A DNA stretch of 64,000 bases. Origin: Tildeniella torsiva UHER 1998/13D (lineage in GTDB: Bacteria > Cyanobacteriota > Cyanobacteriia > Phormidesmidales > Phormidesmidaceae). Positions 1 to 64,000 of the stretch are shown piece by piece. Made by a program: the position numbers and the translations under genes. The stretch is taken from assembly GCA_019358835.1 (NCBI GenBank), contig JAHHIH010000018.1, forward strand, positions 1 to 64,000, written 5' to 3'. Positions within the stretch are counted from its first letter, which is position 1. The number at the start of each line of letters is the position of its first letter. Under the pieces are notes generated by a model. It worked only from the letters and a program-made list of their open reading frames with translations, was not told the origin of the DNA and did no database searches.

Positions 1-162
1 CTGCGTCAGGAGCTTGCAGCTTTGGCGAGCTTTTTTGATTTCAGTCCGAAGGCCCGATTACAGCTCGGTGAACGATTAGCAACGGCATGGCCCCACGCTG
101 TCGATGAACTGGAGCGTGCCGAGTTTTTGTCCGCAGCATCAATCAGCAAAGAGGAGCATTAA
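1..162 (+). CDS. C-terminal part of an unknown protein
   Basis: An open frame enters from the left edge and ends at TAA 160-162, giving the last 53 residues of a protein. The piece is rich in Ala, Leu and Glu and looks helical (for example LERAEFLSAASISKEEH at the end). No motif allows a family call. It stops two bases before the next start codon, so the two genes are probably co-transcribed. The start lies outside the window. Confidence 0.6.
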   Translation: MRQELAALASFFDFSPKARLQLGERLATAWPHAVDELERAEFLSAASISKEEH

Positions 163-164
163 TC

Positions 165-707
165 ATGGCAGACCCAACCGTCGGCGACGTTTTTAATCAA
201 CTTGTCTTCGTGAATGGCAAGCTCGACCAAATCGATACCAACACATTTGGTCTGGCAAATGCAGTCAGCACTCTCGATAGCAATGTCAACCTCGGCTTTC
301 AAAATACGGCCGACATGCTCAAGATTCTTGCACAGTTGGACATAGAAGCAATCAAGCTTCTCTTCCATCTAACGCAGCAAAATGAAACGATCATATGTGC
401 GCTTGAGAAAATTTCAAACAATACCTGCGAGACGCTTGCGCAAGTTACAACGCAGACTCAACTGCAAAAGCAAATGCTTGACAGTACCAATGTACTTCGA
501 GACATTGCAGAATCAGCATATCCTAGTGCGGCGTTAGAACGGAAACGCTTAGCGGAACTCCACGCGGAAGTTGAGCGTTGCTGTCCACCTGAGCAACCCA
601 AGCCAGCCTGCAGCTATCAACCTTGTCCCAAACCTAGACCCATTGAAAAGCCAGAGTTGCCGGAGATCCCCAAAAATGATGATGGTCATCAACCACCAAT
701 AGGGTAA
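165..707 (+). CDS. Unknown protein with helical N-terminus and Cys/Pro-rich tail
   Basis: This 180-residue protein is not one I can assign to a named family. Residues 1 to about 130 look alpha-helical with heptad-like spacing, compatible with a coiled coil. Residues about 137-160 hold the cysteine/proline cluster ERCCPPEQPKPACSYQPCPK, followed by a Pro-rich tail. There is no signal peptide or membrane segment. It starts with ATG two bases after the upstream stop and is preceded by an AG-rich stretch (aaagaggag) that can serve as ribosome binding site. The clustered cysteines suggest a metal site or disulfides, which is inference only. A small carboxypeptidase-regulatory-like ORF follows. Confidence 0.7.
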   Translation: MADPTVGDVFNQLVFVNGKLDQIDTNTFGLANAVSTLDSNVNLGFQNTADMLKILAQLDIEAIKLLFHLTQQNETIICALEKISNNTCETLAQVTTQTQLQKQMLDSTNVLRDIAESAYPSAALERKRLAELHAEVERCCPPEQPKPACSYQPCPKPRPIEKPELPEIPKNDDGHQPPIG

Positions 708-824
708 TACAAAGACACAAAGCTATAGCGACATATTCTGACAGATTTTTCAGAATTACTTTTTCTAGCCGTTACTGAAAAAGTAAAACGTTTTTTCCTA
801 GCCAGCCTTTTCGAGGTATTAGAA

Positions 825-980
825 ATGGTTTGGACTGTGACTCTTGAAGTTGAGGATTGTGAGACTAACACAGAATTGGTGGGAGCTTCTGTTCTTGATG
901 GCAATGGCAATACCACGTCAATGACTGATGCTAATGGCCGTGTAACTTTCACCAAGAATGACTCCTTATCCAACTTATAA
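825..980 (+). CDS. Small beta-domain protein, carboxypeptidase-regulatory-like, probably truncated
   Basis: A 51-residue ORF starting MVWTVTLEVEDCETNTE. It has the look of the first strands of a carboxypeptidase regulatory-like (transthyretin-like) domain: LVGASV, then a DGNG turn, then TDANGRVTFT. Complete domains of this type run to about 80 residues, so the protein ends early. The stop codon lies inside one arm of a 15-bp perfect inverted repeat (977-991), so an inserted repeat element may have cut it short. It follows the Cys/Pro-rich protein by 117 bases and may belong to the same unit. Confidence 0.5.
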   Translation: MVWTVTLEVEDCETNTELVGASVLDGNGNTTSMTDANGRVTFTKNDSLSNL

Positions 981-1189
981 TTGCTCAACTACTCTCTTCA
1001 TTCCTAAAGCCCCTTATTTGGTGGACTTTTTGGTGATTTTCAATAAGCGATTTTATAGAGAGTTTGAACGCAAAAATGCTTGAAACCTTAATTCTTTAGT
1101 TGACTGCCTCTAATTAGGTAGATTTGTCGAGTCCCTGAATCCCTTGCCGTTAATAAGTTTTAGATTTGTCAGACTAGTTGAGCAATTAT
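977..1189. repeat. 15-bp perfect inverted repeat spanning 213 bp (MITE-like)
   Basis: The left arm, 977-991 (ATAATTGCTCAACTA), is exactly complementary to 1175-1189. Nothing coding is seen between the arms. The size and terminal inversion fit a miniature inverted-repeat element, but no target duplication is evident. Confidence 0.45.
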
Positions 1190-1264
1190 TTCCAAAGATC
1201 GATTTTGATTTAGGGTTTTCGTAGGTAGTATGATCAGAGGTCTCATGGTGAGAGAGAATACAGA

Positions 1265-1969
1265 ATGAAGAAAAATGAAGATCGATATGCTCTACTAACT
1301 GAAGAATTTTATCGAAGTAGAGCTCTGAAGGTAGAGGATAAAGATCTCCATGAACAAACAGCAAAGAAAGTTGGTTGGCATTCATATAGTGTGCAGCATT
1401 TAGGATTCGAAAACTCGACGGCCTTTTCTGAAATTGAGTGGAGTGGTATCAACAGTATATTAGATATTGGATGTGGATGCGGAAATCTGGTTGAATACTT
1501 AAGAGAAGAAAGAGGATTCATAGGAAAGTATACAGGAATAGACATTGTTCCAGAGTTTATTAGAGATGCTAAGAGTTTATATGGAAAAGATCCTAGAAAC
1601 AATTTCATATTAGATGATTTTTTAACTATAAAATGGGAAAAAAAATATGATATTGCTCTAGCAATAGGAGTTTTGTCAGTAAATTATGACTCACCCGAAA
1701 AGCAGGGAAAAAAGTCTATGAATTATGCTTTTCAAGCAATAAAATTGCTGGCAGAGCTATCCAACTTTGGCATAAGTCTTACTTTTATAAATCAGGAAAG
1801 CTGTGCCGATTTATTAATTTCGTCGAATCCTGATATGTCATTTTATAAGTCAAGTGAAATCAGGCGGATAATAGAATCAATTTATGACGGAAAGCATAAG
1901 AGTTTAATTATTGAAAATTATCCAAACAAAGTCAGTATAAGGGGAGTAGCTAGAGTTATATTGCGTTGA
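1265..1969 (+). CDS. Class I SAM-dependent methyltransferase
   Basis: The 234-residue protein carries the Rossmann-fold SAM-binding motif I LDIGCGCGNL (residues about 67-76), an acidic residue after strand beta-2 in YTGIDIVPEF, and FILDDFL as a likely motif III strand. These are signatures of class I methyltransferases. The substrate cannot be read from the sequence. The gene is AT-rich and uses codons unlike the GC-rich genes further right, which suggests horizontal acquisition. It stands alone: the upstream region holds a MITE-like repeat and an IS630 element begins 15 bases after its stop. Confidence 0.8.
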   Translation: MKKNEDRYALLTEEFYRSRALKVEDKDLHEQTAKKVGWHSYSVQHLGFENSTAFSEIEWSGINSILDIGCGCGNLVEYLREERGFIGKYTGIDIVPEFIRDAKSLYGKDPRNNFILDDFLTIKWEKKYDIALAIGVLSVNYDSPEKQGKKSMNYAFQAIKLLAELSNFGISLTFINQESCADLLISSNPDMSFYKSSEIRRIIESIYDGKHKSLIIENYPNKVSIRGVARVILR

Positions 1970-2034
1970 AAAGTCTACTTATATCAAGTCCGCTTAAAGG
2001 AGCATCATGGAGGTATTGAGAAGAGGGCTGTGCA

Positions 2035-2541
2035 ATGCCAAACCGAGTGCAGGTTGCCGAGCATCTCAGCCTTGAGGAGCTAGAGCGTCATTACCGTCAG
2101 GCAAAGGCAGGTATCGAGCGTTCTCACTACCAGATGCTCTGGTTTTTGGCGCAGGGCCGCTCACCCGCAGAGGTGTCCCAGCTAACGGGCTACAGTCGTG
2201 ACTGTATCTATAAGGTGCTGCGGACCTACAATCAGCATGGACCAAGCGTGTTGGGCGACCAACGGCGTCACAATCCGGGGCAAGCCCCCCTGTTGGATGC
2301 GGTGCAACAGACTCAACTCTGGCAAACCCTTCAAACTCCGCCTGGAGATGGAGACTTGTGGGATGGTCCCAAAGTGGCTCACTGGATGAGTGAGGTGCTG
2401 GGTCGCCCGATTCATCCTCAACGCGGGTGGGAGTACCTCAAGAGTCTGGAGATGCGCCGCCGCCGTCCTCGCCCTGAGCACGTCCTGAGTGACTGCGACA
2501 CTCAGGACGCGTGGGAAAAAACTCGCTGCAACCGTAGCTGA
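2035..2541 (+). CDS. IS630-family transposase, N-terminal frame
   Basis: 168 residues with the helix-turn-helix region of IS630-type transposases (GRSPAEVSQLTGYSRDCIYKVL, about residues 41-62) and a second winged-helix segment (LWDGPKVAHWMSEVLGR). The frame ends soon after an A6 run at 2516-2521 where the catalytic frame takes over. IS630 transposases often need ribosomal or transcriptional slippage at such a run; a simple inactivating frameshift is the other explanation. Confidence 0.85.
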   Translation: MPNRVQVAEHLSLEELERHYRQAKAGIERSHYQMLWFLAQGRSPAEVSQLTGYSRDCIYKVLRTYNQHGPSVLGDQRRHNPGQAPLLDAVQQTQLWQTLQTPPGDGDLWDGPKVAHWMSEVLGRPIHPQRGWEYLKSLEMRRRRPRPEHVLSDCDTQDAWEKTRCNRS

Positions 2542-3073
2542 GGTCAAAGCCGCTCATCCCGAGGCTGACGTGGCGGCTTGGGCAGAAGATGAGCACAGAG
2601 TTGGTTTGCATCCGGTCAATCGCATGGTGTGGGTACCCCTGGGTCAACTGCCAACAGCACAGGTCAACTGGAAGTACCAATGGCTATGGCTGGTGGGCTT
2701 TGTTGAGCCCAAAACAGGGCAGACCTACTGGTGGATTGTGCCCAGGCTCAACGGGCAAGTGTTCCGTCAAGTCCTAGCCTATTTCGCAGCCCATTTTGAC
2801 CTGGGCCCTTATAAGCGCGTCGTCCTGGCGTTGGATCAAGCGGCCTTCCATACGACTGCCAAAGTTGTTGTCCCTGAGGGCATCCATTTACTGTTTTTGC
2901 CCCCTAAGTCCCCCGAGTTGCAGCCCGCAGAGCGGCTATCGCCAGCGACCAATGAAGCGATTGCCAATCGCAGTTTTGAGTCCTTAGACGAATTAGAAAA
3001 GGTCGTGGCCCATCGGTGCCGTGTGTTGCTCAACCGACCAGCGTTCATTCAAGGACTAACGGGCTTTCACTAG
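2489..3073 (+). CDS. IS630-family transposase, catalytic DDE frame
   Basis: This frame carries the DDE core: AEDEHRVGLHPVNR with the first acidic residues, RVVLALDQAAFH with the second Asp, and LFLPPKSPELQPAERLS with the closing acidic residue. Homology resumes at GKKLAATVAEVK just after the A6 run, so translation most likely arrives by slippage from the upstream frame rather than from the GTG listed here. Together the frames give about 345 residues, normal for the family. Confidence 0.8.
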   Translation: MTATLRTRGKKLAATVAEVKAAHPEADVAAWAEDEHRVGLHPVNRMVWVPLGQLPTAQVNWKYQWLWLVGFVEPKTGQTYWWIVPRLNGQVFRQVLAYFAAHFDLGPYKRVVLALDQAAFHTTAKVVVPEGIHLLFLPPKSPELQPAERLSPATNEAIANRSFESLDELEKVVAHRCRVLLNRPAFIQGLTGFH

Positions 3074-3124
3074 TGGATAGATGCCGTGAACTGATTATGC
3101 CTGTCTAAGCGGATTTGATATTAC

Positions 3125-3367
3125 AGCGGTTCTCTCTCGGATGAGGGCACTGGTCTCTTAACAGGTGATGAATCTCTATAACCCTTGATTTATGAGGGCT
3201 ATAGCCGATTATCCCTAAGATCCCGGAAGTGCTTGCTAAGTCGGCCTTTCCGCTATCTATCACCTGTTAGCAGACTAGTGCCCGGATGAGGTATAGGTCA
3301 TTTGCCCAAGTCTAGGAGTTCCAAGGCTTCTCTCAGTTAGGGGTATCTCATGCGTTCAGGAACCGCT
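3125..3367. repeat. Nested inverted repeats between two IS630 elements
   Basis: A 25-base arm at 3145-3169 (beginning GGGCACTGGTCTC) pairs with 3259-3283 at 22 of 25 positions. An outer 8-base pair, AGCGGTTC at 3125-3132 and GAACCGCT at 3360-3367, encloses it. No gene is seen inside. The arrangement could fold into a long hairpin and resembles a non-autonomous element, but it is short of proof. Confidence 0.4.
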
Positions 3368-3409
3368 ATAGCAGCACATCGCTTCTGTCTATAGCTATAG
3401 CCACTTAGG

Positions 3410-4024
3410 TTAGGACGCGGCTTGCTTGAGGACGGCCTCAATGGCAGCCCGCAGACCATCGTCATGAGGAAGGGCTTTTCGAATCCGGCTTTTCAACCAC
3501 CCCCAGCACTTCTCAATGCGGTTGAGGTCAGGGGAATAGGGTGGGAGATAAACCACTTCACAGCCTGCTGACTCAATCAATTCGGCAATGCGTCCGCCAT
3601 GGTGAAAGGTGGCATTATCCAGCACCACCCAGTCTCCTGGGCATAACTCTGGAATCAAGCAGGTCTCCAACCAGGTTTCGAAGACGGTGCGGTTGCAGGT
3701 CCCTTCAACGGTAAACGGCGCAATGAGTTGATGCCCCCGATACCCGGCGATCATATTGACGCGCCCACTGCGTCGCCCGGATTTAAGGTCATAGCACCGC
3801 TCACCCGCTGGGGCATAGCCGTATCCGTAGGCATCGCGCTCATCCATTCCCGACTCATCCACGTAAACCAGATGTTGGGCTTTTGGCTCTGGAACTCGAG
3901 CTACGAACGCCTGTCGCTGTTGCTCGTCTCGCTGACGGTAGCCGTAGGTCTTTTTTTTCGTGTCCAGTCGATGACGCCTAAGGCCCGCGAGATGGTTCGT
4001 TGATTCATCTGACCCGGCCAACAC
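3410..4024 (-). CDS. IS630-type transposase, catalytic frame
   Basis: This frame supplies the DDE domain: HLVYVDESGMDERDAYGYGY with the first Asp-Glu, GDWVVLDNATFHHG with the second Asp, and VVYLPPYSPDLNRIEKCWGW with the closing Glu. Real translation probably enters by -1 frameshift near DTKKKTYGYRQ, so the annotated start is nominal. All three catalytic acids are present and the inverted repeats are preserved, so the element may be active. Confidence 0.8.
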   Translation of the reverse strand: MLAGSDESTNHLAGLRRHRLDTKKKTYGYRQRDEQQRQAFVARVPEPKAQHLVYVDESGMDERDAYGYGYAPAGERCYDLKSGRRSGRVNMIAGYRGHQLIAPFTVEGTCNRTVFETWLETCLIPELCPGDWVVLDNATFHHGGRIAELIESAGCEVVYLPPYSPDLNRIEKCWGWLKSRIRKALPHDDGLRAAIEAVLKQAAS

Positions 4025-4287
4025 TCAGCCATCTCAGCTTGGGTTTTGTCACGATGCTGCTCGGCAAAGGCGCGAAACCTATCCCAATCAGTAATCCGTC
4101 GCTGGCGGCGAGCCCTTGAGTTGACCTGGGGCGCTACGCTCCCCGTAACGGCTTTACGATTGAGCCACAAGTCGATAGTGTTGCGACTGATCCCAAAAGC
4201 AACACTGGCTTCGCTCTTCTTCATCCCATCCCGTTCGATGGCGTCAACGACTTTTTGTCGCAAATCGAGGCTGTAGGGTTTGGCCAT
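3901..4287 (-). CDS. IS630-type transposase, N-terminal frame
   Basis: 128 residues beginning MAKPYSLDLRQKVVDAIERD, the classic start of IS630-type (ISSoc/ISY100-like) transposases, followed by a helix-turn-helix (KKSEASVAFGISRNTIDLWL). At an A8 run (plus strand 3951-3958) the sense codons CGA AAA AAA AGA allow a -1 slip into the catalytic frame, the usual programmed frameshift of this group. Confidence 0.85.
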   Translation of the reverse strand: MAKPYSLDLRQKVVDAIERDGMKKSEASVAFGISRNTIDLWLNRKAVTGSVAPQVNSRARRQRRITDWDRFRAFAEQHRDKTQAEMAECWPGQMNQRTISRALGVIDWTRKKRPTATVSETSNSDRRS

Positions 4288-4417
4288 GGCACACAGGTGG
4301 GGATGTCTCTACCTCTAGATTATGTCCTAATCAGACTGGCTATAGCTATATATGTGCATCTGGAACATTTAACAGCTAAATTGGAATCAGACAAATCTTC
4401 AATTAATGACTTATGCT

Positions 4418-5956
4418 TCACAAATAACTCTTTAATAAATTCATTTTCTGTAATAGCAAATAGCCCAGATTGTCAACTTGTGTATTGTGCTCAGTTCCAT
4501 GTCCTGAGTCTCGTCTACTATTCCAGATTAAATAATCTGTGCGTTTATCTAGTACATTGAATATCTCATATACCCTAGGCATCATTGGCAAATGGTCACC
4601 ATACCAGCATAACCAACTAACGCTTGATAAAGTACTTAGTTTTTCTCGAAGCATTCCAAGCATCCGATCAGCGTTGCGCAAATGACGCAAATAAATAGTT
4701 AGATTTTTACAACCATCAGGTGGAAAATGCGAGTAAAATTCTTTTGCATCGCTTTGGGATATTTTTTCTAGTTGCAGAGGCCCATGATTTTCCATGGAGA
4801 TAACAAATATAAATATAGGCTGGTTAGAGGAGTCATCTAATAGGGCACAGACTTTTTCTGCCAAAGTTATATCGCTTATATAAGGACCCTCTTTTTTTGA
4901 TTCCATGAAACTACTGATATCAATAAATTCGCCAAAACCTAATAATGGGAAAACTTTATTTCGATTATAGAAACTCGCATCATATGGATGAACGCACACT
5001 GTTTTATAACCAATCTTTTTTAAGTAGCTTACTAATGTAGGAATGCTTTTTTGAGCAATCTTGCGATAGGGATTGAATCTGTGAATACCTAGAGATTCAT
5101 TGTTTAGTCCTGAAAGGAATGAGAATTCAGTCCGTACTGTATTAGCTCCTACAGTCGGCACTTGTAATCTTCCTTGACAAACCGATAAAGACTTGAGAAT
5201 CTCAAATTCTTTTAACACTTCCCTTTCTATACCGTAAAATAAACGCCGCGCGTCAAAAAAAGATTCACTTTGGACGACAACCAAATTTGGCAAAGTGGCA
5301 GGGAATGAATACAACTTCGGATGCTCATAAATTGATGAAAATTCAAGATGTGGAGTAGTGCTTTCCTCTTGAGCATATCGCCACATACTTGCAATCAAGC
5401 CCAGTTGCTGCAAGTCCCGCTCTGGATTGAACTGTAACGGATTTTTCATGATTGATCCTGCCAGAAGCAAGATCAGACTCACAAATAGCAAAATAGAAAC
5501 CAAGGCTACGAAAACATAAGTTTGAAGCTTATCCGTTAAAGAATTCTCTAGTGTTACTCCAGTACAGATGGAAATTGTGTAGAAAAGAATAATTGTTGAT
5601 GCTCTAACTAAACCTAAAAAGGGTAGAAACAAGCGTGGATGTTTTAAGGCATCAAATAAAAAATCAAAATCCTGAACAATCAATGGTTCTTTTAGGACTC
5701 GAAATTTAGCATTACTAACTTGCACCAAAAAAAACATAAACGTTAATAAAAAAAACATGGAAAACCATGGCCTTTGAGACATCAAAAGCAGGGACGAGAA
5801 AAGAGCAAGCCAGACACCAAGATGAATAAAGATTACTGAAAAATCACGTTTCCAAAACGGATGCACTCCATTTTTCAAGAGACCTTCAATAAAAAACGAT
5901 AAAATTACTCCTCCCAGAATTGGAAGGCAAACCTCTAACAAAATAGGAATTTTCAT
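4418..5956 (-). CDS. LtaS-like phosphoglycerol transferase / sulfatase-fold membrane protein
   Basis: The 512-residue protein has about five hydrophobic membrane helices in its first 170 residues and then an alkaline-phosphatase/sulfatase-fold domain. Signatures are LVVVQSESFFDARRLF (metal ligand Glu), TVGANTVRTEFSFLSG (the expected Thr nucleophile region), FVISMENHGP, WYGDHLPMM (metal-binding Asp-His) and SGHGTEHNTQ near the C-terminus. In this family the enzyme moves phosphoglycerol or related groups onto an extracytoplasmic polymer or glycan. The substrate here is unknown. The gene is AT-rich, has no partner genes nearby and sits beside an IS, so it was probably acquired. ATG 5956 is the only plausible start. 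Confidence 0.75.
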   Translation of the reverse strand: MKIPILLEVCLPILGGVILSFFIEGLLKNGVHPFWKRDFSVIFIHLGVWLALFSSLLLMSQRPWFSMFFLLTFMFFLVQVSNAKFRVLKEPLIVQDFDFLFDALKHPRLFLPFLGLVRASTIILFYTISICTGVTLENSLTDKLQTYVFVALVSILLFVSLILLLAGSIMKNPLQFNPERDLQQLGLIASMWRYAQEESTTPHLEFSSIYEHPKLYSFPATLPNLVVVQSESFFDARRLFYGIEREVLKEFEILKSLSVCQGRLQVPTVGANTVRTEFSFLSGLNNESLGIHRFNPYRKIAQKSIPTLVSYLKKIGYKTVCVHPYDASFYNRNKVFPLLGFGEFIDISSFMESKKEGPYISDITLAEKVCALLDDSSNQPIFIFVISMENHGPLQLEKISQSDAKEFYSHFPPDGCKNLTIYLRHLRNADRMLGMLREKLSTLSSVSWLCWYGDHLPMMPRVYEIFNVLDKRTDYLIWNSRRDSGHGTEHNTQVDNLGYLLLQKMNLLKSYL

Positions 5957-6394
5957 AATTATAAAAAGCCTTATTTAGGAGAATTATTTAGACCTAAAGA
6001 CTTGACATTCTTGCACACAAAAATTTTTGATCGGTAGATATAGGGCTAAAAATATGTAGTACATCACCTAACTTGAGAGATTGCCAGTATCATGAAAGAT
6101 TTCTTAGCCAACAAACGTTATTCATTATGTATTTTGAATAGCTGTGACCCCCGTAAATACTCGGGCGGCCATCAGTGGGGTGTAGTCTAGACACCAAGAG
6201 CAATCGAGGCTCCATGAGATTTCAGGGAGTCGGGCAACTGGCATAGGTTCTCTAGTAAACGAATAATCCAAAATCAGGCTAACAGATTCACGGCACTGGT
6301 CAGTTAGTCGGTGATGGGTAAATGGTAGCAGTGCATTTACCCCAAAGCTATAGATTGTCCTCACTGCCAGAGCCAATAGGTCGTGAAAAACGGG
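5957..6394. other. Intergenic, nothing recognised
   Basis: Long open frames on the minus strand reach into this stretch, but they run antisense to a decayed transposase and show no family resemblance. No promoter, repeat or RNA was recognised. Confidence 0.4.
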
Positions 6395-6745
6395 CGTAAA
6401 CTCTGCCCCAATGGGACGCTGATGCAGTGATATTGGTGCCGAGACTGCAGCAAGCATTTTAATGAGCGCACTGGCACTCTGATGGCACGACTCCGAACTC
6501 CCGGTGCAGTCGTGGCTATAGTCCTGAATAGTCGAACTAAGGTCTGGGGGCGCGAGCGGCATGCCGACTTTTCGGAAAGTCGCACTCAACGATTTTTGCG
6601 ATAGGGAAAGCACCTGGCGAATTAGGTTAACCAGTGGTCACTCCCTGCGCCAGCGAAACGAGAGATGACGCTAGAAGGTGATGAAGTGTACACTCGCGTC
6701 GGCGATGGCTGTAGGTCGGCTCTTCCGGATCTATGGTGAGAACTG
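6395..6745 (+). pseudogene. Decayed IS1-like (cyanobacterial) transposase
   Basis: Fragments in different frames follow the order of a cyanobacterial IS1-like transposase: WCRDCSKHFNERTGT with the second half of a zinc ribbon, then LMARLRTPGAVVAIVLNSRT, then in another frame GKSHSTI, then TLEGDEVYTRVGDG with the DE of the catalytic domain. Stops and frameshifts separate them, so the gene is dead. Boundaries are approximate. I recognise the family from memory of such sequences; a BLASTX search would confirm it. Confidence 0.6.
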
Positions 6746-7289
6746 TGCAGTACGATACAAAATAATATTTAATTGGCGGCTGAAACCTAGCTATAGCGAG
6801 ATATAAGATTCCCTTATCAACGGAAAGTCGGGAGAGCCGTAGGTCTCTGCTCTCGCCCCGTATCAACCTAGGAAATCCTTTGCATGAGAGGGATCCAATG
6901 CATCTCGGTCGTGTTGTAGACATATGGGTGATAATTCTGAATGCCCCCAGCATTAAACAGTTTTAGCAGCCCTGGCCATAGGTCTAGAACATCACCCAAT
7001 GCATCTCCCCTTGACGAACCAGTGCCGAAATTAAGTGAGGTTTTGCAAGCTTAGATCGCAGATTAGCGGAGTGGTGGGTTGCGTAGTTGCCTGCGCGCGC
7101 AACTAGCCGGGTTGCCCATCCCCTTACTTCCGGAGGGCAGAGCAAAATAAAGCCCTCGGCGCTGACCAGGGGCAGATGGGAAATTCTATTTACGCCAAAC
7201 AGCTTACTCCTGCTAACGCCCCCACTGACGAGGGCACCATAAGTAGGCAGCGGGCAGGAGTCCTGAATCGTAGATGCACCCTAATATCT
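6746..7289. other. Non-coding stretch before umuD
   Basis: No coding frame with family resemblance was found. A hairpin-forming segment (TAGTTGC at about 7084 with GCAACTA at about 7100) and several GC-rich inverted segments are present up to the terminator at 7290. A small RNA here is possible but not demonstrated. Confidence 0.3.
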
Positions 7290-7321
7290 AACCCCCACGA
7301 CACCTGCGGCCCTTGGGGGTT
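7290..7321 (+). terminator. Rho-independent terminator-like hairpin
   Basis: AACCCCC (7290-7296) pairs with GGGGGTT (7315-7321), and the sequence continues TTTGTTTTG. This would end any transcript arriving from the left just before the umuD promoter, isolating SOS control. Confidence 0.6.
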
Positions 7322-7355
7322 TTGTTTTGTGAACGCTAAATCCTTCCGTTTTTAC

Positions 7356-7374
7356 AGTTCACTTGTACTATACT
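7356..7374 (+). promoter_or_regulatory. LexA (SOS) box overlapping a -10 element
   Basis: AGTTCACTTGTACT at 7356-7369 matches the cyanobacterial LexA consensus AGTAC-N4-GTACT type at all but one position. A TATACT hexamer at 7369-7374 overlaps its right end, so bound LexA would block RNA polymerase. The site lies 65 bases before the umuD start, as expected for a damage-inducible umuDC operon. Confidence 0.65.
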
Positions 7375-7433
7375 GCTCTAACGAGTTCCGAGAGAGGTTC
7401 AAACCCTCAGCACACGCGGCTTTCAATTCTCAG

Positions 7434-7853
7434 GTGCTATCTACCGCAGTTGCGCTGAAGGACATCTTTGAATTGTTTATCGTCACTGTTTCTGTTGGCT
7501 TCCCCTCGCCAGCGGAAGATTATGCTGAGGGGCCGCTTGATTTGAATCGTTATCTTGTTCCCCGCCCTACCGCTACCTTCTTCGTGCGGGTCAAAGGGAA
7601 TTCCATGACCGGTGTAGGTATCTTCGCAGGTGACTTGCTGATTGTGGATCGGGCCGTAGACCCGACTAGTGGCAGCATTGTGATCGCCGTAGTCGATGGC
7701 GACCTGACGGTGAAACGGTTTCACATGTCTTACGGGCGGATCGCGCTTCTGCCTGAGAACCCAGCCTACGACCCCATTGAAATCAACCACGATACCGATT
7801 TTGCGATCTGGGGTGTCGTCACCAAGGCCATTCGCTTTCTGGAGGGCGCATGA
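7434..7853 (+). CDS. umuD: UmuD-like SOS mutagenesis protein (S24 peptidase)
   Basis: UmuD cleaves itself after DNA damage to activate translesion polymerase V. From the GTG at 7434 the protein has 139 residues, the usual family size. The expected catalytic pair is Ser57 (GNSMTG) and Lys94 (LTVKRF), 37 residues apart exactly as Ser60/Lys97 in E. coli, and [12 protein letters not shown] around residue 21-22 matches the self-cleavage site. The longer frame back to 7176 would run through the terminator and the LexA box, so I reject it. The gene overlaps umuC by ATGA (7850-7853). Confidence 0.85.
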
Positions 7854-8032
7854 TCGCCCTCGTAGACTGCAACAATTTCTATGTGTCCTGTGAGCGGGTC
7901 TTCAACCCCAAGTTGGAGGGGAAGCCTGTTGTCGTGCTTTCCAATAACGACAGTTGTGTGGTGGCCCGGTCGAATGAGGTCAAAGCCTTGGGCGTGAAGA
8001 TGGGTACCCCCGCCTTTGAGCTGCGTCTTTGA
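7850..8032 (+). pseudogene. umuC: Truncated umuC (DNA polymerase V catalytic subunit)
   Basis: Sixty residues, beginning [20 protein letters not shown], match the palm start of Y-family polymerases, including the metal-binding Asp and the steric-gate region NNFYVSCE. The intact protein has about 420 residues; here homology breaks off after [10 protein letters not shown] and a stop follows. UmuD therefore has no visible partner polymerase here, although an intact dinB exists at 17.6 kb. The break is sharp, which points to a rearrangement or insertion rather than slow decay. Confidence 0.85.
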
Positions 8033-8164
8033 AAATCCTTTGCTTATAAAGGTTTCGGGAGTCTTCTGCGCCGCCAGGAAGCTCAGCCTTTGCTGCCAAG
8101 TCGCGTAGTAGAAGATGCTGTAGCCGTACTGTTGCGTGGCTTAAGTCACTTGACTTACACTTAA
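8033..8164 (+). other. Open stretch after the umuC break, origin unknown
   Basis: Directly after the umuC stop the frame stays open for 43 codons and reads like protein (for example RRQEAQPLLPSRVVEDAVAV) before a stop at 8162-8164. It has no start codon of its own and I do not recognise it. It may be the tail of a gene joined here by the event that broke umuC. Confidence 0.3.
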
Positions 8165-8224
8165 GGAGAACTTCTCTTGTGAGGTCAATGCTTTGTCTTG
8201 TAGGGGTTGGATGCTTTCCGAAAG

Positions 8225-8363
8225 CCAGTGTACAACTTTGTTTTACGGGCAAGCTTAGCTGAAGGCTCTATTCCTTCGAACCAGTGTACAACTTTAAATA
8301 ATCCCCTTCACAAAACAGCAACGGCAGGTCAAGGGTTTCGAGAATTCTGAGTGTACAACTTTA
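8225..8363. repeat. Three spaced direct repeats AGTGTACAACTTT
   Basis: The 13-base word occurs at 8227-8239 and 8283-8295 (both with CC before it) and, without its leading CC, at 8350-8362. Spacing is 56 and 67 bases. Spaced short direct repeats with a TGTACA core resemble the TnsB-type transposase binding sites at one end of a Tn7-like or Tn5053-like element. No transposase gene is present, so this would be an orphan end; a regulator binding array is the alternative. Confidence 0.45.
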
Positions 8364-8376
8364 TTTGAAGTTTACA

Positions 8377-8401
8377 CCCAGGGTTCTTTGAGAACCCTGG
8401 G
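8377..8401 (+). terminator. Perfect 11-bp hairpin with short T-tract
   Basis: CCCAGGGTTCT (8377-8387), loop TTG, AGAACCCTGGG (8391-8401), then CTCTGCTTTTG. It ends transcription from the left or shapes the leader of the following Uma2 gene, whose true start must lie downstream of it. Confidence 0.5.
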
Positions 8402-8426
8402 CTCTGCTTTTGCAGAGAGTACTACT

Positions 8427-9092
8427 ATGGTCAGCACGAGCCCAACATCCCAGCCCATCGCCACAGATCAATGGGTATCGATTCAGTGGGCTGAGTATCT
8501 TCGTATCCTTGAGGCTCCAGCCCTGGAAGAGGCTCGTTGCTATTTTGATTCGGGCTATATGAGGCTAGAAATGGCACCATTGGGGGCGCTGCACGGGAGA
8601 GAGAATTCGATTATTTCTACTCTAGTGGTGCTATTTGCCACCCTTAGGGGTATGCGGATGGTTGAGCTGACCAACACCACCTTTCGCAAAGCTGGTTTGC
8701 AAGATGCCCAGCCCGATATTGCTTTTTACATAGGGCAGTCTTTTACGCTGCCGCCTCGGGATAATCGCCCGATTAATGTGATTGAACACGGCGCTCCACA
8801 GCTGGTGATTGAAATTGCATCCACTACGCTGAATGACGATCTAGGGCGCAAGCGGCTGCTCTACGAGCGATTGGGTTGCCAAGAATATTGGGTTGTGGAT
8901 GTGGAGGCTGCCCAGGTGATTGCCTTTGCGATCGCCGATCGACGCAGCGGGCAAATTGCCAACTCTGAGGTATTGCCTGGGCTGGCGATCGCCACTGTAG
9001 AAGAAGCCTTAAGGCGATCGCCCACCGAAGACGATGCCACTATCAACCGTTGGCTACTGGGGCTGTTTAGCCCTGACGCGCAGGGAGGCTAG
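8427..9092 (+). CDS. Uma2-family (DUF820) restriction-endonuclease-fold protein
   Basis: The 221-residue protein shows the PD-(D/E)XK-like core of the Uma2 family: LQDAQPDIAFYI with the Asp, PQLVIEIASTTLNDDLGRK with the Glu-X-Ser/Ala pattern and following Lys, and CQEYWVVDVEAAQV. Uma2 proteins are very numerous in cyanobacteria; their biological role is unsettled and a nuclease activity is presumed from the fold. ATG 8427 is preferred because the longer frame from 8388 would start inside a strong hairpin. A GCGATCGC is present near its 3' end, the first I see in the window. Confidence 0.8.
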   Translation: MVSTSPTSQPIATDQWVSIQWAEYLRILEAPALEEARCYFDSGYMRLEMAPLGALHGRENSIISTLVVLFATLRGMRMVELTNTTFRKAGLQDAQPDIAFYIGQSFTLPPRDNRPINVIEHGAPQLVIEIASTTLNDDLGRKRLLYERLGCQEYWVVDVEAAQVIAFAIADRRSGQIANSEVLPGLAIATVEEALRRSPTEDDATINRWLLGLFSPDAQGG

Positions 9093-9189
9093 ATGGGCTC
9101 GACGTTGACGAAGCCCCACGCTCACTTGAGTAGCCCTGCGGGAGACTATATTCGAGATATGAGGCTGAAGTGTTAGGAGCTAGCTGATC

Positions 9190-9528
9190 ATGCCGAAGAA
9201 GAAAACTGCGTCAGTTATCGGAACCTGGCACATCTACGAAATGGAACAGTGGAATGAGGATTATTTCAATATGGAGGTGCAGGCCTACGTCACGATCAAT
9301 CAAGGTGGGGCTGGAGATTTTCAATTCGGCTTGGTCGCCGGAGGTTTGGATGGAGATTTTGTCCGAGATGGTGACGCTGAACGGTTTGAGTTTACCTGGG
9401 AGGGTAATGATGAGTGTGATGAAGCCTTTGGTAGTGGCTGGCTGAGGCTGAAGTCAGCGGATGAGGTGGAAGGGAGCATTAAGTTGCATGGGGGCGATCG
9501 CTCTGCTTTTGCCGCCCGGAGAGCTTGA
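9190..9528 (+). CDS. Conserved hypothetical cyanobacterial protein
   Basis: 112 residues, starting MPKKKTASVIGTWHIYEMEQW and ending EGSIKLHGGDRSAFAARRA. The pattern of a short beta-rich protein with an RFEFTWEGNDECDEA segment recurs in many bacteria as a small unknown; I know no function. There is no signal peptide or membrane helix. A GGAG-like RBS (taggagctag) precedes the ATG. The C-terminal KLHGGDRSAF-type ending is typical of this group, so the frame is credible. Confidence 0.6.
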   Translation: MPKKKTASVIGTWHIYEMEQWNEDYFNMEVQAYVTINQGGAGDFQFGLVAGGLDGDFVRDGDAERFEFTWEGNDECDEAFGSGWLRLKSADEVEGSIKLHGGDRSAFAARRA

Positions 9529-9616
9529 TAGTTCGATCGCCGCCTTCAGAACAGCGCTGTACAGATCAGAGACGACCATAGCCTTGATTGGGCAGAACCT
9601 TGAGCCTTATAAGCTT

Positions 9617-9922
9617 ATGACCTCAAAAACAATTTCGCTCAATGAACGTTTGCAAACCCAGCGCGATCGCATTCTGACTATCGCTGAGCGATATGGAGCA
9701 TACAACGTGCGGGTGTTTGGGTCGGTGGCCCGTGGCGAGAGCCGACAAACTAGTGATGTCGATTTTTTGGTGGAAATGCAGCCTGGGCACAGTCTGTTAG
9801 ACCGCATTGCCCTTAAGCAAGATCTGGAAGATTTGCTGGAATGCCGGGTCGATGTGGCAACTCTTAAAACACTACATGAATGTATTAAAGACAGGATTTT
9901 GCAGGATTCCAAGCCACTATGA
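9617..9922 (+). CDS. mntA: MntA-type nucleotidyltransferase antitoxin
   Basis: The 101-residue protein has the minimal nucleotidyltransferase motif VRVFGSVARGE followed by SDVDFLVEM, which carries the GSX10DXD metal and nucleotide site. In MntA-HepT pairs this protein adds AMP to the HEPN ribonuclease partner and silences it. I chose ATG 9617 rather than the longer frame from 9461, because the extra N-terminus has no family counterpart and overlaps the preceding gene. It overlaps hepT by ATGA at 9919-9922. Confidence 0.85.
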   Translation: MTSKTISLNERLQTQRDRILTIAERYGAYNVRVFGSVARGESRQTSDVDFLVEMQPGHSLLDRIALKQDLEDLLECRVDVATLKTLHECIKDRILQDSKPL

Positions 9923-10263
9923 AAGGGGATCGGCTCTACCTGAGCAATATTCTGGAGTGTATTGGCCAAATTGAGCGGTATGTAGAAGGTGGCAGGGAGG
10001 TGTTTTTTCGCGATCGCATGGTTCAAGATGCGGTGGTTCGCAATTTTGAGATGATGGGTGAGGCGGTCAAGCGGCTATCGATGAAGCTGCGGCAAGAAAA
10101 CGACGATGTGCCCTGGCGGCAGATGGCGGGTTTTCGAGACATGCTAATCCATGACTATTTGCGGGTGGATGTGGCTGAGGTCTGGGTGGTGGTTGAGCAA
10201 GACTTGCCGGAGTTGAAACCCAAGCTAGCTGAGTTGTTAGAGCAGGTTAGTAGTAATCGCTGA
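9919..10263 (+). CDS. hepT: HepT-type HEPN ribonuclease toxin
   Basis: A 114-residue helical protein of the DUF86/HEPN family. The active-site pattern R-X4-6-H-X-Y is visible as FRDMLIHDYLRVD (about residues 72-85). HepT toxins cleave RNA (tRNA in the Shewanella case) unless AMPylated by MntA. The four-base overlap with the upstream gene couples translation of both, as toxin-antitoxin pairs require. All expected catalytic residues are present, so the system looks functional. Confidence 0.87.
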   Translation: MKGDRLYLSNILECIGQIERYVEGGREVFFRDRMVQDAVVRNFEMMGEAVKRLSMKLRQENDDVPWRQMAGFRDMLIHDYLRVDVAEVWVVVEQDLPELKPKLAELLEQVSSNR

Positions 10264-10512
10264 GGGATCGCGCTTGTCAGCAGTTTATATGCTGCGGCGG
10301 TTAGCCAGGTGAGTTTGGCGGAGGACTAGGGCGATCGCACTGTCTAGCACCTTATTTAAGGATTCTGGCATAATTGAACGGACTGGATAGCGCTATAGGA
10401 GATGGGCATTAGGAGTGGTTTACGGGAGAGTCAGCGGTAGAGTGAAGATACAGTAGCATTTAGGAGCGAGTCGCTCATCAGACTATTGTAAATATAATTA
10501 TTTTTGGTCACT

Positions 10513-11145
10513 ATGAGTCAATCTAAACTTTTCAATATAAGTAACGCTATAGCGTTAGCAATCGGCTTTTTTGTTGACCTTATAGCCATCCATGAGTTAC
10601 TCAACAAAACCAATACAATTGAAGCTGATGGGAATTCAGGCTTATCAGCCATTTTCTTCGTCAGCTCAGTATATCTTTTGATTTTTTCTGGAATAGGGAC
10701 TAGAAGATTCTTTCACAGTCGAGCAGAATCGTCATCATCGAAATTCTTGAATCAAAAAGCTTTCAATGAGATTGAAAAAGTAACATCACTCACTCAATAT
10801 CTTCTAGCAATCCCTTGTGGGATACTTTTTGCAATAATTCTTCCTTGGGATGAGATACTAGGTTTTTGGCTATATGAACATCCTCTAGGTTCTCTTTTTT
10901 GGAGCGCTAGCGATGCTTTTATTCAATTTTCCCTTTTGCTTCTCTTCTTATATGTCATAGTGGAAATATCTAGGTATTCCTCTAGAACTTTTTATCTGTC
11001 ATTGACACCCAGTTACCGGGTTAGAGTTCCTAGAAAAAGTTTAGACTTAAGTCCAGCTACCGTAATGCGAGAGAGGCAACAGAGGAGGCAGGATTCCCAA
11101 TTACGAAGTTGGGAGACGCAAGAAGATGACAATTTGAATACATAA
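10513..11145 (+). CDS. Unknown membrane protein with four predicted helices
   Basis: The 210-residue protein has four hydrophobic stretches (around AIALAIGFFVDLIA, IFFVSSVYLLIFSG, LLAIPCGILFAIIL and FSLLLLFLYVIVE) and a charged, Arg- and Gln-rich cytoplasmic-like tail (RERQQRRQDSQLRS). I do not recognise a family. ATG 10513 is preferred to the TTG three codons upstream. The gene is AT-rich and lies alone between a toxin-antitoxin pair and antitoxin remnants, so it may be part of the mobile gene load. Confidence 0.6.
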   Translation: MSQSKLFNISNAIALAIGFFVDLIAIHELLNKTNTIEADGNSGLSAIFFVSSVYLLIFSGIGTRRFFHSRAESSSSKFLNQKAFNEIEKVTSLTQYLLAIPCGILFAIILPWDEILGFWLYEHPLGSLFWSASDAFIQFSLLLLFLYVIVEISRYSSRTFYLSLTPSYRVRVPRKSLDLSPATVMRERQQRRQDSQLRSWETQEDDNLNT

Positions 11146-11231
11146 CTAAAATTACAGCCTTAAGATAAGTAGGTGAACACTGCCTACCACCCAATCTATT
11201 CGCTGACACAAATGGTATAGTGCCGCTATCT

Positions 11232-11385
11232 CTAGCCAGAAGCTAGCAGATCCTCATAGGCTATAAAGTCCCTGGGCAGTAGGATATCAACGGTTCTAAA
11301 CTTGCCGAGCGTCAGCAGATCTTCATCACCTGTGATGATGCAGTCTGCATTGCCAGCGATCGCAGGGGTGCATCCCAATACACAG
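11232..11385 (-). pseudogene. C-terminal fragment of a PIN-domain toxin
   Basis: On the minus strand an open frame reads ADCIITGDEDLLTLGKFRTV and ends at the TAG complementary to 11232-11234. This is the last third of a VapC-like PIN nuclease of the COG1569 type, including the conserved D...TGD.DLL metal-binding part. No start or N-terminal half is present; the upstream sequence is the end of the antitoxin-like gene at 11386. It is a deletion remnant. Confidence 0.65.
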
Positions 11386-11679
11386 CTAAGCCGCCTTAAA
11401 TTCAAGCGTTAAACCAACTGCGTTAAGCACCGAAATCAGCGTACTTAGAGTTGGAGATTCTTCCCTATCCAAATTCAGCGCTTGATCCAAATCGTTTGCC
11501 TCATTCAGGTTGGCCCCAGCACCTTGCCTCGCTTCAACAACATCCCTAAGCGCCAGCATAAACGCTGCTGTGTCGCCATCTTGCAACGTTTCCTCTAAAG
11601 AAGCCTTTAAATAAAGTGCTGCATAATCTGGGTCAGCTAGCTGACTTAGTAAATCGGCCTGATAATTCCTCACTGGCAT
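11386..11679 (-). CDS. HigA-like addiction-module antidote protein
   Basis: 97 residues in the style of the TIGR02684 antidote family: DPDYAALYLKASLEE near the start, FMLALRDVVEARQG in the middle and LSTLISVLNAVGLTLEF at the end, which is a small Xre-type helix-turn-helix. Family members usually follow a HigB/RelE-like toxin gene. No such toxin is seen here. The central helix-turn-helix (NLNEANDLDQALNLDREE) departs from the usual pattern, so DNA binding may be weakened. Confidence 0.7.
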   Translation of the reverse strand: MPVRNYQADLLSQLADPDYAALYLKASLEETLQDGDTAAFMLALRDVVEARQGAGANLNEANDLDQALNLDREESPTLSTLISVLNAVGLTLEFKAA

Positions 11680-11710
11680 GTTTCAACCATCTCCTGAGTG
11701 CAAACAGGTC

Positions 11711-11947
11711 TCAAACATCCTTTACCTCTTCGCCGAGGTAGCGCTCTACAAAAGCCTTTGCCGCCAAAGGTTGCAGCGTTTTCAAAGCTCTAACGATGTC
11801 TACAATCGTTTCGCCTGATGGGTCGCTCTTTTCATTGGCCCATCGGTATACGCTGTTACGTTCAATATCGAGAGCCGCTGCAAGGCTGTATTGGCTCACC
11901 TCAAACTCCTCAAGCACTTGCCTGAGCACCTGTCCTGCTTTTCCCAT
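11711..11947 (-). CDS. Xre-family transcriptional regulator
   Basis: A 78-residue protein that is essentially one helix-turn-helix: LEEFEVSQYSLAAALDIERNSVYRWANEKSDPSG (about residues 12-45), followed by ETIVDIVRALKTL. It lies 31 bases upstream of the antidote-like gene on the same strand, so the two may be co-transcribed. Divergent from it, a strong promoter with two CAAC-N6-GTTG palindromes (11983-12014) faces the gene at 12050. I infer that this regulator binds there and controls both directions. Confidence 0.75.
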   Translation of the reverse strand: MGKAGQVLRQVLEEFEVSQYSLAAALDIERNSVYRWANEKSDPSGETIVDIVRALKTLQPLAAKAFVERYLGEEVKDV

Positions 11948-11982
11948 GCCTTCATGGTGTCAGACCAGCAAAGGCACGTAAA

Positions 11983-12022
11983 CAACTGATCTGTTGACGG
12001 CAACTAACTTGTTGACTATGAT
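11983..12022 (+). promoter_or_regulatory. Promoter overlapped by two CAAC-N6-GTTG operators
   Basis: TTGACG (11994-11999), a 17-base spacer and TATGAT (12017-12022) form a near-ideal sigma-70 promoter for the gene at 12050. Two copies of the dyad CAACTNNNNNGTTG lie at 11983-11996 and 12001-12014, 18 bases apart (under two helical turns), covering the -35 and the spacer. The divergent Xre protein is the obvious candidate repressor. Confidence 0.65.
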
Positions 12023-12049
12023 GCTAGTCATCGTTTCTGTTGACACACT

Positions 12050-12412
12050 ATGCAAAACCATCCCCCGACAGGCTCAGGGCAAAACCCAAACCCCGCCGCC
12101 CGCTACAGTGCCCGCATCATCACCCCTGACCCTGCTATAGGCCCAGAGTCAGCCGACCTCGGCCAAGTTCACCTCGAACTCACCCTCAAGCTCCATAACT
12201 ACCCCAACCCAGACCGCGAGCCCGTCAAAATTCTCGTCATCGGCAGCAAGCGATCGGTTAGCTCTATTGTCGTCGCCCTTCACCAACTCGGCTTTGCCGA
12301 AATCTTTGAGTGGACAGACTTTCTCAGCGCACCCAATGCTGATAGGCCGCTTCAGTTCCAGCCTGGCGAAGTTATGAAAGCACTGGTGAAATTCTTGCCC
12401 CGAGAAGAGTAG
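12050..12412 (+). CDS. Conserved hypothetical cyanobacterial protein
   Basis: 120 residues; the central part (KILVIGSKRSVSSIVVALHQLGF) looks like an alpha/beta segment and the C-terminus ends VKFLPREE. No catalytic motif is visible and I know no function. It is driven by the operator-controlled promoter just upstream and stands opposite the Xre regulator, which suggests regulated expression. There is no signal peptide or membrane helix. Confidence 0.55.
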   Translation: MQNHPPTGSGQNPNPAARYSARIITPDPAIGPESADLGQVHLELTLKLHNYPNPDREPVKILVIGSKRSVSSIVVALHQLGFAEIFEWTDFLSAPNADRPLQFQPGEVMKALVKFLPREE

Positions 12413-12610
12413 CAGGCACAAATTAGGCTTGGCTGTCCCAATCAGACAGCCGAGCCGACCACACAATAACACTATGAACACGTTCGCCTTAGAGCCTCTA
12501 CCTCAGCACTCAGCCGTTAACCGCAGTCGCGATCGCCTACTCCCTAGCTGCTGACGCTAATACCTTAAGCCTTAAAACATAAGCCAACCAGATTAATACC
12601 TACTCTATAA

Positions 12611-12737
12611 CAGCTAACCAGTTCTGCTTAAACACAAAGTAGTTCTCCATACCAGTTAATCAGTTCTGCTTAAGCATAAAGCAGTTCTCCATAACCGCTA
12701 ACTAGTTTTGCTTAAGCGCAAAGTAGTTCTCATTTGG
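12611..12737. repeat. Three tandem copies of a 42-bp repeat
   Basis: The word AGTTCTGCTTAA recurs at 12620, 12662 and (as AGTTTTGCTTAA) 12704, an exact 42-base period; each unit continues with a C-rich or A-rich spacer and AAAG(T/C)AGTTCTC. Inside each unit CTGCTT can pair with AAGCAG over a short loop. The array lies in a non-coding region (12413-13009) upstream of the gene at 13010. A protein-binding array or structured leader is possible. Confidence 0.65.
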
Positions 12738-13009
12738 GCTTAAGCAGCGCTTTACCCGCGTTAATACTGAGCCCGTAGGGAGTACAAGCAAAAAAGTTGA
12801 AAGTATTTTTTCTTTCTCAAGACATTAAGCGTAGACCTACAGAACTTTTCTGAACTCATTTGAAGAGTTCTTGGCCCCTGCGTAAAGCTTCAATATTTCT
12901 TTAACCCACCAGGATGCTTTTGAAACGCGGGCGTCAACTCTGAACCCAAGCTGATCACCCGGTCAGCCCCTCCAGTTCTCTATTCAAACTCCCAAGGAGG
13001 GAGTAACCC

Positions 13010-13375
13010 ATGGCACGAGCCAAACGTACATCTACCGGTCTACAAAAAGCAGAGCGTCGCGCCGCCGCGATGGGGGCCATCAAACCCAACCTCGACCTGG
13101 GCAACGGCATGACCCTCGCCTCATTCTGGGCCGATATTGACAACATGCGCGATCGCCAGAACAAGTACAACGAACTTCTATCCACCGTCGATCAGCTCTA
13201 CAACGAGATGCTCGCCGCCGAAAAAGCCCTGGCCGAAAAGTCCGAAAGGATGCTGAATGCCGTAGCCGTAGTCTATGGCCGCAAAAGTTCTGAGTATGAA
13301 ATGGCGGGCGGCAAGCGGCGGTCTGAGCGGCGACGGTCTAGCCAGTCTGCTCCCGATCAACAGTCAGTTGCTTAG
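13010..13375 (+). CDS. Conserved hypothetical cyanobacterial protein with coiled-coil segment
   Basis: A 121-residue protein with basic ends (MARAKRTSTGLQKAERRAAA and KRRSERRRSSQSAPDQQ) and a helical centre (RDRQNKYNELLSTVDQLYNE, then MLAAEKALAEKSERML) that is likely a coiled coil. The layout suggests a small nucleic-acid- or membrane-associated factor, which is inference. A strong RBS, AAGGAGGGAG, lies 7 bases before the ATG, and a clean terminator follows, so it is a well-expressed single-gene unit. Confidence 0.65.
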   Translation: MARAKRTSTGLQKAERRAAAMGAIKPNLDLGNGMTLASFWADIDNMRDRQNKYNELLSTVDQLYNEMLAAEKALAEKSERMLNAVAVVYGRKSSEYEMAGGKRRSERRRSSQSAPDQQSVA

Positions 13376-13406
13376 ACACTTGACCCAAAGCCAAATAAAT
13401 TTGAGG

Positions 13407-13440
13407 AGCGATCGCATGGCATGGTGCGATCGCTTCTTTT
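13407..13440 (+). terminator. HIP1-built rho-independent terminator
   Basis: AGCGATCGCA (13407-13416) and TGCGATCGCT (13425-13434) make a perfect 10-bp stem with an 8-base loop, followed by TCTTTTG. Both arms contain the GCGATCGC octamer. It ends the gene at 13010-13375. Confidence 0.75.
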
Positions 13441-13816
13441 GTTTCAGCCCCTAGTTACTGCTGAAACTTTAGGTGGTGAGTACAGCACACCCGACAAGAT
13501 TTCATTGAGCATTGAGCTATTGCTCATCTCCAAAATATTATTGCACAGGCACCTGTGATGCCTCAGGATTCAGCATTGCAAGCTTTGCCAAAGTTTAAGA
13601 GCGCCGTACATACCTGAGCGATCGCTACTTTCCCCAGGCCAGCCACCAGGTCATCCGGCTCTCCATCATCGAATTAGCGAGCTGTCAGATAAGCAAGGCA
13701 AGGTTTAACGAACTTTTTGCTTAGTTATTACCAGCTCCTTAACCTGTCTAAGAATGCGACAGTAGAATAGGGGTACTTTCTCGCAAAAACTCTTGTTTTC
13801 CTCGAATCGCCTAGCC
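13441..13816. other. Intergenic, no gene recognised
   Basis: Only scattered GCGATCG words are seen. The sequence AGAATGCGACAGTAGAATAGG just before the next gene includes a possible -10 (TAGAAT) for it. Confidence 0.35.
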
Positions 13817-14368
13817 ATGCCAGCCCAGCCTAAAACCAGACCTCTCGGAGAAATGTTGCAGCGGGCCGGATTGCTTTCCCAGGCGCAGCTTGATGTGGTG
13901 CTTCAAGATCAGCAATGGCAGCCGGATCTGAGAATAGGCGACATTCTTGAGCTGCGGGGGTGGGTGAAGCGCGACGCCATTGAGTTTTTTGCTGAACAGT
14001 GGCCGAAGCTTGCCAAAGGCGGTCGGGATAACCCCATCGGATATTACTTTCAGCAAGCGGGGCTGCTGAATGCTCACCAGGTAGATGCTCTGCTGAAGGA
14101 GCAGGCACAGGCGGGGTTGAGAATTGGGGCGCTGGCGGTTTTACACGGCTGGCTTTCTCAAGAGACGCTTGACTGGTTTCTGCGATCGCTGGCACCGGAG
14201 GAGTCTGCGTCCTCTGCCTTCATGAAGCGGAAGCAGTCGAATGAGGGCGATCGCGCTAGCCAAACCGATCAAGCCCGGTCAAAATCGCAGGCTACTCAGG
14301 CTCAGCCTAGCCCGCGCGCTGAAGCGTCAGCTGAGGTTGATTTGGATGATATTTCTTGGGTTAATTAA
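13817..14368 (+). CDS. Protein with two tandem MshEN/PilB-N-like repeats
   Basis: 183 residues. Two copies of a helical repeat are visible: GEMLQRAGLLSQAQLDVVLQ followed by RIGDILELRGWVKRDAIEFF (about residues 11-60), and GYYFQQAGLLNAHQVDALLK followed by RIGALAVLHGWLSQETLDWF (about residues 75-125). This is the pattern of the N-terminal domain of type II secretion/type IV pilus ATPases (GspE/PilB), which in some members binds c-di-GMP; here no ATPase domain follows, only a low-complexity Gln/Ser/Ala tail. Such stand-alone forms are common in cyanobacteria and may interact with pilus or signalling proteins. ATG 13817 fits the repeat start better than the TTG at 13793. Confidence 0.65.
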   Translation: MPAQPKTRPLGEMLQRAGLLSQAQLDVVLQDQQWQPDLRIGDILELRGWVKRDAIEFFAEQWPKLAKGGRDNPIGYYFQQAGLLNAHQVDALLKEQAQAGLRIGALAVLHGWLSQETLDWFLRSLAPEESASSAFMKRKQSNEGDRASQTDQARSKSQATQAQPSPRAEASAEVDLDDISWVN

Positions 14369-14429
14369 ACGGGGGAGTGGCTAAACTATGGGCATGGTAG
14401 CCCTTCCCTTGCTGACGCTAGAGTTACTG

Positions 14430-14580
14430 GAGCATAGGTACGGAAGTCATTGTGCAAGCTGTGGCCCCTGGGCAAATTGTGCTGTTTGGTTCGCAAGCGC
14501 GAGGTACGGCAGGCCCACACTCGGATGTTGCTGGTTGTGACGGCGGAGGGGTTTGGGCTGCACCACATAGGCACTGGTCT
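14430..14580 (+). pseudogene. Nucleotidyltransferase (MntA-like) remnant
   Basis: The frame reads IVLFGSQARGTAGPHSDV, the nucleotidyltransferase signature, and then a small deletion shifts the frame; the expected continuation LVVTAEGFGL appears in the next frame. No HEPN partner follows. The gene is dead. Boundaries are approximate. Confidence 0.65.
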
Positions 14581-14581
14581 G

Positions 14582-14863
14582 CTAAGAGGAGACAGATTGA
14601 ACCCCTCGCATGCAGAGGATTTCCTGGGTAGATAGCGGACGAGTGCAAAGGCCGAGCGCCATCGCCGGAGTCATCCGTCTGCCAAGTCCCCAATCGGGCC
14701 TGGCCCCATTGGGGAGAATCCGCTGAACATCCAAGGCGCGCTGTAAACCATCTAGTGAATTGACATACATCTTGAGACACTCGCGTCTGGCCTCATCCGA
14801 GCACCCTCGGTGGAGTTCGTAATCGTCGATAAACTGACGACCGCAGGCTACGCAGGTCACCAT
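14582..14863 (-). CDS. Small unknown protein with CxxC motif
   Basis: 93 residues beginning MVTCVACGRQFIDDYELHRGC. The CVAC pair followed by H...C about 15 residues later resembles a one-turn zinc ribbon, but the second ligand pair is not clearly formed. No family is recognised. The frame is kept because of this ordered N-terminus and because no better frame covers the region on either strand; it could still be spurious. Confidence 0.4.
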   Translation of the reverse strand: MVTCVACGRQFIDDYELHRGCSDEARRECLKMYVNSLDGLQRALDVQRILPNGARPDWGLGRRMTPAMALGLCTRPLSTQEILCMRGVQSVSS

Positions 14864-15143
14864 GAGAGTTTTTCTGGACTAAAGGATTGAAAGTCACTTT
14901 ATTGCTAAATAGCTATTAATAGTCAAGGCAGCGCCTTGACCTCGTCCACAGCGCCTAAAGCGAGCCTACCTCCAGGGAAATTTCGTTGATCAAAGGGATC
15001 GGCAAGAGATTAATAACTGAGTACTTTAGGCTCCGCAAGCAGCCCTGTTCAGACACAAAACTTAAATCAAAAGAATTAATTGCTCAATTGATAGCTGTAT
15101 AGTGATTAAAAGATTTTTAGCCCACTCGCCCAGAGAAATTCCT

Positions 15144-15893
15144 ATGACTGACCTAGCTCAACGGCTGCGCGAAGGCACCCAGATCTCCCATACCCTGTCT
15201 GAAAACACGGCGTTTATGAAGTGCTTTTTGAAGGGTGTGGTCGAGCTGGAGCCCTTTCGCAAGCTCACCGCCGACCTTTATTTTCTCTACAGCAATTTGG
15301 AAGCTGAGATGGCTAGCCACTGCCACCATCCGGTGGTGGGGCCAACGGTGTTTGAGGAACTGCTGCGCACCCAGGCGTTGGAGGGCGATTTGGCCTATTA
15401 CTACGGCGATCGCTGGCAGCACGAGATCATCGCTACCCCGGCGGGCCAGCGCTACGTGAACCGCATTCTTGAAGTTTCCGCGACCAACCCGGCTCTGCTG
15501 GTGGCCCACGCCTATGTGCGCTACATGGGTGACCTCTCGGGGGGGCAGGGGCTGCGGCATATTGTGCGATCGGCCCTGAACCTGCCGCTAGATAAAGGCA
15601 CCGGGCTGCACGAGTTTGACCAACTGCCCACGGTCGAGGCGAAGCGCGACTTTAAGCTCAAGTACCGCGAAGCGCTAAATGCTCTGCCAGTGGATGAGGC
15701 GCTGATTCAGCAGCTAGTGGATGAGGCGAATTTGGCCTTTGCCTTGAACCGCGATCTATTCCACGAGCTGGAGCCGGATGTGCGATCGGCGGTGGGCGAC
15801 CACGTGGTTGATTTGATTACCCGTCAAGATCGCCCCGGCAGCACCGAGCCGCACCCCCACCACGGCATGGTGGCCCTGGTGGCAACGGAGTAG
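15144..15893 (+). CDS. ho2: Heme oxygenase 2 (biliverdin-forming)
   Basis: The enzyme opens heme to biliverdin IX-alpha, iron and CO, feeding phycobilin synthesis. The 249-residue protein has the proximal His16 in REGTQISHTLSEN and the distal-helix motif YMGDLSGGQGL. Its start MTDLAQRLREGTQ and end LITRQDRPGSTE match what I recall of Synechocystis HO2 rather than HO1. In cyanobacteria ho2 usually sits with chlAII and hemN in a low-oxygen cluster, and a hemN fragment does follow here, so this paralogue probably serves micro-oxic conditions. ATG 15144 is chosen over the frame from 15102 because it matches the family start. Confidence 0.9.
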   Translation: MTDLAQRLREGTQISHTLSENTAFMKCFLKGVVELEPFRKLTADLYFLYSNLEAEMASHCHHPVVGPTVFEELLRTQALEGDLAYYYGDRWQHEIIATPAGQRYVNRILEVSATNPALLVAHAYVRYMGDLSGGQGLRHIVRSALNLPLDKGTGLHEFDQLPTVEAKRDFKLKYREALNALPVDEALIQQLVDEANLAFALNRDLFHELEPDVRSAVGDHVVDLITRQDRPGSTEPHPHHGMVALVATE

Positions 15894-15900
15894 GCCCACC

Positions 15901-16050
15901 GTAGGGTGCATTCACGGTCAAACCCGAAACGGTGGATCTGCGATCGCACCTGGCCGCAATGCACCATCTTCATGGCATCCCAGCGGTGCATTGCGGCTAG
16001 CCCAGTCTGGGGCGATTGGCTTTGGTCGATCAGCCGCTAATGCACCCTAC
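15901..16050. repeat. Nested palindromic repeat element (150 bp)
   Basis: GTAGGGTGCATT (15901-15912) pairs exactly with 16039-16050, and inside it GCCGCAATGCACC (15953-15965) pairs exactly with 15985-15997. The words GTAGGGTGCATT and GGTGCATTGCGGC are typical of interspersed palindromic elements scattered through cyanobacterial genomes; a related short form (GGTGGGCATTGCCCAC) is seen near 35,200. Confidence 0.65.
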
Positions 16051-16089
16051 AGATCTATCCACCTTTTGCACATCACTAATTAAATTACT

Positions 16090-16290
16090 ATGCTCTCTGC
16101 TGCTAAGACCGTTGTGTTTGACCCGGCGCTGCAGCACAAGTACAGCCAGCCGCTGCCTCGCTATACCAGCTACCCTCCGGCGACGGAAATGACCGAAGAC
16201 TTTAGCGCTAGGGATTTTGAGGCCGCGATCGCCGTGGGCAACTATAAGCAGACACCCCTGTCGCTCCACTGCCACATTCCCTGCCAACTG
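16090..16290 (+). pseudogene. hemN: N-terminal fragment of hemN (anaerobic coproporphyrinogen III oxidase)
   Basis: The first residues, including KYSQPLPRYTSYPPATEM and LSLHCHIP, match the start of HemN, the radical-SAM oxidase of oxygen-independent heme synthesis. The intact protein has about 460 residues; homology stops just where the CXXXCXXC iron-sulfur motif should begin. The gene is dead. Its place after ho2 is that of the usual chlAII-ho2-hemN cluster, so the low-oxygen branch has been lost here by deletion. Confidence 0.8.
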
Positions 16291-16299
16291 CTTGCAGGT

Positions 16300-16465
16300 G
16301 TGCAAGTTTCGCGATCGCCGCGAAACCTACTGCATTCTGCGCGCCCTTGATCGCGCCTGCCGGGGCGATGTGGAAAATGGCCTGGTGTTTGCGGGCCGCA
16401 GCGTCGGGGGGAGCAGCGGCATTCAGCCAGTGGCAGCGGTCATGGCGGAGCTGGTGGGCGCTTAG
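16300..16465 (+). pseudogene. C-terminal fragment of a nitronate monooxygenase-like flavoprotein
   Basis: In the +1 frame after the hemN break the sequence reads RRETYCILRALDRACRGDVE, then NGLVFAGRSVGG and VAAVMAELVGA, which is the closing part of NAD(P)H-dependent flavin oxidoreductases of the 2-nitropropane dioxygenase family. The rest of that gene is absent. A deletion has apparently joined the 5' end of hemN to the 3' end of a neighbouring gene. Confidence 0.6.
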
Positions 16466-16561
16466 GTGGGTGAGGGGTAGGGGGTTGTGTCAAACGATTC
16501 GCTGAAGCTGAGCGTCTTTTGGAATTAGCAGTAAAGACACTCGGCTCCAGCGGAGTTTAAG

Positions 16562-16915
16562 CTATTTGGCCCCGGCACTGGCGGCGGCCAAAATTTGGGG
16601 CAGGCCAATTTCGCTGCACACCTCGTAGAACGAGGTCACGGGCGGCGTCTCAAACAGGTGGGCAATTTTGCCCAGGGTCTGCTGATAGACTTCGCTCTGG
16701 TGGTCGTCCATGTCCTCAATACTGTCCCAGAGAATGATCGCAATGCCGCGATCGCTGCCGGGTTCTTGCAGCAGGTAGGCTCCCTGGAAGCCTTTGGTAT
16801 AGGTCGAGACCGCCTTTTCGTAGAGCTGGCGGGCTTCGCTAAAACAGCCGGGTTTAAATTCACCAATGGCTACGTAGGCATACTTGTGGCGGAGAAAATC
16901 GTCGAAGTCGGTCAT
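16562..16915 (-). CDS. Antibiotic-biosynthesis-monooxygenase-like (ABM fold) protein
   Basis: 117 residues with an alpha+beta ferredoxin-like outline: YVAIGEFKPGCFSEARQLYE, then GFQGAYLLQEPGSDRGIAII and LWDSIEDMDDHQSEVYQQTL. This is the pattern of small ABM-type or EthD-like proteins that act as heme-degrading or quinone-linked oxygenases, or have no enzyme activity. Lying close to a heme oxygenase gene may hint at heme handling, but the strand is opposite. Specific function unknown. Confidence 0.65.
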   Translation of the reverse strand: MTDFDDFLRHKYAYVAIGEFKPGCFSEARQLYEKAVSTYTKGFQGAYLLQEPGSDRGIAIILWDSIEDMDDHQSEVYQQTLGKIAHLFETPPVTSFYEVCSEIGLPQILAAASAGAK

Positions 16916-17005
16916 AAATGGAATCAGTCCTAGGTCTGGTCGTAGATCTAGTGTCGATCAGATGGTGGCACCCGACACTTTTTTTTACCCAGGCTTTAGA
17001 TTCTG

Positions 17006-17512
17006 TTACCGATTTTCTAATAGGCGCTGGCCCCAGGCTTTGAGCGCCTGACCCAGGCGCACTCGGGTTTGCTGCCAGCCCTGCATCAGGCGATTGCCCC
17101 AGCCCTTGCGCTTGGGCAGCGTCACCACGATCGCCCCGTTGTGATAGGCCACCTGCACCTGGCGATCGATCACCGTTGCGGGCAGCGGCACTGTCTGCTG
17201 AAAGTAGTTAATGCCTAGGGCTTGAATCAGCGGGCTGCGGTAGCCCGACTGCCGCTGGCCCGAAAAGGTCAGCGATTTCTTAGTGGCCCGCACCTGCACG
17301 GCCTGGGGCTCAACTCCCGGTAAAAAGGCGGTGACCACGAGGGCATCGCCGATGTCTTCAATTTCGACCGAGGGCACCTGCACTCGGCCTGAGGATGAGA
17401 GACCTAGGGGCATGAGGGCAGCGGCGATCGCATCCATCTGTGCCTGGGCCGCACCCAAACTCCAGATCGGAGGACGAAACGACGACTGGTGAGATGACTG
17501 CCCGGCGACCAT
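17006..17512 (-). CDS. Hsp20/alpha-crystallin small heat-shock protein
   Basis: The 168-residue protein contains an alpha-crystallin domain (about residues 45-135): VEIEDIGDALVVTAFLPGVE, then VQVRATKKSLTFSGQ, then FQQTVPLPATVIDRQVQVAY and HNGAIVVTLPK. The closing A-X-X-X-N-G-X-I/L motif appears as AYHNGAIVVTLPK. The N-terminal arm is short and hydrophobic; the C-terminus is unusually basic and lacks a clear I-X-I oligomerisation motif. It likely holds unfolding proteins during stress. The sequence is divergent from the main cyanobacterial HspA. Confidence 0.75.
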   Translation of the reverse strand: MVAGQSSHQSSFRPPIWSLGAAQAQMDAIAAALMPLGLSSSGRVQVPSVEIEDIGDALVVTAFLPGVEPQAVQVRATKKSLTFSGQRQSGYRSPLIQALGINYFQQTVPLPATVIDRQVQVAYHNGAIVVTLPKRKGWGNRLMQGWQQTRVRLGQALKAWGQRLLENR

Positions 17513-17637
17513 AGCCTTAACTCCCTGCTTTCTATACTTAAATCATCGCGGTAAGCTCGCTGTTCGGCAGGTCGGGAAAGCCCCCCAGACCCGGTGGGGT
17601 ATAACCGTCATCTCCCCTTTTGCGACCCGGCTATTCC

Positions 17638-18720
17638 ATGAGAGGCTCTGCCATCAGAAAAATCCTTCACATCGACATGGATGCCTTCTACGCCTCCGTG
17701 GAGCAGCGCGACTTTCCCCAGTACCGGGGCAAGCCTCTGGTGGTAGGCGGACGGCCTGAGCAGCGGGGGGCCGTCGCAGCGGCCAGCTACGAGGCCCGTC
17801 GGTACGGCATTCATTCGGCCATGCCCGCCCGCATTGCCCAGCAGCGCTGCCCCGAGCTAATCTTTGCCCGCCCCCGCTTCGAGGTTTACAAGGAGTTGTC
17901 GGGGCAAATTCGAGAGATCTTTCACCGCTACACCCACCTGGTAGAGCCGCTGTCCCTCGACGAGGCCTATCTGGATGTCACCACCAATGCGCTGGAGGAA
18001 CCCTCTGCCCTGGTGCTGGCCCGCGCTATCAAGGCCGACATTCAGGCCACCACTCAGCTCACGGCGTCTGCTGGCGTATCGGTCAACAAGTTTTTGGCCA
18101 AAATGGCCAGTGGGCAGAACAAGCCCGACGGCCTGACGCTGATTTTGCCCGACCAGGCCGAGGCCTTTGTCGCCGCCCTGCCCATTGAGAAATTCCACGG
18201 CATTGGCTATGTGACCGCCCGCAAAATGCACGCCCTGGGCATTGCTACCGGGGCCGACCTGCGCGACTGGGCCGAGGCCGACCTAGTGCAGCACTTTGGC
18301 AAGGTGGGGCACTTCTACTACCGCGTTGCCCAGGGCGAAGACGATCGCCCCGTCAATCCCAACCGCATTCGCAAATCGATTGGGGCCGAGCGATCGTTCT
18401 CGCCCGACCTGACCCAGCTGGCGGATATGCTGACCGCCCTAGAGCGGGTCGCCAACGAGGTCATTACTCGCCTGCAAGAGCAGCCCCGCCGGGGCCACAC
18501 CCTCACCCTCAAGATCAAGTACGCCAACTATCGGCAGATTACCCGCAGCCGCACCTTTGTGACGGCGATTAGCCCCGAGTCGCCCCTTTTTTCCTGGGTG
18601 GAAGAGATGCTGCTGGCCCACCTGGATCGCGATCGGCCCGTGCGCTTGCTGGGGCTAACTCTCTCAAATCTGGAACCGATTGGCGAGCCCGATTATGTGC
18701 AGCTTTCTCTGGAAGTCTAG
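17638..18720 (+). CDS. dinB: DNA polymerase IV (translesion, Y family)
   Basis: The 360-residue protein has IDMDAFYASVEQRD near residue 13 (first metal Asp and steric gate), LSLDEAYLDVT around residue 107 (catalytic Asp-Glu), ASGQNKPDGLT, the thumb segment FHGIGYVTARKMHALGI and the little-finger region KSIGAERSFSPDL. DinB copies past minor-groove lesions with low fidelity. The end lacks an obvious QLXLF clamp-binding peptide but closes YVQLSLEV, which may serve. ATG 17638 aligns with the family start. The umuC copy at 7.85 kb is broken, so this is the only intact Y-family polymerase in the window. Confidence 0.93.
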   Translation: MRGSAIRKILHIDMDAFYASVEQRDFPQYRGKPLVVGGRPEQRGAVAAASYEARRYGIHSAMPARIAQQRCPELIFARPRFEVYKELSGQIREIFHRYTHLVEPLSLDEAYLDVTTNALEEPSALVLARAIKADIQATTQLTASAGVSVNKFLAKMASGQNKPDGLTLILPDQAEAFVAALPIEKFHGIGYVTARKMHALGIATGADLRDWAEADLVQHFGKVGHFYYRVAQGEDDRPVNPNRIRKSIGAERSFSPDLTQLADMLTALERVANEVITRLQEQPRRGHTLTLKIKYANYRQITRSRTFVTAISPESPLFSWVEEMLLAHLDRDRPVRLLGLTLSNLEPIGEPDYVQLSLEV

Positions 18721-18840
18721 CCCCCCGAGAGTGAGCGCCTAGGAAATTTTCGGTTCTGGATGAGCATCAACAGAAACAGCCCAGATCCTAAGATCTGGAC
18801 TGTTCAGCTAACGGGATAATCTAACGACTTTAGGCGATCG

Positions 18841-19011
18841 CTAGTCACGCTGGTCGCGGTTGTAGTTGATCAGTTCGCCGATAGTGACAACGCCATCGCC
18901 ATTGCGGTCGGCGGCGAGGTCATTGAGGTGGGTCTGCCCGGCCTGGGCAGCAGAAACCATGGCCAGGGTGGACAGCACAATGGTTAAACCAGATAGTAAG
19001 TAGCGTTTCAT
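18841..19011 (-). CDS. Small secreted EF-hand protein
   Basis: A 56-residue protein beginning MKRYLLSGLTIVLSTLAMVS with a clear signal peptide (cleavage likely at AQA-G, residues 22-25). The mature part is a single EF-hand loop, DRNGDGVVTIGEL, in which the calcium ligands at positions 1, 3, 5, 7, 9 and 12 are D, N, D, V, T and E. Such tiny exported proteins could bind calcium or pair as dimers; one EF-hand alone is unusual. An AAGGAG ribosome binding site lies upstream on the minus strand. Confidence 0.65.
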   Translation of the reverse strand: MKRYLLSGLTIVLSTLAMVSAAQAGQTHLNDLAADRNGDGVVTIGELINYNRDQRD

Positions 19012-19157
19012 ACGGGTTCTCCTTGAGCAAAGGGGTTAGGCTTTGCTGGCTTGTGGTCTACGGTTTCTATGGTGCAGAGCCAAGCTGAGAGCCAAATAAA
19101 TGTAGCCTAAAATACTATTAGTGCCGCCTGAGAAAGAAATTAAACGGCTTTCACCGG

Positions 19158-19358
19158 CTAATCTTTTTGACCCAACCCCTGCCAGAGAGCGGCTTCGCTG
19201 GACATCACCAAACCTTGGCCTGACGTTTCGGCCTGCTCGATCGCAACCAGGGTAGAGGCGGCACCGACAAAGGTGGCGGCGGCAAAGACAGCGGCAACAG
19301 TGGCGACGACCTCTAGTCGGTGAAGGGCGATCGCAACTCCAGGAGCTTGAAATCTCAT
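19158..19358 (-). CDS. Small single-pass membrane protein, unknown
   Basis: 66 residues with one hydrophobic segment VVATVAAVFAAATFVGAAST (about residues 17-36) after a short basic N-terminus (MRFQAPGVAIALHRLE). No family recognised. A GTA-N8-TAC palindrome lies 45 bases upstream of its ATG and the gene is divergent from nrtP, so it could share nitrogen control; this is inference. An overlapping longer minus-strand frame (19036-19368) is Arg/Cys-rich and was rejected. Confidence 0.45.
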   Translation of the reverse strand: MRFQAPGVAIALHRLEVVATVAAVFAAATFVGAASTLVAIEQAETSGQGLVMSSEAALWQGLGQKD

Positions 19359-19402
19359 TAGCTAGCACAAAGGGGAATGATCTCCCCTTATTCTATCATT
19401 TT

Positions 19403-19416
19403 GTAGCTATATATAC
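19403..19416. promoter_or_regulatory. Candidate NtcA binding site GTA-N8-TAC
   Basis: GTAGCTATATATAC matches the NtcA consensus exactly, in a region divergent between a small membrane-protein gene and the nitrate transporter gene, which is a classic NtcA target. It lies about 385 bases before the nrtP start, and no TA-N3-T box is seen at the ideal spacing, so chance occurrence remains possible. Confidence 0.4.
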
Positions 19417-19801
19417 AGAAATATTCGAGATCTGTCGGTTCGCCCTGGCGAATGATATTGCAGTAAACGCATTGCGGCAGCGCAGAAAAACCATCGGCGT
19501 AGGTGTTTTGTAAACACTTACACAGAGCGCCCTTGGGTTCGCCATTAATCTTTGCCTATGAAAAAGATTTATTTGTAGGCAACCCGTTTTATCGGCGATT
19601 TCAGCTCACTGATTTTAGGCTTGCCTGCGTTTAAGTTTTTCCAATGTGAATGAAAATGTTTGGGTTTTCATTCTAGATAGCCGGTTTCAATCGCATGTAG
19701 GACTGCAAGGTTAAGGCTGCGATCGCGCTAGTTTATCGCAGGTTTTACTGCGGCCAAATTAGGTTTCTAGAGTCATCATCTAATTTCTGGAGTTGAGTAT
19801 T

Positions 19802-21301
19802 ATGGCTGGGTTGTGGTCGTTTAGCGGCAGGTATAAAATCCTGCATATGACGTGGTTTGCCTTCTTTCTCACGTTTGTAATTTGGTTTAACTTTGCCCCC
19901 TTGGCCACGGCCATTAAGGCCGACCTGGGGCTGAGCGACCCACAAATGCGCACCATCGCCATCTGCAACGTGGCGCTGACGGTGCCCGCCCGCATTATTG
20001 TCGGCATGGTGCTCGATCGCTTTGGCCCGCGCATTACTTACTCCTGCCTGCTGATCTATGCGGCGTTTCCCTGTATCGCCTTTGCCATGGCGCAAAATTT
20101 TGAGCAAATGGTCTATTCGCGGCTGGCGCTGAGCATTGTCGGCTGCGGCTTTGTGATTGGCATTCGCATGGTGGCCGAGTGGTTCGAAGATAATGAAATT
20201 GGCCTGGCGGAAGGCATCTACGGCGGCTGGGGCAACTTTGGCTCGGCTGGGGCGGCGTTTACCCTACCGTCGATTGCAGCGGCGCTGGGCTTTTTGACGG
20301 CGGGCCAGGTGAACTGGCGACTGGCGATCGCCCTCACTGGCATTGCCGCCGCCTGCTACGGCGTCGTTTACTACTTCAATGTCACCGATACCCCGCCGGG
20401 CAAGGTCTACCAGCGCCCCCAAAGCAGCGCCGGGATGGAAGTCACCAGCCAGCGCGACTTCTGGTTTTTGCTGGCGACGAATATTCCCCTAGTGGGGGTG
20501 CTAGGGCTGATTGCCTGGCGATTGACCAAGGTGGACTTTATTGGCAGTCAAGCGCTCGTGGTTATCGGGGTGCTGTTAATCGGGCTCTACCTATTCCAGG
20601 CCTACAACATTTGGCAGGCCAACAAGCCGCTAATGACCGGGGCCAAGCGCTATTCTCCCGAGGAACGCTACAAATTTTCCCAGGTGTTTAACCTGGAAAT
20701 GGCCTACGTGGCCTGCTTTGGCTCTGAGCTGGCGGTGGTGTCGATGCTGCCCACCTACTTTGAGCGCGGCTTTGGGCTCACTGCCGCCGTCGCTGGAGCC
20801 GTCGCCGGTATGTACGCCTTTATGAACCTGGTGGCCAGACCGGGCGGCGGTCTGCTGTCAGACAAACTGGGCAGCCGCAAGCTGACGCTGGTGGTCACCA
20901 TCGCGGGCACGGGTGTAGGCTACCTGCTATTCAGCATGTTTGGCCAGGGCATCCCGATCCTCTTTGTGGTGCTGATGACGATGGTGGCGTCGTTCTTTGT
21001 GATGGCGGCGGAGGGAGCCACCTTTGCCATTGTGCCCCTGGTGAAACCTCGCATTACCGGGCAGATTGCGGGCAATGTGGGGGCCTACGGCAACGTCGGC
21101 GCGGTGGTTTACCTGACGGTGTATAGCCTTTTGCCCCAGGGGGTGGCGGGCGACAAGCTGTTCTTTCAAATGCTGGGCTGTGTGGCGCTGATCGTCGCCT
21201 TTTTGAATGCTTTCACGCTGAGGGAAGTGGTGGGTTCCCACGCTGAGCATGGGATGCCAGTACCGGCGGCGGTGCCGGTGGAGCAGGGCGATCGCCTGTA
21301 G
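19802..21301 (+). CDS. nrtP: NrtP-type nitrate/nitrite transporter (MFS)
   Basis: A 499-residue, twelve-helix major facilitator of the nitrate/nitrite porter family. The N-terminus MTWFAFFLTFVIWFNFAPL and the signature glycine-rich helices GGWGNFGSAGAAF (helix 5) and GQIAGNVGAYGNVGAVVYL (helix 11) are characteristic; the substrate-binding Arg residues fall in VPARIIVGMVLDRFGPR and GTRM-equivalent GIRMVAEWF. It imports nitrate or nitrite with high affinity from the medium. ATG 19802 is preferred over TTG 19793 because GGAG lies 9 bases upstream of it. A long leader (about 430 bases) precedes it and no nir or nar gene is adjacent. Confidence 0.9.
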   Translation: MAGLWSFSGRYKILHMTWFAFFLTFVIWFNFAPLATAIKADLGLSDPQMRTIAICNVALTVPARIIVGMVLDRFGPRITYSCLLIYAAFPCIAFAMAQNFEQMVYSRLALSIVGCGFVIGIRMVAEWFEDNEIGLAEGIYGGWGNFGSAGAAFTLPSIAAALGFLTAGQVNWRLAIALTGIAAACYGVVYYFNVTDTPPGKVYQRPQSSAGMEVTSQRDFWFLLATNIPLVGVLGLIAWRLTKVDFIGSQALVVIGVLLIGLYLFQAYNIWQANKPLMTGAKRYSPEERYKFSQVFNLEMAYVACFGSELAVVSMLPTYFERGFGLTAAVAGAVAGMYAFMNLVARPGGGLLSDKLGSRKLTLVVTIAGTGVGYLLFSMFGQGIPILFVVLMTMVASFFVMAAEGATFAIVPLVKPRITGQIAGNVGAYGNVGAVVYLTVYSLLPQGVAGDKLFFQMLGCVALIVAFLNAFTLREVVGSHAEHGMPVPAAVPVEQGDRL

Positions 21302-21361
21302 GGACGCTGCGCGATTCCCCTCTGGGGACGCTACGCGATCGCCTGTAGCTGCATGACCCCA

Positions 21362-21387
21362 TAGGGGCGTAGCATGCTACGCCCCTA
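21362..21387. repeat. Perfect 26-bp palindrome
   Basis: TAGGGGCGTAGCA followed by its exact complement. This word is one of the common interspersed palindromes of cyanobacteria; here, after two related ggGACGCTACGCGAT words (21301-21345), it may also end nrtP transcription. Confidence 0.65.
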
Positions 21388-21465
21388 CCCAGGCTATACC
21401 TCTAAATTTTGAGTCCCCCGCGCTGACAAAGACGCGACCTCGTCCCCTACTTGTGAGGCCAGGCT

Positions 21466-22824
21466 ATGACGGTATCTATGGATTTAGAAAGCGCGTCTTC
21501 CCCCGCTGAGACTGCCCCTCGCGAACTCGACTATGCCCAGACCATGCTGGCCGCCGCCGCCATCGGCATTGTGGGCGGCATCGTCGCCACCACCTACTAC
21601 CTGGTGCTGGAGGGGTTCATGCATCTGGTGTGGCATACCCTGCCTGAAACGCTCGAACCCTTCTTTACCGAGAGCTTCCCCGCCACCAACTATGTGTGGA
21701 TCGCCGCTAGCGTAGGCGGGCTGCTGGTGGGGCTGACGCTGTATTTGATGGGTCTGCCCGGTGAGGTTTCCTTTGTTGTTGAGAAGGTGCACGACCCTGG
21801 CCGCATCGATATTAAGCAGAGCCCGGCGATGGTGGTGGCGTCGCTGTTTTCGATTGTGGCGGGGGGCAGTGCCGGGCCAGAGGCCCCCCTGGTGCAGGTC
21901 AACGGCAGCGTCGGCGGCTGGATGGCCCAAAAGCTGGGCCTCACCCTGCGCACCACGCGGATTTTTACCTTTTGCGGTATGGCGGCGGCCCTTGGGGCTT
22001 TCTTTGGCGCGCCCCTGGGCGGGGCTCTATTTGCCCTGGAGATTCCCCATCGGCGGGGGCTGGAGTATTACGAGGCGCTGATTCCGGCCACCCTGGCAGC
22101 GATTCTGAGCTTTGTGGTGTTTCGCCTCACCACGGGGCTTTCCATCGGCGGCATGTACCACTTCACCTCGATACCCCCGCTGACGCTGACAAATTTGGCG
22201 GAGGGGGCGGTGCTGGGGGCGATCGGGGCGGCGGTGGCAGCGTTGTTTGTGCTGGTGTTTCGCACGGTGGGCTGGCTGACAAGGCCTCTGGAGCACCGCA
22301 CGATTTTGCTGGCGACTCTGGGGGGCCTCGCCATCGGGCTGATTGCTCTAGTGTTTCCCCAGACCCTGTTCTTTGGCGAGCGCGAGATTGAAACGATTAT
22401 CGAAACCGGCTCGACTTTTGGCGTCACCATGCTGCTGCTGATTGGCCTGGCGAAGATGCTGGCGATTAGCTGCACGCTGCATTCGGGCTTTCGCGGCGGG
22501 TTTATCTTTCCGCTGTTTTATATTGGGGCGGCAGTGGGGCTGGCGATCGCCCTCGGCTTTCCGCAGGTGCACCCCACCATCGGCATGGTCTGCATGATGG
22601 CGGCGGTAAATGTGGCGATTACCAAAACCCCGATCAGCACCACGGTAATTCTCAGCGTGCTGTCGGACACGGCCATGGTGCCAGTGATTGTGATCGCCAG
22701 CCTAACCAGCTTTTTGCTGACGATTAATTTGAACATGATCAAAACCCAGAGGGCGCGCCCTCTGCCTGGGGAAGGCGATCGCGACCCACAGAGTACCGTG
22801 CCGCAGCTTCAACCCCAGGGATAG
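21466..22824 (+). CDS. ClC-family chloride channel or Cl-/H+ antiporter
   Basis: A 452-residue polytopic membrane protein. ClC filter signatures are AGGSAGPEAPLVQ (the G-X-X-G-P/E-G-P type motif near helix D-F) and FFGAPLGGALFALE (helix G), with HSGFRGGFIFPLF (the GGIFxP-like motif, helix N) near the C-terminus. The expected gating glutamate is the Glu of GPEAP. No CBS domain follows, so it is the short form. It probably moves chloride or another small anion, possibly fluoride or nitrate; its place next to nrtP is suggestive but unproven. Confidence 0.85.
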   Translation: MTVSMDLESASSPAETAPRELDYAQTMLAAAAIGIVGGIVATTYYLVLEGFMHLVWHTLPETLEPFFTESFPATNYVWIAASVGGLLVGLTLYLMGLPGEVSFVVEKVHDPGRIDIKQSPAMVVASLFSIVAGGSAGPEAPLVQVNGSVGGWMAQKLGLTLRTTRIFTFCGMAAALGAFFGAPLGGALFALEIPHRRGLEYYEALIPATLAAILSFVVFRLTTGLSIGGMYHFTSIPPLTLTNLAEGAVLGAIGAAVAALFVLVFRTVGWLTRPLEHRTILLATLGGLAIGLIALVFPQTLFFGEREIETIIETGSTFGVTMLLLIGLAKMLAISCTLHSGFRGGFIFPLFYIGAAVGLAIALGFPQVHPTIGMVCMMAAVNVAITKTPISTTVILSVLSDTAMVPVIVIASLTSFLLTINLNMIKTQRARPLPGEGDRDPQSTVPQLQPQG

Positions 22825-22876
22825 CTCGGTTAGTTCATCAGGGTAGAAGCAGATGCCGGAGCAGCCTGGCTGGTTG

Positions 22877-23251
22877 CTACCACAGATTCTTGCCGTCAAT
22901 GACGGTTACTGGTGCGGTGGCCGCATCAAAGTCATCGAACAGACGAGCATTTACGCCAATGCGCCTAGTGACTTTATCCCAGCTGCCGTCAAGTTCAAAG
23001 GCTGGACTATCGGAGAACGTGGCGCATCCGCAGGTAGAGCAAAAGTGGTGGGCTACCATTTCGGTATTCCAGCGATATATTGAGTCGCTGCCGTCTGCAA
23101 CAGTGCTGTGAAATTGATCGGGATGAAAGTAGGCCAGCAGCACACCGCGCTTAGAACAGAAAGAACACGTGCAGCGAGTTAGCTGATCGGGCAGATCTCC
23201 CTCAATTTGAAAATGAACCTTTCCGCAGTGGCATTGGCCGGTGATCGACAT
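22877..23251 (-). CDS. GFA-family zinc protein (CENP-V/GFA domain)
   Basis: 124 residues from the ATG at 23251, beginning MSITGQCHCGKVHFQIEGD. The GFA zinc ligands are visible: CHC near residue 7, CTCSFCSKRG near residue 30 and HFCSTCGCATF near residue 84. The family is named after a glutathione-dependent formaldehyde-activating enzyme but most members have unknown substrates. The frame starts six codons earlier at 23269, but the inner ATG matches the family. Confidence 0.85.
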   Translation of the reverse strand: MSITGQCHCGKVHFQIEGDLPDQLTRCTCSFCSKRGVLLAYFHPDQFHSTVADGSDSIYRWNTEMVAHHFCSTCGCATFSDSPAFELDGSWDKVTRRIGVNARLFDDFDAATAPVTVIDGKNLW

Positions 23252-23378
23252 GGCGATTCCTTTGCTCATCGGTGGATCAATGCCTTATTGTACAAATTTG
23301 GCGAGACCTCAACTTCAGAGTACGCGGTGACCTGCCCTACCGCTGGGGGCTTTGAAGAGGGAAATCTGATCGTGCGAC

Positions 23379-23771
23379 CTAATCCTCAAAGCGACCCGTG
23401 GTGTCGCGATCGCGATCGTAGTGTCGCGTGAGCGGAAACGGCGGTAGCCAAGACTCGCGACGAATGATCCAGTTTTCGTAGGTGGGCATCAGTTGGTCAG
23501 GGGCATCTAGGGAGCCTAGGTTGACTTCGATTTCGTCGGCGGTGCGGGCGAAAACAGACGAGCCGCAGCGGGGACAGAAAAACCGCCCGCCGTAGTCGCG
23601 GGTTTCACCAGCGATCGTGACCGCCTCATGGGGGAATATTGCCGCAGCGTAAAACAAGGCTCCATGGTGCTTGCGGCAGTCGAGACAGTGGCAGAGGCCG
23701 ACCCGGTATGGGCGTCCCGTGGCCACAATGCGGACGTTGCCGCACAGGCAACCGCCAGTGAATCGATCCAT
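23379..23771 (-). CDS. GFA-family zinc protein
   Basis: 130 residues, a second and distinct GFA protein: GGCLCGNVRIVATGRPYRVG, LCHCLDCRKHHGALF and FFCPRCGSSVFARTADEIEV supply the zinc-binding cysteines. It is similar in layout to the neighbour 108 bases away but not a recent duplicate. Both lie in a minus-strand run with a cupin and a dienelactone hydrolase, which suggests a small detoxification cluster; this is inference. Confidence 0.85.
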   Translation of the reverse strand: MDRFTGGCLCGNVRIVATGRPYRVGLCHCLDCRKHHGALFYAAAIFPHEAVTIAGETRDYGGRFFCPRCGSSVFARTADEIEVNLGSLDAPDQLMPTYENWIIRRESWLPPFPLTRHYDRDRDTTGRFED

Positions 23772-23848
23772 GCTGCGTTTCCTCTACAATCAAGCGATCG
23801 GGCTGGGTACCACGATTCTATTGATAATTCGGCAGTCATTAGTGATTG

Positions 23849-24310
23849 CTAGTAAGGACTCTGGGCAGGTTCTCCCATGCCATTAGTCCAAATGTCATCT
23901 GGCAGCGATCGGTCGCGGTAGCAAACCCGATCAAGGTCAGGATACGTGATTGTATCTACTGCCGCTCGGGTGCCGACTACAAGGCATCGCGTTGCCTTGG
24001 CGCTACGATTCTCGAAAAAGTGACCTACCGGCACGCCTGCTTGAAACGTGGCAGCATCGCCAGGGCGCAATACAGTCTCCGTATCTCCTTCAATCAGCGT
24101 GATCTCGCCTTCAAGGACATAGACCATTTCATCTTCAGCGCTGTGCCAATGCTTGATCGATGAACGAGAGCCAGGTTGCAGAACCTCAATGAATGCGCCG
24201 AACTGGTTAAGCCCTCCTGCTTCGCTAATCCAGAGCAGACGATCTGGCTCATGGGCAGCGTCAGAAGGGCTTTCTTCTAGGAGGAAACAATCAGGGGTGA
24301 TAACAGGCAC
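23849..24310 (-). CDS. Cupin-domain protein
   Basis: 153 residues with cupin motif 1, GSRSSIKHWHSAEDEMVYVLEG, which supplies two His and the Glu ligand, and motif 2, GVPVGHFFENRSA, which supplies the last His. This is a single-domain cupin of the kind that binds one metal and acts as oxygenase, isomerase or sensor. The C-terminal part (YPDLDRVCYRDRSLPDDIW) resembles XRE-linked and sugar-type cupins annotated as unknown. Substrate not deducible. Confidence 0.8.
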   Translation of the reverse strand: MPVITPDCFLLEESPSDAAHEPDRLLWISEAGGLNQFGAFIEVLQPGSRSSIKHWHSAEDEMVYVLEGEITLIEGDTETVLRPGDAATFQAGVPVGHFFENRSAKATRCLVVGTRAAVDTITYPDLDRVCYRDRSLPDDIWTNGMGEPAQSPY

Positions 24311-24352
24311 GCTGGCACCTCCAGGGATTAATGACTACTTCATTGTGTCGGA

Positions 24353-24928
24353 TTACCGTGTAGCCAGAAAATCTAGCACCCTCTGCATCAGCAGGGCGGA
24401 TGCCGTCTCGTCATAGGAGGGCAGTGAGCTATCGGCAAAAATATGTTGGTTACCAGGGTAAAGGAACAGCTCGGCTTCCTCCGCCTCCTCAAGCAGGGAT
24501 CGAGCGGCGTCAATGTCGCCTTCGGTAACGAAGAACGGATCGGCATCCATCGCGTGAATCTGTACTGGAACCCGCTTTGGCCACGCCGACCCAAATTCTG
24601 AGACTGGCACACAGGAATAGAAGAAAAGTGCGCCCTGGGCTCCAGGGCGGGTCTGAGCCAGCTTCTGGGCTGGGGGAACTCCCAGCGAGAATCCGGCATA
24701 GACTAACTCGGACGGCAATCTATCCGCCGCGCGCACGCCGCGCTCTATCACCTCGCTAAACCCCAGTTCTTTGACAAATTGCATGCCGCGATCGAGGTCG
24801 CTGAAGGTATGGCCATCGAATAGATCGGGGGTGTGGACGAGGTGCCCGGCCTGACGCAACCGATCTGCGAAGGCAACAACGCCAGGGGTTAGCCCTTGTG
24901 CGTGGTGATACAAGATAACCTCTGCCAT
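24353..24928 (-). CDS. Dienelactone hydrolase family protein
   Basis: An alpha/beta hydrolase of 191 residues. The nucleophile is the Ser in YAGFSLGVPPAQ (the family more often has Cys), the acid is the Asp in HAMDADPFF and the His lies in YPGNQHIFADSSLPSY. MAEVILYHHAQGLTPGVVAF is the usual first strand. The enzyme would hydrolyse a small ester or lactone. ATG 24928 is chosen over the frame from 24985 because the family begins at this strand. Confidence 0.8.
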   Translation of the reverse strand: MAEVILYHHAQGLTPGVVAFADRLRQAGHLVHTPDLFDGHTFSDLDRGMQFVKELGFSEVIERGVRAADRLPSELVYAGFSLGVPPAQKLAQTRPGAQGALFFYSCVPVSEFGSAWPKRVPVQIHAMDADPFFVTEGDIDAARSLLEEAEEAELFLYPGNQHIFADSSLPSYDETASALLMQRVLDFLATR

Positions 24929-25186
24929 TTCAGCTCCTCCTGAGGATGACTGCCATTGTAACGGGCACCTCACAACAGAGTTCAACGGTGGATGGGCCTT
25001 GATTATCCGTAGGGTGGGGGCGGCCCGAGGCTCTGCCTACACCCCGCCACCCCTACTCCGCCGTAACCCACCGCTTACCCATCGCGAGAAACCCGGTCTC
25101 TGAGGCGGCGGCGGGGCGATCGCGCCTAATTTTGCCTTTCTGATAGTCAAGGCTAAAATCGGGGGAAACCTGCCCCGGCAAACCCT

Positions 25187-26560
25187 ATGAGTCAACCCCC
25201 TCGTCAGCTCAGCGACGAAGCCCTGCTCACCGAAATTTACAGTTCCTTTGAGCCGTTTAAGCCACCAGTGAAGGAAGCCTATGTAGATTGCCAGGAGGTG
25301 CGGGGACGGTGGGACGTAGTGCGCGAACTGGGGCGGCGCATTACCCGATCGAAGGAACCTACCTGTCAGCTGTATACGGGCCATCGAGGGGTGGGCAAAT
25401 CGACCGAGTTGCTGCGGCTGAAGGAATTTTTAGAAGGCCAGGGCTATTTTGTCGTCTACTTTGCCGCCGACAACGAAGACATTGAACCCCAGGATGCGGA
25501 GTATGCCGATATTTTGTTTGCCTGCACCCGCCACCTGGTGCAAGACATTCGCGTGGATAACCACAATCCCCTGGTGCAGTGGCTGCAAGAGCGCTGGGAT
25601 TCGATGAAGGAACTGGCGCGATCGGAGGTGCAGTTCGATGGGCTGACGTTGGAAGGTCAGATTGCCCAGTTTGGCAGCATTAGCTCTACCCTCCGGGCCA
25701 TTCCAGAAAAGCGGCGCGAAATTCGCCAAAAGGTGAACGACTACACGCCGTCGCTGGTGGTCGCCCTCAACGACTTTATTGGGGTAGCCCGCAGCACTCT
25801 ACCCAATACCTGCCCCGGCATTGTGATTATGGCTGACAACTTAGATCGCATTGTGGAGATTCAGCAGGAGGGACAGCCCAGCAACTACGACGAAATTTAC
25901 CTCAACCGCAGCGAAATTTTGCGCGGGTTAGATTGCCATGTGATCTACACCGTGCCCATTTCGATGGTTTATTCCGAACGGGGCACCCGCCTAGAAGACA
26001 ACTACGACAAGCCCGATGTGCTGCCGATGGTGATGGTGCGCTATCCGGATGGCCGCCTTAACGCCGCTGGCTTGGCTAAGTTTCGTGAACTCATTCAAAA
26101 GCGGGTAGCGCTGATCGATGCTGACCTCGCCGACCAGATTGATACTCAACTCTTCGATAGCCCTGCTACCCTAGAAAACCTCTGCCTGATGAGCGGTGGC
26201 CACCTGCGGATTTTGATGCAGCTGATCCAGCGGGCAATCGACTGGACAGATTGCCTGCCCATTACGGCTCAAGCGGTGCAAATTGCCATCGAAGAAGCTC
26301 GGGAAACCTACCTCAATACCATTCAAGCCGACCAGTGGAGGCTGTTAGCTCAGGTCTGCCGCACCCGCAACGCCGACAATGAACCCCAGTGCCTACGACT
26401 ATTGCTCAATCGTTGTTTACTGGAATATCGCTACTATGATGATCAGGGCAAATTGCAGCGCTGGCACAATGTGCATCCGCTAATTGAAGGGTTGGCCCCC
26501 TTTCAAAAAGCCCTAGCGCAGGTGCCCTCACTTCCTTTCCCTTGGGGAGAGGAGAGTTAG
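25187..26560 (+). CDS. AAA-type P-loop ATPase of unknown role
   Basis: 457 residues. Walker A is GHRGVGKSTELL (about residues 65-76), Walker B is GIVIMADNLDRI (about 212-223) and a sensor-like HVIYTVPISMVY follows. The core resembles ATPases of the Orc1/Cdc6 or STAND type. The C-terminal third looks like a winged-helix-containing regulatory part (CRTRNADNEPQCLRLLLNRCLLEY). It is followed 16 bases later by a TPR protein, so the two are probably one operon. Pairs like this occur in defence and signalling modules, but no effector domain is visible here. Function unassigned. Confidence 0.75.
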   Translation: MSQPPRQLSDEALLTEIYSSFEPFKPPVKEAYVDCQEVRGRWDVVRELGRRITRSKEPTCQLYTGHRGVGKSTELLRLKEFLEGQGYFVVYFAADNEDIEPQDAEYADILFACTRHLVQDIRVDNHNPLVQWLQERWDSMKELARSEVQFDGLTLEGQIAQFGSISSTLRAIPEKRREIRQKVNDYTPSLVVALNDFIGVARSTLPNTCPGIVIMADNLDRIVEIQQEGQPSNYDEIYLNRSEILRGLDCHVIYTVPISMVYSERGTRLEDNYDKPDVLPMVMVRYPDGRLNAAGLAKFRELIQKRVALIDADLADQIDTQLFDSPATLENLCLMSGGHLRILMQLIQRAIDWTDCLPITAQAVQIAIEEARETYLNTIQADQWRLLAQVCRTRNADNEPQCLRLLLNRCLLEYRYYDDQGKLQRWHNVHPLIEGLAPFQKALAQVPSLPFPWGEES

Positions 26561-26576
26561 ACACAATAAGGTGGCT

Positions 26577-27953
26577 ATGACCCTAGCGAATGCTGCGAAA
26601 CAAATTGCCGCCGACCCCGAGGCTCAGTACCAAGCCTTGCAAAGATCGCTGCGACGGCGCAAGGGGTTTGGGCTGTTGTTTGTACAGGCTAGCCCGGCCA
26701 AGGCCAGCGACATTTTGCAGCGGCTACGCAACGATTTACCCCAAAAGAATATCGGCACCCTGGTGCTCGATCAACCGATCACCAACCTCTACAATTTGGT
26801 GGCCCAACGCCCCGACTTGGCCAACTTGAATATTTTGGTGGTTCAAGGGCTCGAAAAATCGTTAGAGGCCGATATTAAACCGGGCTACGGTGGCGAAGGC
26901 GACTACTACAATCTCGACACTGTACCGCCACTATTGAGCCACCTCAACCAACAGCGCGATAACTTTCGCGACCACTTTGGCCACCTGTGCTTTGTGTTTG
27001 TGGTGCCGCCCTTTGCCCTCAAATACTTGATCCGCCGCGCCGCCGACTTCTTCGACTGGCAATCGGCTATCTTTACCTTTGCTGATGCCCATGGAGAAGA
27101 ACGCCAAATTCAAACCCAAATTTCCCAGGGTGAAGAAACTGAAAACAGTAACCTGCAAGCCTTGATTAATGTCTTGGAAGGCAATGCCAAATACGAAGCT
27201 GGTGATTATGACGAGGCGATCGCCGCATACGCCGCCGCCTTAACCCTCAAACCCGATTATCTCGACGCGCTCCACAACAAAGGGGTTGCGCTGGGGAATT
27301 TGGGCCAGCATGAGGCCGCGATCGCCTGCTACGATGCCGCCTTGGTCCTCAAACCCGACGATCTTGACGCGCTCCACAACAAAGGGGTTGCGCTGGGGAA
27401 TTTGGGCCAGTATGAGGCCGCGATCGCCTGCTACGATGCCGCCTTAGCCCTCAAACCCGACTATCACGAAGCGCTCTACAACAAAGGGAATGCCCTGTAT
27501 GACTTAGAGCAGTATGATGCTGCGATCGCTTGCTACGATGCTGCATTAGAAATAAAATCTGACTATCAAGACGCGCTTAATAGCAAAGGGAATGCGCTGG
27601 GAAACTTGGGGCGGTATGAGGCGGCAATCACTTACTTTGATGCTGTCTTAATAATCAAACCTGATGATTTTAGTAGTTGGGATAGCAAAGGATATGCATT
27701 AGCTAAAGCAGAAAGGTTTAGTGAAGCGGTCAAGTGTTTTGACAAAGCTATAGAAACTAATCCTCAATATGCCAATGCTATCTATAACAAAGCATTTGCT
27801 GTAAGCAGAACGCATAATTTAGATGAAGCACTGGAGCTACTTCAACGGGCAATTGCCCTAGACCCCAAATATCGCAATATGGCCAGAACCGACACCGACT
27901 TCGACCCCATTCGCGCCGACGAGCGGTTTCAGGCGCTGGTGGAGGGAGAGTGA
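26577..27953 (+). CDS. TPR-repeat protein with a degenerate P-loop-like N-terminus
   Basis: 458 residues. The first about 190 residues form an alpha/beta domain (GFGLLFVQASPAKASDILQR, NILVVQGLEKSLE, LCFVFVVPPFALKYLI) that looks like an NTPase fold but has no GKS/T Walker A. After that come about seven tetratricopeptide repeats of 34 residues (for example YDEAIAAYAAALTLKPDYLD). The protein probably binds partners, the ATPase upstream being the first candidate. The start ATG 26577 is the second codon position after an alternative at 26571. Consecutive repeats are almost identical at DNA level. Confidence 0.75.
   Translation: MTLANAAKQIAADPEAQYQALQRSLRRRKGFGLLFVQASPAKASDILQRLRNDLPQKNIGTLVLDQPITNLYNLVAQRPDLANLNILVVQGLEKSLEADIKPGYGGEGDYYNLDTVPPLLSHLNQQRDNFRDHFGHLCFVFVVPPFALKYLIRRAADFFDWQSAIFTFADAHGEERQIQTQISQGEETENSNLQALINVLEGNAKYEAGDYDEAIAAYAAALTLKPDYLDALHNKGVALGNLGQHEAAIACYDAALVLKPDDLDALHNKGVALGNLGQYEAAIACYDAALALKPDYHEALYNKGNALYDLEQYDAAIACYDAALEIKSDYQDALNSKGNALGNLGRYEAAITYFDAVLIIKPDDFSSWDSKGYALAKAERFSEAVKCFDKAIETNPQYANAIYNKAFAVSRTHNLDEALELLQRAIALDPKYRNMARTDTDFDPIRADERFQALVEGE
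27264..27467 (+). repeat. Two near-identical 102-bp TPR-coding units
   Basis: The segment starting GACGCGCTCCACAACAAAGG at 27264 is repeated at 27366 with very few differences, exactly 102 bases (34 codons) apart. Such identity points to recent duplication or gene conversion inside the TPR array. Confidence 0.8.
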
Positions 27954-27982
27954 GTAAATTCGGGCACAACGTAGTGCCTCCC

Positions 27983-28891
27983 TCACAGGTGCTCCAGCAA
28001 ATAGTCGCAAAACACCGTGGCCCCCGGCGATAGATGCTTCCCCTTGGGGTAGGCCAAATGCCACTGCTTGCGCAGCGAAAACTCGGCCACAGGCAAGATC
28101 ACAAAATCAGTTTCAAGCTCCGCCGCCGACAAACTTGGGGCAGGCAGCACCGCAATCCCCAGCCCAGCCCGAATGCTGACCTTAATCGCCTCATAGCTGC
28201 TCAACTCCAGACGGCAGCGCACCGTAATTGACTGAGCCCTAAAGAACTCCTCCAACAGCTGACGGCTGACCGACCCCGCCTCGCTCAAAATCCACGACTC
28301 CTGAGCCAACTGCTGGGGCGTCACCACCGATCGCCCCGCCAGAGGGTGCTGATGATGGGTAACAATGTGCAGTGGCACATCCATACAGGGGAAGACCGCA
28401 ATGCCATTCAGGGCCGGAGGCTGGTTAAACAGGTAGAGGTCGTCCTGGTTGTCTTGCAGCCGAGCCGAAAGCTCCTGGTGATTGCCAATGTGCAGAGAGA
28501 GTTCCAGCCCTGGGTAGCTGTCCATAAAAGGCTTGAGATGCTGCACCAGGGCGGTTTTGCCGCTTTCAACCGTGGCTACCCTGACCATGCCGCGATCGAG
28601 CCCTTGAAACGCCACCAGCGCGTCATCCAGAGTCGAGAGCTGGGCCAAGACATTGCGACAGGTGGTCAGCAGGGTATCGCCAGCGGTCGTTAGAAAGAGC
28701 TTTCTGCCCACCGTCTCAAACAGCGGTAGGCCAATGGTTTTAGACAACTGCTTAACCTGAATTGACACCGTCGGCTGGCTCAAAAACAGCTCTTCAGCCG
28801 CTTTGGTGTAGCTGCCGTGGCGTGCAACCGCCTCAAAAACCTCCATTTGGTGGAGGGTGATTCCCTTGGTACTGGGTGGTTGCTGGGCCAT
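27983..28891 (-). CDS. LysR-type transcriptional regulator
   Basis: 302 residues. The N-terminal winged helix is LHQMEVFEAVARHGSYTKAAEELFLSQPTVSIQVKQL (about residues 13-50), followed by the linker helix and a periplasmic-binding-like effector domain (LPLFETVGRKLFLTTAGDTLL onward). The sequence resembles the CbbR/CmpR branch that controls carbon or nitrogen genes in cyanobacteria, but the effector cannot be deduced. It lies tail-to-tail with the TPR gene and has no divergent partner with an obvious target; the upstream region 28892-29049 is short and opens toward modBC. Confidence 0.85.
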   Translation of the reverse strand: MAQQPPSTKGITLHQMEVFEAVARHGSYTKAAEELFLSQPTVSIQVKQLSKTIGLPLFETVGRKLFLTTAGDTLLTTCRNVLAQLSTLDDALVAFQGLDRGMVRVATVESGKTALVQHLKPFMDSYPGLELSLHIGNHQELSARLQDNQDDLYLFNQPPALNGIAVFPCMDVPLHIVTHHQHPLAGRSVVTPQQLAQESWILSEAGSVSRQLLEEFFRAQSITVRCRLELSSYEAIKVSIRAGLGIAVLPAPSLSAAELETDFVILPVAEFSLRKQWHLAYPKGKHLSPGATVFCDYLLEHL

Positions 28892-29049
28892 AGCAGGGGA
28901 AACACAGTAAAAATACTTACCAAGTTTAACAACATGTAGGTTGTCAAAGTCAACCTGCTCGACTCACCCTTGAATCCAGCTGTGAGATCAATATAGTCAC
29001 CTAGGTTAGGGCATTCAGAAAACGTTCAAACGTTTGGAGGGGAAATGTC

Positions 29050-31011
29050 TTAGCTAGACTGGCTACAGCCTGGGGCGGGCTCTGGGCGATCGCTCAACAG
29101 CAGCACTCGCTCTGGGGCCAGCTGCACGTACCAGGGCAGCGGTTGCGGCCTCAGCCTCAGCCAGGTTTCTTTGAACACCTCAGCCTGAAGGTCGTAGGCG
29201 TCGTCGTTAGATTCCTGCTCTAGGCTAACTGGGGCTGCGTGGAGCTTGAGAAACACCGTCACCCGGTGGGGGGTTTCGCTGGTGGCCACCACCCAGGCGG
29301 CAAAGGTATTGGGCTGGCTAAGGTCTTCAACGAACTGGATCTGGTGGGCGCGAAACCCAATCTGGCTGAGGTGTTGGGGAATGGCCTCGGCCACCGTCAG
29401 GGTGCAGCGCCAGGCTTCGGCCCTGAGGGTGGTGGCAGACAGGGGGGTGGCCCTAGAAAAGTTTTTACACCCGGTAATCTGGGCGGCGATCGCGCTTCCA
29501 GGCTGCTCAAACACCTGGTGGCGAGTTCCGGCCGCCACAGTCTGCCCCGCCGCCATCACCATAATCTGGGGGCACACCCGAAACACCTCCTCCAGGTTGT
29601 GGGTGACAAACAGCGTCACGCCTCTGTAGCTCGCCAGGGTGGCAATTAGCTGCTGCTCGACCTGGCTGCGCAGGTAGGTATCTAGGGCCGAGAGGGGTTC
29701 ATCTAGCAGCAGCACCTCTGGTTCGGGGGCCAAGGCGCGGGCCAAGGCCACCCGCTGCTGCTGCCCGCCGCTGAGCTGATGGGGGTAGCGATCGCCCAAG
29801 CCCTGGAGCTGCATGGCCCCCAGCCAGCCGCTCACCCGCTGCGATCGCTCCAGCCTCGGCAAATGCTGCAAGCCAAAGCCAATATTCTCGGCAATGGTCA
29901 AGTGCGGAAACAGCGCATAGGTCTGAAACAACAGCCCCACCCGCCGCCGATGGCTGGGGAGATTGATGCCGCGATCGCTGTCAAACAGCACCCGCCCATT
30001 CAGCACAATCTGCCCTCGCTCCGGTGTCTCTACCCCGGCAATGCACCGCAGCGTCATCGACTTGCCCGACCCCGAGGCCCCGAGAATGCCCAGGGCGTCA
30101 GCGCCAGCGGTGAAGGCCACATTTAGCGGGAAGGTGGCGAGGGGTTTGTGGAGGGAGAGGGAGAGGGTAGGGGGTAGGGGGTGGGGGGGTGATGGGGTGA
30201 TGGGGTGATGGGGTGATGAAGGGGAGTTTTGAATTTTGAATTTTGTAAGTCCTTTGGACTGGCTATGCCTACGCGCAGCGTCTCCGGAGGAGAAATTTTG
30301 ACCCACAGACCGGGAATCTTCGTTTTTCGTTTTTCGTTTTTCGTTCTTGCCTCCCCGCTGCTGCCCCTGCCAGACATTTGCTGCCAAAATTCCCGACAGC
30401 GACACAGTGAGAATAATCGCCACCCACCCCCAGGCTTCGGCCATAGCCCCCGCCTCTACCGCGAAGTAGATCGCCATCGGCATGGTCTGGGTGCGGCCTG
30501 GAATATTTCCCGCCACCATCAGCGTTGCCCCAAACTCTCCCAGGGCGCGGGCGAAGGCGAGGGTTAGCCCTGCCAGCAGCCCCGGCCCCGCCAGCGGCAG
30601 CAAAATTTGCCAGAAAATGCGGCCTTCCCTGGCCCCTAGGGTGCGTGCCACCTGCATCAGGGCCGGGTCAATTTGCTCAAAGGCCCCCAATGCTGTGCGG
30701 TACATCAGCGGAAAGGCTACCACTGTCGCTGCGATCGCCGCCCCATACCAGGTAAAAATGATCTGCATTCCCACGGCTTGCAGCAGCGGCCCCAGGGGGC
30801 CATTGCTGCCAAACACCAGCAGCAGCAAAAACCCCACTACCGTCGGCGGCAGCACCAGCGGCGCGATCAAAAGCCCCTCAATCAGCGATTTCCCTGGCCC
30901 GCGATAGCCCAGCATCCAGTAGGCGGCGGCAATACCCGTGAAGAATGCTACCACCGTCGCCAGGCTGGCGACTTTGAGGGAGATCCAGAGGGGGGAGAGG
31001 GGCATGGGCAT
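29050..31011 (-). CDS. modBC: Fused molybdate ABC transporter permease-ATPase (ModB-ModC)
   Basis: About 653 residues. The first 230 are ModB, with five or six helices (VASLATVVAFFTGIAAAYWM, VGFLLLLVFGSNGPLGPLL) and the permease loop EQIDPALMQVARTLGAREGR. The rest is ModC: Walker A GASGSGKS, signature LSGGQQQRVALARAL, Walker B VLLLDEPLSALD and a C-terminal Mop/TOBE-like domain. A low-complexity linker of about 60 residues (GGKNEKRKTKNEDSRSVG onward) joins them. modB and modC are usually separate; the fusion is known in cyanobacteria. The pair imports molybdate delivered by ModA, encoded upstream on the same strand. ATG 31011 fits ModB better than 31092. Confidence 0.9.
   Translation of the reverse strand: MPMPLSPLWISLKVASLATVVAFFTGIAAAYWMLGYRGPGKSLIEGLLIAPLVLPPTVVGFLLLLVFGSNGPLGPLLQAVGMQIIFTWYGAAIAATVVAFPLMYRTALGAFEQIDPALMQVARTLGAREGRIFWQILLPLAGPGLLAGLTLAFARALGEFGATLMVAGNIPGRTQTMPMAIYFAVEAGAMAEAWGWVAIILTVSLSGILAANVWQGQQRGGKNEKRKTKNEDSRSVGQNFSSGDAARRHSQSKGLTKFKIQNSPSSPHHPITPSPPHPLPPTLSLSLHKPLATFPLNVAFTAGADALGILGASGSGKSMTLRCIAGVETPERGQIVLNGRVLFDSDRGINLPSHRRRVGLLFQTYALFPHLTIAENIGFGLQHLPRLERSQRVSGWLGAMQLQGLGDRYPHQLSGGQQQRVALARALAPEPEVLLLDEPLSALDTYLRSQVEQQLIATLASYRGVTLFVTHNLEEVFRVCPQIMVMAAGQTVAAGTRHQVFEQPGSAIAAQITGCKNFSRATPLSATTLRAEAWRCTLTVAEAIPQHLSQIGFRAHQIQFVEDLSQPNTFAAWVVATSETPHRVTVFLKLHAAPVSLEQESNDDAYDLQAEVFKETWLRLRPQPLPWYVQLAPERVLLLSDRPEPAPGCSQSS
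30141..30350. repeat. Heptad STRR and palindromic repeat inside modBC linker
   Basis: Three kinds of repeat are stacked here: GGGGTGATGGGGTGATGG heptamers (about 30185-30215), TTTTGAATTTTGAA heptamers (about 30230-30245), the common cyanobacterial word GCGCAGCGTCTCCGGAGGAG (about 30272-30291) and CGTTTTTCGTTTTT heptamers (about 30321-30342). All are read in frame as part of the ModB-ModC linker. Confidence 0.65.
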
Positions 31012-31130
31012 GGAGGGAGTGAGGGGTGAGGAGTGGGGAGTGGGGAATATAGGGAGTAAGTGGATGAGTGAGATGCCGATACACCTCACCACCCCCTACC
31101 CATCCACCCCCTACCTATCCACCCCGTTCA

Positions 31131-31928
31131 CTACTGCTCTAAAACCGTGAAGCCGTACTCCTCAAAAACAGCCTTGGCGGCATCGCTGGTGAGATAGGCC
31201 ACGAAGGTGCGGGCCGCCTCTGGGCTGGCGGTATTGCTAAGAATGGCTAAGGGGTAGAGGATTGGGCTGTGGAGGGCGGCATCGGCGGTCGCGACTACCT
31301 TCACCTGGTCAGAAATGGCGGCATCGGTGGCGTAGACCACGCCCGCATCCACGTTGCCTGACTCGACTGCTGCCAGCACTCCGCGCACGTTGTTGGCAAA
31401 GATGAGCTTGGGCTGAAGGGTGGCCAAAATGCCCAGGCTGGTAAACACCTGCTCGGTGTATTGTCCGGCAGGTACGCTGCGAAATTCACCGACGGAGATT
31501 TGCTTGACAGCGTCCTTGGTGAGGTCGGTAAAGTCAGTTAGCCCCAGGGTCGAGTCTTGAGGCGCAATCAATACTAGGCGATTGCCCAGCAGGTTCGTCC
31601 GAGTTTCCGACAGCAGCCGATTTTGGGACTCCAGGGCGTCCATTTGGGAAACCCCGGCGGAAATAAACACATCTACCGGAGCGCCCTGCTCAATCTGCTG
31701 TTGCAGGGCACCGGAGGAACCGAAGTTGTAGGTGATGACAATGTCAGGGTGCTCGGTCTCAAAATCGGATTGGATGGCCTGGAGGGCATCTTGAAGGCTA
31801 GCGGCGGCGGAAATGAGCACCGTCGTTGGCGCTTGGGTTACATCAGACTGCCCAGAACCTAGGCTGCCTCGAAGGCACGAACTCAGAGCCAGGGTGGCGA
31901 CCAAGAGCAAAATGTTTCGTCGTTTCAT
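31131..31928 (-). CDS. modA: Molybdate-binding lipoprotein ModA
   Basis: 265 residues. A lipoprotein signal peptide ends in LATLALSSCLRGS, so the mature protein is probably anchored by Cys18 on the periplasmic side. The binding-protein body shows VLISAAASLQDALQAIQSDF, VITYNFGSSGALQQQIEQG, PVDVFISAG and NNVRGVLAAVESGNVDAGVVYATDA, the motifs of ModA. The Ser in AAASL and GSSG positions ligate molybdate or tungstate. It is 119 bases upstream of modBC on the same strand. Confidence 0.92.
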   Translation of the reverse strand: MKRRNILLLVATLALSSCLRGSLGSGQSDVTQAPTTVLISAAASLQDALQAIQSDFETEHPDIVITYNFGSSGALQQQIEQGAPVDVFISAGVSQMDALESQNRLLSETRTNLLGNRLVLIAPQDSTLGLTDFTDLTKDAVKQISVGEFRSVPAGQYTEQVFTSLGILATLQPKLIFANNVRGVLAAVESGNVDAGVVYATDAAISDQVKVVATADAALHSPILYPLAILSNTASPEAARTFVAYLTSDAAKAVFEEYGFTVLEQ

Positions 31929-32000
31929 TGTCTTTAGAGAGAATTGGGAAAGGCTTAGCGCCTGAAGCGTTGGTAAACTATGCCACCTATTCTAATCAGC

Positions 32001-32021
32001 AATACCAACTTGGTTGGTATT
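32001..32021. promoter_or_regulatory. Perfect 9+9 bp palindromic operator between modA and its regulator gene
   Basis: AATACCAAC, spacer TTG, GTTGGTATT. It lies about 72 bases before the modA ATG and 28 bases before the ATG at 32049, in the shared divergent promoter region. It is the likely binding site of the ribbon-helix-helix/Mop protein, which would repress molybdate uptake when molybdate is plentiful. Confidence 0.65.
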
Positions 32022-32048
32022 GACCCATACCCCTACTCTGGTTTTGTC

Positions 32049-32486
32049 ATGCCGCGAAAAAGTCAAGGCTGGGTCACGTTTCAAGCCTCTGAGGAGGAGC
32101 GCAAAATTCTCGATGACTACTGCCAGCGCACCCAGCGCAGCAAAACCGATATTCTTCGGGAGTTAGTACGCAGTCTAGAGCAGCGGCAGCCCGACCCCTT
32201 CGCACCAGAGAGCCCCTCACCGTTCGCCAGCGATCGCGACGCGCAAGCGTTTCTCTCCGTGCAGCGCGACTTTGCCATCAGCGCCCGCAACCTGCTGCGG
32301 GGCAAAATCACCGCGATCGCCATCAGCGGCGTCAACGCTGAACTCACCCTGGCAATCGCGTCCGGCGTTGAGCTGGTGGCGATCATCACCGTAGCTTCAG
32401 TGGAGCGGATGAAGCTGGCCGTGGGCCAGGAGGTCTATGCCGTGGTCAAGTCCAACAGCGTGATGATTGCGGCGATCGCGCCCTAG
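32049..32486 (+). CDS. Ribbon-helix-helix / Mop-domain regulator (ModE-like role)
   Basis: 145 residues. Residues 1-45 form a ribbon-helix-helix DNA-binding domain (GWVTFQASEEERKILDDYCQ then RTQRSKTDILRELVRSLE). Residues about 78-145 form a Mop domain (SARNLLRGKITAIAISGVNA, AELTLAIASGVELVAIITVA and KLAVGQEVYAVVKSNSVMI), which binds molybdate. The classical regulator ModE joins a winged helix to Mop; here the DNA-binding part is of a different fold. The gene is divergent from modA, with a perfect palindrome between. ATG 32049 is chosen because upstream codons of the frame cross the palindrome. Confidence 0.75.
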   Translation: MPRKSQGWVTFQASEEERKILDDYCQRTQRSKTDILRELVRSLEQRQPDPFAPESPSPFASDRDAQAFLSVQRDFAISARNLLRGKITAIAISGVNAELTLAIASGVELVAIITVASVERMKLAVGQEVYAVVKSNSVMIAAIAP

Positions 32487-32557
32487 GAAACTTTTAACCT
32501 GCGCTACCCTTGCCAGTAGTATTTGAGCAATGTTTTGGGCCAGGATGGCGAGCGACT

Positions 32558-33187
32558 GTGAACGAGCGATTAAACTTTGCGGCCTTTTCTCCCACGGCCT
32601 ACGGCGATGTCTTGGGGCGCGAGCAGTTTATGGATATGGGCCTGCGATCGCTGTGGCCCGGCATGCCTCGTCTGGCTGGCCCAGCCTACACCGTGAACTG
32701 CCCGCCGGGGGATAATCTGATGCTGCACGCCGCCATTTACCGGGCGGCCCCCGGTTCTGTCATTGTGGTGCAGGCGGGAGATGCTGAGTACGCCATGGCG
32801 GGGGGCAATGTCTGTGCGATCGCCCAAAGCCGAGGCATTGCGGGCTTTGTGGTCGACGGCGTCATTCGCGACCTGGCTGAAGTGCGCGAGGCGCAGTTTG
32901 CAGTGTTTGCGCGCGGGGTAATGCCGGTGCCAGGCCAGAAGCAAGCCCTGGGCACGCTCAACCAGCCGATCTTCTGTGGCGGGGTGCGGGTCAACCCCGG
33001 TGACATGGTGGTGGCCGATGAAGAGGGGATTGCGGTGATTCCGGCCGCCCAGCAAGACGCGGTTTGGCAGGCGGCCCAGCAGCGCACCGAGCAAGACGCC
33101 GCCCAGTCCCTGGCCGATTGGGAAGTCAACCACCGCGCCAAGGTAGAGCAGCTTTTGCAGTCCCTGGGCTTTACAGAGGCGGAGTAG
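32558..33187 (+). CDS. RraA family protein
   Basis: About 209 residues from GTG 32558; a TTG at 32510 would add 16 more. The RraA fold is marked by GNVCAIAQSRGIAGFVVDGVIRD (about residues 87-110), GTLNQPIFCGGVRVNPGDMVVADEEGIAVIP and an N-terminal GPAYTVNCPPGDNLMLHAA. In E. coli RraA inhibits RNase E; other members are hydroxymethylglutarate/oxaloacetate aldolases, and the RDLAEVR plus GD residues needed for the aldolase type are partly present. It is probably a metal-dependent aldolase or an RNase E regulator; I cannot choose. Start uncertain. Confidence 0.75.
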   Translation: MNERLNFAAFSPTAYGDVLGREQFMDMGLRSLWPGMPRLAGPAYTVNCPPGDNLMLHAAIYRAAPGSVIVVQAGDAEYAMAGGNVCAIAQSRGIAGFVVDGVIRDLAEVREAQFAVFARGVMPVPGQKQALGTLNQPIFCGGVRVNPGDMVVADEEGIAVIPAAQQDAVWQAAQQRTEQDAAQSLADWEVNHRAKVEQLLQSLGFTEAE

Positions 33188-33249
33188 GACACGCGACGCC
33201 CTGGTGACGAATCTCGGCCTTGCTAGGAGTGCAAGCCAGAACCGACCCC

Positions 33250-33274
33250 AAATCGCCCATCAATTGGGCGATTT
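33250..33274. terminator. Bidirectional terminator between convergent genes
   Basis: AAATCGCCCA (33250-33259) and TGGGCGATTT (33265-33274) form a perfect 10-bp stem with a 5-base loop, with A-run on the left and T-run (TTTTCT) on the right. It serves the RraA gene on the plus strand and the gene ending at 33260 on the minus strand. Confidence 0.7.
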
Positions 33275-33859
33275 TCTGCGGCTCAGGCCCAGGGCTAAGG
33301 CGGCGATCGCTGCCCCCCCACTGCCCACCACCAGGCCAACAATCCAGCGGGGAGAACGCCCTCCTTCGCCGTCCTCGGGGGCAACCTGGGTGGTAATTTC
33401 TGGGGCAGGCGCTGGGCTGGGGAGGCCAGCGGCAACAATGATGGTGTAGCTCAGCTCAAAGGGGGCAAAGGTGGCTGCGGCCCTGGGGCTGCCGGTGAGC
33501 ACAATCCGGTATTCGCCCAGCTCAGGAAACGTAATGTCGGCCCCAGGAATATTCTGAAACCGCTCTGGTGATACGGCCTGGAGGGAGGGCTGCGCGATCG
33601 GCGCGGCCCCCGATTGGTTGGTGCCATAGACGGCGAGGGTGCAGTCGCACTGCTCTAGGGGAATCACCTGGCCGCCCTGCTGGGTGAGCGCCACCCAGAC
33701 CCGCGCCGGTTCTCCTGCTTTGGGGCTGTGGTTGGGTTCGAGGTGCCAGGTGCCTGCGACATCGCCCGCCACCTCGGTTTTGTGGGCCTGGGCAGGCAGC
33801 ATCGCCAGGCTGCTCAACAGTAGCCCGACGGTCATCAGGCTAGGGTTTGGCGGGCGCAT
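33260..33859 (-). CDS. Exported protein with C-terminal anchor, probably metal-related
   Basis: 199 residues: a signal peptide (LMTVGLLLSSLAMLPAQAHK, cleavage likely after AQA), a beta-rich extracytoplasmic domain (AGTWHLEPNHSPKAGEPARV, LEQCDCTLAVYG, ELGEYRIVLTGSPRA) and a C-terminal transmembrane helix (IVGLVVGSGGAAIAALALGL) followed by SRRKSPN. The mature region begins with His and keeps a CDC pair, which suggests metal contact. It overlaps the start of the upstream membrane gene by 20 bases and so is translated with it. It resembles small exported proteins found with copper or nickel transporters, but I do not know a specific family. Confidence 0.6.
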   Translation of the reverse strand: MRPPNPSLMTVGLLLSSLAMLPAQAHKTEVAGDVAGTWHLEPNHSPKAGEPARVWVALTQQGGQVIPLEQCDCTLAVYGTNQSGAAPIAQPSLQAVSPERFQNIPGADITFPELGEYRIVLTGSPRAAATFAPFELSYTIIVAAGLPSPAPAPEITTQVAPEDGEGGRSPRWIVGLVVGSGGAAIAALALGLSRRKSPN

Positions 33860-35051
33860 AGTATTTCTCCAGAGACAGCAGAGACCACAATCTTCGCCAG
33901 CGCAGCAGTAGCGCCAGTAAGGCCAGTACCACCAGGGCCACAGCCCCTAGCCAGTGGCGGGTAGAGCGCTCAAACCCGCCCAAATAGCTCGAACCCAAGA
34001 GCACCGCATGGGATACGGTCAACCCAAAAATGGGGACGCTGAGCAAATGGAGCTGCCGCCAGCGCTGGCCCAGCCAGGTTTGAGCCCGATTAAAACTGGT
34101 CAGGGCCAGGGGCACCATCAGCCCAAAGGCGACAATACCCGCCCAACCCCCCGCTTGCAGACTCGGCAAGAGAAAGGGCAAGGCGGCAGGGTTCCATCCC
34201 ATCGTTACCATGTGGGCGACATGGGCCACCGAGAGCACAAAGGCCCCCACCCCCAGGGTGCGACGGTAGACGAGCAAGGATGGCCAAAGTCGGCTGAGGG
34301 GGCGGGCGACGATCGCCAGCAGCAGGCACACCAGCGCCCCGTGGCCGGTGAAATCGATCATGTCGCTGCCCCGGAGCAGCGTCAGCAGGCCAATCAGCAG
34401 GGTAATCCAGCCGCCGAGGCGAAACAGCTGCCCCCGGCGATCGGCGCTGACCCAGGCGGTAGAGACCCCCACCCCTAACATCATCGGCAGGGTGCCGACC
34501 CCAAAGGCCAGCATGGTGGCCCCGCCCCGCCAGAGATTGGTGGTCTCGGCGGCCTTGAGCTGCGCTGCGTACAAAAAGCCGCAGGGCATCAATCCCCAGG
34601 CCAACCCCAGCAGCAGCGGCGTCCATCGCTGGGGGTTAAGGGAGAGGGCCTGCATGGCTCGACTGAGGCGATCGTGCCAGCTCGCCTGGGCCATGGGGTT
34701 GAGAAAAGGAACTTTGGGCACTTGAGCGGGGCTAATTTGCCCTAGCCCAAACCAGATCAGCAGCAGCCCGGTGACCAGGGCAACCCCTCGCCGCAGCGGA
34801 CTGCCGAGGCCCGCCATTTGCCCGCTGGCCACCAGTACTGACCCTAGTGCGCCAATCATCAGGCCCACCAGGGCGTAGCTGACCAGCCGCCCCAGGTTAA
34901 GCAATAGGTGAAACCCCACCTGCTGCCAGCGACTGGGCCGGGCGGCAGACTGCGACAGCGAGAAGGCGACCGTAATAGGCCCGCACATGCCGAGGCAATG
35001 GCCAAAACTGCCTAAAAATCCTAAGCTGGCCATGAGCAACAGGTCGAGCAT
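33840..35051 (-). CDS. UreH/SafE-type metal transporter fused to a ferric-reductase-like membrane domain
   Basis: 403 residues. The first half is a UreH-type (PF13386) six-helix domain with the typical start GFLGSFGHCLGMCGPITVAFS (His-Cys-Cys cluster). The second half, after a short loop (RRTLGVGAFVLSVAHVAHMV), has further helices with His residues (AHVAHMV, HLLSVPIFGLTVSHAVLLG) resembling the ferric-reductase-like or heme-b transmembrane domain. A UreH domain joined to a heme-b domain suggests redox-linked metal or thiol transport, for example in cytochrome oxidase copper supply. This is inference. Confidence 0.65.
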   Translation of the reverse strand: MLDLLLMASLGFLGSFGHCLGMCGPITVAFSLSQSAARPSRWQQVGFHLLLNLGRLVSYALVGLMIGALGSVLVASGQMAGLGSPLRRGVALVTGLLLIWFGLGQISPAQVPKVPFLNPMAQASWHDRLSRAMQALSLNPQRWTPLLLGLAWGLMPCGFLYAAQLKAAETTNLWRGGATMLAFGVGTLPMMLGVGVSTAWVSADRRGQLFRLGGWITLLIGLLTLLRGSDMIDFTGHGALVCLLLAIVARPLSRLWPSLLVYRRTLGVGAFVLSVAHVAHMVTMGWNPAALPFLLPSLQAGGWAGIVAFGLMVPLALTSFNRAQTWLGQRWRQLHLLSVPIFGLTVSHAVLLGSSYLGGFERSTRHWLGAVALVVLALLALLLRWRRLWSLLSLEKYYAPAKP

Positions 35052-35267
35052 GCTAGCGTTGAGGCGCTGATTGGGCCATCTCTGAGGGTAACACCCCAGC
35101 TAACCCGCGTCTTTGACAGCTTGTCTGTTGACGAGTTGACGAGGCCTAGGCTGTGGCCCAGGTCTTAGGCGACTTCTGGAAAACAGTTTCCTCAGTGGTG
35201 GGCATTGCCCACTCTACAGCGGCTACAGTCACGGGATAACACTGGGATTGTCTTCCCGGAAATCTTC

Positions 35268-35702
35268 TTAGGAGTGGATCTCTCTGCCCATTCCATTGAT
35301 CAGACTATTACAGCGATAGACCATGGCGGCGCGGGTATCGACCCCGAGCTTCATGAAGGTGCGCCGCAGATGAGCCGAAACAGTCCATTCGCTAATGCCC
35401 AGTTTTTGGGCAATTTGCTTGTTAGATAGACCAAAGGCCACGAAGGAAACGATCTGAATTTCTCGCTCCGTTAGCAGATCGACGATATCAGAACAGGACT
35501 GACTAGAGATGGCAGTTGCCGACGAAATTCCGTAAAGCTTACCGTTAATTTCAAAGTGGCAGACCAGGCTGCCGGGAATACTGTCTTCAAGGTTGACAAC
35601 GGCAAACTGATGATCTTCAATAAAAAATTTTACAATAGGTTTGATGGCGAAAATTGGGGGAGAGTCTGAGGCTAAAACCACGCCTAAATCAATGGGTTCC
35701 AT
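35268..35702 (-). CDS. LuxR-type HTH transcriptional regulator
   Basis: 144 residues. The C-terminal half is a classic LuxR/FixJ helix-turn-helix, LTEREIQIVSFVAFGLSNKQIAQKLGISEWTVSAHLRRTFMKLGVDTRAAMVYR. The N-terminal about 75 residues form a small alpha/beta domain (AIKPIVKFFIEDHQFAVVNL) with no receiver Asp, so the regulator is probably controlled by ligand or partner rather than by phosphorylation. It is the nearest regulator to the contractile injection operon, 1.6 kb away and on the opposite strand, and could control it; there is no direct evidence. Confidence 0.8.
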   Translation of the reverse strand: MEPIDLGVVLASDSPPIFAIKPIVKFFIEDHQFAVVNLEDSIPGSLVCHFEINGKLYGISSATAISSQSCSDIVDLLTEREIQIVSFVAFGLSNKQIAQKLGISEWTVSAHLRRTFMKLGVDTRAAMVYRCNSLINGMGREIHS

Positions 35703-36206
35703 GATATTTTCCCAGGGGCATTAGATGGCTCAGTCTTCAAGCTTAGGAAATGTCTGAGACAGAAGATGTCAGCTTCGTTAGGGATTTCTTCACCGCTGTA
35801 GATTGATTTTCAGGGAACTCGGCGACAAGCTTAACCAAGCTTAATTGAATCACTCTACCAGTCTCTAAGTCTAGATAGAATCCAATTCAAATTGAGCAGA
35901 TGATGTCAATCATTGCTAGCAGAGATTTACTGTAGGATTAGCTTTAGCTAATCCATGCACTATCTGGGGCAAATAGTTTCTGCTAGCGAAATATTCACTG
36001 ACTATGGAGAGTAGGGGCACACCTTAGTAAAATCTAGTTTCCAGATTCTCTGGCCAGCAAGGGGCGGTTAAATAACTTCTCCAAAGTACAAGAAGCGAAA
36101 TCTTTTTGCGGCCTGTTTAAACAAGAGTAAGAATTTATTTTGGGCAGATTTATTTAGACAAAAAGGCTTGTCTGAGTCAGCTTGGCCCCAGGGCGTTGCT
36201 AGGCGA
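35703..36206. other. Intergenic region, AT-rich, nothing recognised
   Basis: About 500 bases without a coding frame of interest. The sequence is markedly more AT-rich than its surroundings (for example TTTATTTTGGGCAGATTTAT). It may hold promoters for the LuxR-type gene on the minus strand. Confidence 0.35.
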
Positions 36207-37073
36207 CTAGCTCAGCAGATACCAAAATGTTTTGGTCTCAACCCAGGGATGAGCGACGGGTAGCCGGGCGCTCAGGGGTGGTGCGGCATAATCTTTGACG
36301 GATTGCTCTGCCGGTCTGTTGTGATCGCTCAGCAGCCCCGCGTAGGGAGAGTAGATATGCACGACGGCCAGCGATGGCCGCTGCCAAAGGAGGGCGGTTA
36401 GGCCCGCCTGGGTGAAGAGCTGGTGTAGGGTTTGGCGTTCCCAACGGATGCTGGGATGGTCGGCGGATAGGGCGGTGCAGGGCAGGTGCCAGCGCTCGAT
36501 CTGCTGGCAAAGGGCTGGGGTGGCGTGGGGGCCATCTGCTAGGGGAATGGTCAAAATTAAGGCCGACTCTAGCAGGGCCGCCAGGGCGATCGCATCGCGA
36601 AAGGCCTGGCGCAGGGGATGGGCCTGGTCAAGTTCAGGGGCATAGTTCGGCGGGTGATATTGGTCAAAGCCCTCGGCTAGGGTTTCCCACTGCCAGAGCA
36701 GATGGGGGGTCTGATCTGGGGGCAAAACCGATTCTTGGGGGCGATCGCCCAGCCAGAACAGGCCCAGATCGAGCAGATCGTGGCGCTGGAGATACTGCTC
36801 CCAGGCCAGCAGACTCCAGTGGATCTGCTGCTGGGCCGAGACGCCGCCCAAACTCTGGGGCGCCGCGTCAGGGGCAGGGGTCAACAGGGCTGGGTTGTCG
36901 CGATAGACTCGACTGTTTTGCACGATGTGTCTGAACTCGCGCACCAGCCAGAGGTTGACCACGTGACGGAGGTGCTTGGACACCAGCAGGCCCTGGGGGG
37001 TGAGCCCTAGGGCCGGGTCCAATATACAAGTCCAACGGGGTGGTCGAGTGGCTGGAGACAGAGGTTCCTGCAC
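36207..37073 (-). CDS. Unknown protein divergent from the injection-system operon
   Basis: 288 residues from a GTG start. There is no signal peptide or membrane helix. The protein is rich in Trp, Pro and His, with segments such as LRHVVNLWLVREFRHIVQNS and FRDAIALAALLESALILTIP that look helical. I recognise no family. The middle (LWQWETLAEGFDQYHPPNY) and C-terminus (VAHPWVETKTFWYLLS) are unusually aromatic. It is separated by 252 bases from the first structural gene of the contractile injection system and transcribed away from it, so it may be regulatory or accessory; this is inference from position only. Confidence 0.6.
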   Translation of the reverse strand: MQEPLSPATRPPRWTCILDPALGLTPQGLLVSKHLRHVVNLWLVREFRHIVQNSRVYRDNPALLTPAPDAAPQSLGGVSAQQQIHWSLLAWEQYLQRHDLLDLGLFWLGDRPQESVLPPDQTPHLLWQWETLAEGFDQYHPPNYAPELDQAHPLRQAFRDAIALAALLESALILTIPLADGPHATPALCQQIERWHLPCTALSADHPSIRWERQTLHQLFTQAGLTALLWQRPSLAVVHIYSPYAGLLSDHNRPAEQSVKDYAAPPLSARLPVAHPWVETKTFWYLLS

Positions 37074-37325
37074 GCCTAGCCCTCCCGACGCAACATTGGT
37101 AAATGGGGGTAAATGGGGGCCGCTCGTCTCTTTTGTCTGACCATACTCGACGGGGTTGGCGGCTTCAAGTCACACGAATGACGCTGCTCAGATGAACTAC
37201 CCCAAATGAGTTAGGTAGGTCTCACTAGCAAGAATATGCGCTTGTTGGGGCATGGGTTTTATCAGTATTACTACGGACAGCCTGGTTTCGAATCGGGTTT
37301 TCAGCGTTGTTGTTGTGGCAGGGCC

Positions 37326-37970
37326 ATGGCCAATGTCCGGGCAATTCATTCGGTCGGTGAGTCGCTGGTCACCTATTTGCAGACGGCTTACCTGACGTTT
37401 CAGCGGCAGCAAGAGCAGCTGGCCCTGGCCGCTGGCCCCGAGGGGGCGGTGGCGCTCACTTTTCCCGACTGTCAGTTTCGGCTGCTGTCGAGCAACGCCA
37501 TGGACGATGTCGATGGCGAGTCAGACACGCTGCTGTCGCTGTATCTGCACCGGGTGGCAATCAATGAACACCTGCGCAACAGTCGCCCGGCCAACGGGCT
37601 GCCCCGCCAGGAGGTGCCGCTGTCGGTCGATCTGCACTATTTGCTGACGGTGTGGGCCGACAGCGCCCTGGCGGAGCACATTCTGCTGGCCTGGACGATG
37701 CGGCAGTTTCACCGGCTGCCGATTTTGGATGAGTCGTATCTGTCAACGGATGCGGGCTGGGGGCCGGGGGAGGTGGTGCAGATTATTCCGGCGGAGCTGA
37801 GCAACGAAGACATGATGCGGATTTGGGATACGCTCAAGCCCTCTTACCACCTGAGTGTTGCCTACATCGCCCGGGTGGTGCAAATCGAGGTGGATGAGGT
37901 TGAGGATAGCCAGCCGGTGGTGGCGATGCGGCTGGGCTGGGGCGATCGCACGGAGGTCGCCCAGCGATGA
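37326..37970 (+). CDS. cis16: Contractile injection system tube terminator (DUF4255, Pvc16/Afp16 type)
   Basis: 214 residues. The start MANVRAIHSVGESLVTYLQT and the block PLSVDLHYLLTVWADSALAE, then HILLAWTMRQFHRLPILD, are signatures of DUF4255 proteins, which cap and set the length of the inner tube in antifeeding prophage-type systems. KPSYHLSVAYIARVVQIEVD is the conserved C-terminal block. ATG 37326 is chosen; the frame from 37236 adds 30 residues unlike the family. It is the first gene of the operon and overlaps the next by ATGA (37967-37970). Confidence 0.85.
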   Translation: MANVRAIHSVGESLVTYLQTAYLTFQRQQEQLALAAGPEGAVALTFPDCQFRLLSSNAMDDVDGESDTLLSLYLHRVAINEHLRNSRPANGLPRQEVPLSVDLHYLLTVWADSALAEHILLAWTMRQFHRLPILDESYLSTDAGWGPGEVVQIIPAELSNEDMMRIWDTLKPSYHLSVAYIARVVQIEVDEVEDSQPVVAMRLGWGDRTEVAQR

Positions 37971-38809
37971 GAGAACTGTGCGATCGCAGAATTTTAGCCG
38001 CCCTGCGCTGCCGTGATGGAGTCACCCAACTGCCGGTGCGGTCATCCATGCAGATCGCCGCCAGAGGGGTGAGCATCCTCCGCAACCGCAGCGGCTACTA
38101 CGTGATTGTGTCCGCCCCCGGCTTTGAGCGCTACACCCAGACCTTTGATCTAGCCGAGCTAGGGGTGGCCCCCGCCCCGGCTACCCTCACCCTCCAGATC
38201 ACCGACCCCAGCGGGCAGTACCTGCCCCGGCGCTTTACGGTGCCGCTGCCCCGCCCCGCCGCCGTGGGCGATCCTGCCCCAGCACCTGGCAGTCCTTCGG
38301 TTTTTCAGCCCATCGACATACCCCTGTATCCCTCTCCCCTGGCGCGCACCAGTCCGGGCTGGGCGGTGCTGCGCACCACCGTACTCAATGCCACCACCGG
38401 TCGGCGGCTGCCCTGGGCCTTAATTCGCACCACCCTGGCCACGGCCGCCGACACCCCTTTTCTCGGCCTCAGCGACTGGCGAGGAGAAGCCCTGGTGGCG
38501 GTGCGGGGCATTCCCATTACCACCTGGGCCGACCCCAACGACGATGACCTTGACCCCGACCCCGCCACCCCACCCCCCGTCACCACCACCGCCGTGACCG
38601 CCACCCTGGAGGTAATCGCTGACCCCACCCGGCAAACCATCGCCCCCGATGCCGATCTGTTGACCATGACAGACCCCAACCCCAATTTTTTCCCTGACCC
38701 CGAAGACCTCAACGCCCGCCGGGCCACGCTGCCCTCTGGCACCCAAACGCTCACCCTGGCCTCTGGTCAGACCTACACCACTGCGCTGTCTGTAACCCTG
38801 AATTCCTAA
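37967..38809 (+). CDS. Beta-rich accessory protein of the injection system
   Basis: 280 residues. Residues about 28-90 resemble a carboxypeptidase-regulatory-like fold (GVSILRNRSGYYVIVSAPGF, then YTQTFDLAELG), then a Pro/Ala-rich linker and a second beta-like segment (WAVLRTTVLNATTGRRLPWA, LGLSDWRGEALVAVRGIP). There is no membrane helix or catalytic motif. Proteins of this kind are often found next to the terminator gene of cyanobacterial injection systems. It may be an adaptor between the terminator and sheath end, or a secreted decoration. Translationally coupled to the terminator gene. Confidence 0.6.
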   Translation: MRELCDRRILAALRCRDGVTQLPVRSSMQIAARGVSILRNRSGYYVIVSAPGFERYTQTFDLAELGVAPAPATLTLQITDPSGQYLPRRFTVPLPRPAAVGDPAPAPGSPSVFQPIDIPLYPSPLARTSPGWAVLRTTVLNATTGRRLPWALIRTTLATAADTPFLGLSDWRGEALVAVRGIPITTWADPNDDDLDPDPATPPPVTTTAVTATLEVIADPTRQTIAPDADLLTMTDPNPNFFPDPEDLNARRATLPSGTQTLTLASGQTYTTALSVTLNS

Positions 38810-38826
38810 CCTAAGGAGAAGCGGCT

Positions 38827-40731
38827 ATGCCTGAATATTTAGCCCCTGGTGTCTACGTTGAAGAAACCAGCTTTCGCGCCAAATCGATTGAAGGGGTCAG
38901 CACCAGCACTGCTGGCTTTGTGGGGCTGACCCGCCGGGGGCCAGTGGCTAACCCCGACAGCGGCAATAGCCCAGAACTGCTCACCAGCTTTGGCGACTTT
39001 GAGCGCATCTACGGCGGGCTAGACGGGCTCACCGTCACCCAGACCAGCGGCCAGGCGACGCTGCTCAACTACCTGGCCCACGGGGTGCGGGCGTTTTTCA
39101 ACGAGGGTGGGGCGCGGCTCTACGTGTCGCGGGTGTTCTTGGCCCCCCCGGCACCGGCTGGCGGCGGAGCCGGGGGGGCTGGCGGTGCGCCACCAGCGCC
39201 TACCGATGGCCGTGCCAGGGTAACGTTGACGGTGCCCGCTGCCGGGGGCGGCGCAGGTGGAGCCGGGGGTGGTGGTGGAGCTGGAGGAGCCGCTGCCGAG
39301 ACGATTGGCATCGTGGCGCGGTTTCCTGGGGCGGCCTACAACGGCACAATCAGTTTTCGGGCGGTGGAGGCTCCGGCCAGCGCCCGCACGATGGATACCG
39401 CTCCGGTGGGCACCCTGCTGCGGCTGGTGACTCCTGCGGCGGGGGGTGGGGCAGGCGGTGGGGCGGCAACCCCCACTACGGCCTACTACGTCAAGGGTGT
39501 GGCTGGCTTTGGGCGGGCCGATGGCGGCACCGACGGCACCTCTCCGTTCCCGTTTGATGACGAGGGCGCGACCAGGGCTTTCTTTCTCACCCTGAATGTG
39601 ATTACCGCCGATGTCGAGGGCAATGCCCTGGTGTACGAGGGGCTAGGCTTTGGCGACAACCATCCCCAGGCACTGGAGCAGGTGCTGGTGGCCGAGCCCA
39701 CCCGCCGCAGCGACCAGCTACAAAACCTCTATGCCGTCGATCTCAGCAGCGGCGTCAGCGGGTTTGAGCTGTTTCGCACCCTGTTTGAGAATGCGGCGCT
39801 GCTGGACGAGGAGGGCAACCGGGTGGTGAGCTTGACGGGGGGCACCGACGGCGGCGAACCCACCCAGGCCGCCTTTGAGGCCGCCCTGGCCGAGCTGGCC
39901 ATGGTGGAAGATATTTCGATTGTGGCCGCGCCGGGCTGTTCGGTGCTGACCGACTACAACGGTATTCAGGGGGCGCTAATTAGCCATGCCGAACAGCGTA
40001 AGGCCTACCGCAGCGCCATTCTAGACACGCCCCCCGAGCAAACCGTCACCGCAGCCCGCGAAATTAAAAGCCGCCTGGACTCTAAATACGCGGCCCTGTA
40101 CTTTCCCTGGGTGCGGGTGTCGAATCCGCTGTTTCGCCCCGGCGATGCCAGCATTCCGGCGGAGATCAGCCTGCCCCCCAGCGGCTTTATGGCGGGGATC
40201 TACGCCCGCAACGACATTGAGCGGGGGGTGTTTAAGGCCCCGGCCAACGAGGTGGTGCGCAGCGCCCTGCGGTTTGAGCGGGAGGTGAACTTTGCCGAGC
40301 AGGAATCGCTCAACCCCTTTGGCGTCAACTGCCTGCGGTTTTTTCCGGGGCGGGGCTACCGGGTGTGGGGGGCGCGCACCATCAGCTCTGACCCGGAGTG
40401 GAAGTATGTCAATGTGCGGCGCTACTTCAACTATTTGGAGCAGTCGATCGATCGCGGTACCCAGTGGGCGGTGTTTGAACCCAACGGTACCCGACTGTGG
40501 ACGAACGTGCGCGACACCATTGCCGCCTTTCTCTACAACGAGTGGATTACCGGGGCGCTGCTCGGCGCAACCCCCCAGGAGGCGTTTTTTGTGCGGTGCG
40601 ATCGCAGCACCATGACCCAAAACGACCTCGACAATGGCCGCCTGATCTGCCTGATTGGCGTGGCGGTGCTGAAGCCAGCAGAATTTGTCATCTTCCGCAT
40701 TGGCCAAAAGACAGCGGATGCGGCGGGCTAG
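38827..40731 (+). CDS. cis2: Contractile sheath protein (first of two)
   Basis: 634 residues. The start MPEYLAPGVYVEETSFRAKS and the C-terminal VRRYFNYLEQSIDRGTQWAV, then FFVRCDRSTMTQNDLDNGRL, are the classic phage-tail/Afp2 sheath signatures. The sheath contracts around the inner tube and drives it into the target. Residues about 107-156 and 205-220 are Gly/Ala/Pro-rich insertions (GGGAGGAGGAPPAP and the like) not seen in ordinary sheaths; they probably form surface loops. It has its own RBS (aaggagaag). Confidence 0.93.
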   Translation: MPEYLAPGVYVEETSFRAKSIEGVSTSTAGFVGLTRRGPVANPDSGNSPELLTSFGDFERIYGGLDGLTVTQTSGQATLLNYLAHGVRAFFNEGGARLYVSRVFLAPPAPAGGGAGGAGGAPPAPTDGRARVTLTVPAAGGGAGGAGGGGGAGGAAAETIGIVARFPGAAYNGTISFRAVEAPASARTMDTAPVGTLLRLVTPAAGGGAGGGAATPTTAYYVKGVAGFGRADGGTDGTSPFPFDDEGATRAFFLTLNVITADVEGNALVYEGLGFGDNHPQALEQVLVAEPTRRSDQLQNLYAVDLSSGVSGFELFRTLFENAALLDEEGNRVVSLTGGTDGGEPTQAAFEAALAELAMVEDISIVAAPGCSVLTDYNGIQGALISHAEQRKAYRSAILDTPPEQTVTAAREIKSRLDSKYAALYFPWVRVSNPLFRPGDASIPAEISLPPSGFMAGIYARNDIERGVFKAPANEVVRSALRFEREVNFAEQESLNPFGVNCLRFFPGRGYRVWGARTISSDPEWKYVNVRRYFNYLEQSIDRGTQWAVFEPNGTRLWTNVRDTIAAFLYNEWITGALLGATPQEAFFVRCDRSTMTQNDLDNGRLICLIGVAVLKPAEFVIFRIGQKTADAAG

Positions 40732-40813
40732 CGGCTTTGCCCTCTCTGCCCCACTGAGCGGGTGGGATTGATTCTCCCCCTTCGCCCCTTACTCACCCAG
40801 GAGGTTTTTATCC

Positions 40814-41272
40814 ATGGCGCGTACCCATCCCTATCCAGCGTTTAATTTTTTGGTGAATCTAAACGGCCCGATTGGGCCAGAGGAGATACTGGGCGGCTTT
40901 TCTGACGTGTCGGGGCTGGGGGCGGAGGTCACCATCGCCGAATATCGCAACGGCAACGAGAAGGAGAACCGGGTGCGGAAGGTGGCGGGGGTCTACAAAG
41001 CCAGCGATGTCACCCTGAAGCGGGGAGTGGTGGATTCCTCTGACCTGTGGGCCTGGTTTGACGACACCCGCCGCAACGGCCCCGAGGCCCAGCGGGAGGT
41101 GGTGATTACCCTGCGCGACGAAGCGGGCAACGACATTCAGGCCTGGAAGCTGCGCGGGGTGGTGCCAATGAAGTACACCGCCCCCACCTTTGCAGCCAAG
41201 GGCGGCGGCGATCTGGCCCTCGAAGAACTGGTGTTGTCGGCTGAGAGCATTGAGTTCGAGAAGGCAGGCTAG
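40814..41272 (+). CDS. cis1: Inner tube protein (first of two, gp19/Hcp-like)
   Basis: 152 residues beginning MARTHPYPAFNFLVNLNGP, followed by GGFSDVSGLGAEVTIAEYRNG, TLKRGVVDSSDLWAWFDDTR, VVITLRDEAGNDIQAWKLRG and a closing LVLSAESIEFEKA. These are the standard blocks of the phage-tail tube family found in contractile systems. Subunits stack into the rigid tube that carries effectors. An RBS (aggaggttt) precedes the ATG. Its family name in the antifeeding prophage is Afp1/Afp5. Confidence 0.92.
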   Translation: MARTHPYPAFNFLVNLNGPIGPEEILGGFSDVSGLGAEVTIAEYRNGNEKENRVRKVAGVYKASDVTLKRGVVDSSDLWAWFDDTRRNGPEAQREVVITLRDEAGNDIQAWKLRGVVPMKYTAPTFAAKGGGDLALEELVLSAESIEFEKAG

Positions 41273-41276
41273 ACCC

Positions 41277-42884
41277 ATGAACCGGCTGATTTTTCAAACT
41301 CAACCTCCGGCCCTGGCGCCCCACCCCAACCGGGCAGATATCGCCTGCTTTGTGGGCTTTGTGGGCCGTCGCCCTACCCCCCTGCCAGGGGTGATGCAGC
41401 AGTGGCTGGTGGACCAGGGCTGGGGGCAGCCGCCCTACGGCCGGGCCGGGGCGCTGGGGATGGCCGAGAGCCCGCCCAGTCTGCTGGATGTGCCGGTACC
41501 GATCGACAGCTGGTCAACCTTTGACTACCTGTTTGCCTGGGATCAGCGCCCGGTCAGCCCCGATGGGGCGCTGCGGGGGGGCACCTACCTGGGGGCGGCG
41601 GTGCGATCGTTTTTTGCCCAGGGAGGGCAGCGCTGCTACGTGGTGCGGGTGGGTGACCCCTGGCCGTTCAACGCTCCCCGTGAACAGCGGCTCAACCAGA
41701 TCGAACGGCTGGTGCCGGGCTATCGGCCCCAATCACGCAGTCTGTTTAGCGGTTCGCCCAGCGATCGCGGCAGTTGGCACGGGGTCGGTCACCTGTTTGG
41801 CCTGCCGGATGTGGCGTTTTTGGGCCTGCCCGACCTGGCCGATGGGGTGGCTGCCGATCGCCCCGCCCTGCCGACCCAGTCGCCCGTTGCCGAGGAAGAT
41901 CTACCAGAAACCTTTGTGGTCTGCTCTGACCCCGCCCCGGCCCCGCCCCCGGACAGCGGGGTGCGCCAGCTGCCCGCGCCCCGCTGCGATGGGCTGGGCT
42001 ACGGGGAATGGGTGCGATCGCTGCACCTAGTTGCCTCCCTGCTAGAACGGCACCAGCACCAGGGCAGCCTGCGCCCGGTGCAGCTGGTGGCGGCGATTCC
42101 TCTGCCCCTGGCGGGCACTCCGGCAGAGCAGGACCTCTGGGCCGTGCTGGGGGACGATAGCGCGCCGGGGCTGACCACCGACCCCGCCGATGACGGCATT
42201 GCCAGCCGGTTTGTGCAGCTGGTGTATCCCTGGGTGCGCACCCCCGGCTCTGCGGCCCTGCCGGAACAACTGGAGAGTCCCGAGGGGCTGCTGATCGGCC
42301 TGCTGGCCCGCAATGCCCTCAGCCGGGGCACCTATCGCGGTGCCGCCAACAGCGCTTTGGGCGATGTTTTCAGCGTGGTGCCGCTGCTCTCCCAGCGCCA
42401 GCAGTGGGCCGTCCAAGGGGCAATCGGTCGCCGGAGCCGCGCCCTGATCGACCGGGTTTCGCTACTGGGGCCTACCCCCGACGGGCTGCAACTGCTGTCC
42501 GATGTCACCACCAGTCTGGATGAGCGCTACCGCCCCGCCAGCGTCAACCGGCTGGTGGCGGGGCTGATTCGCGCCGCCCGCCAGCTGGGGGAAGAGCTGG
42601 TGTTTGAAGCCTCGGGCGAGTACCTGTGGATGCGGCTGGAGGAAAGTCTGGACGGGCTGTTGCAGAGCCTATTCGCTGCGGGGGCGCTGCGGGGCACGAC
42701 CGCCGCCGAGGCCTATGGGGTGCGCTGCGATCGCACCACCATGACTCAAAACGACCTCGACCATGGCCGAGTCATTGCCCAGATGCAGATCAATCCGGCC
42801 CTGCCGGTCGAGCAAATCACCGTCGTGCTGGCCCTCAACGACAGCGGCCAGCTGCTCGCCCTGGGGCAACAGGAGGCCGCATGA
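41277..42884 (+). CDS. Sheath-family protein (second copy, divergent)
   Basis: 535 residues from ATG 41277; the longer frame upstream overlaps the tube gene and is unlikely. The C-terminus GVRCDRTTMTQNDLDHGRVI matches the sheath family; the rest is less typical: the N-terminus ADIACFVGFVGRRPTPLPGV lacks the usual APGVYVEE start. Antifeeding prophages also carry several different sheath proteins (Afp2-4), used at different heights. This one probably forms a special ring, for example beside the baseplate. Starts four bases after the tube gene stop. Confidence 0.85.
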   Translation: MNRLIFQTQPPALAPHPNRADIACFVGFVGRRPTPLPGVMQQWLVDQGWGQPPYGRAGALGMAESPPSLLDVPVPIDSWSTFDYLFAWDQRPVSPDGALRGGTYLGAAVRSFFAQGGQRCYVVRVGDPWPFNAPREQRLNQIERLVPGYRPQSRSLFSGSPSDRGSWHGVGHLFGLPDVAFLGLPDLADGVAADRPALPTQSPVAEEDLPETFVVCSDPAPAPPPDSGVRQLPAPRCDGLGYGEWVRSLHLVASLLERHQHQGSLRPVQLVAAIPLPLAGTPAEQDLWAVLGDDSAPGLTTDPADDGIASRFVQLVYPWVRTPGSAALPEQLESPEGLLIGLLARNALSRGTYRGAANSALGDVFSVVPLLSQRQQWAVQGAIGRRSRALIDRVSLLGPTPDGLQLLSDVTTSLDERYRPASVNRLVAGLIRAARQLGEELVFEASGEYLWMRLEESLDGLLQSLFAAGALRGTTAAEAYGVRCDRTTMTQNDLDHGRVIAQMQINPALPVEQITVVLALNDSGQLLALGQQEAA

Positions 42885-43399
42885 TTCCCGCCGAGGTCAA
42901 AGAAAACAGCCTATATCCCCTGCATGTCTTTCGGTTCCACGTCGATTTTCAGACCGACCCGCTGGTGCCGGGCCAGGCCACGCCCGTGACCCTGTGCGGC
43001 GGCGCGTTTTCAGAATGCACCGGCCTGGAGGCCACCATGGAACCCAAGGAAATTAAGGAGGGGGGCCGCAACTACGGCTCGGCCCAGCGGGCGGGCCAGG
43101 TCACCTTTGCCACAGTCATTCTCAAGCGGGGCATGACCACCACCCGCGACCTCTGGACCTGGTTTGAGCTGGTCAGCGAACAAGCGGGCTACGCCTACCG
43201 CCTGGCGGCCATCATTCGCCTGTACGACAACCAGGGCAACCAGCGCCTGGCCTGGAAGCTCGACAAGGCCCTGCCGATCAAGTTTAAGGCTGCCGATCTC
43301 AACGCCAAGGGCTCGGATGTGGGCATCGAAGAACTGCATCTGGCCCACGAGGGGCTGCACTTGTTCAATCGCAGTAGCACCGGGAAGGAACGGCAATGA
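42881..43399 (+). CDS. Inner tube protein (second copy, Afp5-like)
   Basis: 172 residues from ATG 42881. Same blocks as the first tube protein in altered form: LYPLHVFRFHVDFQ, GAFSECTGLEATMEPKEIKE, GGRNYGSAQRAGQ, ILKRGMTTTRDLWTWFE and DVGIEELHLAHEGLHLF. It is longer at both ends and probably forms the first tube ring at the baseplate, as Afp5 does; this is inference from family order. Overlaps the second sheath gene by ATGA and the next gene by ATGA. Confidence 0.88.
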   Translation: MIPAEVKENSLYPLHVFRFHVDFQTDPLVPGQATPVTLCGGAFSECTGLEATMEPKEIKEGGRNYGSAQRAGQVTFATVILKRGMTTTRDLWTWFELVSEQAGYAYRLAAIIRLYDNQGNQRLAWKLDKALPIKFKAADLNAKGSDVGIEELHLAHEGLHLFNRSSTGKERQ

Positions 43400-44544
43400 C
43401 CGCAACAATCGCACTCACCAAGGCCGTGTTTACCGTCCAGAGCGGCACCCACAGAGACACTACAGTGGATGTCCACTTCAACCCGGTGTCATTGCAGTAC
43501 GCCGTCTCCAACACCCTGGAAGAAAAAGGCTCGGGCAACAGCAAGAAACAGTACGTCAGCCAGAGCAGCGGCAAACTGACCATGGATCTGGTGTTTGACA
43601 CCACCCACGACGGCTCTGACGTGCGCTCCGTCACCGACCAAATTGCCCAGTTTATGGAGCCCGACGCCCAAAAGGTGCCGCCCGTCGTTCTGTTTGAATG
43701 GGGCACCTACAAGTTTCAGGGCATGGTCGAATCCTACAAAGAAACCATCGACTTCTTTGCCCCCAACGGCGTGCCCCTGCGGGCCAGCGTCAACCTCACC
43801 CTGTCTCGCCAAGACAAGGTGTTTGAGCCCAGCAGCTACTCCAAATTTGATCAACAGGACGGGCTCACCCCCGATGCGGTGGATGTGCCCGCCGCCCCAG
43901 TCCCTGGGGCTTCGGGTGGAGGCCAAGATGCCACCGGCTTGGCCTCCCAGGCGGGTAACCCCCAGGCCGGGCGAGCCCTCGCCGCCGCCAACAGCCTGGA
44001 GAGCATGCGCTTCCCCAGCGGCCCGCTGACGGTGGATGCCTCGATTACCCTGGGGCCACCCGTGGCTTTCGCCAGCGGCGGAGCCGGGTTGAGTCTGGGG
44101 GCGGGGGGGGGAATTGGTCTAGGTGCTGGCATTGGCGGCGGCGCAGGATTCTCCGCCGGGGCCGGGATTGGCGGCAGTGCTGGATTCTCTGCCGGAGCCG
44201 GAGCCTCGGCTGGAGCTAGAGCGGGCTTTTCCACCGGAGCGAGCATTAGTGCCAGGGCCGGATTCTCTGCCGGGGCCTCTGTGGCCATTGGTGGACGGTC
44301 ATCAGCTGGGGTATCCGCCACGGGCGGAGCCTTTGCCGGGCTCAAGTCTGGCCGCAGCCGAGCCGCCGTCTCCCTCGACCCCAGCCGTTTGATGCCGCCC
44401 CCGCCTGCCGCCGGGGTCACCGCCGGAGCAGGAACCAGCTTCCAACTCGGCGGCCAGATCAGCGGTCAGGGCTCCAGCAGCCTGCGGGCCGATGTCGGGG
44501 CCGATGTAGACCTGCGATCGCGCATTCAATTTCAGGAGCGTTAA
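43396..44544 (+). CDS. cis7: Tube-initiator (Afp7/CIS_tube) protein with Gly/Ala-rich tail
   Basis: 382 residues. The first about 155 residues are the CIS tube domain (VDVHFNPVSLQYAVSNTLEE, KLTMDLVFDTT, VLFEWGTYKFQGMVESYKET, LRASVNLTLSRQDKVFEP). In relatives this domain is followed by a LysM-like peptide. Here the C-terminal part instead is a Gly/Ala/Ser-rich repeat of the form GFSAGAGIGGSA over about residues 220-305. Such tails are flexible or fibrous; function unknown. Overlaps the previous gene by ATGA. Confidence 0.8.
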   Translation: MTATIALTKAVFTVQSGTHRDTTVDVHFNPVSLQYAVSNTLEEKGSGNSKKQYVSQSSGKLTMDLVFDTTHDGSDVRSVTDQIAQFMEPDAQKVPPVVLFEWGTYKFQGMVESYKETIDFFAPNGVPLRASVNLTLSRQDKVFEPSSYSKFDQQDGLTPDAVDVPAAPVPGASGGGQDATGLASQAGNPQAGRALAAANSLESMRFPSGPLTVDASITLGPPVAFASGGAGLSLGAGGGIGLGAGIGGGAGFSAGAGIGGSAGFSAGAGASAGARAGFSTGASISARAGFSAGASVAIGGRSSAGVSATGGAFAGLKSGRSRAAVSLDPSRLMPPPPAAGVTAGAGTSFQLGGQISGQGSSSLRADVGADVDLRSRIQFQER

Positions 44545-44547
44545 CCC

Positions 44548-44712
44548 ATGCCAGTTGTCTTCGACGAAGTAGTCGGCACCGTTGCCGCCCCCCCTGCCGC
44601 CGCCCCAGCAGAAGGTTCTGCCGCCGAACCCTCCCCCCTAGCTGCCGAACAAACCCTGCGGCACTGGTGGCACAACCGCGAAGCCCGCCTCGCCCGCCTC
44701 CGCGCCGACTAA
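44548..44712 (+). CDS. Small protein in the baseplate block (54 aa)
   Basis: MPVVFDEVVGTVAAPPAAAP followed by a Pro/Ala stretch and the basic amphipathic end LRHWWHNREARLARLRAD. It starts three bases after the previous stop. In antifeeding prophages a similarly small gene (Afp6, DUF5908) lies next to Afp7, so this is probably its counterpart. The HWWHNRE motif is likely the structured part. The gene is too short for ordinary ORF finding but is kept because of its tight packing and family precedent. Confidence 0.65.
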   Translation: MPVVFDEVVGTVAAPPAAAPAEGSAAEPSPLAAEQTLRHWWHNREARLARLRAD

Positions 44713-44752
44713 CCCCACCCCCTCACCCCCCACTCCCCACTCCCCACCTCCC

Positions 44753-45838
44753 ATGCCCGAAACCCCCCTCACCCCCACCGCCGTCTACAGCGCCCGCCCC
44801 ACCATCCGGGTCGATAACCAGGCCTTTGCCAAGGTCAGCGAGCTGCTGTTGACGATGGAAATGACCGAGCAGCTCGGGGGCCTCTCGACCCTGGAGCTGC
44901 GGTTTAGCAACGTGGCCAGCGCGCCCGAGGGGGAGGCCGACCTGGCCTTTGAGGACGATCAGATCTTGACTCTGGGGGCGGCGATCGCGGTCTACGGCGG
45001 CGACGAAACCGCCCCCCAGGAACTCTTCCAGGGCACGATTACGGGGTTGGAAACTGACTTTGGCGAACAGGCCCCGCCTGAGCTGGTGGTGCTGGCCGAA
45101 GACGCCTGCCAGCTGGCTCGGCTCCAGCGACGCACCCAGGTCTACGACAGCCTCACCCTGGCCGACCTGGCGACCCAGGTGGCCCAGCGCCTCAGCCTCA
45201 CCCCGGTAGTGACGGGGCTAACCGATGCGATCGGCACCTGGGTGCAGCTCAACGAGAGCGACCTGGCCTTCATGCGGCGAATTTTGGCCCGCTACGACAG
45301 CGATGTGCAGGTGGTGGGCCGCGAGCTGCATGTGTCGCCCCGAGCCGACGTGCGCCGGGGGGAGGTTGAGCTGGCGCTGCACAGTCAGCTGCGCCAGGCC
45401 AAGGTGCTGGCCGACCTGGCCCACCAGGTCACCGAAGTCACCGTCACCGGCTGGAACCCCGAGCGGGGCCAGCGGGTGTCGGGCACCAGCCGGGGCGATG
45501 CCCTGGGGCCGGGACGAGGCAGTCTGGGCAGCCAGGTTTTGCGCCAGGCTTTGGGCGAACGTCCCCACCACCTGGGCCATCTGGCGGTGGCGACCGATGC
45601 CGAAGCCCAGGCGATCGCCGCCGCCGCCTTTGACGCCCGCGCCCGGCGATTTGTCACCGTGCTGGGCACCGCCGAGGGCAACCCGGCCCTGCGGGTGGGC
45701 ACCCACGTCACCCTCACCGGCCTGGGCGATCGCTTCGACAACAGCTATTACGTCGTGTACACCTGCCACCGGTTTGATGTGGCCAAGGGCTACGAGACCG
45801 AGTTTGAAGCCGAAAGCGCCTACTGGGGAGGACAATGA
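44753..45838 (+). CDS. Spike hub (gpD/gp27-like, VgrG N-terminal type)
   Basis: 361 residues of the phage late-control D family. IRVDNQAFAKVSELLLTMEM and YDSLTLADLATQVAQRLSLT followed by WVQLNESDLAFMRRILARYD (the Q.NESDL.F motif typical of VgrG/gpD) and RFVTVLGTAEGNPALRVGTHVTLTG at the C-terminus. It joins the tube to the spike. In Pvc8 hub and spike are one polypeptide; here they are two adjacent genes. Preceded by a C-rich leader of about 40 bases (44713-44752). Confidence 0.87.
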   Translation: MPETPLTPTAVYSARPTIRVDNQAFAKVSELLLTMEMTEQLGGLSTLELRFSNVASAPEGEADLAFEDDQILTLGAAIAVYGGDETAPQELFQGTITGLETDFGEQAPPELVVLAEDACQLARLQRRTQVYDSLTLADLATQVAQRLSLTPVVTGLTDAIGTWVQLNESDLAFMRRILARYDSDVQVVGRELHVSPRADVRRGEVELALHSQLRQAKVLADLAHQVTEVTVTGWNPERGQRVSGTSRGDALGPGRGSLGSQVLRQALGERPHHLGHLAVATDAEAQAIAAAAFDARARRFVTVLGTAEGNPALRVGTHVTLTGLGDRFDNSYYVVYTCHRFDVAKGYETEFEAESAYWGGQ

Positions 45839-46536
45839 TGCCGCTGCCAACGCTATTTGACCTACCCACACCGGGCCGCACCGAGGGCTGCCATCTGGCC
45901 GAGGTGGTGTCGGTGCAAGACCCCCAGAGCCTGGGCCGCGTTCAGGTGCGGCTGCTCAGCCGCGACGGGGTCGGCCAGCAGGATGGGCCGATGTGGGCTA
46001 GGGTGGCCACGCCCGTAGCAGGCAACAACCGGGGGGCGTTTCTGCTGCCCGATGTGGGCGATGAGGTGCTGGTGGACTTTGTCCAGGGCGACAGCCGTTT
46101 CCCGATTGTGATGGGCGGGCTGTGGAACGGGAATGCCCCGCCGCCTGAAACTCTGGGTGGTTCTGGAGCCCAGGTCGATCGCTGGACCCTGGTGGGCAAG
46201 GCGGGCACCCGCATCGCCATCGTAGAAGAGACCCCCGACCAGGCCACGATTTCCTTTACGACGCCCGGCGGGGTGAGCGGCACCCTGACCGACGGCGGCG
46301 GCGGCCAGGTGGAGTTTCAATCGGCGGGCACCACCGTCACCATCGACCCCCAGGGGGTGTCGGTGCAGACGCCGTCAACGGTTAAGGTGCAGGCCAGCCA
46401 GGTGGAGATCACCTCGGGCCAGGTGACCGTCAACGCCGCCCTGTCAAACTTTGCCGGCATCGTCAAATGTGACGTGCTCCAGGCCACGACTGTGATTGCA
46501 TCCACCTACACGCCGGGGGCTGGCAACATATGGTGA
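45835..46536 (+). CDS. Spike protein (gpV/gp5 OB-fold type)
   Basis: 233 residues. The OB-fold VVSVQDPQSLGRVQVRLLSR followed by PMWARVATPVAGNNRGAFLLPDVGDEVLVDFVQGD and PIVMGGLWN is the Phage_base_V signature. The C-terminal third (VTIDPQGVSVQTPSTVKVQA and so on) has the Val/Thr repeat of a trimeric beta-helix needle ending in TYTPGAGNIW. No PAAR tip gene is visible in the window. Start is one of two adjacent ATGs at 45835 and 45838; the stop overlaps the next gene by 7 bases. Confidence 0.87.
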   Translation: MMPLPTLFDLPTPGRTEGCHLAEVVSVQDPQSLGRVQVRLLSRDGVGQQDGPMWARVATPVAGNNRGAFLLPDVGDEVLVDFVQGDSRFPIVMGGLWNGNAPPPETLGGSGAQVDRWTLVGKAGTRIAIVEETPDQATISFTTPGGVSGTLTDGGGGQVEFQSAGTTVTIDPQGVSVQTPSTVKVQASQVEITSGQVTVNAALSNFAGIVKCDVLQATTVIASTYTPGAGNIW

Positions 46537-48281
46537 CCCATCCTCATCCCATTCTGGTGCGCGGTGCTCTGGGCGATCGCCCCGGCCCCGCCATTCTGCA
46601 GCGCACCGACCAAGACGTGATTGGGGCACTGCTGGCGGAGCTGGTGCGTCCCGGCTGCCTGGCCAGCGTGGCCCAGACCCTGGCCCAGGAAACCAGCGGC
46701 GACCAGCTCAAGCTCTACCAGCCGGTGCATCGGGTGTTTCACCTGGTGCTGCTGGAGGTAGTGTGCGACTCCTTTGGCACCGGGTCGCCCAACCCCTACC
46801 AGCCCCGGCTCGACCCCAACCGCATCGACAGCGCCGGGCTGGTGCTGCGGCGCTATGTCGGCGACCCCGGCGATTCCGGAACGGATGCTCGTTCTGAGTC
46901 GGTTCCCGTTTCTGAGATGCCGCAGGCATTACGCTTCGCGAATCGCCAGCTGGAGGGCTGGCGCACCCTGGCTCAGCCCCCGACGGCCAACACCACCGCC
47001 CTGCGGGGCTGGATTCGCTTCAACACTTCGGGCGACAATCCCCTGGCAATTCCGACCGACAGCGACCTGACCATGGACCCTGACCCCCAGCGGCGGCGGC
47101 CCCGGCTACCCCTCAAAACCGGGCAGGCCGAACTCGATCGCGACCTGGCCCAGACCTCCCTGATGCGGCTGGCGGCAGAAACGCTGTCAGAGCATACCTC
47201 ACCCCTATTTGTCGCGCCACCAAACGTGTGTGAAGCCCTGGGCAAGACCCTGCTCTACGGCCTAATTCCCCTCACCAGCCAGGAATTTAGCGAGATTCAG
47301 AACCCGGAGCAGGCCTTTCCGGCAGAGTTTGTGCAACAGCATCTGCCGCCCTACCTGCGATCGGGCAGCGCAGCGGTGCCCCGCCCCGGTCAGGGTTTGA
47401 CCGGGCGACAGGTGGCGGCGATCGCCGACCCCAACGAGAACCCCAGTTCTAGTGCAGAGGCTCGGCTAGACTACGCCCTGATTCAGGCCTACGTGGGCTT
47501 TCTGCGCCAGCTTCAGGGGGAATTTGAGGCCTTTAGCGATCGCGCCGATGCCCGCGCCCTCTACGGTCTGCTCAACCAGATTGCCCTGCCCTACGCCGAC
47601 GGCGGCGATTCCGGAACGGATCGCTTCGCGAATCGCCCCGCCGGGGAGGCCCTAAAGGAAGCCGCCGCCCGGCTGCTCGATTCCCAGAGCAGCGTGCCCG
47701 TGGCGATGCCGGTGGGCTGGCCCCCTTTGACCGCCAGCCTCAGTGACCAGATCGCTCAGCAGGTCAAAGCCATTCTCGATCGGCGGCTGCGGGCCTCAGC
47801 CCCCCAGGAGGGCCGCTTCGATGACCTCGACCGGGTCTACCAGATCTGCGCCTTTGTGCGGGTCAAGACAGAGGATGGCTGCCCGGCCAAACTGCACTGG
47901 AGCGCCCCCAGCCCCACCTTTACGCTGGCCCGCTGGTACGACAACAGCCCGGTGCCCCCCGTGCAGGTGGCCCTGCCCGACCTGCTGGGCAAAGACCGCG
48001 AATCGGCCCTGCAAACCCTTAAGCCCAACGTCACCTTTGCCGTGCCCGCCGGGCTGTTTAACGCCCTCGACGGCATGACCCTGCAAGATTTGCTCGACGG
48101 CAAAAAGCCCTCCGGCAGCGGCCCGGCCCTCGACTGGATCTGCGGCTTCAACATTCCGATCATCACCCTGTGCGCCTTTATCGTGCTGAACATCTTTTTG
48201 CAGCTGCTCAACTTCATCTTCCAGTGGCTGCTGTTTATCAAGATCTGCATTCCCATTCCCAAACTCGGCGGCGAGGAGTAA
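46530..48281 (+). CDS. Unknown baseplate-block protein with hydrophobic C-terminus
   Basis: 583 residues. I do not recognise the family. The first 530 residues are soluble and mixed alpha/beta (RRYVGDPG, GKTLLYGLIPLTSQEFSEIQ, YALIQAYVGFLRQLQGEFEA). The last 50 contain one long or two short hydrophobic helices (ICGFNIPIITLCAFIVLNIF then LQLLNFIFQWLLFIKICIP), ending IPIPKLGGEE. It lies between spike and gp25 genes, where a membrane anchor of thylakoid-attached systems would fit. The coding sequence is interrupted twice by GGCGATTC...GAATCGCC palindromes, read in frame. Confidence 0.7.
   Translation: MVTHPHPILVRGALGDRPGPAILQRTDQDVIGALLAELVRPGCLASVAQTLAQETSGDQLKLYQPVHRVFHLVLLEVVCDSFGTGSPNPYQPRLDPNRIDSAGLVLRRYVGDPGDSGTDARSESVPVSEMPQALRFANRQLEGWRTLAQPPTANTTALRGWIRFNTSGDNPLAIPTDSDLTMDPDPQRRRPRLPLKTGQAELDRDLAQTSLMRLAAETLSEHTSPLFVAPPNVCEALGKTLLYGLIPLTSQEFSEIQNPEQAFPAEFVQQHLPPYLRSGSAAVPRPGQGLTGRQVAAIADPNENPSSSAEARLDYALIQAYVGFLRQLQGEFEAFSDRADARALYGLLNQIALPYADGGDSGTDRFANRPAGEALKEAAARLLDSQSSVPVAMPVGWPPLTASLSDQIAQQVKAILDRRLRASAPQEGRFDDLDRVYQICAFVRVKTEDGCPAKLHWSAPSPTFTLARWYDNSPVPPVQVALPDLLGKDRESALQTLKPNVTFAVPAGLFNALDGMTLQDLLDGKKPSGSGPALDWICGFNIPIITLCAFIVLNIFLQLLNFIFQWLLFIKICIPIPKLGGEE
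46869..46947 (+). repeat. Palindrome-ended insert, long copy
   Basis: GGCGATTCCGGAACGGAT starts and CTTCGCGAATCGCC ends the 79-base segment. The ends are inverted (GGCGATTC / GAATCGCC). It lies inside the gene at 46530 and is translated (GDSGTDARSESVP to ALRFANRQ). Confidence 0.6.
47604..47637 (+). repeat. Palindrome-ended insert, short copy
   Basis: A 34-base copy that begins and ends with the same words as the segment at 46869 (GGCGATTCCGGAACGGAT, CTTCGCGAATCGCC) but lacks its interior. It is translated as GDSGTDRFANR in the same gene. Confidence 0.65.
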
Positions 48282-48285
48282 CCCC

Positions 48286-48678
48286 ATGTCTATCCCATCT
48301 CCCATTGCCACTGGCTGGCCCCTGCTGCCCCGGCCCGACGCCCAGGGGCAGATGCACTACCCCAACCTCGAGACCAGTGTTCGCCAGACGATCGAGGTGA
48401 TTTTGCGCACCCGGCCAGGGGAACAGCTGATGCGCCCCGACTTTGGGGCCGGGCTGGAGCGGTTTTTGCAGGAGCCCAACCTGCTGGTCACCCGCCGCCG
48501 CATCCAAAACCTAATTACCGAATCGCTCCAGCGCTGGGAAACCCGGATTTTGATTCACCGGGTCGAGGTGGAGGAACTGCCCGACCAGCCCACCCACATT
48601 CGCATCGAAATTCTCTACCAGATCAAGCGGACGGGGGCGGCTCACCGTCTGGGGTTGACCCTACAGTTGGAGGAGTAA
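48286..48678 (+). CDS. cis9: Baseplate wedge protein, gp25-like
   Basis: 130 residues of the GPW/gp25 family: VRQTIEVILRTRPGEQLMRP, FGAGLERFLQEPN, TRRRIQNLITESLQRWETRI and HRVEVEELPDQP. The RTRPGEQLMRPDFG segment corresponds to the conserved EPR-type region. It helps anchor the sheath to the baseplate. It is 4 bases after the stop of the upstream gene and 3 bases before the next, confirming an operon. Confidence 0.92.
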   Translation: MSIPSPIATGWPLLPRPDAQGQMHYPNLETSVRQTIEVILRTRPGEQLMRPDFGAGLERFLQEPNLLVTRRRIQNLITESLQRWETRILIHRVEVEELPDQPTHIRIEILYQIKRTGAAHRLGLTLQLEE

Positions 48679-48681
48679 GCC

Positions 48682-50904
48682 ATGCCCATTCAGCCCCCTG
48701 CCCTTGACGATCGCGACTTTGCCGACCTGGTAGAGGAACTGCTGGCCCGGGTGGCGGCCCACACCCCCGAGTGGAGCCCCCGGCTGGGCGATCCGGGGCG
48801 CACCATGATCGAGCTGTTCGCCTGGCTGGTGGACACCCTGCTGTATCGCGCCAACCTGATTCCAGAACGGCAGCGGCTGGCGTTTTTGCGGCTGCTGGGC
48901 CTGCCCCTCAAGGCGGCAGTGCCCGCGACGGGGCTGGTCACCCTCGGCCTTGATGAGGCCAACGCCCGCGCCGCCGTCACCCTGAGGGCTGGGGCGCGGG
49001 TCAAGGGGCCAGTGATGTTTGAAACCCGAGGCGAAATCACCGTGCTGCCAGTGACGGCGATGGCCTTTTACAAGCGGGATCTGGACCGGACCGAGACGGC
49101 CCCGGTGAGCCTGGCCCTGAAGCAGGATCTCAAAACCGTCTACCAGCTGGCGGCCGACCCGGCGGCGATTCGCCCCTACGCCACCACCGCCATTTTTGCC
49201 GGGGGCACCCCGGTGTCCGGCGGCTTCGACCTGATCGAGCAAACGGTGGATCGCTGCCTGTGGCTGGCCCTGCTCGCCCCCCAGCCCGAACTGGTGGAGA
49301 CCGTGCGGATTGCCCTGGGCCGCAGCGAAACCGGCGATGCGCCGTTGCTCAACGTGGGCGTGGTGCCGCTGATCGAGATGCCCGCCCTGTTCGAGGATGT
49401 TGGCCCCCGTGCACGGCTGCCCTACCAGTGGGAAATCTGCACCGGGCGAGAGCGCGATGGCCGGGCCGAATACCTGCCCCTGACGGAGGTAGCCGACACC
49501 AGCGGCGGTCTCACCCGCCTCGGGGTACTGCGGCTGGAGCTGCCCGCCCCTGGCTTTATTGGCGCGTTGAGCAACGATGGCCAGGCGGTGACGGTGGCCG
49601 GAGTGGGCGATCGCCCGCCCCGCCTTGACGATGCCAAAACCGCCGCCCGCTTGGTGACCTGGATTCGCCTGCGGCCCACGGCCGACCTGTCGACCTTTGC
49701 CCTCAGCTGGGTGGGCATTAACGCCGTCGCCATCGACCAGCGGCTGACCAGCGGCGGCCAGATCATTGGCCAGAGCGATGGCCGAGCCGGGCAAGAATTT
49801 GCGCTGCCGGGGCAGTCGGTGGAGGCCGACTCGCTCCAGCTCCAGGTGGAAGAGCCGGGGCTGGGCTACCGGCTGTGGCGACAGGTAGATGACCTGGCCC
49901 TGGCCGATCGCGACGATGCCGTCTACAGCCTCGACGCCGAGGCCGGGCTGGTGCGCTTTGGCGACAATGTGCGGGGCCGCATTCCCGAAGTGGGTATGCG
50001 GATTCGGGTGGGGCAGATGCGGGCCGGGGGGGGCCGGGCAGGCAACCTGCCGGGCGGGTCACTGAGCGACATTGCCGCCCTCGACTTGCAGGGCAACCCG
50101 GTGCCAAAGCTGAAGCTGTGGCAGCCCCTAGCCACCAGCGGCGGCGAAGACCCGGAGGATCTGGCGGCGGCGGAACAGCGGATTCCGGCCCAGCTGCGCC
50201 ACGGCGATCGCGCCGTGACCGAGGGCGACTACCAGCGCCTCGCCGCCGACACCCCCGGCATTGCTGCCGGGCGGGTCGAGGTGCTGCCCCGGTTCAAACC
50301 CCAGCAGCGTCGCTCGGAGGTGCCTGGGGTGGTCTCGGTGATGGTCTGGCCCCAAAAAGGCACCCCTAAGCCGCCCAATCCCCGCCCCGATCGCCCCTTT
50401 CTGGAGGCGGTCTTTGCCCAGCTCGACCGCCGCCGCCCCCTGGGCACCGAGTTGTACGTGATTGGCTGTGAGTACCGCCCCCTGGGTCTCACGGTGGGGG
50501 TCGAACTCCAGGACGGGGCGCGGCGCGACAGTGTGCTCCAGGCGATTCGCCAGGCACTGCACCAGTTTCTCTGGCCCCTGGCCCCAGGGGATGTGGGTGG
50601 CCAGGGCTGGCGGCTGGGCAAAACCGTGCGCGATCGCGAGCTGGAGGTAATTGTGGCGCGGGTCGATGGGGTGCGCAGCGTCGCCCAGGTGAAGCTGTTT
50701 GAGCAACTGGACGGCGGCTGGCGCAAGCTCCAGCGGGCCGACAACCCCAACCTGAGCGAGCTGTCCCTCGATCCCTGGCAGCTGCCCGAGCTGCTGGCGG
50801 TGGTGGTCATTACTGACGGCGACGCCCCCGATACGCTGGAAACCCCGCTCAGCCCCGCCGCCGATGCCGTGGTCGCCGTACCCGTCGTGGCGGAGGTGTG
50901 CTGA
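48682..50904 (+). CDS. cis11: Baseplate J-like wedge protein (Afp11 type)
   Basis: 740 residues. LGDPGRTMIELFAWLVDTLL and YRANLIPERQRLAFLRLLGL near the start, and PAQLRHGDRAVTEGDYQRLA followed by GRVEVLPRF, are the standard blocks of the putative baseplate assembly/J-like family. It forms the core of the baseplate wedge together with the gp25-like and gpI-like proteins. The protein is slightly shorter than Afp11 relatives of around 900 residues but shows no break. Stop and next start overlap as TGATG. Confidence 0.9.
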   Translation: MPIQPPALDDRDFADLVEELLARVAAHTPEWSPRLGDPGRTMIELFAWLVDTLLYRANLIPERQRLAFLRLLGLPLKAAVPATGLVTLGLDEANARAAVTLRAGARVKGPVMFETRGEITVLPVTAMAFYKRDLDRTETAPVSLALKQDLKTVYQLAADPAAIRPYATTAIFAGGTPVSGGFDLIEQTVDRCLWLALLAPQPELVETVRIALGRSETGDAPLLNVGVVPLIEMPALFEDVGPRARLPYQWEICTGRERDGRAEYLPLTEVADTSGGLTRLGVLRLELPAPGFIGALSNDGQAVTVAGVGDRPPRLDDAKTAARLVTWIRLRPTADLSTFALSWVGINAVAIDQRLTSGGQIIGQSDGRAGQEFALPGQSVEADSLQLQVEEPGLGYRLWRQVDDLALADRDDAVYSLDAEAGLVRFGDNVRGRIPEVGMRIRVGQMRAGGGRAGNLPGGSLSDIAALDLQGNPVPKLKLWQPLATSGGEDPEDLAAAEQRIPAQLRHGDRAVTEGDYQRLAADTPGIAAGRVEVLPRFKPQQRRSEVPGVVSVMVWPQKGTPKPPNPRPDRPFLEAVFAQLDRRRPLGTELYVIGCEYRPLGLTVGVELQDGARRDSVLQAIRQALHQFLWPLAPGDVGGQGWRLGKTVRDRELEVIVARVDGVRSVAQVKLFEQLDGGWRKLQRADNPNLSELSLDPWQLPELLAVVVITDGDAPDTLETPLSPAADAVVAVPVVAEVC

Positions 50905-53900
50905 TGGATGCCAACGGCCAGCGCTTCTGGATGCTGTCGGAGGAGAAACAGTGGACGCCCCTGGGCAATCCTGCGGGGGTGGAGTACGACGCTGCCCGAC
51001 GTCGCCTGCGCTTGGCCAGCCAGCGCCGTCTGCCGATCTGGGCCAACCGCTGGGGTCTTGAGGTGGTGCTGCCTTCGGCGGCAGTCAGCCCCCGCCTTTA
51101 CTTTACGGTGGCCGCCGCCACCCCAGCGCCGCTGCAAATTACCGCTCTGGCCCCCGCCCTGCTGCGCCGCACCAGCAGTCCTCAAACCCTGACCCTGACC
51201 GGACGCGGCTTTCAGCGCGGGGCGCTGCTGACGGTGGGCTTTCCCGATGGCCGCTACACCAGCCGCAGTGGCCTCACCCTCGCCGCTCCGTCCGCCCCTG
51301 ACGAGATCGACTTGGACGAGACGATGCTGACCGTGGACCTGACCCTGACCCAGGCCGGGCCCTGGTCGCTGCGGCTTACCAACCCCGACGGCAGCCAGAG
51401 CCCGACGTTTCATTTCACCGTGCTGCCCGCCCCCGCCGCTGCCGTAGAAATCACCGGCCTGAGCCCGGCCTCCCCCAGCTTTAGCGCTGCCGCCCAGACC
51501 CTGATGGTCTCGGGCCAGGGCTTCCAGGCAGGAATGCGGGCCGTGCTGCACCTGCCCGGCGGCGCGGTGGCGATCCCAGCGGATCAGCTCCAGGCGGTTA
51601 CCGCCACCAGCTTTAGCTTCGACCTCGACATCAACGCCCTGGCGCTCGAAGTGGCCCAGCGCTGGCTAAACCAGGTGCCCCAGACCCGCGATCGCTTCGA
51701 CACCCGCGCCTACTGGCAACCCGACGAGCGGCGGGTGGTGGGCACCGGGGCCCTGCCGGGGGAGGTGGGTATTTACCTGCCTCCGGCCAACCAGGTGCCG
51801 ACCGACCTGGCCATGGGCTACGACGGCATTCTCTACCTGGCCCTCTCTGGAGCCAGTGCCGAGGCCGGGGCCGACAGCGGCCAGCTGGTGATGGTCGATC
51901 GCCGCGATCGCTGGTCTCCCTACACCATCCCGCTGCCGGAAGGGTTCCGGCCCTGGCGGCTGGCAGCGGCCCCCGAGGGCGGCGTCTGGGTGCTCGATCG
52001 CCCCACGGCCCTGGGCCAGCCCCGCCAGCTGGGGCGGGTGACGGGCTATCCTCTGCCCGATCGCGCCCAGCGGCCCTACAGCGCCGACACCTTTCGCCCC
52101 TGCAACGAAAATCGCCAGCCGCCTCGGCTGAGCGTCATCTGGGCCGGAACGCTTGACGCCGGGGAGGACCCCGTGGCCCTGGCCTGTAGCGCCGAGGGGC
52201 GGCTGGCCCTGCTGAGCTGGGTCTCGGGGGAAGCCGCTCGGGTGCGATTGGCCTTCGGCCACCCGGCGGGAACGCTGCGCCCCGACCATCGCTGGAGCCC
52301 GCCCCTGGTGCTGCAAGGGGCCGACTACCCCTATAGCCTCACCTGGCTGAGCGCCGAGCGCCTGGCGCTGCTGCTGCCGGGGTTGACCACCGAAGCGCCA
52401 GTCTACCCCTGGCTGAATATCGAGGGCGATCGCGCCGCCAATTCCACCGCTGGGCCGACCCCCGACCCCATTACCGTGGCCCCCACCGGCCAAATCTATC
52501 CCCTCAACGCCTACGACGGCGGCCCTTTCCTCCACGGCGTCACCCTGCCGCCCCACTATCCCACCCGCGAGGGCAGCTATCCCCTCCATGCCCTGTCGCT
52601 GCAAGCCTATAGCGAGCAGGGCATGGCCGAGGGGCAGCTGCCGATTGACAGCGGCAGTACCCAAACCGTCTGGCACCGGCTCTACCTGGAGGCGGTGCTG
52701 CCCGCCAACAGCGGCCTGCGCGTCTTTCTGGCCGCCAGCGACGAGGTCGCCCACCCCCCCCGCTGGCCCCAGGACTGGTTCGAGCACCGCCTGGGCGATC
52801 GCTTTGCCCCCGGCGTCACCCCCTATGCCGACCCCAGCGCCCAGGGAGATAGCGATCCAACCCTCGCCCGGCAGATTCCGTGCGGGGCCTGGGTCTCTAG
52901 CCCGTCGGAGCTGTCCTACCATCCCGGCCTGCTGCCCTGTGCCCCAGAACCCAACCGCAGCGGTCTGTTTACGGTGCTGGTGCAGCGGGCCGGGCGGCAG
53001 GTGCGATCGCTCCAGGGCCGCTACCTGTGGGTGCGCCTAGAACTGCTGGGGGATGGTCGCTCGACCCCCGAACTGGCTGCTCTGAGGGTCTACGGCTCGC
53101 GCTTTTCTTACCTCAACCGCTACCTGCCCAGCCTGTACCACGAAACCCAGTTTGGCCCCGATGCCGACGCCCCCGGCCCCAGCACCGCCGCCGACTTTCT
53201 AGAGCGCTTTCTCGACAACTTTGAGGGCCTGCTCACCCCCCTCGAAGACCGGATTGCCAATGCCTACCTGCTCACCGACCCGCGCACGGTGCCCGAACCC
53301 GGCCTCGACTGGCTGGGCAGCTGGATTGGCCTCAGCCTGGATGCCACCTACCCACCTGATCGCCGCCGCGCCCTGCTTGAGGCCACCCCAGCACTCTACC
53401 GCCAGCGGGGCACCCTCAACGGCCTCAAACAGGCCCTCAATGTAGCCACCAACGGTGCCGTTGACAGCGGCGAAATCGTGGTGCTCGAAGACTTTCGCCT
53501 GCGCCGCACCTTCGCCACCATTCTGGGGGCCGACCTGGCCGACGAGACCGACCCGCTGCTCCAGGGCCTCGCCGTCAGCGGCAACTCTTTCGTTGGCGAC
53601 ACCCTGGTGCTGGGGGATGAAACCCAGCGCGAATTCCTGGCCCTGTTTCGGCCCTTGCTGCCTGCCGAGGGGGCCACCAGCGCTGACCAGGTGGCTGACC
53701 AAGCGGTGGATGAGGCCGCGATCGCCGCTTTCTTTGACACCCTGGCTTACCGGGTCACCGTCTTCGTCCATCAGCAGGTGGAACCCCAGGATCTAGGCCT
53801 GGTGCGCCGCATCACCGCCCTCGAAACCCCTGCCCACGTGCTGGCCAAAGTCGTCACCGCCAGCCGTCCCTTCATGGTCAGCCTGGCTGCTCTGGTGGGG

Positions 53901-54188
53901 GTCGATACCTACCTCAGCGCCAACCCCCCTGTCGGCCCCGTCACCGTCGACCAGAGCATCCTCGGCCTCAACGATGTCATCCAGCGCCCCCCCAGCCTCG
54001 ACCCCCGCCTAATGGGCGGCTTCGACCCCAGCCAAGACGACGCCCGCTACCCCCTAGCCCAGGGGCGGGCCCCCGCCGCCGTTCCCCCTGATCAACCCTT
54101 TCTGCTCGATGCCTCCCTCTCCCAAGCCTTCGCTGGCCGCCGCATCGATCGCTACCGCTGGACCCTCCTCGGCACCCTCCCCCCCTAG
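50904..54188 (+). CDS. cis12: Large tail protein: Ig-like (IPT/TIG) repeats plus phage gpI-like domain
   Basis: 1,094 residues from ATG 50904. Residues about 75-255 carry two IPT/TIG-like beta domains (LTLTGRGFQRGALLTVGFPD and LMVSGQGFQAGMRAVLHLPG). A middle part resembles a beta-propeller or NHL fold (PTDLAMGYDGILYLALSG, GGVWVLDRPTA). Residues about 750-930 are a phage tail protein I-like domain (FLERFLDNFEGLLTPLEDRI, PEPGLDWLGSWIGLSLDATY, LYRQRGTLNGLKQALNVATN). The end (FLLDASLSQAFAGRRIDRYR) starts a PKD-like domain that is cut off by the stop. Ordinary gpI proteins are about 200-500 residues, so this is much enlarged, probably to act as receptor-facing or fibre support. Confidence 0.85.
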   Translation: MDANGQRFWMLSEEKQWTPLGNPAGVEYDAARRRLRLASQRRLPIWANRWGLEVVLPSAAVSPRLYFTVAAATPAPLQITALAPALLRRTSSPQTLTLTGRGFQRGALLTVGFPDGRYTSRSGLTLAAPSAPDEIDLDETMLTVDLTLTQAGPWSLRLTNPDGSQSPTFHFTVLPAPAAAVEITGLSPASPSFSAAAQTLMVSGQGFQAGMRAVLHLPGGAVAIPADQLQAVTATSFSFDLDINALALEVAQRWLNQVPQTRDRFDTRAYWQPDERRVVGTGALPGEVGIYLPPANQVPTDLAMGYDGILYLALSGASAEAGADSGQLVMVDRRDRWSPYTIPLPEGFRPWRLAAAPEGGVWVLDRPTALGQPRQLGRVTGYPLPDRAQRPYSADTFRPCNENRQPPRLSVIWAGTLDAGEDPVALACSAEGRLALLSWVSGEAARVRLAFGHPAGTLRPDHRWSPPLVLQGADYPYSLTWLSAERLALLLPGLTTEAPVYPWLNIEGDRAANSTAGPTPDPITVAPTGQIYPLNAYDGGPFLHGVTLPPHYPTREGSYPLHALSLQAYSEQGMAEGQLPIDSGSTQTVWHRLYLEAVLPANSGLRVFLAASDEVAHPPRWPQDWFEHRLGDRFAPGVTPYADPSAQGDSDPTLARQIPCGAWVSSPSELSYHPGLLPCAPEPNRSGLFTVLVQRAGRQVRSLQGRYLWVRLELLGDGRSTPELAALRVYGSRFSYLNRYLPSLYHETQFGPDADAPGPSTAADFLERFLDNFEGLLTPLEDRIANAYLLTDPRTVPEPGLDWLGSWIGLSLDATYPPDRRRALLEATPALYRQRGTLNGLKQALNVATNGAVDSGEIVVLEDFRLRRTFATILGADLADETDPLLQGLAVSGNSFVGDTLVLGDETQREFLALFRPLLPAEGATSADQVADQAVDEAAIAAFFDTLAYRVTVFVHQQVEPQDLGLVRRITALETPAHVLAKVVTASRPFMVSLAALVGVDTYLSANPPVGPVTVDQSILGLNDVIQRPPSLDPRLMGGFDPSQDDARYPLAQGRAPAAVPPDQPFLLDASLSQAFAGRRIDRYRWTLLGTLPP

Positions 54189-54247
54189 CTTCCCCACCTT
54201 CCCCACCTTTCTCACCTCCCCCACTCCCCACCCAAAGGAGCCTCCCC

Positions 54248-54706
54248 ATGGCCGAATTCACCCTCAACCAGCCCATCGAAACCCTCGACCCCCAAATCGA
54301 AGTCACCAGCAGCGGAAATGCGCCTCTGCCGATCGGTCGCCTGCGCTTTCAGCTCGTGGTGGTAGACGATGCCGGCAACGAATCGCTGCCCTCGACGGTG
54401 GAGGTGATCGTCGCCGACACGGCCCGCCCCACCGCCGTTCTAGATGCCCCTGAAAAGGTCGGCTTTGGCGAAAGCTTCAAACTCTCGGGCGAGCGATCGG
54501 TCGATATCGGCGGGCAAATTGCCACCTACCGCTGGACGCTGCTCGAGGCCCCCACCTCACCCCGAGGCCCAACCCGACCCACGGACCCGATAGTGCGCCC
54601 GACCGACCCAATCATTCGGCCTACCGACCCCGTTGTTCGACCCATCAGCCCGGTGATCAACCCTGACCTGGGCGGCACCATCCGCCGTCCCACTCCCCCG
54701 CAATAA
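54248..54706 (+). CDS. Small PKD-like protein with PTDP repeats
   Basis: 152 residues. N-terminal MAEFTLNQPIETLDPQIEVT, then RFQLVVVDDAGNESLPSTVE (a PKD/fibronectin-type strand), then FGESFKLSGERSVDIGGQIATYRWTLLE, then repeats of the form RPTDPIVRPTDPIIRPTD and a basic end. It shares the YRWTLL motif with the C-terminus of the preceding protein. Probably an extended extracellular-style domain, such as a fibre or adaptor. It follows a C-rich leader of about 60 bases. Confidence 0.65.
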   Translation: MAEFTLNQPIETLDPQIEVTSSGNAPLPIGRLRFQLVVVDDAGNESLPSTVEVIVADTARPTAVLDAPEKVGFGESFKLSGERSVDIGGQIATYRWTLLEAPTSPRGPTRPTDPIVRPTDPIIRPTDPVVRPISPVINPDLGGTIRRPTPPQ

Positions 54707-54710
54707 AGTC

Positions 54711-54881
54711 ATGGCCCAGTTTCGACTCAACCAACCCATCGAAACCCGTGAACCGACCGTCGTCGTCGATGCCGGGCTGGCACCGGGCACCTACCGGTTT
54801 CAGCTAGTGGTGGTCGATGCCGCCGGTAATGAAAGTCGGCCTACGGTGGCCGTCCTGGTGATATCTGAGCGTCCTAGCTAG
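54711..54881 (+). CDS. Very small PKD-like paralogue (56 aa)
   Basis: MAQFRLNQPIETREPTVVVD then YRFQLVVVDAAGNESRPTVA. Strongly similar to the first half of the preceding protein, so a partial duplication. It starts 4 bases after the previous stop. It ends after VAVLVISERPS. Either an independent one-domain subunit or a remnant of a longer gene. Confidence 0.6.
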   Translation: MAQFRLNQPIETREPTVVVDAGLAPGTYRFQLVVVDAAGNESRPTVAVLVISERPS

Positions 54882-54903
54882 CTGTGCCCGAGGTAAGAGA
54901 ACC

Positions 54904-55899
54904 ATGAGCCACCCCACCCGCTCCACCGACCCCCTCAGCGCCGGGCCAGAGTCCCCCGATCGCGCCTTTCCCGATCGCCTGTTCTACGCGCCGGGGGTAC
55001 TGCTCGATGCAGTCGATCTCCAGGCCGAACAGCTCTACCACCGGGGCCGCCTGGCCAGAGCCCTGGCCTACCTCCACGGCCACGGCACAGTGTCGGGCTT
55101 GCGGGTCATCTGGCAGCCCCCCTTGGCCCCCGGCGATCGCGACCCCGAAACCGACCGCGAGTATCCCGACGGTCGCGAAGAGCACCTGCTGGTGCAGCCC
55201 GGCTTGGCGATCGATCGCCTGGGCCGCCTAATCGAGCTGCCCCGCGCCGCCTGCCTGCGCCTCAACCGCTGGTTTGAGCAGCAGCAGAGCCAGCCCGAAG
55301 AGCTGGTGCAGAGCTTTCACCCTCAGCCCGACACCGCCGCCGCCGACACCGCCATTGGCCGCGCCGACCCCCCCGCTAACACCCCCCTGACGGTCAGCGC
55401 AGCGGCGGGCGGCGTGGTGGTCGATGTCTTTCTGCACTTTCACCTCTGCGAAACCGGCAAAACCCCCGCCTTTGCCGCTGGCCCCTTCGACGCCACCGAT
55501 GCCGCCGTGCCCGCCCGCCTGCGCGACGCCTACGAGCTACAGCTCGTGCTGCGCCAGGAAGCCACCGTTGACCTGGCCGCCAACCTGCCCCAGAGCCCCT
55601 GGGCCAGCGCCACCGACCTGACCCAGCTCCAAACCGCAATGTTCGACAGTTGGCAAGAAGACACCGCCGACTGGGATGCCCAGGGCCGCCCCGTGCCCCT
55701 GCCCGAGCACACCACCAACCAAGACACCACCGCCGTCTTTTTGGCCCGCCTGCTGCTGCCCGCCGTCCTCGACGCCAGCGGCCTGCCCCAGCGCACCGCC
55801 GCACCGGTTCAAATCGACAACCACAGCCGCTGCTTTGTCTACCCCACCGGCCTCCTCACCCGCTGGCTCCAGATCCTCACCCCCCCCACCGACGAATAA
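54904..55899 (+). CDS. Unknown injection-system protein, family A member 1 (331 aa)
   Basis: The N-terminal part DRLFYAPGVLLDAVDLQAEQ and YHRGRLARALAYLHGHGTVSGLRV follows the same pattern as the starts of the next two proteins (see findings). The centre (GGVVVDVFLHFHLCET) looks beta-rich; the C-terminus ends PTGLLTRWLQILTPPTDE. There is no membrane helix. The position after tail proteins suggests a tail-fibre-base or cargo-related role, but this is inference. Preceded by a small gap of 22 bases. Confidence 0.6.
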   Translation: MSHPTRSTDPLSAGPESPDRAFPDRLFYAPGVLLDAVDLQAEQLYHRGRLARALAYLHGHGTVSGLRVIWQPPLAPGDRDPETDREYPDGREEHLLVQPGLAIDRLGRLIELPRAACLRLNRWFEQQQSQPEELVQSFHPQPDTAAADTAIGRADPPANTPLTVSAAAGGVVVDVFLHFHLCETGKTPAFAAGPFDATDAAVPARLRDAYELQLVLRQEATVDLAANLPQSPWASATDLTQLQTAMFDSWQEDTADWDAQGRPVPLPEHTTNQDTTAVFLARLLLPAVLDASGLPQRTAAPVQIDNHSRCFVYPTGLLTRWLQILTPPTDE

Positions 55900-55913
55900 C
55901 CCCCCATCTCCGT

Positions 55914-55947
55914 CAATTCAAAATTCAAAGTTCAAAACTCAAAACTT
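55914..55947. repeat. ATTCAAA-type heptamer STRR
   Basis: Near-perfect heptamers (CAATTCAAAATTCAAAGTTC and onward) in the short gap before the gene at 56015; typical short tandemly repeated repetitive sequence of cyanobacteria. A pyrimidine-rich stretch (55948-56008) follows. Confidence 0.7.
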
Positions 55948-56014
55948 TCCCCTCACCCCCACCTTCCCTGTCTCCCCCACCCCCCACTCCCTCACTCCCC
56001 ACAGGAGCCCCACC

Positions 56015-57979
56015 ATGCCCACCCCCAACCCCGCCCGCGAATTCATCGACGCCACCGAACGGGCCACCCTTGAGCAATCGGGCACGCTGGTGCTCGACAA
56101 CCAGCGGCAGCGGCCCCTGTACTTTGACGGACGGTTTTTGTCGGCCCAGGCGCTGACCCAGGAGCAGACCTATTTCTTGAGTCGCCAGGCGGCCCTGAAC
56201 CGCACCGCTGGCTATGGAGTGGTGCAGGGGCTAGAGGTGCGCCCCCTGCTAGCCAACAACCAGCCCGACGGGGCGGCGGTGGAAATTTTGCCGGGCTATG
56301 GGGTGACCCCCAGCGGCGAAATTGTGGCCGTGCCGGAGCCGCTGACGGTGCGGCTGGACGATCTGGCCCAGATTCAGTCGCTGGATGCAACCTTTGGCCT
56401 GCTGGCGATTCCCAGTGAGCCGATTCGATCGCTGAGCGGCCTGTTTATTCTGGGGCTGCGGCCAGTGGAATATTCTGACAATCCGATCGCCAGCTACCCC
56501 ACCGCGATCGCCGAGCCGCGATCGACCACCGAGCGCGATGGCGAAATTGTCGAAGCCACCGCCATCAGCCTGATTCGCTACGGGGAGGGTGGCAGCGGCT
56601 TGGCCCAGCGGGCCCAGGCGGCGCGGCAGATTTTTGTGGAGGCTGCCCTGCCGAACACCCCGGCGGGGGTGCTGCCTTTGGCTATGCTGGGGCTCAGCCA
56701 GGGGCAGATTCAGTGGATCGATGTAGATCTGGCGCGGCGGCTCCAGAGCCAGGGCGACACCGCTGTGCTGGGGCTGGGGTCAACCCCGCGCGCCCTGCGG
56801 GTAGCGCATTTGCGCCAGTACGAGCAGCATCTCCAGACGGTGGAGGCGGGGGCGCTCGGCCAAACATTCTCGGCGGCCACCCACTTCCAGGCGTTGCCAT
56901 CGGCGGGGCGGCTTCCCAAGACGGCAATCAACCCGGTAGATTTTTCCCAGACCTACTTCCCCAGCGATATGGCGGTGGAGCTGACGGTGGTTCCCAGTGA
57001 CGAACTGGCGGCCCTGGTGGAAGAAAGCCTGCATTTACCGCCGATTGACCTCACCGCCGGGGGCGATCGGCTGGCCTCGATCGCGCTGCTGGTGGTGATT
57101 CCGATTACCCGGCAGCGGCTGCGCCAGCTACAGCTCGACCTGGCCCAGGCCAGCGCGTCCAGTCCGTCGGATGGAGCCACTGGGTCGAACGCTACCCCCC
57201 TGACTCGACCGTTGACCCTGGCGGCCCCCGGCCTGATCGCCAAGCGCAGCCCCCTGGAAGTGCTACAACGGCTAAAACTGCCTCGGGTGCAGCCCCTGCC
57301 CCTTGACCCCCAGCAACTTGTGGACAACCGCTGGCGGCAGGAGCTGGGCCAGGCCAGCGAGTTGTGGTACCTGCGGCGGCGAAATCTCGCCTACCGGGCC
57401 GACCTCGCCGGGGTGGGGGTGGCCCTCGGGGGTAACGACCGGCGGATTGAAGTTGACCTGCGCGATCGCCTGCGCAATCTGGATCTGAGCGATCGCTTTA
57501 CCCAGCTCACCGATCGGGCCAGCCTGACCGCCCGGGGCGACGTGGTGTCGCTGCTGAGCACCTCTCGCCTGGCCAGCAGCGAACTGCTGCTGCGCAGTGC
57601 CGTGCGCGAGCTAGAGACCGTGGAGCCCACGCCCGTGGTGGATCCTGGGTCGGACGTGCCCCCCGGCGAACCCCCTGCGGATACCGGGGCCACCCTCGAT
57701 CGGCCTACGGTCTTTCGGGTGGCCGAGCGGTTTGGCGACCCGCGCCTGGGGGCAGGGCTGACCCGCCTAGAGGAGGCCAACCCCGAGCTGCGCCAGCCCG
57801 AGGTGGTGAACGCCCTGGCCGACTCGGGGGCCGTGGTCGAACTCGACCGCCTGGCCCGCACCCTGCCCCAGTCGGAGCTGACCAGCTTTAGCCGCGACCT
57901 GTCGGCGGTGGCCCGACGGGATGGCTCCACAGCCGCAAATACCTTTATCCGCCAGCGTTTGGAGGGCATTCAGCGATGA
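56015..57979 (+). CDS. Unknown injection-system protein, family A member 2 (654 aa)
   Basis: From ATG 56015 (the longer frame covers the preceding gene in another frame and is rejected). The start shows RPLYFDGRFLSAQALTQEQT and YFLSRQAALNRTAGYGVVQG, the shared motif, then LEVRPLLANNQPDGAAVEIL, a beta domain. Later segments include GVTPSGEIVAVPEPLTVRLD and FRVAERFGDPRLGAGLTRLE. There is no membrane helix. It is coupled to the next gene by ATGA at 57976-57979. A fibre-base or adaptor role is possible. Confidence 0.6.
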   Translation: MPTPNPAREFIDATERATLEQSGTLVLDNQRQRPLYFDGRFLSAQALTQEQTYFLSRQAALNRTAGYGVVQGLEVRPLLANNQPDGAAVEILPGYGVTPSGEIVAVPEPLTVRLDDLAQIQSLDATFGLLAIPSEPIRSLSGLFILGLRPVEYSDNPIASYPTAIAEPRSTTERDGEIVEATAISLIRYGEGGSGLAQRAQAARQIFVEAALPNTPAGVLPLAMLGLSQGQIQWIDVDLARRLQSQGDTAVLGLGSTPRALRVAHLRQYEQHLQTVEAGALGQTFSAATHFQALPSAGRLPKTAINPVDFSQTYFPSDMAVELTVVPSDELAALVEESLHLPPIDLTAGGDRLASIALLVVIPITRQRLRQLQLDLAQASASSPSDGATGSNATPLTRPLTLAAPGLIAKRSPLEVLQRLKLPRVQPLPLDPQQLVDNRWRQELGQASELWYLRRRNLAYRADLAGVGVALGGNDRRIEVDLRDRLRNLDLSDRFTQLTDRASLTARGDVVSLLSTSRLASSELLLRSAVRELETVEPTPVVDPGSDVPPGEPPADTGATLDRPTVFRVAERFGDPRLGAGLTRLEEANPELRQPEVVNALADSGAVVELDRLARTLPQSELTSFSRDLSAVARRDGSTAANTFIRQRLEGIQR

Positions 57980-60900
57980 GAGTAACGGCGATCGCAAACC
58001 CATTCCCCAATGAGCATATTCTGGCGGTGACGCCTGCCCTGGGGGCACAGACCACCGGGCGGCGGCGGCTCAATTTCTTCCAGGGCCGCTCCCTCAGCCA
58101 CCAGGCGCTCAACGCCGAGCAGAGATTTCGGGCCGAGCACCTGGCCCTGAGCGGCCAGCAGCGCTCGGCCGGGGTGGTGACCGGCCTGGAGGTTACCCTA
58201 GAAACCGAAGAGGTAGTCTGGGTGGGCGATCGCTTCCCCGCCGCCAGTACCCGCCTGGGGACAGAGGGGGACGACTGGCCCTGGGTGACGGCACCGGGGG
58301 GCATTGGCGGGCTGGCCCTCCAGTCGCCCGGTGGCGCAGGGCCACAGAGCGATGGCTTTAGCGACTTTGCCGCCCCCTGGCGGGTGAGCGGCGGCGATGG
58401 GCTAGTGGTCTACGTCCACCTGGATGCCGCCAGTCCGCCCAGCCAGATTATGGTGCAGTGGCATGAGTGGCAGCCCGACCCCGAGGCCCGCAGCTGGGAA
58501 CACCGCGCCTACTGGGGCGACAACACCCTGGAGCTGGGCATCGACGGCACCGCTAGCCGCCGCCGCGTTGGCGATTTACCCACCCCCGGCCAGTGGGCCC
58601 GGCTCACCGTTGCCGCCGACCAGGTGGGGCTGCTGGGCCAGCGTATCGACGGCATTCAGCTGACGGTGGTGAACGGGCAGGCCAGCTGGAACCGCCTGGG
58701 CAAAGCCAGCCCCCTGTACCGGATTGCCGCTGGCACCGGGCTGGCCATTTCTGGGGAAGACGTGCGACTGCCCACCGAGCGGCGGGTGGCCGTCACCCAG
58801 GTGCCGGTCTATGCCCCGGTCGAAATTTTGGCCGGGGGAACGGTGGCAGACTCGGATAGTTTGCTGCCCCGGCGGCTGGGGCCAACCCTGGCCGAGCTGC
58901 TAGAGCCCCGCCCCGCCCCCGCCGGGGAGACAACCCCGCTGCCGCCGATCGCGGCCAACCTGCCCCCGGTGGGAGTGCTGGTGCTACAGCCAGTGATCGC
59001 GGAAACCCTGGGCAACCCCGACCTCAGCGACCCCTGCGAGATCGACTTGCAAAACCTGGCCTTTGAAGAGCGCGAGCAGGTGGATGGCACCCGCCTGGTG
59101 TTCTACCCCTGGCCCACCCCCTGGCAAGATACCCGCCCCAGTCTGGAGCCCGGCGACCCAGGGGATGCCGTCCCTAATGCTGCCGCCGTCAACCGCTGGC
59201 GCAATCGCCTGGCCTACGAGGTGTTTCAGCAGGAGCTTAGCCAGGGTACGCCGCTGCCCTGGGAGTTGCTGGGGGTGCCCATCGCCCTGGTGGGGTTTGA
59301 CGGTGATAGCTGGACGCCTTTGTTCTGCGATCGCAGTGCCGTAGTGCGCCGCGGCGGTCAGCCCCGGGCCGACCAAAACCTGGTGCCCCGCTCGGGTAGC
59401 CCCTGGCTCTGGCAGGCCCGCATTGAGCAGTTTGCCGAACAGCTGACCGAGCTGGACTTGGCCAATCTGCCCATCGACCAGGTCGCCACCTACTTCGACT
59501 ACCTGCCGCCGGTCGGGGTGCTGCCCACCACGGCTCTAGAGCTGACCGCCCGCCGCCAGCGGTTTTTCCCCGACGGCTATGGGGTGCAGGCGCTGCCGGT
59601 GCCCCTAGAGCAGCTCGACCTGGTGGTGCAGGAAAGCGCCCCCCTGCGGGCCTTCTCCCCCGCCCAAAACGATGCCTCTGACCAAGTGCAGATTTTGGTG
59701 CCCGTGCCCCAGGAATGGTACGAGCCCCGCCTGCTGCTCACCGACGACATCGACCCCGAGTTTCCCCGCACCCTGGCCGAGTTTGAGCTGAGTCGGGCCG
59801 CCTGGCTGCATCGGCGATCGCTCGTGCGCAGTCGGGTGAGCACCCTAGAACGGGCGCTGACGGGCAAACCCGCCGACTTCCCCGACCCCGACCCCGATCG
59901 CCTCGAAGACAGCGAACTCAGCCGCCCCAGCCCGCCCTTTAGCAGTACTCGGGCCCACCAGTCGGCGCTATTCCCTGGTCTGCATCAGCATTTGTTTGAA
60001 AATGCCGCAACGCCCCTGGTGGTGAACGAGGGCGATCGCCTCACCACCTACGTCTACCTCGACCCCGACCATCCCCCCGCCCAGATTATGCTCCAGTGGC
60101 GGGTAGTCGATTGGGAACACCGGGCCTACTGGGGCGACAGCCTGATTGCCTGGGGCAGCGAGGGCACCACCAGTCGCCGTCGCATCGGCGACCTGCCGCC
60201 CCTGGGCCAGTGGGTGCGGCTGGAGATTCCGGCGGAGCTGGTGGGGCTGGTGAACCGCCAGGTCAACGGCATGGCCTTTACCCTGCACGGCGGCCGGGCG
60301 GCCTGGGGCCATTCTGGCAAAGCGATCGCCGGGGCACCCCCCAGCGAAGACGAGGTCTGGGTGGGAGCCGACCTGCCCGAGGGGGCGACGGCGCGCACGG
60401 TCGATGACCAGTGGCTGTGGCTAACCGCCGACGAGCTGCTGACCCCCTTTGAGGAGCGCTACGAGATTGACGTTGAGGCTGAGACCGGGGGCGACCCCGA
60501 CGTCATTCCGGTGACCTCTCTGGTGCGCCCGATTGCCGCCCTCCAAACCGATCTCCAGGCCAGTTCCCCCATCGATCGAGATGCCGTGCGGCTGCCGCTG
60601 CTCAACCGGGTGCAGGTGCAGGTGCAGCTTCCCCCCATCACCCCGGCCTTTGAGGTGCCCTTCGGGCTGACCAGCAAGCTTAGCTACGAAGCCCGACGGC
60701 AGATTTTATCCACCGTTGAGCCCCTCACCACCAGCGAGGTCAACGCCCTTAAGGCGCTGTCGCCAAACAATGCGGCCTACGGCGGGGCGATCGACAGTTT
60801 GGCCAGTCTGGCCCAGCAGTCTAGTCAGCCCGCCATTGCGCTGCGGGGGCTGCTCAACCAAATTCCCTCTGGCCTGGCCCCTAAGGTGCAGTTCGACAGC

Positions 60901-63294
60901 AGCGCCAATCTGCTCAAGGTGCAGGGGGTGTTGAGTGCCGCCGAGCGCGACCAGCTGCTGGCCCTGGCCCCCGAGATGAGTACGGCTATTCTCGCCGTCG
61001 CGCACAACGCCTTTAGGAACGCCGTCACCGAACTCTATGACCAGTCTCAGGACAACACCCTGCTGAGCGAGCTGGGGGCGACAGGTCTAGAGACCTTCAT
61101 TACCCGGCTAGAGGCCCTGGTGGATCAGGCCGACGACCAGATTGAGTTTGGCTTTTTGCAGGTGCGCACCGACATGTTTCGGGTGCGGCAGTTTATTTTG
61201 GGCACCGAGGAGGCCACCCGCCTGGCGGTCTCGCCGACCATCGCGGCGATCGCTAAGGGGGAAAGCGCCGCCACCATTCAGAAGGATCTCAACACCTTCT
61301 TTAGCCAGCTCAAGCCCCCGGCCGCCACGGCTGAGGCGGTGGTCAGCCGGGCCAGCGCGCCAGCAGCTCCCGAGGCTAGCGCCTCGACTCAGCCGATTAG
61401 GGCGATCGCCAGCCGAAGTAGCACCAGCAATACCCTGTTTCTCGCCAGCGCCGTACGGGGCGAATTTATCCAGCCCGTGGTGGCCCAGCCCATTCGCACC
61501 GATCTTCTGAGCCGGGTGGCGATCGCCGATGCCGCTCTACAGCCCGAACTGGGGGCGGCGACCCGACGGGTGATCGACACCCAACCCCGCTCCACCGCTA
61601 CCCTGTTTGCTACCCAGGCCAAGGAGAACATCACTCAGCAGTCGCCGCTGATTGGCAAGGTCAACCAGAGCATTGTGGTGGCCGAACGATTGCAGGAGCC
61701 CCCCGCCCCCGAGGCCCGCAACTACACCCTGGCGGGGCAGGTATCGGTGGTCAACAACCTGGCCAAGGCCGGTATTTTCAAGGACCTGCCCGTACCGGGG
61801 GCGAAGGATTTTACCTTTGGGCAGATCAAGCAGCGGCCCGGTCGGCTGCCCGTGGATCCTGGCGACCTCTCCAGCGCCCCCGACGAAGCTGAGTATGTGG
61901 CCTCTAGCGTGCGGGTGCTCGACGATACGGTGGGGGCGCTGCGCTTGGCCGAGGGCCGGGTGGCGGCCTATCGCCAGGCGATCGCCCAGGCCCGCCGCAC
62001 CCTGAGCCAGGTGCAGCAACTGCGGCAGTCGGCCCTGGGGCGGCTCGATGCGATCGCGGGCGAGCTGGCGGAAGCGCGCCACGATGTCTCGGTGGCCAAG
62101 GCGCTGCTGGCCGAAGAACAGCAGCGGGTGAATGCCATCAACCAGCGGCGGCAGACCATTCTCGACACCTACGTCGATTTTCTGGTGTACCATCGCCCCC
62201 GCACGGTGGCGCTCCAGGTTGAGACCCCCAGCCGCCCCCTCTTCCCCGGCCTGATGGCGGCGGCAGAACCGGCCTGCCTCAGCGACGCGAGCGATCGCGA
62301 CATTCCTGCCGCCCTACAGGAGGCCGTGGCCCTGCTGCGGGATGCCCCGGTGACCTGGTTTGCCCAGCTGCCCCAGCCCCTGGCCCAGCTCGACCGGGTG
62401 GATGTGCTCACCCAGACCCTGCAAAGCGCCAAGCTGCTGGCCCTGCAAAAGCCGGTGCCCCGGCCCGCCCTCCAGCAGCTGGCGAGCACTCCGACCGTCT
62501 ACAACCAGGCGATCTATCGCACCGTGGCCACGCAGCAGCAGGTAGTGCAGCGCTACCGCCAGCAGACCGCCCAGCTCGACCTGGGCCAGTTCAATGGTCG
62601 CAGCTGGCTGGATATTCGCGATCGCGCCCGCCAGGCCCTCTCCCTGGGCGACCTGATCGACGGCAACCACAGCCGCAGCGCCCTCTCCCGCGCCGCCGCC
62701 GCCGAGCTGGCCAAAATCGCCCGGGGGCTGGGCTGTCTTTACGCGGGCTTTAGCGCCGTCAGGCCTATCATTCGGCTGAACTGGGCCGAGCGGCTGAGCC
62801 AGTACGACGCCCCCGTTAACCTGCGCAACCTCACCACCCTGCCCCGGTGGAGCGAAATCGACTACCTCGACCGCCAGGAGATGCAGGCCATGGCCGACTG
62901 GCTCTACCAGCGGCTAGCCACCGACCAGCCCGAAGCCATCGACCTGCTGAGCGACCTGGTGCGGGTCTGCATTCTGCTGGCCAGCGCCGCCCCCGTAGAC
63001 CAAATTATTGCCGGGCGGGTGGTCGAGGCTACCCCGGCGGTACCCGGCGGCTCAGTCAAGGTGGCGATCGACCCGGCCAAGGTCGGCATTGGCATGACGG
63101 TGCTGATGTACGGCATCAACCAAACCGTAGTTGCCCAGGGCGTGGTGGAAAATCTGACCGCCAACCTAGCCGCCACGCGGGTGGTGCAGATCTTCGCACC
63201 ATCGGTACAGCTCACCGAAAACACCACGGTGCGATTTTTGGCGAAAACCACCGCCCAGTTCCCTGCCCAGGCCTTTGTCACCCGCCAGGTTTAG
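57976..63294 (+). CDS. Giant unknown injection-system protein, family A member 3 (1,772 aa)
   Basis: The start RRRLNFFQGRSLSHQALNAE and QRFRAEHLALSGQQRSAGVV continues the shared motif. Two copies of a beta-sandwich (LamG/jelly-roll-like) module occur at about residues 165-245 (WEHRAYWGDNTLELGIDGTA ... RRRVGDLPTPGQWARL) and about 710-790 (WEHRAYWGDSLIAWGSEGTT ... RRRIGDLPPLGQWVRL). The last third is helical and Gln/Ala-rich (RVAAYRQAIAQARRTLSQVQ, EVRHD-like helices), likely coiled coil. No toxin or enzyme motif is recognised. It could be a tail fibre, a cargo-scaffold or an effector; unassigned. Confidence 0.65.
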   Translation: MRVTAIANPFPNEHILAVTPALGAQTTGRRRLNFFQGRSLSHQALNAEQRFRAEHLALSGQQRSAGVVTGLEVTLETEEVVWVGDRFPAASTRLGTEGDDWPWVTAPGGIGGLALQSPGGAGPQSDGFSDFAAPWRVSGGDGLVVYVHLDAASPPSQIMVQWHEWQPDPEARSWEHRAYWGDNTLELGIDGTASRRRVGDLPTPGQWARLTVAADQVGLLGQRIDGIQLTVVNGQASWNRLGKASPLYRIAAGTGLAISGEDVRLPTERRVAVTQVPVYAPVEILAGGTVADSDSLLPRRLGPTLAELLEPRPAPAGETTPLPPIAANLPPVGVLVLQPVIAETLGNPDLSDPCEIDLQNLAFEEREQVDGTRLVFYPWPTPWQDTRPSLEPGDPGDAVPNAAAVNRWRNRLAYEVFQQELSQGTPLPWELLGVPIALVGFDGDSWTPLFCDRSAVVRRGGQPRADQNLVPRSGSPWLWQARIEQFAEQLTELDLANLPIDQVATYFDYLPPVGVLPTTALELTARRQRFFPDGYGVQALPVPLEQLDLVVQESAPLRAFSPAQNDASDQVQILVPVPQEWYEPRLLLTDDIDPEFPRTLAEFELSRAAWLHRRSLVRSRVSTLERALTGKPADFPDPDPDRLEDSELSRPSPPFSSTRAHQSALFPGLHQHLFENAATPLVVNEGDRLTTYVYLDPDHPPAQIMLQWRVVDWEHRAYWGDSLIAWGSEGTTSRRRIGDLPPLGQWVRLEIPAELVGLVNRQVNGMAFTLHGGRAAWGHSGKAIAGAPPSEDEVWVGADLPEGATARTVDDQWLWLTADELLTPFEERYEIDVEAETGGDPDVIPVTSLVRPIAALQTDLQASSPIDRDAVRLPLLNRVQVQVQLPPITPAFEVPFGLTSKLSYEARRQILSTVEPLTTSEVNALKALSPNNAAYGGAIDSLASLAQQSSQPAIALRGLLNQIPSGLAPKVQFDSSANLLKVQGVLSAAERDQLLALAPEMSTAILAVAHNAFRNAVTELYDQSQDNTLLSELGATGLETFITRLEALVDQADDQIEFGFLQVRTDMFRVRQFILGTEEATRLAVSPTIAAIAKGESAATIQKDLNTFFSQLKPPAATAEAVVSRASAPAAPEASASTQPIRAIASRSSTSNTLFLASAVRGEFIQPVVAQPIRTDLLSRVAIADAALQPELGAATRRVIDTQPRSTATLFATQAKENITQQSPLIGKVNQSIVVAERLQEPPAPEARNYTLAGQVSVVNNLAKAGIFKDLPVPGAKDFTFGQIKQRPGRLPVDPGDLSSAPDEAEYVASSVRVLDDTVGALRLAEGRVAAYRQAIAQARRTLSQVQQLRQSALGRLDAIAGELAEARHDVSVAKALLAEEQQRVNAINQRRQTILDTYVDFLVYHRPRTVALQVETPSRPLFPGLMAAAEPACLSDASDRDIPAALQEAVALLRDAPVTWFAQLPQPLAQLDRVDVLTQTLQSAKLLALQKPVPRPALQQLASTPTVYNQAIYRTVATQQQVVQRYRQQTAQLDLGQFNGRSWLDIRDRARQALSLGDLIDGNHSRSALSRAAAAELAKIARGLGCLYAGFSAVRPIIRLNWAERLSQYDAPVNLRNLTTLPRWSEIDYLDRQEMQAMADWLYQRLATDQPEAIDLLSDLVRVCILLASAAPVDQIIAGRVVEATPAVPGGSVKVAIDPAKVGIGMTVLMYGINQTVVAQGVVENLTANLAATRVVQIFAPSVQLTENTTVRFLAKTTAQFPAQAFVTRQV

Positions 63295-63299
63295 CCGCC

Positions 63300-64000
63300 A
63301 TGCTGTCTCCCCCGCCGCCTGCTCGCCGTGTGCACACCGTTCGCCTCCGCGCCCCGGAGGCAGCTCTGGTGCGCCGGGGTGCCCTACTGCTCGAAGACGC
63401 TCTGCACACCGCCTCAATCCCCAGCGGTGACACGGGTAGGCTGCTGCTGGTGCGCCAGCTCAATCTGGGAATCATCCACAGCCACCAGAGCGCCGCCACC
63501 CTGGCCCTGGCGATCGAAAAACAGCTGCATCAGCTTACCCTCAGCGCCATCCACGGCGGCGATCCGGCGGCCGCTCACCAGCCCGCCGTCTACTTCCACG
63601 ATGCCCTAGAGCCCTATCTCTACCTGGCCCTGCGCCTCGCCTGCGGCCAACCCATCCAGGGCTGGTACTGGCCGATCGCCGCCCCGCCTTGGCAACCCCA
63701 CCTTTCCAGGGATGACGCCCTGCGCCAGATTCTCCTGAACCTAGCCCAACAGCCCCTCGGCCCCGTTGCCGTCGCCCCTTTGCTCGACATCCTCCAGCGC
63801 CATCGAGCGTTGGATGCCCTGCTCGCTACCCTCAGCCAGTCAGACGGCCATTCTCTGCTGCAACTCAGCGGCTGGCCCCAGGCCGCTTTTACCGCTCCGC
63901 TGGCTTCCCCCCAACCGACAGAGAATGGCAACCCGACTTATCCGAGACAGCATCCTCCAAATTCCTTGCCCCCCAGCGAAACCGATTGGCAAGGGTCGCC
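63300..64000 (+). CDS. Unknown protein, incomplete at the right edge
   Basis: An open frame starts with ATG 63300, five bases after the giant gene's stop, and stays open for 233 codons to the end of the window (MLSPPPPARRVHTVRLRAPE ...). It has LLLVRQLNLGIIHSHQSAAT and LALRLACGQPIQGWYWPIAA in it, but I recognise no family. It continues the operon. The missing AAA+ ATPase and tape-measure genes may follow beyond the window. Confidence 0.6.
   Translation, partial: MLSPPPPARRVHTVRLRAPEAALVRRGALLLEDALHTASIPSGDTGRLLLVRQLNLGIIHSHQSAATLALAIEKQLHQLTLSAIHGGDPAAAHQPAVYFHDALEPYLYLALRLACGQPIQGWYWPIAAPPWQPHLSRDDALRQILLNLAQQPLGPVAVAPLLDILQRHRALDALLATLSQSDGHSLLQLSGWPQAAFTAPLASPQPTENGNPTYPRQHPPNSLPPSETDWQGS

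Follow-up and report, generated by a model that had tools for sequence, protein, structure and literature searches.

The gene between the spike and gp25 genes of a contractile injection system (CIS) in the cyanobacterium Tildeniella torsiva UHER 1998/13D encodes P0001, a real and conserved component of the baseplate block that has no database family and bears a membrane-type helix. The C-terminal tail that holds this helix is the most conserved stretch of the P0001 family. No other recognised structural protein has a membrane-type segment, and a membrane role is thus supported. We favor the reading that P0001 is a membrane-docking baseplate subunit of an eCIS, although our confidence in it is only a little above even. 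P0001 seems to serve membrane docking or piercing in general, rather than thylakoid anchoring, because its family also occurs in bacteria without photosynthetic membranes.

The injection system gene cluster

The window, i.e., the whole stretch of 64,000 nucleotides that was analyzed, contains most of the injection-machine cluster, with two further genes just past its end. Features are given in window positions unless marked otherwise.

37236 to 37970, + strand: tail terminator (Pvc16_N), an eCIS hallmark
38827 to 40731, + strand: sheath 1
40814 to 41272, + strand: tube 1 (Phage_T4_gp19)
41277 to 42884, + strand: sheath 2, sheath-like because it matches sheath genes elsewhere among the loci; start deduced from the reading frame
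42881 to 43399, + strand: tube 2 (Phage_T4_gp19); start inferred
43396 to 44544, + strand: tube-initiator-like protein (CIS_tube)
44753 to 45838, + strand: hub (Phage_GPD)
45835 to 46536, + strand: spike (Phage_base_V, E 5e-23)
46530 to 48281, + strand: P0001, 583 aa, of a family that has no name in the databases; predicted to have a folded domain (residues ~1 to 480), then a linker and the conserved C-terminal tail
46869 to 46947, + strand: interspersed repeat, in frame within the P0001 gene
47604 to 47637, + strand: shorter form of the same repeat, same gene
48135 to 48260, + strand: conserved P0001 tail, residues 536 to 577, with the predicted helix 542 to 571 at 48153 to 48242
48286 to 48678, + strand: gp25-like wedge protein (GPW_gp25, E 4e-22), the sole gp25 match in the genome
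48682 to 50904, + strand: baseplate J-like wedge protein (Cis11-like); sole PDB match up to E 0.1 is 9gtp, the S. coelicolor CIS baseplate
50898 to 54188, + strand: large protein with a Tail_P2_I domain; sole PDB match up to E 0.1 is 9gtp_E
54904 to 63294, + strand: three further cluster genes (54904, about 56126, and 57976) without an informative Pfam match, which recur beside the P0001 family in many loci
Genome C1:65058 to 67013, just past the window: AAA+ ATPase
Genome C1:67041 to 71105, just past the window: DUF4157/eCIS_core protein, the sole eCIS_core match in the genome

Judged by its sequences, the cluster is an eCIS-type contractile injection system of a lineage related to the Streptomyces CIS. 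Pvc16_N and the AAA+ ATPase occur together with genes for sheath, tube, hub, spike, and wedge proteins, a combination that excerpts of PMC10020575 give as the eCIS marker set, and eCIS_core is present as well. By gp25 and eCIS_core, this is the only CIS of the genome. Sheath 1 is nearest to the 8bky and 9gtp sequence (E 4.5e-99), and its match to the tCIS sheath 7b5h is much weaker (E 1.7e-49). Excerpts that include PMC12237407 indicate that 8BKY and 9GTP were deposited by two Streptomyces CIS papers, with 9GTP being the S. coelicolor baseplate. In sequence, the sheath and J-type baseplate protein of the window are thus nearest to the Streptomyces CIS and not to the tCIS.

P0001 belongs to no database family

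The original prediction described a 583-aa protein between spike and gp25 whose first 530 residues match no known family, and both statements hold. The open reading frame at 46530 to 48281 (+) encodes 583 aa, with the spike gene adjoining upstream and the gp25 gene downstream, both matched by Pfam. P0001 itself had no match in Pfam up to E 1 or in PHROGs up to E 5, and its single NCBIfam row is a chance one (14.5 bits against a cut-off of 303.9, not significant). Profiles of the family run against PDB sequences found nothing significant: the best E was 0.27 with 5 rows and 0.014 with 51 rows, the latter to an unrelated sperm microtubule protein. PADLOC gave no match to P0001, the phage collection held no homologue, and no description of the family was found in the open-access literature, where a nameless family is hard to find by words. 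Structure comparison was similarly uninformative. The whole-protein model has a mean pLDDT of 82.9 and a folded domain until about residue 480. With this model, Foldseek returned nothing at E 0.001 or better from PDB and BFVD, and the best VIA-align hit (Z 6.7, complement C3, followed mostly by Ig-like domains) is at a level too low to mean much.

The tail is a strongly hydrophobic predicted helix

The hydrophobic end noted in the original prediction is real, although its length of about 45 residues was slightly generous, since the conserved tail has 42 aa and the predicted helix 30 aa. The highest Kyte-Doolittle values of P0001 are both at residue 542 (2.44 over 19 residues and 2.11 over 35), and the 35-residue value was reached in 2/2000 shuffles of the whole protein, tail included. 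The Wimley-White octanol sum of the 19 residues 550 to 568 is −17.0. The remaining tested cluster proteins within the window reach −6.2 at most (sheath 2, −2.2), and the 584-aa protein just past it reaches −7.8. The eCIS_core protein just past the window has a Wimley-White sum of −10.2 and a Kyte-Doolittle maximum as high as that of P0001 (2.48). Across loci, a transmembrane-like segment was found in P0001 in 87/87 loci, of which 80 had been picked by tail patterns and are hence not independent. The same scan found one in 0/1085 open reading frames of 15 other recognised cluster families, with thresholds set after P0001 had been seen and only frames recognised by the window's proteins scanned.

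A transmembrane prediction had been suggested as a check, and hydrophobicity together with the predicted helix does indicate a C-terminal membrane helix. AlphaFold run on residues 478 to 583 with 72 rows predicted one helix, 542 to 571, with a core block at pLDDT 90 to 93 in a fragment that is weak overall (mean pLDDT 64.9, pTM 0.34). In the whole-protein model, the helix spans 544 to 560 at low confidence, and the low pLDDT of the tail there (40 to 55) would count against membrane docking. We also considered a transmembrane hairpin, as the 42-residue tail seemed long enough for two passes, and rejected it upon seeing the single helix of the isolated C-terminal model.

Nearly every face of the helix is hydrophobic, with 22/27 positions at most 3% polar. 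The often-polar positions along 544 to 570 are 546, 554, 558, 561, and 565, the last four of which lie inside a 60-degree arc. The polar moment was reached by 443/20000 permutations in a test made after the stripe had been seen, and the Wimley-White moment was not significant (5507/20000 permutations reached the value). The polar stripe is therefore modest and only a hint.

The family spans several phyla and keeps its gene position

The P0001 family occurs in 5/63 genomes of the window genome's order, a count from which six of 11 listed genomes were dropped because their matches are confined to the interspersed repeat within the gene. A wider genome scan gave 164 relatives, from which 80 loci were kept, some repeating order-level genomes (L025 = L002 and L036 = L003), and viral contigs contributed 7 more loci whose relatives sit in CIS-like clusters. 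Scan hosts include Acidobacteria, Verrucomicrobia, Nitrospira, Myxococcus, Polyangium, Accumulibacter, Thauera, Variovorax, Sphingomonas, and Anaerolineae. Relatives occur in Acidobacteria, Proteobacteria, Myxococcota, Verrucomicrobia, and Chloroflexota, and the family is the mark of a multi-phylum eCIS lineage. Its gene position is nearly constant. The nearest recognised gene upstream is a spike or hub in 85/91 loci, and the nearest downstream is gp25 in 85/91; the 91 include two repeats and five loci without a recognised upstream gene, and order was taken from frame starts, so that overlaps cause some swaps.

The tail is the most conserved part of the family

Because the 80 scan loci were picked by tail patterns, they are no independent proof of a universal tail. 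A profile ending short of the tail, though its rows still come from tail-selected members, recovered the known members in 5/5 and 8/8 control genomes. It found relatives in 31/193 Myxococcota, 7/301 Chloroflexota, and 3/398 Pseudomonadota genomes, including one known positive in each; at most 8, 5, and 4 candidates per genome, respectively, were scored in this first look, so that absences are no proof. Among these 41 genomes (three of them known positives), the tail is C-terminal in 38, internal in 2, and missing in 1. The two relatives with internal tails (G599 and G638, loci L160 and L161) have about 115 residues after the tail segment. The short relative (G618, locus L162) has the same gene position and lacks both the helical insert and the tail, yet hub, spike, gp25, and J are all retained in its cluster. 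None of the open reading frames of at least 100 aa within the surrounding 18 kb passes the transmembrane thresholds.

Conservation was counted over 38 rows, leaving out these three relatives and duplicate partial loci. Mean column entropy is 0.80 bits in the tail versus 1.79 elsewhere, and the best 42-column window outside the tail has 1.15. Among 576 pairs with <45% identity elsewhere, mean pairwise identity is 0.63 in the tail versus 0.28 outside. At the codon level, the tail of the window differs from those of L002, L003, L004, and L026 by 13 to 18 synonymous codon differences and only 1 to 4 amino acids; for L029, there are 7 synonymous codon differences and 11 amino acids. All 72 aligned members have C538, W566, and C573, with N, D, H, or E at position 561. 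The internal forms, which are outside the 72, retain C538 and C573, but their residue 561 is V and W566 is missing. Charge is also asymmetric: the C-side of the helix is richer in K+R in 67/70, with a mean of 2.90 from residue 571 on versus 0.44 in the 15 residues before 542, and the N-flank is acidic.

A thylakoid anchor is improbable

The original prediction proposed P0001 as a possible thylakoid anchor. In favor of this reading, the host is a cyanobacterium, this is the genome's only CIS by gp25 and eCIS_core, and P0001 has a C-terminal membrane-type helix. The membrane part of that proposal is supported by the conserved predicted helix and by the lack of such a segment in the other recognised structural proteins. 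The thylakoid part is not; we regard P0001 as an anchor of the tCIS type as highly improbable. The tCIS anchor is a different protein, described in excerpts of PMC8894136 as the C-terminal helix of Cis13 plus an extension of Cis12. Many bacteria with the P0001 family have no thylakoids, and the sheath and J protein are closest to the Streptomyces CIS. Within Cyanobacteria, the family was found in 1/386 sampled genomes, the window's own, with at most 4 candidates scored per genome, versus 39/386 for the eCIS marker Pvc16_N; the two draws are of equal size, with the same handles where listed.

In the cyanobacterial locus L188, the large wedge gene precedes a close Cis13 homologue (match to All3316 of 7b5h at E 5.5e-51), and the spike is followed by a 97-aa open reading frame and then gp25, with P0001 absent. 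The original prediction had suggested a search for relatives in tCIS loci and would have given way to relatives lacking the hydrophobic end in anchored systems; the finding is stronger, as P0001 is altogether absent from the known anchored system. None of the four cyanobacterial eCIS regions that show both spike and gp25 (L180, L184, L188, and L189) has P0001 between them, the other six of the ten not showing the two together because of region end, direction, or divergence. Across the ten regions, no hit of the P0001 family profile is better than E 0.54. P0001 and the L188 Cis13 have no BLASTP match to each other, and phmmer with the latter against the window and the compared loci found only itself, so no Cis13 was detected in the window. 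Their gene positions differ as well, between spike and gp25 for P0001 and after the large wedge gene for Cis13. In all, P0001 is very unlikely to be part of a tCIS, although the window strain's own CIS might dock to thylakoids.

Membrane docking and its alternatives

What, then, might the tail do? In the docking reading, P0001 would be a baseplate-block subunit of the eCIS-type particle. Its folded domain (~1 to 480) would bind the particle near the spike and the gp25 and J wedges, as gene position suggests, and the helix 542 to 571 would enter a lipid bilayer and couple the particle to the membrane before or during firing. The tails may act as a small helix bundle, presumably in an oligomer, because one face combines the always-polar position 561 with the often-polar 554, 558, and 565; the V561 and missing W566 of the two internal-tail relatives weaken the bundle idea. 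Unrelated-looking membrane proteins have been tied to CIS docking or firing elsewhere, namely, Cis13 (PMC8894136), CisA, and Hbor_38620 (PMC11566945), as far as the excerpted sources go.

Which membrane would be docked to? The producer's own, cytoplasmic or thylakoid, in the way of CisA or Cis13, is a plausible though tentative form of the docking reading. Several observations complicate it. The strict sequence conservation of the tail is unusual for a plain lipid anchor, and the tail-less relative in the same gene position likewise speaks against simple anchoring in the producer's membrane. Read by the positive-inside rule, the positive charges C-terminal of the helix disfavor an arrangement with the N-domain inside and the C-end outside in that membrane. 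The C-end should instead face a cytoplasm, an orientation more in keeping with a helix that enters a target from the outside than with docking of a cytoplasmic particle to its own membrane. We consider the target's membrane a rather unlikely destination nonetheless. Here, the particle-held tail would be driven C-end first into the target membrane at firing, and tails may assemble around the spike path. The basic C-end and acidic N-flank would fit such insertion, with the C-end toward the target cytoplasm, and conservation across host phyla would be independent of the producer's envelope type. On the other hand, some bacterial tail-anchored proteins also end in a short basic stretch, so the charge argument is not decisive, and we know of no precedent among contractile baseplates for a tail driven into a target membrane. 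In its most specific and still more speculative form, a ring of baseplate subunits would have its near-invariant tail helices come together in the bilayer to surround the spike path, their C-ends leading into the target cytoplasm, as a docking collar or entry pore, in a multi-phylum eCIS lineage without a Cis13-type anchor in the compared loci.

Burial of the tail inside the particle is a serious rival to membrane docking, even if on the whole we think it unlikely. Three or six tails would bundle under the spike or between the wedges and plug or staple the baseplate, with no membrane involved. Specific packing of this kind would suit the near-invariant C538, W566, and C573 and the polar 561 (72/72), as well as a gene within the baseplate block, and in the tCIS three copies of Cis6 plug the spike cavity, according to excerpts of PMC8894136. 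Against burial, the hydrophobicity of the helix extends to nearly all its faces and far exceeds that of any stretch of the window's other cluster proteins, and the L162 cluster retains hub, spike, gp25, and J without the tail. P0001 could also be a membrane-tethered chaperone for baseplate building that is absent from the finished particle, which we consider improbable. Excerpts of PMC12237407 indicate that CisA was unseen in the CIS-Sc cryo-EM model, so solved particles can miss membrane partners; yet SCO4242 was detected in purified particles by mass spectrometry by another group (excerpts of PMC10020575), and the P0001 gene is fixed inside the baseplate gene block.

The contact between particle and membrane decides the mode of action of a CIS, which excerpts of PMC12998442 describe as poorly predicted from sequence alone. 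In the P0001 family, a single gene, a single helix, and a single conserved motif are available for deletion or mutation, and there are natural variants in which the helix is terminal, internal, or missing. Sequence searches of the PDB found no counterpart of it, and none was found in the ten cyanobacterial eCIS regions. If the helix ring were true, it would be a CIS-membrane coupling of a kind so far undescribed.

Comparison with known systems

Like P0001, Cis13 (All3316, Anabaena thylakoid CIS, 7b5h) is encoded by a CIS structural gene and has a C-terminal transmembrane helix. Unlike P0001, it is fibre-like and has 154 to 165 aa, and the L188 homologue has no sequence similarity to P0001. On equal scales, the L188 Cis13 is also less hydrophobic than P0001 (Kyte-Doolittle 2.18, Wimley-White −10.8). 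Cis13 has no K/R after its helix, whereas P0001 has a basic C-end, so the charge order is reversed.

CisA (SCO4242, Streptomyces coelicolor) shares with P0001 a single membrane segment and lies in the CIS cluster with the closest solved sheath and baseplate. The two are set apart by description: in CisA, most of the N-terminal part is unstructured and the C-terminal domain is periplasmic and conserved, while in P0001 the N-domain is folded and the helix is followed by 12 residues, and their gene positions differ. In two distant relatives of P0001, L160 and L161, about 115 residues follow the membrane segment. Going by excerpts of PMC12237407, the six consecutive genes SCO4243 to SCO4248 appear to be Cis1b, 7, 8, 9, 11, and 12, which would leave no P0001 counterpart between the S. 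coelicolor spike and gp25.

The CIS of Roseiflexus are reported as unanchored in excerpts of PMC12998442. Hbor_38620, a putative archaeal T6SS anchor, resembles P0001 as a conserved putative membrane partner of a CIS clade and differs in having six predicted transmembrane helices and a gene upstream of the core cluster (excerpts of PMC11566945). Finally, the Sle1 proteins, tape-measure-like CIS effectors, have a long coiled coil, a predicted hairpin, and a gene upstream of the sheath, where P0001 has one predicted helix and a gene in the baseplate block; like P0001, they carry membrane helices, and excerpts of PMC13277306 propose that they reach the membrane after ejection.

A repeat within the P0001 gene

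The gene for P0001, the 583-aa protein encoded between spike and gp25, carries an interspersed repeat and, downstream of it, a shortened form:
46869-46947, 79-bp interspersed repeat, in frame inside the gene
47604-47637, 34-bp shortened form

The longer copy, whose ends are GGCGATTC and GAATCGCC, matches at least 22 places in the genome, this copy counted (40 of the 51 candidates were scored). The residues that the two elements contribute are missing from four aligned relatives.

An eCIS_core protein past the window

In the genome region just past the window, after an AAA+ ATPase, lies:
L164:4042-8106 (genome C1:67041-71105), eCIS_core (DUF4157) protein, 1354 aa

This protein, which has membrane-type stretches around residues 874-925, is a candidate cargo of the window's injection system.

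Further relatives of P0001

A second subfamily (L107-L111 and L009), known from viral-collection contigs and one genome of the window's genus, comprises longer proteins (659-698 aa) with the tail type CSLSIPIITICALILL. Separately, the locus is present twice (L085 and L086) in a single Desulfacinum assembly, on different contigs and with identical tail sequence, which may reflect either cluster duplication or redundancy of the assembly.

Three relatives, of which L160 and L161 come from the Myxococcota sample, depart from the usual layout:
L160 9004-10728, + strand, internal hydrophobic segment
L161 8112-9833, - strand, internal hydrophobic segment
L162 7861-9018, - strand, reduced relative, gene position as for P0001

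The L162 protein retains part of the folded domain and lacks both helical insert and tail, making it a test case supplied by nature. In the L160 and L161 proteins, about 115 residues follow the internal segment, a layout that comes nearer to that of CisA, the membrane protein of the Streptomyces coelicolor CIS.
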